Of a stretch of 29,308 nucleotides of DNA, positions 1 through 29,308 are shown piece by piece. Source of the stretch: a virus. The translations under genes were made by a program, and so were the position numbers. The notes under the pieces were generated by a model, which worked only from the letters and a program-made list of their open reading frames with translations, did not search any database and was not told where the DNA came from. Every line of letters starts with the position of its first letter. Position 1 is the first letter of the stretch. The stretch lies in the IMG/VR virus record IMGVR_UViG_3300037621_000132, positions 1 to 29,308 of that record. One strand, written 5' to 3'.

Positions 1-184
1 CAAAAGTTGCATAATCAACACCATAAAAACTAATATCATAATTATTATCAGACTCTGTTAATTCATAGTTTAAACTATTAAATAATTCTCCATTGCCTTT
101 TTTGTCTTTAGTTAATTCAGCTCTTGCTCCTTGAATAACAAAACTTCCAAACTTTCTAAACTCTTCTGATAGTTCTCTTAACAT
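1..184 (-). CDS. HK97-gp10-like tail completion protein, 5' part only (left copy)
   Basis: This is the first 61 codons of the gene found complete at 28226-28828, cut off by the edge of the window. It starts MLRELSEEF where the right copy reads MLRELSNEF; the rest of the visible part matches. Its ATG overlaps the last seven bases of the upstream tail completion gene, as in the other copy. The truncation is an effect of the contig end, not a broken gene. Confidence 0.85.
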   Translation of the reverse strand, partial: MLRELSEEFRKFGSFVIQGARAELTKDKKGNGELFNSLNYELTESDNNYDISFYGVDYATF

Positions 185-642
185 ATAGTCATGTCATTAG
201 GTACTAATACATTAAAAGTTGCTGTAACACCAGCTAACTTATTTTCAAAACGATCAACAAAAAACTCTAATTGTGGATTGCCTTCTAGCTGATATTTTTC
301 TACATATAAATCTCCTCTTAATAATAACTCTAGCAATCTATTGGCTACAGCCATTTGCGTGTTAAGTACATCTTGCTCATTGCTAGTACCTCTGAAATCA
401 GCTGGTGTGCCTTCTGGAAACTCTTTACTCTCATCTACTATATCCATGCATAATACCGATACTTGAAAATTCCATACATTACTCTGCATAGTTGCTCCTG
501 AAATCATTACATGAGATAATGGAAAGATAGTTTGCTTGTTTAAGTCTACTTCAAAAATATCTCCATAGGTTACAGTATTAACAAAAGCATCTAATTGTAG
601 AGTTTCTCTTATTTTGTTAGATAGGTTATAAAATCCTTGCAT
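178..642 (-). CDS. Tail completion/terminator-like protein (left copy)
   Basis: A 154-residue protein placed directly before the HK97-gp10-like gene, where siphovirus head-tail joining and tail terminator proteins usually sit. It begins MQGFYNLSNKI and looks like the small alpha/beta tail-terminator type, but I assign it mainly from position and from its resemblance to proteins in this place in flavobacterial phages. It differs from the right copy at four residues (P/A, T/I, D/E, D/E), although the genes differ at many more bases, so it is under purifying selection. The start follows one base after the stop of the -1 chaperone extension, which suggests coupled translation. Function is inferred, not proven. 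Confidence 0.7.
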   Translation of the reverse strand: MQGFYNLSNKIRETLQLDAFVNTVTYGDIFEVDLNKQTIFPLSHVMISGATMQSNVWNFQVSVLCMDIVDESKEFPEGTPADFRGTSNEQDVLNTQMAVANRLLELLLRGDLYVEKYQLEGNPQLEFFVDRFENKLAGVTATFNVLVPNDMTIC

Positions 643-643
643 A

Positions 644-898
644 TTATTTAAATTTGTTTTTAATCATTGTATTCTCTAGCTGTGTTTTTTCCTTTTCAAA
701 AGCTAAATACATTAGGCATTGATGAAGGGATAACTTTGTAACCTGTTCAAATTTTGTAATGTCGCCTTGAGCAAGTGTATAGAGTTCTGAATAGCTTCCC
801 CATTTTCTGCTAAATCCACTCCTTGCATCTGTGCCTGTTTTATCTCCTTCTCCAAATAATTCGGTATAGATTTCAGCAATGCGTTGGTTAAATTGTAA
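644..898 (-). CDS. Tail assembly chaperone extension, -1 frame (GT-like)
   Basis: Reading the minus strand in the -1 frame from the nine-T run at 897-905 gives 84 uninterrupted residues after the slip, ending in NTMIKNKFK at a TAA one base before the next gene. The stretch contains KWGSYSELYTLAQGDITKF and then VTKLSLHQCLMYLAFEKEK, a pattern I recognise from the C-terminal part of tail assembly proteins in flavobacterial phages. No in-frame start was found before the T run in the part checked, so it is most simply made by ribosomal frameshifting from 712-1368, giving a fusion of about 241 residues. The last 22 codons also have their own ATG at 710-712 in a TAATG overlap. A homopolymer length error (ten T, not nine) would instead make one single long gene. 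Confidence 0.7.
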   Translation of the reverse strand, partial: LQFNQRIAEIYTELFGEGDKTGTDARSGFSRKWGSYSELYTLAQGDITKFEQVTKLSLHQCLMYLAFEKEKTQLENTMIKNKFK

Positions 899-1368
899 AA
901 AAAAACCATCGCTCCAAGTACTACATCAAGTGGCATATCTTTCATCATTTCACTATACTTGTGGCTTCCCTCATAATCTTCTATTAAGTATTTAGAGTTT
1001 AGCTTTTGCTTAACTGGTCTAAAAAGAACAGCCATAGCTTTATGCATATTTCCCCACTCGTTTATGTAGCTTGTAACATCTTTATTTTCTCCATAGGTAA
1101 TATCATCTAGCTTTGGAATAAATCCGTATAACACACCCTTCATTTTAAACGTAGGGATAAACTCATGTTTTTTATCAAAGAGCTTATTAATAATTGATAA
1201 TAGATTATCTACATCCTTATCTTTTATCTTACCTAATTCTTTAGTATTGATATTTAAGATGCATTTAAGCATGTCCTCATTATCTGGATTTTCTTTAATT
1301 AATAACTCTTGATAGTTTTTAAGTTTAACCTCTCTTAAAGAACTAGGAACAGATACTTCTACTTGCAT
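712..1368 (-). CDS. Tail assembly chaperone, zero-frame product (G-like)
   Basis: A 218-residue protein with no signal peptide or strong membrane segment. The middle, around residues 65-125, has the conserved-looking HEFIPTFKMKGVLYGFIPKL stretch and the E-W-G-N-M-H region that I associate with tail assembly proteins of Bacteroidetes phages. After residue 155 (a Val followed by two Phe codons in a nine-T run) the gene can be read in two frames. The zero frame gives a plausible helical tail ending YPFINA; the -1 frame gives a longer extension. Both look like protein, and the shared DNA is visibly richer in G+C than its neighbours, as expected of dual coding. It sits just before the tail genes and just after a terminator at 1389-1419. 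Confidence 0.7.
   Translation of the reverse strand: MQVEVSVPSSLREVKLKNYQELLIKENPDNEDMLKCILNINTKELGKIKDKDVDNLLSIINKLFDKKHEFIPTFKMKGVLYGFIPKLDDITYGENKDVTSYINEWGNMHKAMAVLFRPVKQKLNSKYLIEDYEGSHKYSEMMKDMPLDVVLGAMVFFYNLTNALLKSIPNYLEKEIKQAQMQGVDLAENGEAIQNSIHLLKATLQNLNRLQSYPFINA
897..905 (-). other. Slippery run T9: probable programmed -1 frameshift site
   Basis: The minus strand reads GTT TTT TTT TAC in the zero frame, so a ribosome can slip back one base on T TTT TTT and keep full codon pairing. Beyond it both frames are open: 62 codons in the zero frame and 84 in the -1 frame. Frameshifting in the gene before the tape measure is well established in long-tailed phages (lambda G/GT). I could not identify a firm downstream pseudoknot by eye. 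Confidence 0.65.
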
Positions 1369-1388
1369 ATACTATTTTTTTATATAAC

Positions 1389-1419
1389 AAAAAAAGGATT
1401 ACTTTGTATAAAGCAACCC
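1389..1419 (-). terminator. Rho-independent terminator upstream of the tail chaperone
   Basis: On the minus strand GGGTTGCTTT, loop ATAC, AAAGTAATCC forms a 10-pair stem with two G-U pairs, followed by seven T. The G-U pairs exist only in the minus-strand RNA, so it is directed to leftward transcripts. It follows the stop of 1446-1661 and precedes the ATG at 1368, separating the small-gene cluster from the tail genes. Confidence 0.85.
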
Positions 1420-1445
1420 TCTTTTCAACTAACCATCAACTAAAA

Positions 1446-1661
1446 TTATCTTAATGTCTTATGTAAATATAAATATAATTCTTCTATTTTTTTATGTAAT
1501 ATTTTATCTTGTCTGTATGTTTCATTTCCTATTTGTATTTTACCTTCTCTATGTATCTCTAATTTAACCTCTGGTCTTCTTGTTCTTGTTAATGGTTTTA
1601 CTATTACCTTAATGTCATTTTTAAAACACCAACTAATAGCAGCTTTTACGTTTCTTGTCAT
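1446..1661 (-). CDS. Small basic hypothetical protein
   Basis: A 71-residue, Lys/Arg-rich protein (TRTRRPEVKLEIHREGK in the middle) with no Cys cluster or membrane segment; the C-terminal third is likely helical. Its ATG overlaps the TGA of the small membrane protein gene upstream by four bases, so the two are probably translated together. It is the last gene before the terminator at 1389-1419. I do not recognise it. A nucleic-acid-binding role would fit the charge, but that is only a guess. Confidence 0.65.
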   Translation of the reverse strand: MTRNVKAAISWCFKNDIKVIVKPLTRTRRPEVKLEIHREGKIQIGNETYRQDKILHKKIEELYLYLHKTLR

Positions 1662-1837
1662 TTAAACAAGTTAATCATTATTGCTGGAATAAACATAGTA
1701 GCTATTAAACAAATTATTTGATATATTCTTGTATATAGTTTTCTATAGTAAATGTTATCTGTGTATTCTTTTAGTGTATATACTTTTGTTGTGTTGTTTT
1801 TTGTTACTATTACTTCGTTTTGTTTTACCTCTATCAT
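1658..1837 (-). CDS. Small membrane protein with C-terminal hydrophobic segment
   Basis: A 59-residue reading frame (MIEVKQNEVIV... to ...AIMINLFK). Residues about 38-57 (YQIICLIATMFIPAIMINLF) form one strong hydrophobic segment at the C-terminus after a charged, soluble first half, as in a tail-anchored or inner-membrane protein. It shares an ATGA overlap with 1446-1661, which supports it as a real gene. Placed between terminase and tail genes, its role is unknown; host-takeover or holin-like functions are possible but unsupported. Confidence 0.6.
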   Translation of the reverse strand: MIEVKQNEVIVTKNNTTKVYTLKEYTDNIYYRKLYTRIYQIICLIATMFIPAIMINLFK

Positions 1838-1839
1838 AT

Positions 1840-1950
1840 CTAAAATATTAAGTTATGTATAATAGATTCAAGCGATAATAATACTACACTTGCAATTAAT
1901 AATACAAATGAAAATAATAATAATGTTAAGTAGTGTTTTAGTTTTTTCAT
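1840..1950 (-). CDS. Tiny membrane peptide (36 aa)
   Basis: A 36-residue frame starting MKKLKHYLTLLLFSF. A basic N-terminus is followed by about 20 hydrophobic residues, so it could be a single-pass membrane peptide or a signal-like sequence. It lies three bases after the gene upstream and two bases before the gene downstream, which fits the compact gene string. There is no recognised family, and short length makes the call uncertain. Confidence 0.45.
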   Translation of the reverse strand: MKKLKHYLTLLLFSFVLLIASVVLLSLESIIHNLIF

Positions 1951-1953
1951 TGT

Positions 1954-2130
1954 TTATATTTTTTTAAGTTCTTTATGTACACTATCGTAAATATCTTTAG
2001 CGTCTTCTCTGCTGTTGTCATTTAACATTGATGCAATTAAACACGATATAAATATTTTTCTTTTATATTCTGGTAACTCTAATAAATGAGATAATAAAGT
2101 TCTTTCGTAATCGTTAATTTCGTTTTCCAT
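1954..2130 (-). CDS. Small hypothetical protein (58 aa)
   Basis: A 58-residue, charged, probably helical protein (MENEINDYERTLL... ending ...SVHKELKKI). It is the first gene after the promoter candidate at 2159-2188, with a 28-base leader from the -7 box to the ATG and the usual A-rich leader with no Shine-Dalgarno sequence. It heads a run of four small genes that ends at the terminator at 1389-1419. Function unknown. Confidence 0.6.
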   Translation of the reverse strand: MENEINDYERTLLSHLLELPEYKRKIFISCLIASMLNDNSREDAKDIYDSVHKELKKI

Positions 2131-2158
2131 TGTTTTGTTTTTAGTTATTAATTATACT

Positions 2159-2188
2159 GCAATATATAACTAATTATTTAATTAACAA
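2159..2188 (-). promoter_or_regulatory. Promoter candidate, twin of 11117-11146
   Basis: The minus strand has TTG, 19 bases, then TATATTGC. The first 15 bases, TTGTTAATTAAATAA, are identical to those of the candidate at 11117-11146, and the spacing is the same. The -7 box is a weaker match to TAnnTTTG. The ATG of the small-gene cluster follows 28 bases later. Confidence 0.55.
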
Positions 2189-2207
2189 AATTATTAATAA
2201 CTTTTTT

Positions 2208-3371
2208 TTAGTAAATGTAATATTGACCCTTATTAGGATTCTCTAATTGTGAAGTGATAGCATACCTCATCGCATCTATACAATGGTTAAAAGCATCTAT
2301 TGGTTTATTAAGTGTTTCTCCTTCTTTGTTCTTTAACCAAATGTAGTTCTGTAGTTCTTTGATTAAGTTATGACTTCTATTAGTTATGTAGATTTCATTT
2401 TGATTGATCAGATTAATACCATACACTATTGAGTCTTTACCTTTCTTTACTGGCATTATTAAATGACCATAGCTTGACAACTCTGCAATACTTTTAGGTT
2501 CTGCTGAATCTGCATATATGATTTCTTTTGCTTCGTGTGTTTTAAGTAAGTTACTTATCTGACTATTAAGTAAACCTCTTTGGTATATTACCTCATCAAA
2601 GATATAAGCGTTGTTATATTTGTAAAGTGCTATTAATGTTGAAGGATCATTAGTATAACCAAAATCCATTCCGTAACAAAGTAGCCTAGCTTCATTGGGT
2701 AAGTCAATAGGCTTCCAGTCTTTTATACAAGCACCTTCTAAACTTCCTATCTCTCCAAGCCCATATACATTCCACCAGTTATTCCAATAGGTAGATGTCT
2801 TTGCTTTGTCTTTAGCTTTCTCTATGTCTTTTACTATTGTGTCTGGTAATGCTTCGTTGTCTAAATAAGTAAGCTTTATAAAGTCTGCATCTTCTTTGCC
2901 TTGTAGTTCTGTATGCGCCCAAAATGACGAGGTAGGGTTGAAGTCAATCCATATCTCGCCAGATGTTCTTATTGCTAATTGGTTGTATGCTTCGTATGGT
3001 ATATTGTTAGCTTCGTTTACATATAGTGTGTGTCTTCTTGCTCCTCTTAACTTGTCTGCTGATTCAACACTAAAGAACTCTATATAACTTCCGTTTGCAA
3101 ACTTATACTTAAGCATTGACTTATTATATTGCATATCATTATAACGATTAGTCAACATCATAATCTTTAAGAAGTCTTTTAAAGCACCTCTACGTAAATG
3201 TGGTATACTCTCACTTACTACGCTTATTTCTACGTTAGAAGTCCTTATAGCCCTATCTATGAGGATAGGTAGTATACCAAACGTCTTACCAGCAGATGTT
3301 CCACCTTGAACTATCTTTTTGCGTTTCTTTAGTTTAAGAAGTTTTTTAATTGCAGTTGTTACTACAAACAT
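2208..3371 (-). CDS. terL: Terminase large subunit
   Basis: The 387-residue packaging motor: it uses ATP to drive DNA into the prohead and cuts the concatemer. The ATPase half has Walker A GGTSAGKT near residues 23-30 and a Walker B-like HTLYVNEANN around residue 115-124. The nuclease half has the acidic sites GMDFGYTNDPS, IYADSAEP and AFNHCIDAMRY, as in the PBSX/Terminase_6-type family. Length is normal for a compact terminase of this group. Its ATG overlaps the stop of the small terminase gene by one base, the usual order. Whether packaging is cos or headful cannot be seen here, though the non-identical redundant ends would suit circularly permuted molecules. Confidence 0.95.
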   Translation of the reverse strand: MFVVTTAIKKLLKLKKRKKIVQGGTSAGKTFGILPILIDRAIRTSNVEISVVSESIPHLRRGALKDFLKIMMLTNRYNDMQYNKSMLKYKFANGSYIEFFSVESADKLRGARRHTLYVNEANNIPYEAYNQLAIRTSGEIWIDFNPTSSFWAHTELQGKEDADFIKLTYLDNEALPDTIVKDIEKAKDKAKTSTYWNNWWNVYGLGEIGSLEGACIKDWKPIDLPNEARLLCYGMDFGYTNDPSTLIALYKYNNAYIFDEVIYQRGLLNSQISNLLKTHEAKEIIYADSAEPKSIAELSSYGHLIMPVKKGKDSIVYGINLINQNEIYITNRSHNLIKELQNYIWLKNKEGETLNKPIDAFNHCIDAMRYAITSQLENPNKGQYYIY

Positions 3372-3616
3372 TAATCAATAATATTAAATAAAGGTTGCTC
3401 TGTATTTAATGTGATGTCTTTTGTTTCTCTTGGTTTGCCTGCATAATAGTGATAGAACATTTGTATAAACTTAAACTCTCCAGATTCTATTCCTTTTTTA
3501 AGAGCTTCATACGCCTTAGGTTCTAATGGTGTTAGTCTTTCAATTAACTTTACCTCTTCGGCTTTTGGTTTTCTACCACCGTTTGAATGACCACCGTTAT
3601 TTTTCCTTCCATCCAT
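3371..3616 (-). CDS. terS: Terminase small subunit-like protein
   Basis: An 81-residue basic protein (GGRKPKAEEVKLIERLTPLE near the N-terminus, then helices and ...MFYHYYAGKPRE). The pattern GGRKPKA...LIERL...G.FKFIQMF...Y.GKP is one I recognise from small proteins directly before the large terminase in Bacteroidetes phages, where they are taken to recognise the packaging site. It is much shorter than lambda- or P22-type small subunits, so it would be mostly DNA-binding head without a large oligomerisation part. The direct coupling to terL supports the call. Confidence 0.75.
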   Translation of the reverse strand: MDGRKNNGGHSNGGRKPKAEEVKLIERLTPLEPKAYEALKKGIESGEFKFIQMFYHYYAGKPRETKDITLNTEQPLFNIID

Positions 3617-3653
3617 ATTTGAATAACTTTGAGTTCAATTATTTTTTATATAA

Positions 3654-3661
3654 CAAATATA
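3654..3661 (-). promoter_or_regulatory. -7 box TATATTTG upstream of small terminase
   Basis: A perfect match to the Bacteroidetes -7 consensus TAnnTTTG, 38 bases before the ATG at 3616. There is no clear TTG at the right distance upstream, so this is a half-promoter match and may need a phage factor or may be chance in AT-rich DNA. Confidence 0.4.
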
Positions 3662-3678
3662 TTGTGTTTTTGTTATTA

Positions 3679-4146
3679 TTAAGTCTTTAGCATTCTAACC
3701 ATCGCATCAATTCTTAGGTTAGCTATGTCTAGTTTTTCTTCAGGTATTTCTTTTATTATTTTAACTAAAGAGTTGTATTCTTTTCTTGTTTTAGCATCTT
3801 TGATACTATCGTATTTGCTTTGTAATTTATAGTAGTCTTCTTTTAATGTATTGTATCTATCTTCTACAGGTATGTATTCATCACTGTTTTTTATTTTTCT
3901 ATATACTTCTATGTATTCTGGGTTATATCTTTCAAATGTAGGGAAAACATTTTTAATACCATGTAATACTGTTGCGTGATTTAATTTAAGTGTATCTCCT
4001 ATTTCTTTTAAAGATAGGTGTGTTCTATCTCTACATATTTTGAAGTATATAGCTCTTGCATAAACATTTTTCCGTTTTCTACTTTTAGCATTTATCTCTA
4101 TGTTTAATTCTGTTTCTATTAACTGTTTAATTTGTTGAGTTGTCAT
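3679..4146 (-). CDS. DnaA domain IV-like DNA-binding protein with coiled coil
   Basis: A 155-residue protein. Residues about 28-68 match the C-terminal DNA-binding domain of the initiator DnaA: ARAIYFKICRDRTHLSLKEI followed by NHATVLHGIKN, the last part corresponding to the DHTTV-H-A helix-turn-helix signature. The ATPase domain of DnaA is absent. Residues about 100-150 are Lys/Glu-rich and likely coiled coil. Such a protein could read DnaA-box-like sites to direct host initiation proteins, or act as a late-gene or packaging-linked regulator. The domain call is firm; the role is inferred. It follows 4127-4357 with a 20-base overlap and precedes the terminase genes. Confidence 0.8.
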   Translation of the reverse strand: MTTQQIKQLIETELNIEINAKSRKRKNVYARAIYFKICRDRTHLSLKEIGDTLKLNHATVLHGIKNVFPTFERYNPEYIEVYRKIKNSDEYIPVEDRYNTLKEDYYKLQSKYDSIKDAKTRKEYNSLVKIIKEIPEEKLDIANLRIDAMVRMLKT

Positions 4147-4357
4147 TTATTTCGTTTATGTGTTTTATTATTTCTAAGTATATTAAAAATTCTATGTATT
4201 GTATTGCTAAATTAATACCAGCACATTGTAAATACATTTGTTTATCTTCATAATCATTTAAGATAATCTTTAGTTCTTCTAAGTCTGTACCTTTTTCGTA
4301 ATCATATAATGCTAGGTTGTAAAACTCTTTAACTAAATCCTTATCTTTTTTTTTCAT
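4127..4357 (-). CDS. Small acidic helical hypothetical protein
   Basis: A 76-residue protein rich in Glu, Asp, Ile and Leu (MKKKDKDLVKEFYNLALYDYEKG... ...EIIKHINEINDN). It is probably all-helical and has one pair-forming Cys at most. It overlaps the stop of the nuclease-like gene upstream by four bases and the DnaA-like gene downstream by 20 bases, so it belongs to the same operon. I do not recognise the family. Confidence 0.6.
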   Translation of the reverse strand: MKKKDKDLVKEFYNLALYDYEKGTDLEELKIILNDYEDKQMYLQCAGINLAIQYIEFLIYLEIIKHINEINDNSTN

Positions 4358-4773
4358 ATAGATAATACCTCTTGCAATAAATTCTCTGGTTTAATGTACG
4401 AAGAGTTTTTGTATTTAAAGCTTTGTATAATATTATCTAATATATATTGTTTTGTTCTAAAGTTTTCTATGTATGCGTAGTTATTTTTTAATTGTACAAA
4501 AATATAATAATCACTAGTTAAATGGTTTTTTATTTTATCTATAGAGCAATTAAATGTATAAGATTTTTTACTTGTTGTTTTAACTTGATATTTAAAACCT
4601 TTTTCATCAGCGTAATCTATTTTATTATAATCTCTATCAGCTTTTTGTTTAAACAATTGTTCATCATTATAATTTACTTTAAACCAGTGTTCAAATACTT
4701 TTTCGCCTATGCAACCTACTGATTGGTTTTTTAAGTTATCTGGTATTTTAATTTTTGCTAAATATGTTCTCAT
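4354..4773 (-). CDS. PD-(D/E)XK-like nuclease
   Basis: A 139-residue protein with the layout of the PD-(D/E)XK nuclease fold: an N-terminal helix with Glu24 (GEKVFEHWF), Asp53 in KIDYAD, and Q63-V64-K65 in GFKYQVKTTSK, matching the E...D...(E/Q)xK catalytic pattern. It is small, as in junction resolvases and other phage repair nucleases. Within a run of nucleotide and DNA metabolism genes it may resolve branched DNA or degrade unmodified host DNA. Substrate cannot be told from sequence. The catalytic residues are visible, but family membership beyond the fold is inference. Confidence 0.6.
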   Translation of the reverse strand: MRTYLAKIKIPDNLKNQSVGCIGEKVFEHWFKVNYNDEQLFKQKADRDYNKIDYADEKGFKYQVKTTSKKSYTFNCSIDKIKNHLTSDYYIFVQLKNNYAYIENFRTKQYILDNIIQSFKYKNSSYIKPENLLQEVLSI

Positions 4774-5084
4774 TCTGTTCCTGCTATTATATGGTCTGTA
4801 TTTTTTACAAAGTTGTTATTTATTATTTTACCTTTTCTATTTGCTATTTCTAACCAAGCTCCTTCTATTGCTGATTCTATTTTAAATCCTCCCAGTTCAG
4901 ATAAAGAAGTTAACACTACAACAATGTCCCCTACTGCATCTAACATCTCTAATTTATCTTGTTTTAATATTGCTTCTGCTAATTCTCCGCATTCTTCTTG
5001 AAGTTTTATGTATTGTGTTTTTACATCTCCTTTATCTAATATGCCTTTATCTTTAGCCCAATTTCTTATTTCGTTAAATTTCAT
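4770..5084 (-). CDS. MazG-like nucleotide pyrophosphohydrolase
   Basis: A 104-residue all-alpha NTP pyrophosphatase. The metal-binding residues are visible as LQEECGELAEA (EExxE) and LDAVGDIVVVLTSL (DxxGD, the second acidic pair), and NRKGK near the C-terminus is also typical of phage MazG-like proteins. These enzymes split dNTPs to dNMP and pyrophosphate. The gene overlaps the stop of the dCMP-modifying enzyme by four bases, so it could play the part that dCTPase gp56 plays in T4, lowering dCTP while supplying dCMP. The enzyme type is well supported; the dCTP preference is inference from context only. Confidence 0.85.
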   Translation of the reverse strand: MKFNEIRNWAKDKGILDKGDVKTQYIKLQEECGELAEAILKQDKLEMLDAVGDIVVVLTSLSELGGFKIESAIEGAWLEIANRKGKIINNNFVKNTDHIIAGTE

Positions 5085-5830
5085 AATGTTATTTGTGTTT
5101 TTATATATTTACTTGAATTGTAATTTATTAATGTGTTATTTTTTAACTTTGGCAATTGGTATGTTACAGCTTTTAAATACTGTTTTACTTCCCTTATTTG
5201 ATTTGTATATATATGAGCATCTGCTAAATTAATGCCTAATTTATTTGGTTGTAAATTTGTTGCTTTACTAATTTCTATTAAAAATAATGCACCAACAATA
5301 ATATCATAAGGTAAACCTAAAAACATATCTGAACTTCTAAAATGCATAGTCATATTTAATTTATTGTTTTGCTTTACAAAATTAAATTGAGTATAACAAC
5401 AGGGTAAAGCTTGCTCTTTTAATTCAGAAGGGTTCCATAAAGTAATAACGGCTCTCCTAGAATTATTATTAATTTCTTTTATACAATATTTTACTTGGTC
5501 TATGACTGAATTAAAATTCCTAATCTGATATCCATATACTTTCCCCAAAGTATTATTATCCATTAAAAAATCATCCCACCAAAATATATTATGTTTATGT
5601 AAAAAATCTAAATCTGTACGGCCATTATATATCCATTGGAATTCAGCAAGTGCTTTTTTAAAAAATATTTTTTTTCCTGTAATTATTGGAAAACCTAAAT
5701 TTAAATTAATATTAAATGTTTGGTTAAATAGCTTAACTGTATTAACTCCTGTGCGATTAGATGTTTCAATACCTTTGTTTAAACATTTTTGCAATAATTT
5801 TTTATATTTTTTTTCAAATTTACTTATCAT
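5081..5830 (-). CDS. Thymidylate synthase-fold enzyme, predicted dCMP hydroxymethylase/methylase
   Basis: A 249-residue protein with the full thymidylate synthase plan: RTGVNT, LGFPIITGKK, FQWIYNGRTDLDFL, VYGYQ, the phosphate-binding SRRAVITLWNP, catalytic Cys in ALPCCYTQFNF, FRSSDMFLGLPYDI and DAHIY. The key point is LPYDI: thymidylate synthases have Asn here (LPFNI), while T4 dCMP hydroxymethylase has Asp, and changing Asn to Asp in L. casei synthase is known to favour dCMP. So it probably makes 5-hydroxymethyl- or 5-methyl-dCMP, not dTMP. Position P-C-C-Y, in place of P-P-C-H around the nucleophile, is also unusual. The start MISKFEKK at 5830 is preferred; an upstream ATG would overlap the previous gene by 50 bases. 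Length is close to T4 gp42. Confidence 0.85.
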   Translation of the reverse strand: MISKFEKKYKKLLQKCLNKGIETSNRTGVNTVKLFNQTFNINLNLGFPIITGKKIFFKKALAEFQWIYNGRTDLDFLHKHNIFWWDDFLMDNNTLGKVYGYQIRNFNSVIDQVKYCIKEINNNSRRAVITLWNPSELKEQALPCCYTQFNFVKQNNKLNMTMHFRSSDMFLGLPYDIIVGALFLIEISKATNLQPNKLGINLADAHIYTNQIREVKQYLKAVTYQLPKLKNNTLINYNSSKYIKTQITL

Positions 5831-6032
5831 TAATTTTATCTTTATTTTTTTGAATATATAAAATAGCATCCATTAATTCTTCCTGTAAGTGATTTAACCA
5901 AATTATTAAATCTGAATTATCATCCTGCATTGTTATTCCGTATTTTTTAAACCCTACATCTGAACGCTGTATAAATTTGTCTATTACTTTTTCTACTACA
6001 GGGTCTCTTAGCTCTATATGTTTTTTTTTCAT
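5820..6032 (-). CDS. Small MazG-like pyrophosphohydrolase domain
   Basis: A 70-residue protein with the pattern RSDVGFKKYGITM followed by WLNHLQEELMDAILYIQK. This is the helix pair of short phage proteins related to MazG/dNTP pyrophosphohydrolases, with the acidic EE and D placed to bind metal. It lacks the second acidic helix of full MazG, so it may work as an oligomer or be a partial domain. It overlaps the exonuclease gene upstream by four bases and the dCMP-modifying enzyme downstream by 11 bases. Together with 4770-5084 it brackets that enzyme, which hints at a nucleotide-pool function. Confidence 0.65.
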   Translation of the reverse strand: MKKKHIELRDPVVEKVIDKFIQRSDVGFKKYGITMQDDNSDLIIWLNHLQEELMDAILYIQKNKDKINDK

Positions 6033-6715
6033 TTTGTTCTTAACTTTAAAAGGTTATAGCATTGTATGTATTTTAACTTTGCTTTTGATTTGTATATTGT
6101 TTTAAATAGTTCATATGTCTTTTTTGTAAATTGATAATGTGTCTTGCAATCTTTAAACAATCTTTTTGCATATGCCTTTCCATAACCTTTACAATAGTTT
6201 ACATTGTCTGCACTATCTCCAACTATCATTTGCTCATAGAAGTTATATAAAGCATCGTAAGGACTTATATCTATTATCTCTTGGTGTTTGTAGTGATAGT
6301 TATACATAAGGCAAGGTAGTTGTTTATAATCCTTATCAAGTGATACTATTATTACATTGTTGTGTCCTAATTCGTCTGTAAGTGTTTTCCAATACGTTGC
6401 TACTAAATCATCTGTCTCAACACCATAAGAATTTTTAGTAGAGTATATCTCTGCTATGTGTTCGTGCATCTCAAATAGTAATTTAGGGTGTTCTTGTTTT
6501 TTTCTGTTTGCTTTGTAGTTTGGGTCTAATAGTTTTCTAAAATTACCTTTGCTATTGTTAAAAGTAATTACTCTTTCAATTTCGTAGGTTTCTTCTAGTC
6601 TGTTTACAATTGACATAAATACCTCATCAAACTTACCTATAGCTTCATCAAGTATGTCATCAACACCACAACAAGAAGAATAGACTAAACTGTCAGCATC
6701 AAATAAAACTACCAT
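6029..6715 (-). CDS. 5'-3' exonuclease (PIN/FEN family)
   Basis: A 228-residue flap-nuclease-type enzyme like T5 D15 and T4 RNase H. Metal-binding acidic residues appear in order: D6 and D8 (FDADSLVY), E100-D102-D103 (GVETDDLVA), D127 and D129 (SLDKDYKQLP), D167 and D170 (VGDSADN). YKANRK (67-72) is the DNA-contact region, and GYGKAYAKRLF is the helix-hairpin-helix-like end. It would remove RNA primers or process recombination ends, replacing the exonuclease part of PolA. No polymerase gene accompanies it. It overlaps its neighbours by four to seven bases on each side. Confidence 0.9.
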   Translation of the reverse strand: MVVLFDADSLVYSSCCGVDDILDEAIGKFDEVFMSIVNRLEETYEIERVITFNNSKGNFRKLLDPNYKANRKKQEHPKLLFEMHEHIAEIYSTKNSYGVETDDLVATYWKTLTDELGHNNVIIVSLDKDYKQLPCLMYNYHYKHQEIIDISPYDALYNFYEQMIVGDSADNVNYCKGYGKAYAKRLFKDCKTHYQFTKKTYELFKTIYKSKAKLKYIQCYNLLKLRTK

Positions 6716-6930
6716 TGTTCCTCAATTATTTCTATAGCTTGATTTTCTAACTCATCAATTACTTCTTGTTCTAGTATGTCTATAATGTCTTGTCCTCCAC
6801 ATAACACTTGAAAACAATTAAAATCACTACTAAAATCTGGATACATATAACTACCATCTTGTCCTTTTTGATATTCTCCGACAACAACTAAAGCAATGTT
6901 ATCATATTCTACTGTTATTTCTTTTTTCAT
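6709..6930 (-). CDS. Small acidic hypothetical protein
   Basis: A 73-residue protein starting MKKEITVEYDNIALVVVGEY and ending in a Glu/Ile-rich helix (ELENQAIEIIEEQW). The strongly acidic composition and beta-then-alpha appearance could suit a small inhibitor or DNA mimic, but nothing specific is recognisable. It follows a -7 box (6947-6954) with a 17-base leader and overlaps the exonuclease start by seven bases. Confidence 0.6.
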   Translation of the reverse strand: MKKEITVEYDNIALVVVGEYQKGQDGSYMYPDFSSDFNCFQVLCGGQDIIDILEQEVIDELENQAIEIIEEQW

Positions 6931-6946
6931 TTTGTTTTGTTTTGTG

Positions 6947-6954
6947 TAAATATA
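6947..6954 (-). promoter_or_regulatory. -7 box-like TATATTTA
   Basis: TATATTTAC on the minus strand, in a 44-base gap before the ATG at 6930. The same TATATTTAC appears in gaps at 11117-11124 and 15559-15566. There is no TTG at the matching distance, so it is only a candidate internal promoter. Confidence 0.35.
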
Positions 6955-6974
6955 AACAATTTTGTTAATATATA

Positions 6975-7127
6975 CTAGTCTTCTTTAAAATCTTTTGTTG
7001 CTTTAGTTAAAAATTCATCAATTCCATCTACTCTTTTTGATAGCTTTTCTATTGCTACATATAAAGTGGCTGCTGTTGATTCAAGGATTTTAAATCTTTC
7101 TTTGGTTGTGTATTTTTTATTTTTCAT
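6975..7127 (-). CDS. Small coiled-coil hypothetical protein
   Basis: A 50-residue frame (MKNKKYTTKERFKILESTAA... to ...TKATKDFKED). It is highly charged and helical, with a heptad-like pattern, probably a small coiled coil. Its ATG overlaps the stop of the phosphoesterase gene in an ATGA arrangement, which is good support for translation. No family recognised. Confidence 0.6.
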   Translation of the reverse strand: MKNKKYTTKERFKILESTAATLYVAIEKLSKRVDGIDEFLTKATKDFKED

Positions 7128-7834
7128 AATTCCATTAGTTTATTAATTACTGTATGTCCTCCTAACACTACTGCACAAGCAATAGCTGGTTTTTTTCCTC
7201 TTTTAGCGTAAGCCATAGCATAAGCAGTTGCGTCTATTCCACAACCAACCTGTGTGCCAAATACTTTAAAGTTTTGACCTACATACCACTCTGTGTAACA
7301 CTGTGTGTGCAAATGCCCTTGAATTGTACTTTGCATATCTGCCCTACATTTAGTTCTTGCAGTCCCAGCTTCTCCGTGTATATATTGAACTTCATCAATT
7401 ACAACTCTATCAACAAACTTCCATTGAGGTACTTCCAATACATCTTTGTAAGCCTTTATCCATTTTTTTGGCACAGCACTTGTTTGTGCTTTACGCATTA
7501 TAAGTCTATCGTGGTTTCCTATTGTTACGTGTGCTTTAGGAAAAGCTTGATACCAATTAGCTATTTTACTTATTGCAAGTTCTAACTCTTGACCTCCTCC
7601 AAGACCATCAGCATCTGATTCGTGGTAACTACTATAATGGTTGTCTATTACATCTCCTATAAATACAACTCTATTACAATTGTACTTTGCATAAGTTTCT
7701 TGACAATGTTCTAAATAACCATCTAAACAGAATGGCTCGTGTAAGTCTCCTATGACAAGTACTCTTGTTTCTTTCTTGGTTATGTTCTCGTAAGCTACTT
7801 TTTTGTTTCCGTTAATACGTGGTCTAATTTCCAT
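7124..7834 (-). CDS. Calcineurin-like metallophosphoesterase
   Basis: A 236-residue enzyme with all the metal-binding motifs of the superfamily in order: GDLHEP (D30, H32), GDVIDNH (D61), GNHDR (N107, H108), an HGEAG histidine and GHLHT. The binuclear metal centre hydrolyses phosphodiesters or phosphomonoesters; relatives include nucleases such as SbcD/Mre11, cyclic-nucleotide phosphodiesterases and phosphatases. The length leaves no room for a large extra domain. In an early operon with an exonuclease and nucleotide enzymes, a DNA or nucleotide substrate is likely, but the exact one cannot be told. Confidence 0.88.
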   Translation of the reverse strand: MEIRPRINGNKKVAYENITKKETRVLVIGDLHEPFCLDGYLEHCQETYAKYNCNRVVFIGDVIDNHYSSYHESDADGLGGGQELELAISKIANWYQAFPKAHVTIGNHDRLIMRKAQTSAVPKKWIKAYKDVLEVPQWKFVDRVVIDEVQYIHGEAGTARTKCRADMQSTIQGHLHTQCYTEWYVGQNFKVFGTQVGCGIDATAYAMAYAKRGKKPAIACAVVLGGHTVINKLMEL

Positions 7835-8234
7835 AAGTTTTATATAAAGAGTTTAATTCATTAGTTATACTTCTGATACAACTCCCACAAGATGTCATTA
7901 TTTTTTTATCGCTAAATACTCTGTTGTATATTTTTAATAATTTTTTTTGTTCTTCTGGTTTTACTCTTGTTCTATGTTTTGAAAACCATTCTTCTAAATA
8001 AATATATTCGTTTTCTAGTAAACATTTTGGACGTTTATATCTAAAGGCTTTGTTTAGAGCTTCTTGTCGTTCATCACAACCACAATCTTCTCCAGCTATA
8101 AACTTTACAGCTTTAGCTATTCCTGTGGCTTTAGTAATCTTGGCAATGGTATCTCCTAACCCTTTTGATTGTTTGTCAAAATTTGCTTTCCATTCTTTGT
8201 AGGCTTTTGTGCGTTTGTCTTTTGGTTGTTTCAT
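7824..8234 (-). CDS. Cys-rich phage protein, possible zinc binder
   Basis: A 136-residue basic protein with Cys at 51 and 53 (EDCGCDERQEALN), 71 (RPKCLLE), and 116 and 119 (SCGSC). These five Cys suggest a zinc site. The pattern GDTIAKITKATGIAKAVKF before the first pair is one I recognise from a widespread but unnamed family in flavobacterial phages. It overlaps the sigma-like gene upstream by four bases. In relatives it is often next to such a sigma-like factor (recalled, not checked), which suggests they work together in transcription control. Confidence 0.75.
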   Translation of the reverse strand: MKQPKDKRTKAYKEWKANFDKQSKGLGDTIAKITKATGIAKAVKFIAGEDCGCDERQEALNKAFRYKRPKCLLENEYIYLEEWFSKHRTRVKPEEQKKLLKIYNRVFSDKKIMTSCGSCIRSITNELNSLYKTYGN

Positions 8235-8803
8235 ATTAAATTATAGTCTTCGTTTTTAAAATCTTCGTAGTCTTCACTAAACTTTTCTCTCATTTTATCT
8301 TTGCCTTTTTTTAAAGTATGAAATATATTAACAGAACTTATAGAAGTATCTTTTGCCATACCTCTTATACTTAATTCAGTATCTCTATATAATTTATAAA
8401 TACTTTTATCATACCAATGCCAATTTTCTAATTCTTCATCCATTTTTTTACATAATTTCCAAAATGCTTCCTCTTTATCTAAATTATCATTATCAGTAAA
8501 TTTGTCTAAATCTTTTTCTGGTATTTCTATAAAATTTTTATCTTTAAAAAACTCTTCTATTTGTATTTTATTAACTTTATTTTTTGAATTAATATAACTT
8601 AAAAAAACAGAACGAATTACAAAATACATGTATCCTTTTGAAATAATTCCTTCATTAAATAATTTTTCTTCACTTGCATACATATGCAATTTTATATAAG
8701 ATTCTTGAACTATATCTTCTGCGTAATCTTTAGCTCCTAATGTTTTTGCTATTTGTACCCACTCTTTATGATATTTTGCTACTTTATTCAACCAATTTGC
8801 CAT
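8231..8803 (-). CDS. Sigma-70-like (ECF-type) factor
   Basis: A 190-residue protein with two parts. Residues about 20-72 resemble sigma region 2 (KDYAEDIVQESYIKLHMY, then a long helix ending SVFLSYINSKN). Residues about 130-172 resemble the region 4 helix-turn-helix (YRDTELSIRGMAKDTSISSV followed by a Lys-rich recognition helix). There is no region 1.1 or 3, as in ECF factors. It would bind host core RNA polymerase and direct it to phage promoters. The acidic linker between the halves is long. The best candidates for its targets are the twin promoters at 2159-2188 and 11117-11146, though that link is inference. Confidence 0.8.
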   Translation of the reverse strand: MANWLNKVAKYHKEWVQIAKTLGAKDYAEDIVQESYIKLHMYASEEKLFNEGIISKGYMYFVIRSVFLSYINSKNKVNKIQIEEFFKDKNFIEIPEKDLDKFTDNDNLDKEEAFWKLCKKMDEELENWHWYDKSIYKLYRDTELSIRGMAKDTSISSVNIFHTLKKGKDKMREKFSEDYEDFKNEDYNLI

Positions 8804-8804
8804 A

Positions 8805-9647
8805 CTAAAAACTTACACCTTTTAAGGGATTATATAAATCTCCAACTATCTCTGGTAGACCTATGTTGTTAACTTTAAAGCTAAATGTTTCAAAAGCGTA
8901 ACCTCTGCTTCGTTTACATTTAACCGTTATCCAATCCTTGTTTACTGTGTTTGTTTCTAATTGTATTTGTGTTTCTGTTTTCTTTTCTAAAAAACTACCT
9001 AAATGTCCAGTTGGTTTATCACTTCCAAAATTACTGTGAATTACAGTTAAAATATGACAATTAAACTTTTGCGACCATTCCATTAGTTTTTGTGCAATAT
9101 GATTGCTCTGCTCAAGATTATTTACATCTGCTACTAAATCAGCTATTCCATCAATCACTACTAAACCAACTTTGCCTTCTTCTATTTTTTGTTTTAAATA
9201 ATATTCAATAAATTGTACTCTGTCTTTAAATCCAACTGTTCTTAATCCAAAAGTATGATAGCAACCCAAGTCTTGTTCTTGATTCATATCTACAACCCTA
9301 CGGAATACTCTTTGAGCGTGAAACTTTCCTTGCTCTGTATCAAAATGAATTAAACATTTGTTTTTTCTATGTCCTCTTAACTCTCCACCGAATTTGTTTT
9401 TGTTTCCTAAATATACAGAAGCTAATAAACTAATAAAGAATGTCTTTTTAGTTTTAGGCGGAGCTTGTACAAAACTAAAGTTGCCATACGTTCCAATCGG
9501 AATTGGTAAGGTCTTTGTGCCTTTAGGTGTTTGTATAGTTGTTTCTCCCATAGATATTGCTACTGGTGGATATTCTACTATGTCATTAGTATTTATTACA
9601 CACTCTTCTTCCAAGAGTTGCATAAACATTTTCTGTTCTTCGGTCAT
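8805..9647 (-). CDS. RecA-fold AAA ATPase (RepA/DnaB-like)
   Basis: A 280-residue ATPase. The P-loop is degenerate: FVQAPPKTKKTFF takes the place of GxxxxGKT, with the final Lys-Thr kept. Walker B is VGLVVIDGIADLV, and VIHSNFGSDKPTGHLGS looks like the sensor and ssDNA-contact region of RepA, RadA and DnaB-type proteins. It may load or act as helicase in place of the missing helicase and primase, or be a recombination mediator. The start MTEEQK at 9647 is chosen because the longer frame (from 9677) would run through the terminator hairpin at 9648-9675. Placed beside SSB and an annealing protein, a replication or recombination role is likely. Confidence 0.8.
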   Translation of the reverse strand: MTEEQKMFMQLLEEECVINTNDIVEYPPVAISMGETTIQTPKGTKTLPIPIGTYGNFSFVQAPPKTKKTFFISLLASVYLGNKNKFGGELRGHRKNKCLIHFDTEQGKFHAQRVFRRVVDMNQEQDLGCYHTFGLRTVGFKDRVQFIEYYLKQKIEEGKVGLVVIDGIADLVADVNNLEQSNHIAQKLMEWSQKFNCHILTVIHSNFGSDKPTGHLGSFLEKKTETQIQLETNTVNKDWITVKCKRSRGYAFETFSFKVNNIGLPEIVGDLYNPLKGVSF

Positions 9648-9675
9648 AAAAAAAGGAGGGCTTTTACACCCTCCC
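9648..9675 (-). terminator. Terminator/attenuator between SSB and ATPase genes
   Basis: On the minus strand GGAGGG, loop TGTAAAAG, CCCTCC, then seven T. It starts a few bases after the SSB stop, and its T tract ends directly at the ATG of the ATPase gene. A full terminator inside an operon would lower expression of all genes after SSB, or act as an attenuator. Confidence 0.85.
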
Positions 9676-9680
9676 AAATA

Positions 9681-9974
9681 TTAAAATGGTAAATCTACAT
9701 TGTTGTCGTTGTCTTGTGGTTGAGCTTCTTGCTGTGCTTTAGTGGACTTTCCGTCTGTCCAAACTACTTTGCCATTGCCGATATATTGCTTTGGCTTTTT
9801 AGCTTCTCGTTCTTCTTTTGTTTGTGAATCAAAGGCTGATACATTTTGACCAAATTGGTTTGTTTCATCGTTTACACTTATTGTTAAGTTATAGTAAACT
9901 CCTTTTTTTCCTTTTACAAATTTTTCTTTTGGTAGATTCTCTACGTTAATGTTTAAATTGATTAGTGATGCCAT
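9681..9974 (-). CDS. ssb: Single-stranded DNA-binding protein-like
   Basis: A 97-residue protein of the small OB-fold ssDNA-binder type. Residues 1-80 look like one compact beta-rich domain (GVYYNLTISVNDETNQFGQN), followed by a Gln/Asp-rich linker and the tip DNNVDLPF. That acidic tip ending in D-L-P-F is the classic SSB tail that recruits partner proteins. It is shorter than E. coli SSB (178 aa) mainly because the linker is short. It sits two bases after the annealing protein gene and before the ATPase, a typical recombination set. Hairpin termination right after it suggests it is needed in excess. Confidence 0.8.
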   Translation of the reverse strand: MASLINLNINVENLPKEKFVKGKKGVYYNLTISVNDETNQFGQNVSAFDSQTKEEREAKKPKQYIGNGKVVWTDGKSTKAQQEAQPQDNDNNVDLPF

Positions 9975-9976
9975 TG

Positions 9977-10402
9977 TTATTTATTTAAGTTTATTAATTT
10001 ATCTTTATTTACTTTTTTAAAATCTTCTGATTCATCTTCTCCAAATACTCCTAATTCATAAAAACCAGTTAGTTTAAGTACTGCTCTTGATAAAGCTCTT
10101 TTTTCTGCCATCTCTGCTACATACCAAGTATTGCAATTACCATCTTTAAATGATGCTCCTTTTAATGCAGAACCAAATGTTTCTATTGTTGTATTTGGTT
10201 TTGTACTAATATAAGCATTTGCTTTAAATACTGCAAAGTTAGGCTCACACTTTACAACTTCGTAAGTTATAGCAATGTTTTCTTTAGCTTGTATTTTTTC
10301 AATACCTTTTCTTGTAATTATTACATAGTGTTGATGTTTATATACATCGTCTTTTGTTAGTTCGTACTTGTTGTACAAGTCTAATAGTTTTTCTCTGTTC
10401 AT
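9977..10402 (-). CDS. ERF/Rad52-like single-strand annealing protein
   Basis: A 141-residue protein. The N-terminal KHQHYVIITRKGIEKIQ and central ITYEVVKCEPNFAVFKANAY form the beta-rich core, and WYVAEMAEKRALSRAVLKL followed by GVFGEDES resembles the conserved helix (E-A-E-K-R-A-hydrophobic) of ERF and Rad52-type annealing proteins. It would pair complementary single strands during recombination-dependent replication. It lies directly before SSB, the common partner. The family assignment is from motif memory and position, so it could be another DNA-binding replication accessory protein. Confidence 0.6.
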   Translation of the reverse strand: MNREKLLDLYNKYELTKDDVYKHQHYVIITRKGIEKIQAKENIAITYEVVKCEPNFAVFKANAYISTKPNTTIETFGSALKGASFKDGNCNTWYVAEMAEKRALSRAVLKLTGFYELGVFGEDESEDFKKVNKDKLINLNK

Positions 10403-10524
10403 TTTTTTGTTTTTAGTTTTTGTTGTTTATTTGCATTTCTTATTGCTAAATCGTGGATAACTAATGTTATTAGCATTCCAAGTATTATTCCTATTAAAAA
10501 AAAAGCTATTTCCATTTGTGTCAT
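10399..10524 (-). CDS. Small single-pass membrane protein (41 aa)
   Basis: A 41-residue frame: MTQMEIAFFLIGIILGMLI and further hydrophobic residues to about 24, then a basic tail (AIRNANKQQKLKTKK). It is a likely N-out, C-in single membrane segment. ATGA overlaps join it to both neighbours (10521-10775 upstream, 9977-10402 downstream), which strongly suggests it is translated. Why a membrane peptide sits in a recombination operon is not clear. Confidence 0.6.
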   Translation of the reverse strand: MTQMEIAFFLIGIILGMLITLVIHDLAIRNANKQQKLKTKK

Positions 10525-10775
10525 TTTATTATGTTTTGTACGTTGTTTTTAAAATTATAAAAATCTATTTGTTGTTTTCTTATTTCTTGTTTAATGTTAC
10601 TGTTGTTTAGTCTTAATTCTCGGTTTTCTATGTGCATTGAGTTGATATAAAAATACATCTCGCTTAATGCTTTCATATATTTATTAGTTTCTTTTGGTTT
10701 AGCCTTATTGAACTCTAACAATAAGTTAGCTAATAATTCATAATTAGTATGAAAGTTAATCTCTTGTAATGTCAT
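10521..10775 (-). CDS. Helical hypothetical protein
   Basis: An 84-residue Asn/Lys/Glu-rich protein (MTLQEINFHTNYELLANLLL... ...QQIDFYNFKNNVQNIIK). The C-terminal half reads as a coiled coil. It overlaps the previous gene by 20 bases and the next by four. No recognised family; possibly a small regulator of the early operon. Confidence 0.6.
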   Translation of the reverse strand: MTLQEINFHTNYELLANLLLEFNKAKPKETNKYMKALSEMYFYINSMHIENRELRLNNSNIKQEIRKQQIDFYNFKNNVQNIIK

Positions 10776-10938
10776 TAAACACTTCTTTTTTTACTATATC
10801 TCTATATGCTGAAGGACAACTCTCATCACATAATTCAAATATAAAAGTTTCTAAATTAGTTATCTTTTGTGTAGCTTTGAATAGTTCTTTTTGTAAAGCA
10901 TCTATTTGCATATTTTTATAGTCTATTAAATCTTTCAT
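10756..10938 (-). CDS. Small coiled-coil hypothetical protein
   Basis: A 60-residue protein: residues 1-35 (LIDYKNMQIDALQKELFKAT and on) form a heptad-like helix, followed by a short part with two Cys (LCDESCPSAYRDIV). The C-x-x-x-C pair could bind metal only as a dimer. It starts one base after the stop of 10940-11092. Function unknown. Confidence 0.55.
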   Translation of the reverse strand: MKDLIDYKNMQIDALQKELFKATQKITNLETFIFELCDESCPSAYRDIVKKEVFNDITRD

Positions 10939-10939
10939 A

Positions 10940-11092
10940 TTATAAATTGCTAAAGTTATTGATTTCTAGTCTAACACCAGAGCCATTACGTTGTTCTAAA
11001 ATACATTTGTTAAATAAAGAATATCTAAATGCTTTAAAATAATCAGTTTCTTTAATTTGGTCGCCTTGTTGTGTAGTAATAATGTAATACAT
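10940..11092 (-). CDS. Small hypothetical protein, first gene after promoter
   Basis: A 50-residue frame (MYYIITTQQGDQIKETDYFK... ...RLEINNFSNL) that looks beta-then-alpha and has one Cys. It is the first gene after the best promoter candidate (11117-11146), with a 25-base A-rich leader. It heads the operon that includes the annealing protein and SSB. Family not recognised. Confidence 0.6.
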   Translation of the reverse strand: MYYIITTQQGDQIKETDYFKAFRYSLFNKCILEQRNGSGVRLEINNFSNL

Positions 11093-11116
11093 TTTGTGTT
11101 GTTTTATTGTTATACG

Positions 11117-11146
11117 TAAATATAATACTTTTTATTTAATTAACAA
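11117..11146 (-). promoter_or_regulatory. Best Bacteroidetes-type promoter candidate
   Basis: The minus strand has TTG, 19 bases, then TATATTTA, matching the Bacteroidetes form TTG-N19-TAnnTTTG except for the last base. It starts TTGTTAATTAAATAA, identical to the candidate at 2159-2188. It lies in a gene-free gap behind a terminator (11189-11217), with the ATG 25 bases downstream of the -7 box. Confidence 0.65.
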
Positions 11147-11188
11147 CTATGTTTATAAAAAAATATATAATTTTAACAAAACTTTAAC

Positions 11189-11217
11189 AAAAAAAGAGGC
11201 TAACCGAAGCCAACCCC
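11189..11217 (-). terminator. Terminator with UUCG tetraloop after NinG-like gene
   Basis: On the minus strand GGGGTTGGC, TTCG, GTTAGCCTC forms a nine-pair stem (with G-U pairs) closed by a C(UUCG)G loop, followed by seven T. It begins about 30 bases after the stop of the NinG-like gene. The rest of the 153-base gap holds the promoter at 11117-11146. Confidence 0.9.
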
Positions 11218-11245
11218 TTTTCAAGAAAACAAAACAAAACAAGAA

Positions 11246-11638
11246 TTATTTTAAGTTAGTTAGTAATTCATTATAATAATTAATTTTATCTAATAGTTGT
11301 ATATCGCTAAACTTTGTTATTTCTCTACTTTTATGTTGTAATTCTTCAGCAGTTCCTTTTCCGTATGCATTTTCTAAATATAAACCATATTTATATTGTT
11401 CTCCGTACCTCATTACATTACAAGCATAACATTGAACTTGTACGTTAGTTTCATTCCATCTAGTAGCATAATGTTTTCTACTCATAAAATGACCAGCCTG
11501 TAATTTCTTATAATGTGTCTGCTTATCACAGGTTACACATTTAGCAATTTCATTGACTGCAAATCTTCGTCTTATATACTGACTAAATACATTATCAAGT
11601 TTTTTAACTATTGTCTTTCTTAATGGTTTTTTAGGCAT
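11246..11638 (-). CDS. NinG/Rap-like recombination nuclease
   Basis: A 130-residue protein matching lambda NinG (Rap), a junction-specific endonuclease used in phage recombination. Visible parts: a zinc site from CVTC (C34, C37) and CYAC (C70, C73), the HNH-like LQAGHFMSRKHYATRWNE (H50), and VQVQCYACNVMRYGE. It lacks the longer lambda N-terminus (lambda NinG is about 200 aa), so it keeps mainly the zinc/HNH core. It starts within one base of the stop of 11638-11787 and is closed by a strong terminator, so these two genes form one short transcript. Confidence 0.85.
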   Translation of the reverse strand: MPKKPLRKTIVKKLDNVFSQYIRRRFAVNEIAKCVTCDKQTHYKKLQAGHFMSRKHYATRWNETNVQVQCYACNVMRYGEQYKYGLYLENAYGKGTAEELQHKSREITKFSDIQLLDKINYYNELLTNLK

Positions 11639-11787
11639 TATATTATTTCGTTGTCTATCTGCTGAATTAAATAACGTAAATCTTCTTTACTAAATTTACC
11701 TTCTATCGTTTCTTTGTAAGTAGATAGTTTTAGATCGTAGTATTCAGATTGGTTTTCATACCTTTTAATTTTTACTGCTATATTCAT
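11638..11787 (-). CDS. Small charged hypothetical protein (49 aa)
   Basis: A 49-residue frame (MNIAVKIKRYENQSEYYDLK... ...LIQQIDNEII). It overlaps the NinG-like start as TAATG. It is the first gene after the AT-rich gap, so it is among the first made if transcription starts there. The sequence is charged with a beta-like start and helical end; family not recognised. Confidence 0.6.
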   Translation of the reverse strand: MNIAVKIKRYENQSEYYDLKLSTYKETIEGKFSKEDLRYLIQQIDNEII

Positions 11788-11971
11788 AGTTTAAATATAA
11801 TATTTTTTTATTTAAAAAAAAAGTAATAACTTTAAAATTTTTAATTATTATGATTTTTATATAAAATTAAACATAAATAGATATAAAAAAAAACAAATAT
11901 ATATAACAAAATTAATATAAATATTAAATTATAAATATAAAGATATCTGAAGAATATTCAAATTTATTTGG
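11788..11971. other. Very AT-rich gene-free gap: possible origin/early promoter
   Basis: Over 184 bases there are only a handful of G or C and no supported gene. It lies between the end of the lysis genes and the start of the early genes, which is a natural boundary on the circular map. On the minus strand there is a perfect -7 box TATATTTG at 11894-11901, 107 bases before the ATG at 11787, but no TTG at the right distance. A second TATATTTA is at 11792-11799, too close to the ATG to be useful. No iterons or strong hairpin were found. Easy melting could suit a replication origin; that is inference. Confidence 0.45.
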
Positions 11972-12379
11972 CTACTTTCTGGTTTTTTCGTAACTACGAC
12001 CACCAAAATATGCACCGACTATTAAAGACAATAGTCCAGTAATGTTTTCTAAAGAGTAATTTAAATACCAACCAACAACATAAGCAACTGAAAAGAACAT
12101 TAATGTAAGTGGTCTTATATTTTTAGAAAGTTTATTATCAGAATTCAAATCTGCTTCCCATCGTTTAGTTACTTCTTGCATCTCTACCATATCCATTTCA
12201 AGCAGTTTTAACGCTTTTTCTTTATCTTCTGGTGGTAATGACTGATCTTTTTCTATAAGTCCTTTAACAATACCTAAAACACCATTAGAAGGTAAAGCAT
12301 CTCCTAATGTATTAACAATACCAGAACCATTGTTAAGTAAAAATTTACCTACTTTTGTATCTTTAAATTTCTTCGCCAT
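11972..12379 (-). CDS. Holin-like membrane protein (GTA_holin_3TM-like)
   Basis: A 135-residue protein with a soluble helical N-terminal part and two clear membrane segments at about 90-107 and 113-126. The stretch RWEADLNSDNKLSKNIRPLT before the first segment is the hallmark of the three-TM holin family found in gene transfer agents and phages. It would open the inner membrane for the endolysin. It sits one small gene away from the M15 endolysin (12521-12901). It is the last gene of the late block, directly before the AT-rich gap; no strong terminator was seen after it. Confidence 0.75.
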   Translation of the reverse strand: MAKKFKDTKVGKFLLNNGSGIVNTLGDALPSNGVLGIVKGLIEKDQSLPPEDKEKALKLLEMDMVEMQEVTKRWEADLNSDNKLSKNIRPLTLMFFSVAYVVGWYLNYSLENITGLLSLIVGAYFGGRSYEKTRK

Positions 12380-12515
12380 ATCCCCATTTAAAATGTATAC
12401 AAATAAATATTAAGTAAAAATTTAGTTCTGCGTTATCTTCTTCGTCTAATTGTGGATAATATTCAAATCCAAACATTAAACCTCTTTCTAATAAATTGCT
12501 AAATCCTAGTATCAT
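12363..12515 (-). CDS. Small conserved-looking phage protein (50 aa)
   Basis: A 50-residue frame (MILGFSNLLERGLMFGFEYY... ...HFKWGYGEEI). The pattern of FEYYP, an acidic block, then a hydrophobic strand ending in F-K-W resembles a small unnamed protein I have seen in other Bacteroidetes phages. It overlaps the holin-like gene by 17 bases and starts five bases after the endolysin stop, so it belongs to the lysis group. A role in lysis is possible. Confidence 0.6.
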   Translation of the reverse strand: MILGFSNLLERGLMFGFEYYPQLDEEDNAELNFYLIFICIHFKWGYGEEI

Positions 12516-12520
12516 ATTTT

Positions 12521-12901
12521 TTATTTTTTAGTGTAATTCCAACGTGCTTTTGTGCCTCGTATATCGTAATGTATAAAAGAAGAATAAATACCAATTCCAC
12601 CTTGTAGCATTTCTCCCTTACTTATTAAATCCTCTATTATTTTAGATAATTCAATAGGCAACATACCTTTAACAACAATATCTGCTGCCCTTCCCATTAT
12701 ATGTTGTGAATCTTTTACACCTCCAATAGATTCGTTGTATTCTTGACTTCTCCAAGCTGAATTAATTTTTATTGGTTTTTTTATATAATTTCTTAAAACC
12801 TGTAATTGATTTGCAACCTTAACCATATTATGATATATGTTTATTGGCATTTCACTTCCATCATTGCAATCAAACTCCTCTTTACTAAAGTTTTTTGTCA
12901 T
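12521..12901 (-). CDS. Endolysin, M15 family D-Ala-D-Ala/L-Ala-D-Glu peptidase
   Basis: A 126-residue peptidoglycan peptidase of the M15_3 type. The zinc ligands are visible: H67 and D74 in SQHIMGRAADI, and H111 in HYDIRG; INSAWRSQEYN before them is the usual substrate-side motif. It has no signal peptide and no separate wall-binding domain, so it needs a holin to reach the periplasm. It cuts peptide cross-links of the host wall at the end of infection. A small membrane protein gene overlaps its start and a holin-like gene lies downstream. Confidence 0.9.
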   Translation of the reverse strand: MTKNFSKEEFDCNDGSEMPINIYHNMVKVANQLQVLRNYIKKPIKINSAWRSQEYNESIGGVKDSQHIMGRAADIVVKGMLPIELSKIIEDLISKGEMLQGGIGIYSSFIHYDIRGTKARWNYTKK

Positions 12902-13013
12902 TGTATTTTTTATTTAATAATATTTTAAATAAGAAAAATATTAATGTTAATGTTACTAAATTAATATGTGCTTCTCCACACATACCTGTTAAGTGTTTTA
13001 TAGTTTCTAACAT
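12885..13013 (-). CDS. Small membrane protein in lysis group
   Basis: A 42-residue frame: MLETIKHLTGMCGEAHINLV, then a hydrophobic segment (about 18-33) and a basic tail (LLNKKYNDKKL). The GMCGEAHIN-plus-membrane-segment pattern looks like a small protein I associate with lysis regions in flavobacterial phages. It overlaps the endolysin start by 17 bases. It could be a second holin, antiholin or lysis accessory protein. Confidence 0.6.
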   Translation of the reverse strand: MLETIKHLTGMCGEAHINLVTLTLIFFLFKILLNKKYNDKKL

Positions 13014-13016
13014 TTA

Positions 13017-14087
13017 TTAAATTTTATAGTTAATACCAATTTTTAAACTTTCTATATTTCTATCCCAATAGCGTTGTTTTGTTATTTCAGAAAATATGCC
13101 TAAATGCTTATTGATTTGTATTCCAAAAACACCACCATAGCTATAATCAATCCACTTATCATTACCAATAAATTTTCCGTACGAGTATTTTGATTCACCT
13201 TTAATTAATTTATGATGAGGTAATATATTATAATAGGTATGAATCCAATATTTAGAACGATAATGATAAAAATCTAAACCAATAACGCTAGATAAATCTG
13301 CAAAATTTCCAATTAATGCTAATTGTTCTTCATTGTACTGATTAACTAATTGACCATAAACATTATTTCTATAATCTAAATCAGAGTTGCTTAATAATAT
13401 ACCTTGATTGTCATACCAAAAAAAATCATAACCTGATTCTCCAGTAATTACATTAGTCCACTCATAAGGAATATCTGTGTGTCCATAATCATAGCTTAAA
13501 GACCACCAAGAATTTTCTTCTAAATACTTTTGTATTGGATTATGTCCGTAAGCCTTGTCATAAGTTCTATACATAGCTCCAACCGATAATGATAGCTTTT
13601 TACCTATTGGTATTCTTAACCTTGCTTCTGCGCTCTTATAGTTTAAATCTACTAGCTCATTATCATTAAGCTCTCCTTTAACTAACCACCATTTAGATAA
13701 ATACCTAATAAACATTTCTTTATTTTCAAAAGACTTACCTTGTTCTCTGCCTTTAGAATATTCAAAAATATACTCTAATCCTTTAGCATAATTACCAATA
13801 TTACTTTTACTGCCAATATTAGTTTCATCTCCTATATAAAAACGATTTTTATCTTCATAATCAAAGTGAGCTAGTTTTCTAAACCCAAATGTCTTAATTT
13901 GATTGGATGGATTTCTAACTGTTGTTTCCTGTAACTCTGAATTTTGTGTTACATAAAAAGTTTTTTCTGATTGCAAAGAGTTGCTTTGACTATATGCGCC
14001 ATAAAATGTAGCATACTTAAAAACATCTTTAAAGATGTCTGCTTGTATGTTTGTAGTAAATAAAAGTAATAATATTAAATATCTCAT
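13017..14087 (-). CDS. Secreted outer-membrane beta-barrel-like protein
   Basis: A 356-residue protein with an N-terminal signal peptide (MRYLILLLLFTTNIQA, probable cleavage before DIF). The mature part is rich in alternating Tyr/Trp/Phe strands (RFYIGDET, KWWLVKGEL, WWSLSYDYGHTD, KYWIHTYYNILP) and ends in LKIGINYKI, the last strand and hydrophobic C-terminal residue typical of outer-membrane barrels. It would be exported by the host Sec and Bam systems. Such a late phage barrel protein could block other phages or release bound virions, but this is inference. I have seen similar unnamed proteins in marine phages. It lies between the lysis genes and two exported or membrane proteins. Confidence 0.7.
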   Translation of the reverse strand: MRYLILLLLFTTNIQADIFKDVFKYATFYGAYSQSNSLQSEKTFYVTQNSELQETTVRNPSNQIKTFGFRKLAHFDYEDKNRFYIGDETNIGSKSNIGNYAKGLEYIFEYSKGREQGKSFENKEMFIRYLSKWWLVKGELNDNELVDLNYKSAEARLRIPIGKKLSLSVGAMYRTYDKAYGHNPIQKYLEENSWWSLSYDYGHTDIPYEWTNVITGESGYDFFWYDNQGILLSNSDLDYRNNVYGQLVNQYNEEQLALIGNFADLSSVIGLDFYHYRSKYWIHTYYNILPHHKLIKGESKYSYGKFIGNDKWIDYSYGGVFGIQINKHLGIFSEITKQRYWDRNIESLKIGINYKI

Positions 14088-14090
14088 ATT

Positions 14091-14447
14091 TTAAAATTTA
14101 TCTTGTAATAATTTATCTATTTCTTCGTTAAGTCTTTCAGTAGTGCTTTCTGGCAATGTCATTGCTATACCAGCTTCAATTTTTACAATTAAATCTCCAT
14201 TGTTGTATAAACAAATAGTAGGTATAAATATAATTTTATCGTTATTGTGTATTTTATTATCTTTTTCTAAATAAAAAATACTAGTGTTGTACTCCTTAAA
14301 AGGTTTTAAAGAATAATCATCATTTTTAATAAATTCTGCACTGTATAAAACTATACTAATGTCATCCTTATAGGATTGAGCATTAAGAGTTGCAGAAGAA
14401 ACAAATAGGGCAATCGCTACACATATTTTATTTTTTAGATATTTCAT
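14091..14447 (-). CDS. Exported thioredoxin-fold-like protein without CXXC
   Basis: About 118 residues from the preferred start MKYLKNK at 14447 (an ATG four codons earlier, at 14459, is possible). It has a signal peptide (ICVAIALFVSSATLNAQS). The mature part has a thioredoxin-like order: a strand (DISIVLYSAEF), a second strand (TSIFYLEKD), then IIFIPTICLYNNGDLIVKIE, in which I-P-T takes the place of the cis-proline loop and is followed by strand-turn-strand. The CXXC redox site is missing, so it would bind, not reduce. It overlaps the coiled-coil membrane protein gene upstream. The fold call is from pattern only. Confidence 0.55.
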   Translation of the reverse strand: MKYLKNKICVAIALFVSSATLNAQSYKDDISIVLYSAEFIKNDDYSLKPFKEYNTSIFYLEKDNKIHNNDKIIFIPTICLYNNGDLIVKIEAGIAMTLPESTTERLNEEIDKLLQDKF

Positions 14448-14730
14448 ATAATCTCTCATCCATTTTATTAAGATGCTCTTTTATCTCTTTGACATCTTCT
14501 TTAATGGTATTCATATCTGATTGAACACCTTCTACAACTGACCTTGTTAATTTGTCTTTGTAAGAAAATTCAACTTTAGATACTTCAGGCTCTGGCAAAG
14601 TCATAGCTTTGGCAATGTCAGCTTGCAAAACAAAGTACATTGATGATAATGAAACAGTAAAGCCTACAATCATGCTTATAGTTTTTAAGTCTAATGTCAA
14701 TTTTGTATTTTCTCCTATTTCGTGGCTCAT
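14428..14730 (-). CDS. Membrane-anchored coiled-coil protein, possible spanin/holin-like
   Basis: A 100-residue protein: residues about 15-38 form one membrane segment (LKTISMIVGFTVSLSSMYFV), followed by a linker and a strong coiled coil (about 65-98, TIKEDVKEIKEHLNKMDERL). N-in topology with a long periplasmic coiled coil is the plan of inner-membrane spanins (Rz-like). It lies four bases into the end of the upstream gene and overlaps the exported protein downstream. It carries the hexapeptide AMTLPE, which also occurs in its exported neighbour. A lysis-linked role fits the neighbourhood; the exact function is unproven. Confidence 0.6.
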   Translation of the reverse strand: MSHEIGENTKLTLDLKTISMIVGFTVSLSSMYFVLQADIAKAMTLPEPEVSKVEFSYKDKLTRSVVEGVQSDMNTIKEDVKEIKEHLNKMDERLYEISKK

Positions 14731-15167
14731 TTTTTATCTATTTGTTTTAGTTTACTAATTGCCCAATTAACGCCAGCACTACCTCCCCAAGCATCCCACA
14801 TAATACCGCCACAACCTTCAGAATAGGGAACATCTTTGTGTTGTTGATGTCTTTTAAAACTAGCCATTCTTGATATAGTATCTCTACTAATATTTTCTCT
14901 CCTAGCTAATTGACCAGCTCTAGTCCAACCTACCTGTGTTCCACAATCACTACCGTTTTTTTCTTTCCACTCAATAGCTCTTTTTGCGTTGTTTACTGCT
15001 CCGTCTGGGTAATCGTTATAGCTTTCTAGTTCTACTGCACTACCTTTAAAAGCATCATAACAAATTGCAATAGCTTGGTCTTTTTTGTGATAAGGCGTTA
15101 ACATAGGTACGCAACGAATCATAAATTCGCTTTGCTTTTCTCCTGATTTAGGTTTAGGAATTGGCAT
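14727..15167 (-). CDS. Conserved Bacteroidetes-phage protein of unknown function
   Basis: A 146-residue protein with two recognisable parts: an N-terminal PKPKSGEKQSEFMIRCVP... AICYDAF stretch, and a C-terminal part with NDYPDGAVNNAKRAIEWKE and SEGCGGIMWDAWGG near the end. I recall both parts from flavobacterial phage proteins, sometimes fused to head proteins or proteases. Several Cys (about four) and Trp residues suggest a compact domain, perhaps metal-bound. No catalytic site is obvious. It overlaps the coiled-coil gene by four bases and the upstream gene by 14 bases. Confidence 0.7.
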   Translation of the reverse strand: MPIPKPKSGEKQSEFMIRCVPMLTPYHKKDQAIAICYDAFKGSAVELESYNDYPDGAVNNAKRAIEWKEKNGSDCGTQVGWTRAGQLARRENISRDTISRMASFKRHQQHKDVPYSEGCGGIMWDAWGGSAGVNWAISKLKQIDKK

Positions 15168-15408
15168 ACTTAAATCCTTTAAATTGGTGACAACCTTCTC
15201 CGTTTACATTTACTTCGTATTCTTTCCAATCTTCGCATTCATCGTGCCAAAGCACATCAACTAAAAAACCACTTTCTCTTAATCCAAGTCTAGCAAATAA
15301 ATTATCAGATTTAGATTGTTTATCAATAAACTTATTAGCTATTAATTGACTAGGAAAAACGTATTTTCCAACTCTAATAGCTTTCTTTTTACTTTTTTTC
15401 TTTGTCAT
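15154..15408 (-). CDS. Small hypothetical protein
   Basis: About 84 residues from the preferred start MTKKKSKKK at 15408; an ATG at 15435 would overlap the upstream gene by 47 bases, not 20. A very basic N-terminus is followed by RVGKYVFPSQLIANKF and a C-terminal part with LWHDECEDW and GCHQFKGF. Two Cys and two His near the end could bind metal, but no known family is recognised. Confidence 0.6.
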   Translation of the reverse strand: MTKKKSKKKAIRVGKYVFPSQLIANKFIDKQSKSDNLFARLGLRESGFLVDVLWHDECEDWKEYEVNVNGEGCHQFKGFKYANS

Positions 15409-15535
15409 CTGTTTCTTCTTTAGGTATTGACTCATTTAAGATTTTTACAATCTCTTGTGCTTGTGCTAATAATGCAATAGGAAGCGTGTTAATGACTTGA
15501 TTTACTCTTGAAATTTGTTCTTCTGTAATTTTCAT
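15389..15535 (-). CDS. Small acidic helical protein (48 aa)
   Basis: A 48-residue frame (MKITEEQISRVNQVINTLPI... ...ETDDKEKK), likely two helices with a charged tail. It follows a -7 box (15559-15566) with a 24-base leader and overlaps the next gene. The pattern IxxxxxxLPIxxxxxxxxILNE resembles small unnamed proteins of related phages. Function unknown. Confidence 0.6.
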   Translation of the reverse strand: MKITEEQISRVNQVINTLPIALLAQAQEIVKILNESIPKEETDDKEKK

Positions 15536-15558
15536 AATTAAATTTTTAAGTTATTATG

Positions 15559-15566
15559 TAAATATA
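15559..15566 (-). promoter_or_regulatory. -7 box-like TATATTTA
   Basis: TATATTTAC on the minus strand in the short gap after 15572-15829, 24 bases before the ATG at 15535, similar to the distance at 11117. There is no TTG at 18-20 bases upstream, so it may be a weak promoter for the lysis/envelope genes. Confidence 0.35.
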
Positions 15567-15571
15567 CTAAA

Positions 15572-15829
15572 TTATTCTGGTAAATCTTCGTAGGCATCTG
15601 CATAACCAGATTCTAAATAAGATTCCATACTAGATACTTGCCCAGCACTACATTCGTCTTTATAAAAGTCGTTTGCTAGTAACCAAAGAAAGTGATCTTT
15701 AAGACATTGAAGCTTATCTTCTGTAGTTTCTGAATCTGCAGCTTGTGCCAATTGATCATCTATTTGGCTAACTATAACAGCCTTGTGGCTCTCTGGCGTG
15801 TTTTCTGTTGTTATTATGTTTCTATACAT
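15572..15829 (-). CDS. Small acidic hypothetical protein
   Basis: An 85-residue acidic protein (MYRNIITTENTPESHKAVIV... ...YADAYEDLPE) that is mostly helical, with FLWLLANDFYKDEC in the middle. It starts three bases after the fibre gene stop, so it is co-transcribed with the fibre and could be a fibre assembly or structural accessory. No family recognised. Confidence 0.55.
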   Translation of the reverse strand: MYRNIITTENTPESHKAVIVSQIDDQLAQAADSETTEDKLQCLKDHFLWLLANDFYKDECSAGQVSSMESYLESGYADAYEDLPE

Positions 15830-15832
15830 TAT

Positions 15833-17197
15833 TTATGATTTTAATAATTCAATTTCTGCTTTTAATTCTTGTATTGCTTTAACTAATATCGGCACTAGTT
15901 TTCCATAGCTTAACTCTAGTTTTTCAAGATTAGAATTGTTTACTAATTTTAAAGTATCATTGTCTATTTCTTTAACTTCTTGAGCTATAAATCCAAAATC
16001 TTTTTTTCCTTTGTTGTTTGAATAATACTTATTACCATCTATATCAGTTTCTTCTCTATTATCCCATACAAACTCTCTTGGTTGTAGTGCATTAATAAAA
16101 TTAAGTCCGTATTCTAAATCTTTAATATCTGTTTTATCTCTTTCGTCTGATAGTGAGGTTATAGCTGTAACTGCACAACGTAAAGCTGTAACACTAGAGT
16201 TACCTAATGTTATTACATTACTGTTTCCATTTCCAGCAGCTTGGTAACCAATAGAAGTTATGTTGCTTTCAAAGGTATTACCTACGCTTGTTTGTACACC
16301 TAATAATGTATTTTGCCCGCCAGCTGTTGGACTACCCATAGTCGTACCAATACAAACGTTACCACCTCCTGTTGTTATTGTTTTTAATGCTTGAAAACCA
16401 ATTCCAATATTACCAAATGCGGTAGAAGACCCAGAAACTCCTGCACCAGACTCATCTCCAATAAATGTATTTTGGATTCCTGTAACATATTTGCCAGATT
16501 GATAACCAATATTTGTATTAGAGCCACTAGTTGTAGTACTATATCCAGCTTCGTAACCTAGATTTGTATTTCTTGTTGCAGAAGTATTTGAGTAACCAGC
16601 TTGATAGCCTACTGAAACGAGTCCAGCAGCACTGTTTGACGTACCAGCTTGTCTGCCTATTAATACAGTTTCACTTGCAGTATTTGAATATCCAGCTAAA
16701 GGACCTAACATTGTGTTATTTGCACAACCATTACCAATGCTCCTACCAGATTGAAAACCTATTGCAACATTATCGTTTCCAGTATTTATTGTACGTAAAG
16801 CAGACCAACCTATCGCTATATTACCAGTTGCATTTGCTGTACCAGTTGCCTCTCCAGCTAAAGGACCAACAAAAACAGCAGTTCCACCAGTAAAATTTTT
16901 CCCAGCATCATTTCCGATTAATGTGTTATTAGCTCCACTCGTTAAAGAAGCTCCAGCATCAATTCCTAATATAGTATTTGCTTGAGGATTTCCACTTAAT
17001 CCACTTGGTACTTCTCCAACGTATAAACTATCTGTATCAACTAAACAATCTGTAAGACCATTTAAACTAGAAGCTCCACCACTACTTAAATTAGAGGGTG
17101 CTATTCTAACGTTGTCAGTTCCGTCATAACCTACAACGAAATCAACGTTTGCCGAATCTGTTTTTAAATCAAATTCACTAAATTTTTTATTTGCCAT
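15833..17197 (-). CDS. Tail fibre/spike with collagen-like barrel repeats and S74 chaperone domain
   Basis: A 454-residue protein. Residues about 75-330 hold a dozen or so imperfect repeats of the type NTxIGxxAGxxxTxGxx, as in YadA-type trimeric beta-roll heads. Residues about 350-454 are a Peptidase_S74 intramolecular chaperone: SLSDERDKTDIKDLEYGL has the catalytic Ser-Asp pair, then FGFIAQEVKEI and a C-terminal helix. The chaperone trimerises the fibre and then cuts itself off before the Ser. It would be the host-binding part of the tail. The N-terminus (MANKKFSEFD) is the probable virion attachment. It lies after the head-tail genes, away from the other tail genes. Confidence 0.88.
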   Translation of the reverse strand: MANKKFSEFDLKTDSANVDFVVGYDGTDNVRIAPSNLSSGGASSLNGLTDCLVDTDSLYVGEVPSGLSGNPQANTILGIDAGASLTSGANNTLIGNDAGKNFTGGTAVFVGPLAGEATGTANATGNIAIGWSALRTINTGNDNVAIGFQSGRSIGNGCANNTMLGPLAGYSNTASETVLIGRQAGTSNSAAGLVSVGYQAGYSNTSATRNTNLGYEAGYSTTTSGSNTNIGYQSGKYVTGIQNTFIGDESGAGVSGSSTAFGNIGIGFQALKTITTGGGNVCIGTTMGSPTAGGQNTLLGVQTSVGNTFESNITSIGYQAAGNGNSNVITLGNSSVTALRCAVTAITSLSDERDKTDIKDLEYGLNFINALQPREFVWDNREETDIDGNKYYSNNKGKKDFGFIAQEVKEIDNDTLKLVNNSNLEKLELSYGKLVPILVKAIQELKAEIELLKS

Positions 17198-17208
17198 TTT
17201 TTTTTATT

Positions 17209-17394
17209 TTATATTTCTAATGTTATATTAATATCTTGTTCAGTTAGTAAGAAATCTCCATTCTCTGCTAATACTTCAAAAAATGGTGTTGGACTGCAAC
17301 CAGCAATAGATTTGTAAACGCTTCCCCATTCAACTGTGTTGTCGCATACTCCATCTCCCCACCAAGTGCTAGTATATATTAATCCGTAACCCAT
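17209..17394 (-). CDS. Small protein with C-terminal LAENGDFLLTE motif
   Basis: A 61-residue protein starting MGYGLIYTSTWWGDGV. Its end, EVLAENGDFLLTEQDINITL, is clearly like the end of the tail-tip protein at 24989-27166 (EVLAENNDYLITENRFNII). Small proteins with such a motif are common beside fibres in Bacteroidetes phages. It is probably a virion protein or fibre accessory. It lies four bases after a small gene and 11 bases before the fibre gene. Confidence 0.6.
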   Translation of the reverse strand: MGYGLIYTSTWWGDGVCDNTVEWGSVYKSIAGCSPTPFFEVLAENGDFLLTEQDINITLEI

Positions 17395-17398
17395 CTAT

Positions 17399-17527
17399 TT
17401 ATTTTTTTTTGTTAAGTAGTTTATTACTACATTCCAACTGTTGTTTTGTGTCCACATATTTATCATTTAAATACTGTATTAATTTTACAATATTTTTATT
17501 TTTTTGTTTATATCTTATAATACCCAT
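17399..17527 (-). CDS. Small basic hypothetical protein (42 aa)
   Basis: A 42-residue frame (MGIIRYKQKNKNIVKLIQYL... ...SNKLLNKKK) that overlaps the connector gene by 13 bases and ends four bases before the next ATG. It is very basic and helical. The fit into an otherwise empty gap supports it, but its small size and AT-rich, Lys-rich content leave doubt. Confidence 0.4.
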   Translation of the reverse strand: MGIIRYKQKNKNIVKLIQYLNDKYVDTKQQLECSNKLLNKKK

Positions 17528-18030
17528 CCACCGAAATCTGCGTTTGCTGTATCTGGGTAAATATCATCTTGAGTATTTGAATTGTACTCTGGATACGTGT
17601 TTTGATTATACACCATAAAATCTATAAAGTTATTAGTGTAAAATTGTGCTATATCTCTATATTTTTCTACTAAATAATCAACCTCATCTTTATCTACTGT
17701 TATACTACTTTCGCTTGTGTGCTTATATACGCCACCATTAGCCACTGTATACGCTGCAAAAGGCATATAGCATACTAATGCCCAATAAATAGTCATAGGC
17801 TTCACATACGTCTCTAAAAGTGTCTTATAAGCTACGTTAGCTGGGTCGTCTACTGTACCAGCTATAATTAATGCTTGTAGCTTCTCAAGTAGTTTAGTTC
17901 CTAAATAGTTTTGTACCTCTGTATCTTGTGCAATCTCTACCATATAGATAAACTTGTCAGGATCAACCGAACCAGAAAGTACAGAATACCTTTTAATGTC
18001 TTTAGTTGTTATAAATAATGCTTTTGCCAT
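17515..18030 (-). CDS. Head-tail connector/head completion protein
   Basis: A 171-residue protein (MAKALFITTKDIKRYSVLSG..., VQNYLGTKLLEKLQALI, then a helix with VKPMTIYWALVCYMPF). This resembles the all-helical adaptor that docks onto the portal in Bacteroidetes phages (the DUF6712 type, as I recall it). It is directly after the portal gene, eight bases apart, which is the typical place. It would seal the portal and join the tail. Family name is from memory. Confidence 0.7.
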   Translation of the reverse strand: MAKALFITTKDIKRYSVLSGSVDPDKFIYMVEIAQDTEVQNYLGTKLLEKLQALIIAGTVDDPANVAYKTLLETYVKPMTIYWALVCYMPFAAYTVANGGVYKHTSESSITVDKDEVDYLVEKYRDIAQFYTNNFIDFMVYNQNTYPEYNSNTQDDIYPDTANADFGGWVL

Positions 18031-18038
18031 TTCTTATT

Positions 18039-19967
18039 TTATTTAGGGTATGCTCCTCTATTAGGCATATTCTCTGGCGCAATTCCAGCTTGTTTAGAAC
18101 CTGTTGGATTTTTTATATAACTTTCAGGAATAGTCCTTGTCTTTTTATAGTTGCCTAAATTCTCTGATGGCTCTGTATTGCTTTCTAATCTATAAAGCAC
18201 TTTTTTCCATTTGTGTCTACAGTAGATTCCGCCTTTAAATTTAAAGAGGTCGTAGGGTTGTCTATTATGCCCTAGTTCTCTATTTACTCCTTCTCTACTT
18301 GCTCTGTCAATATCTTCAATAGTCCATACAATACCAGCATTAGCCATATTCATCATGTTTCTACAAAAGTCTCTTTGCGATAAACTTGGTTTATAAGATC
18401 CTCTTGCGTAAGTGTATCTTATTTTATATAATCCGTTTTTTGAATCTAAATAACTAAATGAACTACCAGCATTTTTAGAATCTATTTCATCTTTTAAACC
18501 TAACAAACCCTTAATTTTAGATAGAGTACTTTTTTTCTCATTAATTAAGTAGTTTGCCCAATCTTTATTATCTACATCATCTTCTGCATCTATTTCATCA
18601 ACAAACACATATTCTTCAGACATTTGTTCTCCACTTTCTGCCAAATGACCTAATACATTTTTAGATTCTTCATCTGTAAGACTTGCTTTCTCGTGTGATT
18701 CACAAGGCATATACCATATCTCCCCATCCATTTCGTGTTCGTGATGTCCTTCACAACCTTGCTCTAATGCTTTAGCTTCTGCTTCTTCTATAGTTTTGTA
18801 GGCTTCTATTCCGTCTATTTTCTTTAGGCTCATTTCATAGCCAGTTTCTTCTTCTATAACCTCTTTAGTTTCAATCACATCTATATCGCTAAATTCAATT
18901 GGTTTAAGAGTCTTAAAGTATAAGTCTAATGCTATACTATTAACTGCTAAAATTGCATCAATACACTCCACAACTTGGTCTTGAAAGCATTGTATAACTA
19001 TATTATCAAATAACTGTGTAGCAGTTTTAATTTCTTCTGCATTGTTTCCTAATCCATCGTTACCTTCACGAATCCCTAGAAGCATTGGAGATGTAACCCT
19101 GTGTCCTACGATTAGCTTTCTAAAACATTCATCAGCTAAATACTGATAATGTTGAGGTGCATCGTTTAAAGGAATGTCATCTATTGTAGTTTTAGATTCG
19201 GAATTGTTATTAAAAGCAACGATTACTTTCTCTCCTCTGCTTCCAGTTAATTTGTTTAATACATCACTTTTAATAGACTGCATTTTGTCAGGGTCAGGGA
19301 CGCCGTTATTGAAATTCACAACTTTTGTGCCACTAAAACCATTGATACAGTCATTTATAAGGTAATCTCCTATCTCGTCCTCTAAAACAGCGTAAGGCAT
19401 CGCAGAAGACCAGTCTGGACTACTATAATAGTACTTTCCAGCTTCATAAGGCTTTAAAACGTACATTTCAACACCATTAGCTTTACCAAACCCAAAAGCT
19501 GGGATTCTTTCTGGTTTATGACTAGGTTTTAAATTATCCCAGTGGTTAGAGTAATACCAAGCCTCTATTTCTCCTTCATCATTGCATTTTTCTGCTCTTA
19601 ATGTCTCCATTGGAAAATGGTGTACCTGTTTTACTTTACCATCTTGATAAACTAACTGAAATGCAGCCATTCCTAGTACTTTGTAGTCATTTATGAATTT
19701 TCTTAAATCAGACTTCTTAAATAATGACATCATTTGAGCATATTGCTCTGGTTTTTTGTCTGCATTGTGTGCTGCAAGACCTTTACCATAAATCATATTA
19801 GAAATACCTATTGTAATAGCTCTATTAGTCGTTGAGTTGTTGTTTACATCAATTATGTAGTTAAAATAGTTATTATCTATTCCATATTGTACCCAATCTT
19901 TGTTTTTTAACTCTACGACCTCTGGTGCTGTATATGCTGCTAGTTTTGTTACGAAAAATTCGCTCAT
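18039..19967 (-). CDS. Portal protein with extra C-terminal domains
   Basis: A 642-residue portal. Residues 1 to about 370 form the portal core (KVLGMAAFQLVYQDGKVKQV, HRVTSPMLLGI, NAEEIKTATQLFDNI), which makes the dodecameric DNA gate. The extension beyond is unusual: a His/Cys/Glu block at about 401-425 (GCEGHHEHEMDGEIWYMPCE), an STLSKIKGLLGLKDEI helix near 476-494 that resembles the scaffold N-terminus, and a domain at about 514-592 with RDFCRNMMN, EGVNRELGH and FKGGIYCRHKWKK, seen to me in other flavobacterial phage head proteins. The extension may bind metal and contact scaffold or head. It shares an ATGA overlap with the gene upstream. Core call is firm; roles of the extension are inferred. 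Confidence 0.88.
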   Translation of the reverse strand: MSEFFVTKLAAYTAPEVVELKNKDWVQYGIDNNYFNYIIDVNNNSTTNRAITIGISNMIYGKGLAAHNADKKPEQYAQMMSLFKKSDLRKFINDYKVLGMAAFQLVYQDGKVKQVHHFPMETLRAEKCNDEGEIEAWYYSNHWDNLKPSHKPERIPAFGFGKANGVEMYVLKPYEAGKYYYSSPDWSSAMPYAVLEDEIGDYLINDCINGFSGTKVVNFNNGVPDPDKMQSIKSDVLNKLTGSRGEKVIVAFNNNSESKTTIDDIPLNDAPQHYQYLADECFRKLIVGHRVTSPMLLGIREGNDGLGNNAEEIKTATQLFDNIVIQCFQDQVVECIDAILAVNSIALDLYFKTLKPIEFSDIDVIETKEVIEEETGYEMSLKKIDGIEAYKTIEEAEAKALEQGCEGHHEHEMDGEIWYMPCESHEKASLTDEESKNVLGHLAESGEQMSEEYVFVDEIDAEDDVDNKDWANYLINEKKSTLSKIKGLLGLKDEIDSKNAGSSFSYLDSKNGLYKIRYTYARGSYKPSLSQRDFCRNMMNMANAGIVWTIEDIDRASREGVNRELGHNRQPYDLFKFKGGIYCRHKWKKVLYRLESNTEPSENLGNYKKTRTIPESYIKNPTGSKQAGIAPENMPNRGAYPK

Positions 19968-20299
19968 AATACCACGTATTCGTTAGTTGTTGTGTGTTTT
20001 GTATATACACCATCATTAATACTATAAGTACTAATAGTTTGGTCAGTACAAAATATATTGTCTTTATACACTACACTTGTTCCATTAAGAACAGAAATAG
20101 TATAAAATGTTCCTTTTTTTAATACAGGACTAAACGTTACATTCCCTTGCAAATAGTATCTATCAGTAGCAAATGTTAAACCAGAGTATGTTACTGGTTT
20201 GTTTGTGTCTTGGTCTGTAATAACAATACTATCAGCAGAATATTCTCTTGGAATAAACTTTAATTGTTGTGCGCTAGCACTTGTTGTTAGTATTATCAT
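19964..20299 (-). CDS. Small structural protein of flavobacterial phage type
   Basis: About 111 residues from the preferred start MIILTTSASAQQLKF at 20299; a longer frame to 20332 reaches close to the terminator and creates a false signal-peptide look. The body is all beta (KFIPREYSADSIVITD, FSPVLKKGTFYTISVLNGT, YKDNIFCTDQT). I recognise this pattern from an unnamed virion-type protein placed between tail tube and portal in related phages. It could be an Ig-like or head/tail accessory protein. It is preceded by a terminator and ends in an ATGA overlap with the portal. Confidence 0.65.
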   Translation of the reverse strand: MIILTTSASAQQLKFIPREYSADSIVITDQDTNKPVTYSGLTFATDRYYLQGNVTFSPVLKKGTFYTISVLNGTSVVYKDNIFCTDQTISTYSINDGVYTKHTTTNEYVVL

Positions 20300-20345
20300 T
20301 AAAAGCTTTTTTAAATAACAAAAAAAGGGCAAAAGTGTTTTATAT

Positions 20346-20373
20346 AAAAAAAGGGTAATCCGAAGAATACCCT
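20346..20373 (-). terminator. Terminator with UUCG tetraloop after tail tube gene
   Basis: On the minus strand AGGGTATTC, TTCG, GATTACCCT forms a stem with one mismatch and a C(UUCG)G loop, then seven T. It lies 25 bases after the stop of 20398-20928 and before the next ATG at 20299. Confidence 0.88.
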
Positions 20374-20397
20374 TAATTTAAGAAAAATTAATAAAAA

Positions 20398-20928
20398 TTA
20401 AGTTCCTACTACAACAACCGTATTAGTAGTATCTCCAATAATTGAAGAAGCTACAAAATAAGCTGGTTGCTTTTCAGTTCCAGTAAAAGTTATGTTATAA
20501 CCATTTAAATCTCCCATAGCTGCTCCAGTTGCTGTATTAACAGCACATTCACATCCGTTTTCGATCCCCGCGAGAAAGTAATTCCCGTTGTAATCTTGTA
20601 CGATTATTTGAGGTCTACCATAACTTAATAATTTTAATTCTTTACGAGTAGCAAGATCTTGTTTTTTCAAAACTATTGTTCCTGTTTGTGTCCAGAAAGA
20701 AGTTCCGTTTTCTCTTGAGTTCTCGTTTGTTTGTTCGAAAGAGTTAGCTCCTTTTAAATCGTATTTGTAAAAAGTAAGAGCAGAAGCGAATCCAGTAATC
20801 TCATCATTTGTACCAAACGTAGCAGTTCCTAATAAACCACTTGTATAATTTGAAATGTAGATTGCTATTATCCCCCCAACCGAGTCTTTACAAGGCTCTA
20901 ATCTTCCAGCAGTAATATCACAAGACAT
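20398..20928 (-). CDS. Probable major tail (tube) protein
   Basis: A 176-residue beta-rich protein. It starts MSCDITAGRLEPCKDSVGGI, has SFEQTNENSRENGTSFWTQT and ELKLLSYGRPQIIVQDYNGN in the middle, and GAAMGDLNGYNITFTGTE near the end. The G-x-x-x-GDLNGY-x-(I/L)-T-F end is typical of tail-tube subunits. It lies directly after the capsid gene and has its own promoter-free but terminator-bounded segment, as expected for an abundant virion protein. An alternative is a head decoration protein. I favour tail tube because no other candidate is present. Confidence 0.65.
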   Translation of the reverse strand: MSCDITAGRLEPCKDSVGGIIAIYISNYTSGLLGTATFGTNDEITGFASALTFYKYDLKGANSFEQTNENSRENGTSFWTQTGTIVLKKQDLATRKELKLLSYGRPQIIVQDYNGNYFLAGIENGCECAVNTATGAAMGDLNGYNITFTGTEKQPAYFVASSIIGDTTNTVVVVGT

Positions 20929-20956
20929 ATGTTTAAGGTTTTAAAGTTAATAATAT

Positions 20957-20979
20957 AAAGGGAGGTTTTACCCTCCCCT
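20957..20979 (-). terminator. Terminator after major capsid gene
   Basis: On the minus strand GGGAGG, loop GTAAAA, CCTCCC, then TTTATATT. The stem is strong but the T tract is short, so it may let part of the transcripts pass to the tail tube gene. It starts 12 bases after the capsid stop. Confidence 0.75.
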
Positions 20980-20990
20980 TATTAGTTTAA

Positions 20991-21950
20991 TTATCCAGCG
21001 TAGTAAACTACATCAGCACCTACTCCGATAGCAGCAGCAGCAGTAAATCTCATTACAAGTCTTACGTTTTGACTTCCGTCCATTGGAGTCATATCAATCA
21101 CTCTGACTTCATTGTAGTCTGATAAAAGGCCAGTCGCAAAGAAAAGGTTACTTGATTCAGCAGCTATCATTGTGTCATCTGACATTCCTCTACCTACAAA
21201 TACCGGAATACCTCCGAAAGATAAACTTCCGTTGTTATACCATTGTGTACCTCTGTTATCAGTACCTGAAGCACCAATAGTTGCAGTAAAACCGCCTAAC
21301 GCTCTAATGTATAATTTAGCAGCTTTGTTAGATACATATAATCTTAATTCTTCTTTTCCAAAAAGTGCGTTAGGAATTAAATCCACAACAGCTTGCATTT
21401 TATCGATAATGTTAGTAGCAGTTAAAGCAACAGGAGATGGTACATCAATTACCGTTGCATCAGCAGCAGCAAGAGTTTCAAGTCCGTTGTATTCTCCAGC
21501 TTGTGCGCCACCTAAATTACCAGTCCAAATATTAGTTTCGTTAGCAGCAGCTACTTTAGATGCTACGTAACCAACTAAATAATCAGCAAATGATGTTGGT
21601 AATCCGTTAGGATTAAATGCGCTATACCCCATCTGAATCGATTCCCATGTGTTAATAAAGTCAGACTTACATAATTGTAAGTTTACTTGGAATTCTTCAG
21701 GTTGAATAACTACTTCAGTTAAATTTACATTTGAACTTGCAGAAAAATCACAAGTTCCGTCTGCAATTAATGTTCCAGTTTCTACTTTTTGAATAACTGA
21801 TTTGTATTTTACGTTAGGCATTACAGTAACACCACCGTCTTCAATTGTACTCGAGCTTAATAAAGCAGCCGAGATGTACTTTCCAGCAAATTCTCCAGCA
21901 TAAGTTGAAGTAATATTTACTGTAGTCGCAAGGTCTATCTTTTTTGACAT
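20991..21950 (-). CDS. Major capsid protein (HK97 fold)
   Basis: A 319-residue protein that builds the head shell. The layout is that of an HK97-fold capsid: an N-arm, EEFQVNLQLCKSDFINTWES in the E-loop/P-domain region, a spine helix, and a C-terminal A-domain (GIPVFVGRGMSDDTMIAAES, NVRLVMRFTAAAAIGVGADV). Codon use is visibly more G+C-rich here, as often in strongly expressed genes. It follows the scaffold gene by 15 bases and is followed at once by a terminator. No separate delta domain is present; the neighbouring 186-residue protein is probably the scaffold. Confidence 0.9.
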   Translation of the reverse strand: MSKKIDLATTVNITSTYAGEFAGKYISAALLSSSTIEDGGVTVMPNVKYKSVIQKVETGTLIADGTCDFSASSNVNLTEVVIQPEEFQVNLQLCKSDFINTWESIQMGYSAFNPNGLPTSFADYLVGYVASKVAAANETNIWTGNLGGAQAGEYNGLETLAAADATVIDVPSPVALTATNIIDKMQAVVDLIPNALFGKEELRLYVSNKAAKLYIRALGGFTATIGASGTDNRGTQWYNNGSLSFGGIPVFVGRGMSDDTMIAAESSNLFFATGLLSDYNEVRVIDMTPMDGSQNVRLVMRFTAAAAIGVGADVVYYAG

Positions 21951-21965
21951 AATTTTAAAGTTTTT

Positions 21966-22526
21966 TTAGTTTTTAAATAATTTAGCAAATACTCTGTCTT
22001 GAGTACTCATTGGTTTGTTTTGAGAATAAAGGTGCATTTCTTTTTGACTTTTAGCCTCTGGGTTATGTTTAATAGGTTTTACTTCAGTAGATAATTCTAC
22101 TTCAGCATCTTTAGAACTAAAATCTTCTTTTTCTCCCATTTTTGATTTTAAATCAGCAATAGCATCTTCAAGATTTTTAATTCTAATTTCCATACCTTTC
22201 CAATCAGCAACGTCAGCTTCTTCAGCAGCTTCAACTTCTTCCACAACTGGTGCTTCAACAGTTTCTTCTACTTCTTCTTCTACCGCTTCTTTGATTTCAG
22301 AAATAATACCATCTTCTTCAACGACAACAGTCATGCCATCATCTAAAAGGTATTCTCCCTGTGGTACAGCAATTCTTTCATCTTCATCTGTTACAATAAA
22401 GATTTCTTTACCAGCTTCAAATGAATCAGCTTCAAAGCGAGTGCCATTTTCTAGCTTTCTCTCCTCTAACTGAACTTCTAAACCTAATAAAGTTTTCACT
22501 TTGTTAAGGGTGTCTTTTGAGTTCAT
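21966..22526 (-). CDS. Head scaffold protein
   Basis: A 186-residue, very acidic protein. Residues about 1-75 form a small N-terminal part (DTLNKVKTLLGLEVQLEERK, then FIVTDEDERIAVPQGEYLL), about 76-105 is a Glu/Val run, and about 108-135 is a coiled coil (WKGMEIRIKNLEDAIADLKS). The basic C-terminus (QDRVFAKLFKN) would bind the capsid protein. This plan, with its place between protease and capsid gene, is that of a scaffold that organises the prohead and is later removed by the protease. The N-terminal helix resembles a helix in the portal extension. Confidence 0.8.
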   Translation of the reverse strand: MNSKDTLNKVKTLLGLEVQLEERKLENGTRFEADSFEAGKEIFIVTDEDERIAVPQGEYLLDDGMTVVVEEDGIISEIKEAVEEEVEETVEAPVVEEVEAAEEADVADWKGMEIRIKNLEDAIADLKSKMGEKEDFSSKDAEVELSTEVKPIKHNPEAKSQKEMHLYSQNKPMSTQDRVFAKLFKN

Positions 22527-22587
22527 ATATATTAATTTAAGTATTTACTTTTTTATAAAACAATTTTAGTTATTAGTTGTTGTAAAT

Positions 22588-22743
22588 TCAACTATTTTGA
22601 CCTGTAGTGTTGCCTATGCCTTGATTCTGTAAGTCTCCGTTACAACATTTAGAGTTGTAAGTATTGTCTTTGCATAAGCATCCTCTTCGACCTCCTTTTG
22701 GAGAGGTTCTACTTGGTGTTGGTGTTTGATTCCTCGAGTACAT
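22588..22743 (-). CDS. Small Cys-rich basic protein
   Basis: A 51-residue frame: MYSRNQTPTPSRTSPKGGRR, then GCLCKDNTYNSKCCNGDLQN and QGIGNTTGQNS. Four Cys in a C-x-C...C-C pattern suggest a metal site or disulfide knot. The CLCKD...Y..KCC.G.LQ.QGIGN pattern is one I recognise from the same place in other Bacteroidetes phage head gene clusters. It overlaps the end of the protease gene by 35 bases in another frame. Its role in head assembly is unknown. Confidence 0.7.
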   Translation of the reverse strand: MYSRNQTPTPSRTSPKGGRRGCLCKDNTYNSKCCNGDLQNQGIGNTTGQNS

Positions 22744-23326
22744 CTATTATTTCTTTTAGTAGTTTATCTTCTTCGCTATAAGTATCTTTTTGCTTGTCCT
22801 TTGGTCTGTTTAGTCGATCAATAAAATATCCTTCAATACTAAAGCCTTTTACTTTACCCTCTTTAACGTAATTATTCCAAATATCATCATTATCAACTTT
22901 CATAGCCACCATCCAAGTGCCTATTGGCATCTCTAAACCATACTTTCTAGATTTATCGTGTATATCATCTTCTACTAGCCAAGACTCAACTACTGTCATT
23001 CCAGATAGCTTTTCAGAAGCGTGTTCCATTGTTGCCTCTCCTTGATTACCTTGTTTTAAAAACATTTGTGATGCTTTTGCAACTGTATCTTTAGAGAAGT
23101 ATATATAAAACTCATGATCTCCTGATTTTCTATAAATAGGTTTCTGTGGTATCAAGGCTGCTCCCATAAGTAGTCTTTTTTCTTTACTTATTTCTGCAAG
23201 TCTTATTTGCTTCTGATCTTTTAGTGCTATAAAGTCCTCTTCTATTGCTGGAGATTCAACAACCGAAATAGCTTCTATTCCAGAAAATTCTTCATTATCA
23301 TCAATTACTAATTCTATAATATCCAT
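22709..23326 (-). CDS. XkdF-like prohead serine protease
   Basis: A 205-residue protein of the XkdF (PBSX) type, a serine protease linked to head maturation. The likely catalytic residues are H102 (MEHASEKLSG) and S163 (KVKGFSIEGYF), with GTWMVAMKVDNDDIWNNYVK between them. The N-terminal GIEAISVVESPAIEEDFIAL is also characteristic. It would cut the scaffold and perhaps the capsid N-arm. It precedes the scaffold gene in transcription order, as expected. The C-terminus is a short charged tail. The XkdF name is firm; protease activity is predicted. Confidence 0.85.
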   Translation of the reverse strand: MDIIELVIDDNEEFSGIEAISVVESPAIEEDFIALKDQKQIRLAEISKEKRLLMGAALIPQKPIYRKSGDHEFYIYFSKDTVAKASQMFLKQGNQGEATMEHASEKLSGMTVVESWLVEDDIHDKSRKYGLEMPIGTWMVAMKVDNDDIWNNYVKEGKVKGFSIEGYFIDRLNRPKDKQKDTYSEEDKLLKEIIDVLEESNTNTK

Positions 23327-23367
23327 AATTCTTTTTTTATAAACAATTAAATGTGTTTTTTGTTATA

Positions 23368-24855
23368 TTATCCACCTAATGTTGCACCTTGAATTATTCC
23401 ATTTTCTAAACTTTGTGCAGTAGTAACATCTTGAGCAACTACAAAGGCTTGTATAGGAGTCTGTTGTTGTTCTCCTAATGCAGATGCGATTTGACTTCCA
23501 GCTCCTTGCCCTACTATGTTAAATGCTGGCTCTTGCGCTACTCCTCCTCCTCCTCCTTCTGCTGGTAATGAAACAGAAGATCCAGCACTTCCACCAGCTT
23601 TTAATGCTGAAAGCCCTTTTGCAGTTGCTGCTAATGATGTAGCTATATTTATACCAGCAGAGACTTTATTAGCTGCAATTTCTGCTGCTGCTAAAGCAGT
23701 ACCACCAGGAATTAAAGCATATTTTAATTTTGCTGCTGTATTTGCTGCTGTTGTTTGTTGTATTATTTTTGCTATTCCTACTGCGTTTGATGCTATTATT
23801 CCAGCAGCTTGTAAAGCTCTACTCTTTGGAGCAAGTTTTGCTAATACATTAACACCATTAGCAATATTATCTAGTTCAGCATCTCTTATAGATTTTTTAG
23901 CATCTGCAGCTGTTTTAGCATCATCAATTTCTTTTTCAGTTAATCCTTTTTTTATAACAAAAGAATCAGCTGTTAGTTCATTTGATTGGAGTATTGTATT
24001 GTCTACAGCTACAATTCCTTCTGTTGTTAATTCGGTTACTACTGCTAGTGTTTCTCTAGTTCTATTAGCAGTTTCATTACTAAAAGTTTGTATTTCTATA
24101 TCTAAATCAGCAACTTTAGTTCTTAATGTATTTATTTCATCTAATTTCTCTTGGAAGTTTTTTTCGTCTTGACTTGCTGCCTGCATTAAAAGCAATGTCT
24201 GTTGATTAACTCCAAATATTTCTACAGCTTTTATAGCAAGTTTATCCATAGTAGATAACTCTTTTTGCTTTGATTCTTCTATTTTTAATTGTGCTTCTAA
24301 AGTATTTAATAAAGCTAAAGTTTCTTTTTTTTCTAATAATAAACTTTGTTCAATTTTTTTATTAATTGCATCTATAGAATCTCCTCTTAAATCTGCAAGT
24401 TCTTTTTGTTTTTGAAGTATTGTTAATTCTGTTCTTACATCTTTTAGTAATTGATTTTGTTTATCTATATACTCTTGAAGTTTTTTAGAAGCTCCAGAAA
24501 TATAATCAGTAATTTCATCCCAATAAGCAACAATAACTCCAAGTGCTACAACAAAAGCTCCAACACCTGTAGCTATTAATGCTGTTCGCATTCCCTTTAA
24601 ACTAAAATTGAATAGTTTGGTAGCTTCAAAAGTATCACGCATTCTAGATGCAAGACCACCAGTTAGCTGATCTAGTATAGCAACAGCACCACCATTTTTT
24701 GATACATTTTCAAATTGAGATGAAGTTTTTCCTGTTTCTTTGTTTAGCTTTTTCTCTGCTGTTGTAAGGTTGTCTACTGCTACTGTAGTTGCTGTTAAGT
24801 CTGCTGTTGCTGTTGCTGTATTAGCCTGTACATTAATTACTACTGTATTAGCCAT
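23368..24855 (-). CDS. Tape measure protein
   Basis: A 495-residue protein that sets tail length. Residues about 1-85 are helical and Thr/Ala-rich, 86-112 form a hydrophobic segment (LKGMRTALIATGVGAFVVAL), about 120-260 are a long coiled coil rich in Lys/Glu/Leu, and about 355-450 are Ala-rich hydrophobic helices. A Gly-rich stretch follows near the end. This is the usual tape measure plan. At about 0.15 nm per residue the tail would be near 75 nm, short for a siphovirus. The hydrophobic parts may help DNA pass the inner membrane. Confidence 0.85.
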   Translation of the reverse strand: MANTVVINVQANTATATADLTATTVAVDNLTTAEKKLNKETGKTSSQFENVSKNGGAVAILDQLTGGLASRMRDTFEATKLFNFSLKGMRTALIATGVGAFVVALGVIVAYWDEITDYISGASKKLQEYIDKQNQLLKDVRTELTILQKQKELADLRGDSIDAINKKIEQSLLLEKKETLALLNTLEAQLKIEESKQKELSTMDKLAIKAVEIFGVNQQTLLLMQAASQDEKNFQEKLDEINTLRTKVADLDIEIQTFSNETANRTRETLAVVTELTTEGIVAVDNTILQSNELTADSFVIKKGLTEKEIDDAKTAADAKKSIRDAELDNIANGVNVLAKLAPKSRALQAAGIIASNAVGIAKIIQQTTAANTAAKLKYALIPGGTALAAAEIAANKVSAGINIATSLAATAKGLSALKAGGSAGSSVSLPAEGGGGGVAQEPAFNIVGQGAGSQIASALGEQQQTPIQAFVVAQDVTTAQSLENGIIQGATLGG

Positions 24856-24986
24856 CTTTTATTTCGTTTTATTTGATTATAACCTTCTTTTAAAGTTTCT
24901 GGTAATTTGTTTTTTCCTTTTGCTATTTCTATACTTTCATCTTGACCATAGAAATTATCTGCATTTAATAATTTTAGTATTTTCAT
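24840..24986 (-). CDS. Small basic protein before tape measure (48 aa)
   Basis: A 48-residue frame (MKILKLLNADNFYGQDESIE... ...IKRNKRWLIQ). It fills the gap between the tip protein and tape measure genes and overlaps the tape measure start by 16 bases. The short gap on its upstream side and overlap on the other support translation. No family recognised. Confidence 0.5.
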   Translation of the reverse strand: MKILKLLNADNFYGQDESIEIAKGKNKLPETLKEGYNQIKRNKRWLIQ

Positions 24987-24988
24987 TT

Positions 24989-27166
24989 CTATTCTGTTAT
25001 TATATTAAACCTATTTTCAGTTATTAAATAATCATTATTTTCTGCTAGTACTTCATCAATAGTAGTTGTTTCTGAATTGTGTGTTATAAGTTCTATTTGA
25101 CTTTTATTATTAGTTAAGTTTATGTTAAGACTATTGATTCTAAATTGTTGTCCGTTGATTACAAATATGTCTGCTAGTGTATAATTAAGAATAATGCTTA
25201 ATGGTAAGTAAGCAGTATATTTAACTAGTCTTGAACTTTCTAAAAACAAGTTTTCTATATAACTACTATAATAATTTTGGTAAAGTGTTCCAAAATAATT
25301 TCGTAAGCCTGTATACTCATTAATCATTAATCCAAAGTTTATATTAGCTGTACTAGTTGAAGCTGCTAATGCTACACTATTAGAAGGTAATATATATGAG
25401 GCAATAGGTATATGAGTTGATGCACTATCTCTGAATGAAATTGTAGTAGTTGCACCCCCTGTTTTTAAAATAGGATAAAACAAAATAGGTTTACCTATAA
25501 ATGGTTGTTGATTATCATTTACACAATAACCCCATTGCGCTGTTGTTTGAGTTAATCCACTTTGATCATGTCTATCTAAAAGTCTTTCAAACTGCATATG
25601 CTCAAAAGGAGCTACTACTGTATATATTCCGCCATCTAATCCACCTTCTGCTTCATAACTTTCAGCTCCCCATTTAGCTACGTTTAATTGTTCCCATTGA
25701 GCTGCTAAAAATGTTCCTAAACCTTCATAGGTAAAATTTATTTTTCGATAAGGCAATGCTACATCTACAGAGCTTGTATTTACATCAATGTATTTAGTAA
25801 TGTCATAAGTTGTTGAGGTTGCATAAAAGCTATCTAGCGTATCTACATATATACTACCATCTGCTTTTGTGTATGCAACAAGATTAAATAACTTAAACAA
25901 TCCTGTTAGAAAGTCTATTATTTTAATGTCTGGCGTTTGTTGTGTTATAATAAACTCAAAATTTGAATCACAAGTAAAGCTACTTGTTGAAAAAGTTAAA
26001 TCAGGCGGTGGTAGTTCACCTGGCTCGTTGTTTACAAGAGTCCATTTAATATCACTAAATACTACTGGATCGGTGACAGTTATAATAACAGTCCAATCTC
26101 CAGCAGAAACAGAAGGATTACCTAAATCGCCACCACTAGAATTACTTGATAAGGTTGTGTTACTTGATAAACCTGTAGCTGAATAAATAGATAGTCCGTT
26201 TTGTAAAACTTCAACAGCATACTCATCAGTTGTATTAGAGGTAAATAAATCTAATTTCATTAAAGTGCTAGGTTCAGAATATTGAGCAAATTCTTGACAA
26301 ACAGTTAAAGTAGATACACTACTCATTCCTCCCCAAACTTCTAAAGCACCACAGGCAAAAGTACCAGATGAAGTCCAGCCGTTAATAGAAGTTGGAAATG
26401 TTGCTACTTGGTCGCCATTACCTACTGCACCTGATTTTCTGTGAAGCCACATAAACAAATCATAATAAGGAGCATTTGTATTTACAAAGAAATCATTACT
26501 AAAGGTTATTCCATATGTTGGGTGTGCTTCAATAGCTTGTATAATTCTATCTACTCTTAAAGCATATTTTAATTCAGAATATAAAACACCATTACCATTT
26601 GAGCCACCTCCACTATGATAAAATAAATTGCCATCATTAGTTCCGTGATTACCAGAATCGTAATATAGCCTTTCAGTGTGCGTAATTAAAGGGACAACTA
26701 TATCATTAGTAGCTGGGTCTCGCTGTAGATAATCTTCAATGTTTGTAGTGTTATAATCTAAACTTAATGTATTTAAATCACTTAAAGCTGCTAACTTATC
26801 CTCTCCTAGCACATCATTAAGAGCTACAGTTTCTCCAAAAAATACAACCTTATAAGCATAAGCTTTGTTGTCTTTCATTGCAACAGAGTTAAGCGTAACT
26901 TTACCTATTTTAAAATCTACTCCATTTAATTTAAGTATTGCTGTTACTCTTATTCTTGCATCAAAACCATTGTTAATATTCCAATTATAATAATGCTTAA
27001 ATATCTTATTATTAGTAGATGAAGCTGGTAAGCTAAACTGTTGACTAAAAGCAGTAAATACTTTTGCAACATCTTTAGCATTAACAATGGTATCTGTAAT
27101 AGTTACACTTTCATCTTTAAATAAATCTACTCTTGTATTACTTATATATAGTTCTACTACTTGCAT
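24989..27166 (-). CDS. Large tail tip/baseplate protein
   Basis: A 725-residue protein. The start, VELYISNTRVDLFKDESVTI, then AFSQQFSLPASSTNNKIFKH and GFDARIRVTAILKLNGVDFK, is a pattern I recognise from large tail proteins of many Bacteroidetes phages. The middle carries Ig-like or lectin-like beta regions (about 270-390), and the part from about 400 on resembles a hub (IDFLTGLFKLFNLVAYTKAD). The C-terminal end has EVLAENNDYLITEN. It probably forms the tail tip that contacts the host surface. It starts at the base directly before the upstream gene's stop. Confidence 0.75.
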   Translation of the reverse strand: MQVVELYISNTRVDLFKDESVTITDTIVNAKDVAKVFTAFSQQFSLPASSTNNKIFKHYYNWNINNGFDARIRVTAILKLNGVDFKIGKVTLNSVAMKDNKAYAYKVVFFGETVALNDVLGEDKLAALSDLNTLSLDYNTTNIEDYLQRDPATNDIVVPLITHTERLYYDSGNHGTNDGNLFYHSGGGSNGNGVLYSELKYALRVDRIIQAIEAHPTYGITFSNDFFVNTNAPYYDLFMWLHRKSGAVGNGDQVATFPTSINGWTSSGTFACGALEVWGGMSSVSTLTVCQEFAQYSEPSTLMKLDLFTSNTTDEYAVEVLQNGLSIYSATGLSSNTTLSSNSSGGDLGNPSVSAGDWTVIITVTDPVVFSDIKWTLVNNEPGELPPPDLTFSTSSFTCDSNFEFIITQQTPDIKIIDFLTGLFKLFNLVAYTKADGSIYVDTLDSFYATSTTYDITKYIDVNTSSVDVALPYRKINFTYEGLGTFLAAQWEQLNVAKWGAESYEAEGGLDGGIYTVVAPFEHMQFERLLDRHDQSGLTQTTAQWGYCVNDNQQPFIGKPILFYPILKTGGATTTISFRDSASTHIPIASYILPSNSVALAASTSTANINFGLMINEYTGLRNYFGTLYQNYYSSYIENLFLESSRLVKYTAYLPLSIILNYTLADIFVINGQQFRINSLNINLTNNKSQIELITHNSETTTIDEVLAENNDYLITENRFNIITE

Positions 27167-28222
27167 TTATCTTATGTTGTTTATTGTATCAAAAGCAAAG
27201 CTTACGTCTATTGTGTAATTAATTAAACCATCTGTAACGCTTGTTTTATAGTTAATACTTTTAGATTCTATATTTACACCTGTAGTTTTACCCTTGTACT
27301 CTATCCATACTCGCTCGCTTAAAAACAACTGTCTAAATATTTCATTGTAACTCTCTGGGTAATAATCACTATTAAGAGTTAATCTTTGATTTCCGTTTTT
27401 AGTTAGTAATTTAATCTGTGGGTTGTTTACTGTATAAACTCCATTTGATAGAATATTAGACTTGTATTGTTCTTCGCTAGTATTCATACTTAACTTGGAA
27501 TTAGCAAACATCCATATTTCTTGATATGCACCAAACTTATTTATAAAGACTAATTTGTAAGGTGTGTATTTACATTTCTCATAGGAATCAATAGTTATTG
27601 TTTGTGTTACAACTCCGTCTGTTATTTCAGCAGAATCAACGTCAGGATTACCAGTATTAGTTACGTATATTATTTGGTCTTGAATGTTGGGTGTTGCTGG
27701 AACAGTATAAGTTGAAATTGTTGCACCTTGATTTTTATAAATTAATTGTGTTACTGTAGTCGAATCAATAGGAATTGTAACTGTTGCATTTTTGTTTTTA
27801 AGAATAGTATTATTAGACTGTAATTTCTTTACTAAACCATTTTGTGGGTTTGGCCCTTCTTCAAAATATCCATATCCATAAAATGCTCTCTCTCCATAAA
27901 CAGGAGTGTTTGGTGGTTGTTCATTTTCAGATATAAATTCCGTTACTCTATAATCTACAAAAATAGTAGTTGCTTCTGTTGCTGTAACAGGCGAAGATGG
28001 AAAATTACCATCAAACAAAGGATCTATATAATCCTTTATTAGTTCAGCTATTTCAAAATTAACTTTTTCGCTTATAGCTGTTGAGGTTAATGTATATTGA
28101 GGGCTTCCTTGCCAAGTAGTGTTTGCAGCTCCTGAATATATTATTATCTCAATTTTAGCTGATGTTAAATTAGTGTTTGTTAACTTTACGAAGTATGGAC
28201 TTCTAACGTATATTTTCCCCAT
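27167..28222 (-). CDS. Tail protein, distal tail/baseplate type
   Basis: A 351-residue mostly beta protein (MGKIYVRSPYFVKLTNTNLT... ...INYTIDVSFAFDTINNIR). The IRSPYYVK-like start and the end Y-T-I-D-V-S-F-A-F-D-x-I-N-N-I are shared, as I recall, with a family next to the large tip protein in Bacteroidetes phages. Two-domain beta layout could correspond to a distal tail protein (Dit), but there is no decisive motif. It ends right where the large tip protein begins, so the two are coupled. Confidence 0.65.
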   Translation of the reverse strand: MGKIYVRSPYFVKLTNTNLTSAKIEIIIYSGAANTTWQGSPQYTLTSTAISEKVNFEIAELIKDYIDPLFDGNFPSSPVTATEATTIFVDYRVTEFISENEQPPNTPVYGERAFYGYGYFEEGPNPQNGLVKKLQSNNTILKNKNATVTIPIDSTTVTQLIYKNQGATISTYTVPATPNIQDQIIYVTNTGNPDVDSAEITDGVVTQTITIDSYEKCKYTPYKLVFINKFGAYQEIWMFANSKLSMNTSEEQYKSNILSNGVYTVNNPQIKLLTKNGNQRLTLNSDYYPESYNEIFRQLFLSERVWIEYKGKTTGVNIESKSINYKTSVTDGLINYTIDVSFAFDTINNIR

Positions 28223-28225
28223 TAG

Positions 28226-28828
28226 TTATTTATTATTATTTTGTAATGCTATATTAATTCTTATTAACTCGTCTATATCTCTACCCAATGCAGCTTGAAG
28301 TAGGGGAGTATATATTTCTACTCCTTTTAAAAATGGTTTAGTAAAAAACATAGTAGGGGCTATTCCTCTATTAAATATATTTTTAGAAATTATATATGCT
28401 ATGCTATTATAATTGCCTTTGGCAAATCTACCAGTAGAAACTCTTTTGCCATCTACTGTTTTATATTCTCTTAATCTTATGTTTTTTTGTTTTGCCCATG
28501 CTCTAATTTTACCTTGAAAAGAATCCCAAGTTCCACTAGATGATCCACTACCAAATCGATATGGAGATCGTGGAGCTTGTTGCCCTTTTATTTTAGCATT
28601 AGGAGATACTTTACTAGGATCATTTCCTCGAACTCCCTTGTCTACAAAAGTTGCATAATCAACACCATAAAAACTAATATCATAATTATTATCAGACTCT
28701 GTTAATTCATAGTTTAAACTATTAAATAATTCTCCATTGCCTTTTTTGTCTTTAGTTAATTCAGCTCTTGCGCCTTGAATAACAAAACTTCCAAACTTTC
28801 TAAACTCATTGGATAGTTCTCTTAGCAT
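28226..28828 (-). CDS. HK97-gp10-like tail completion protein (right copy, complete)
   Basis: A 200-residue protein with the layout of HK97 gp10-type neck/tail completion proteins: a helical start (LSNEFRKFGSFVIQGARAEL), the DISFYGVDYATFVDKGVRG strand pair typical of the family, and a C-terminal MFFTKPFLKGVEIYTPLLQ. A disordered-looking Ser/Gly region (RFGSGSSSGTWDSF) lies in the middle. It helps join or seal tail and head. It overlaps the tail completion gene upstream by seven bases and ends four bases before the next gene. The left window edge cuts its second copy. Confidence 0.8.
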   Translation of the reverse strand: MLRELSNEFRKFGSFVIQGARAELTKDKKGNGELFNSLNYELTESDNNYDISFYGVDYATFVDKGVRGNDPSKVSPNAKIKGQQAPRSPYRFGSGSSSGTWDSFQGKIRAWAKQKNIRLREYKTVDGKRVSTGRFAKGNYNSIAYIISKNIFNRGIAPTMFFTKPFLKGVEIYTPLLQAALGRDIDELIRINIALQNNNK

Positions 28829-29308
28829 ATTGTCATTTCATTAGGTACTAAAACATTGAAAGTTGCTGTAACACCAGCTAATTTATTTTCAAAACGATCT
28901 ACAAAAAACTCTAATTGTGGATTGCCTTCTAGTTGGTATTTCTCTACATACAAATCTCCTCTTAATAATAACTCTAGTAATCTATTAGCAACAGCCATTT
29001 GCGTATTAAGTACATCTTGCTCGTTGCTAGTACCTCTAAATTCTGCTGGTATGCCTTCTGCAAACTCTTTGCTCTCATCTACTATATCCATGCATAATAC
29101 CGATACTTGAAAATTCCATACATTACTCTGCATAGTTGCACCTGAAATCATTACATGAGATAATGGAAATATAGTTTGCTTGTTTAAGTCTACTTCAAAA
29201 ATATCTCCATAGGTTACTGTATTAACAAAAGCATCTAATTGTAGAGTTTCTCTTATTTTGTTAGATAGGTTATAAAATCCTTGCATATTATTTAAATTTG
29301 TTTTTAAT
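28645..29308. repeat. Right copy of diverged terminal repeat
   Basis: This matches 1-664 at about 95.6% with no gaps and runs to the last base of the window. Removing one copy gives a circle of 28,644 bases. The bases just before the match (right copy) and just after it (left copy) are unrelated, as expected for a walk round a circle. See the left copy for the interpretation. Confidence 0.93.
28822..29286 (-). CDS. Tail completion/terminator-like protein (right copy)
   Basis: The 154-residue partner of 178-642, differing at four residues: FAEGIPAEF here against FPEGTPADF, and NEMTIC against NDMTIC. On the circular map there is only one such gene; this copy is the one followed by the complete HK97-gp10-like gene. 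Its 22-base leader is identical to that of the left copy, including the end of the -1 chaperone frame. Function as for the left copy: head-tail or tail end joining, inferred from place. Confidence 0.7.
   Translation of the reverse strand: MQGFYNLSNKIRETLQLDAFVNTVTYGDIFEVDLNKQTIFPLSHVMISGATMQSNVWNFQVSVLCMDIVDESKEFAEGIPAEFRGTSNEQDVLNTQMAVANRLLELLLRGDLYVEKYQLEGNPQLEFFVDRFENKLAGVTATFNVLVPNEMTIC

Follow-up and report, generated by a model that had tools for sequence, protein, structure and literature searches.

A putative tail assembly chaperone gene of Bacteroidota phages with two alternative C-termini behind a conserved shift site

A minus-strand gene in the phage genome analysed here runs into nine consecutive T, beyond which two reading frames stay open over the same DNA, and this raises the question of whether one protein is encoded or two and, in the latter case, how the frame is changed and what the products might do. 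The window, i.e., the whole stretch of 29,308 nucleotides that was analysed, is a virus record whose ends repeat each other and represents the circularly permuted genome of a marine-type Bacteroidota phage. An earlier note, made from the sequence alone, had reported the T9 run at 897-905 and had taken the gene for a tail chaperone in which the -1 frame extends a shorter product.

Two reading frames behind a run of nine T

The T9 run was found as described, and so were the two frames following it, with 61 sense codons and a stop in the zero frame, 84 sense codons and a stop in the -1 frame, and the amino acid sequences that had been quoted from either (Table 1). The codons at the slip read GTT TTT TTT TAC, with F157 (898-900) as the last shared codon, and a -1 shift would produce a fusion of 157 + 84 = 241 residues in addition to the short form of 218 residues. 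Since the two products would have 157 residues in common and then differ (61 versus 84 residues), the -1 part corresponds to an alternative C-terminus of the predicted long product and not, as previously assumed, to a simple extension of the short one. In all clusters of relatives, the third (+1) frame meets a stop within 0-7 codons.

Table 1. Coordinates of the dual-coded gene and of neighbouring genes in the window
Feature	Position	Strand	Basis or remark
Zero-frame ORF, short product, 218 aa	712..1368	-	ORF list
Shared N-terminal domain, codons 1-157	898..1368	-	ORF; homologous in all relatives; PHROG 32199, unknown function
Shift site, nine T, holding the in-register -1 heptamer T_TTT_TTT (898-904)	897..905	-	Sequence and relatives
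Zero-frame C-terminal tail of the short product, 61 codons (residues 158-218)	715..897	-	Open and selected; stop 712-714
-1-frame C-terminal tail of the predicted long product, 84 codons	647..898	-	Homologous in all relatives; stop 644-646
Two-frame overlap (zero and -1)	712..897	-	Substitution pattern, reduced -1-synonymous change, zero-frame stops absent
Stop TAA closing the third (+1) frame two codons past the T run	888..890	-	Sequence
Downstream neighbour gene, 154 aa	178..642	-	Conserved neighbour; PHROG 30964, unknown function
Second gene downstream (across the circular join), 200 aa	28226..28828	-	PHROG 29822
Tape measure protein candidate, 495 aa	23368..24855	-	PHROG 24676, tail length tape measure protein, E 1.7e-16

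No match for the gene was found in Pfam or NCBIfam. AlphaFold2 modelling of the short form (mean pLDDT 83.5) predicts that the zero-frame tail forms a pair of long helices (147-181 and 187-210), of which the first crosses the slip site, and the model of the -1 tail is likewise helical (mean pLDDT 85.7). Four single viral proteins in BFVD (A0A6J5SVK3, A0A516L5A8, A0A6J5N0W0, and A0A6J7XA66) were hits for the short-form model as well as for the model of the -1 tail, which suggests that these are relatives with a long form encoded in a single frame.

When IMG/VR was scanned with the 218-aa protein, at least 48 relatives were obtained, all of which, where they span the site, have T9 and both frames open; the near relatives with T9 come from independent metagenomes. 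Wider scans returned several hundred loci among the matches listed, with N-domain identities as low as about 27%. These collection scans list close relatives first, and rarer shift signals may have been missed. Among the matches listed, 304 distinct 150-nt slip contexts were obtained, with T9 in 278, T10 in 15, T12 in 1, and the heptamer A_AAT_TTT in 10. A -1 tail of about 76-92 codons is homologous in every readable context among the 304 and follows the pattern F..R...YPE.F...F..KWG.Y..LY.LA.GD...F....L..H.CL..L.FEKEK; part of it has been catalogued separately as PHROG 38404, of unknown function. In one set of relatives (L170, L183, L188-L190, L192, L193, and L204), the zero and -1 tails overlap over their full length (83 and 82 codons). 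Two apparent exceptions were rejected: a run of "4" in a partial locus, inferred to be L048, whose site lay outside the scanned stretch and which actually has T9, and a broken N domain in L367, where the break is a scaffold gap of 15 N.

Selection over the two-frame overlap

The earlier note had judged the zero frame beyond the T run not to be junk, and three tests bear on this claim. For the first, the -1 protein was kept and its synonymous codons were drawn at random, with relatives grouped into 41 clusters at 60% N-domain identity. A zero-frame tail as long as that of the window arises in about 2-3% of such randomisations for the window alone and in about 2% per sequence. Across the family, the zero tail is open for 49-83 codons in 37 of the 41 clusters (Fisher p 1.3e-35 under this randomisation null), whereby the clusters are not fully independent and synonymous sites between them should be near saturation. 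Within the overlap, which by definition ends at the first stop, 0 zero-frame stops were observed compared to 113 expected over the 41 clusters. Calibration of the null on alternative-frame stops gave 732 observed versus 739.8 expected in the N domain and 126 versus 118.7 in the part of the -1 tail that is read in this frame only (-1-only tail).

The second test scored the amino acid similarity in the zero frame that is left once the -1 frame and the avoidance of stops are accounted for. In a first group (48% -1 identity), the excess amounted to 1.13 per codon in the overlap (z 12.8), compared to 0.07-0.10 per codon in N-domain controls (z 0.9-1.6) and 0.42 in the -1-only tail. A closer group showed an overlap excess of 1.47 per codon (z 18.1) versus 0.39-0.50 in the controls, with N-domain z values of 5-8; the -1-only tails reached z 4.5-4.7 in the two groups. 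An origin of the zero tail as a composition artefact was rejected on the basis of the randomisation null together with this test.

For the third test, a synonymous-site comparison among relatives that had been proposed beforehand, -1-synonymous change in the overlap was reduced to an observed/expected ratio (O/E) of 0.65-0.72, compared to 0.92-1.09 for upstream 60-codon windows. It is lowest at -1 codons 2-21 and 42-51, which roughly match the two predicted helices of the short form. However, this test is the weakest of the three and alone would not prove selection on the zero frame, since in independent pairs, the most conservative comparison, synonymous changes are likewise few in the short -1-only tail (O/E 0.49).

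The overlap also shows a position-specific substitution pattern. The G+C-rich third positions that had been noted there apply to the zero frame (0.48, whereas 61-codon windows across the phage have a median of 0.18 and a 95th percentile of 0.30) but not to the -1 frame, where the value of 0.26 resembles that of the N domain (0.27); the -1 frame therefore carries a normal codon signature. Codon-position rates and third-position G+C thus show that the overlap is constrained mainly by the -1 frame. A reading in which function is confined to the -1 product, with the zero tail open by coincidence or through -1-frame composition would be in line with these two features, and with the zero tails of 16-41 codons, indistinguishable from chance, of the Nonlabens clade, L137, L133, and L134. 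Nonetheless, it is very improbable and, judging from the comparisons above, already largely refuted, both by the openness of the zero tail in 37/41 clusters (about 1e-35 expected) and by zero-frame amino acids that are conserved, relative to controls, beyond the -1 constraint. By parsimony, the long zero tail is ancestral on a midpoint-rooted tree, a result that depends on the rooting.

Both C-termini, when compared with phage relatives, thus have homologs, apart from the few clades with short zero tails, and both are under purifying selection over the same 61 codons, as the double constraint proposed in the earlier note would have it. The idea that T9 is a sequencing or assembly error and that the true run has ten T within a single long gene, to which error-prone homopolymers and a window consisting of one metagenome-derived virus record could lend some weight, can be dismissed practically with certainty, given T9 in hundreds of independent contigs and two isolate genomes as well as a conserved zero frame past the run.

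Ribosomal or transcriptional slippage

While the shift site is real, whether the ribosome or RNA polymerase slips had been left unseparated in the earlier note. An in-register -1 heptamer is present in every relative, as T_TTT_TTT within T9 or longer runs or as A_AAT_TTT in the sister clade, and ribosomal -1 frameshifting on U_UUU_UUU may well be what happens at the T run. As the seven-base ribosomal site is present in register in any run of nine T, the sequence of the run itself cannot separate the two mechanisms. Ribosomal slippage is favoured over transcriptional slippage because of the sister clade (L367, L441, L442, L444-L450, and L452-L458), in which the canonical -1 heptamer A_AAT_TTT replaces the T run, in register and at the same place. 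T9 as the slippery signal, as originally proposed, hence holds for most contexts but not for this clade. Its members have one extra codon, a valine wobble base fixed as A, and zero and -1 tails of 79-81 and 85-89 codons, respectively, so that the overlap is nearly complete. As RNA polymerase would find no homopolymer there, these phages are most naturally read as using ribosomal -1 slippage, and this reading is also the favoured one for the remainder of the family, to which parsimony would extend it.

Downstream stimulatory RNA structures are frequent, though not obligatory, at -1 frameshift signals. No conserved downstream RNA stimulator was found here (RNAalifold -0.07 kcal/mol; mean z -0.02 over 40 clusters, for structures other than pseudoknots), and a Shine-Dalgarno-like upstream stimulator was seen in just 6 of 41 clusters. 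Furthermore, T7 and T8 were looked for in the 304 distinct contexts among the matches listed and neither was found, which speaks against the ribosome, for which seven would suffice.

It is quite possible, if not what we expect, that RNA polymerase slips on the T9 template instead and that mRNAs with an extra U are translated normally into the long product; mRNAs losing a U would end at once in the closed +1 frame. Besides the missing stimulator, this explanation draws on the length of the run, which is at least 9 in 294/294 T-type contexts among the matches listed. A tree built from 114 non-redundant N domains has T9 as the ancestral state, and the 7 length changes inferred by parsimony are all between 9 and 10 or more, with no state below nine; moreover, a length of nine is kept where the phase of the run moves (L132, L187, L201, L211, and L134). 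In the other genes of the same contigs, T runs are avoided in all three phases, and runs of A9 or longer number 13 compared to 44.6 expected. Nine nucleotides is the usual length that bacterial genes avoid, and a 9T run conserved in homologs has been considered very likely to serve purposeful transcriptional slippage (Baranov et al. 2005, PMC1088944). However, the A_AAT_TTT clade keeps the same two frames without a homopolymer, any nine-T run holds T_TTT_TTT in register and thus serves the ribosome too, and homopolymer avoidance may equally reflect replication errors. In addition, a relative with T12 (L156) is tolerated, although polymerase slippage should climb steeply with length.

More tentatively, the two mechanisms may coexist within this Bacteroidota phage family, with polymerase slippage at nine or more T setting the ratio of the two proteins, a sister clade that switched to ribosomal slippage on A_AAT_TTT, and both C-termini selected throughout. 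If true, the family would have switched at a single position between recoding in transcription and recoding in translation. Because T9 or longer runs and A_AAT_TTT replace each other naturally, polymerase and ribosome slippage can be tested at one site. The same arrangement of frames occurs with longer T runs (10-12) in L156 (T12), L148, L165, L172, L174, and L269, which provide natural variants for relating slip rate to run length. It should also be noted that the window contains two sense-strand A9 runs (4346-4354 and 6021-6029) immediately after start codons (MKKK...), despite the under-representation of A9 or longer in the coding sequence of the contigs examined.

Putative function and relation to known systems

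A shared N domain followed by two C-termini set by a slip is the design of lambda G/GT, which is why we think that the gene works like a tail assembly chaperone. We consider it probable that it is a dual-coded, tail-assembly-chaperone-like gene with programmed -1 frameshifting and two products, belonging to a siphophage-type tail module. Most translation or transcription events would stay in frame and yield the 218-residue short form with its zero-frame helical tail, while a minority would shift by -1 at T9 and yield the 241-residue long form with a different helical domain from the -1 frame. As for lambda G/GT, many short chaperones and a few long ones with a second binding domain would result, in a ratio set by the slip rate; unlike that of lambda, the short form would carry its own selected tail. 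That both products are made, and their ratio, is what we infer from the sequence, and the chaperone role is suggested by architecture and tail-module context. This architecture, one gene with a short and a frameshifted form and a shared N domain, appears conserved in the 304 contexts among the matches listed, and the context comprises the tape measure candidate, conserved neighbours, and, in three relatives, a match of the family of the 200-aa gene to PHROG 5 (Neck1 or tail completion). Both neighbour genes are retained in nearly all relatives; a profile search of the PDB with either gave no match, and the 154-aa gene is tail-terminator-like by size and position only.

The earlier assignment as a tail chaperone thus agrees with architecture and position, but a sequence or fold match to a known chaperone is lacking: lambda G, lambda T, and HK97 gp13 showed no sequence similarity (hhalign probability of about 0.1% against each), and a fold search of the PDB gave no match at E <= 0.001 and, on a second look, only helical hairpins. 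Tail chaperone families diverge beyond sequence recognition, and absent similarity does not exclude membership. Nevertheless, this lack could be taken to mean that the gene encodes a structural protein in two forms, e.g., a connector or tail-tip subunit, rather than an assembly chaperone, since frameshifted structural proteins occur in other phages. In addition, the gene adjoins terminase-side genes, which it directly follows, and not the tape measure gene; in the window it is separated from the tape measure candidate by four genes and does not lie directly upstream of it. We regard a structural protein as unlikely, as chaperones are the best fit to the size and helical content, to the neighbours in the tail module, and to a -1 shift behind a shared N domain.

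Like lambda gpG/gpGT and HK97 gp13/gp14, the gene combines a shared N domain with a -1 shift near its end, two predicted products with different C-termini, and a tail module with a tape measure gene. In lambda, both gpG and gpGT are binding partners of the tape measure, and it is through the T part that the tail tube is recruited (Atkins et al. 2016, PMC5009743). The shift site is GGGAAAG in lambda and T9 or A_AAT_TTT here, and the zero-frame stop lies 5 codons past GGGAAAG compared to 61 selected codons here, in accordance with the earlier observation that this overlap is much longer than that of lambda; moreover, lambda GT is mainly an extension, whereas here the two C-termini are alternatives. 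The tail chaperones of the SEA-PHAGES and Xu et al. sets also have a programmed frameshift at a slippery motif, but their mean distance from the slip to the in-frame stop is 26 and 36 nt, respectively (PRFect, PMC10885494), whereas this distance is 183 nt in the window and, for most members of the family, about 147-249 nt. Genes with 9A/9T slippage (IS transposases, Thermus dnaX; PMC1088944) share the conserved nine-base homopolymer and the additional product from another frame, but here the gene belongs to a phage tail module, and the sister clade swapped the homopolymer for a ribosomal heptamer. In the open-licence literature, a tail chaperone with a run of T7 or longer was not found.

Frameshifted tail chaperones are a textbook case, in which the overlap normally spans a few codons and the short form lacks a selected tail of its own. 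The kind of system is therefore known, and what is new is the length of an overlap that is selected in both frames, the presence of alternative tails, and the swapped shift signals, with 49-83 codons read in two frames that are both conserved throughout a phage family of great diversity and almost no annotation. As both overlapping readings are conserved, gene callers and family databases have split the gene or missed one product. Among 50,697 phage records, the only isolates found were the Nonlabens phages P12024L and P12024S, whose gp40-gp41 (PHROG 32199 and PHROG 38404) correspond to the same gene with the same N domain, T9, and -1 tail. Unlike in the window, they are annotated as two hypothetical genes, and the zero tail has just 25 codons. 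In these loci (L050, 6001-6692, corresponding to JQ823123 23946-24640, and L051), gp40 and gp41 are one frameshifted gene, gp41 being a fragment of the -1 tail that was called separately.

The gene order on the minus strand of the window (18039-28828 and 178-3616) is unusual, as terminase, dual-coded gene, tail-type genes, and tape measure precede capsid-like and portal genes. Furthermore, the terminal stretches 1-664 and 28645-29308 are near-identical copies that differ by a few amino acids in the encoded 154-aa protein, and therefore the circular assembly joins strain variants.
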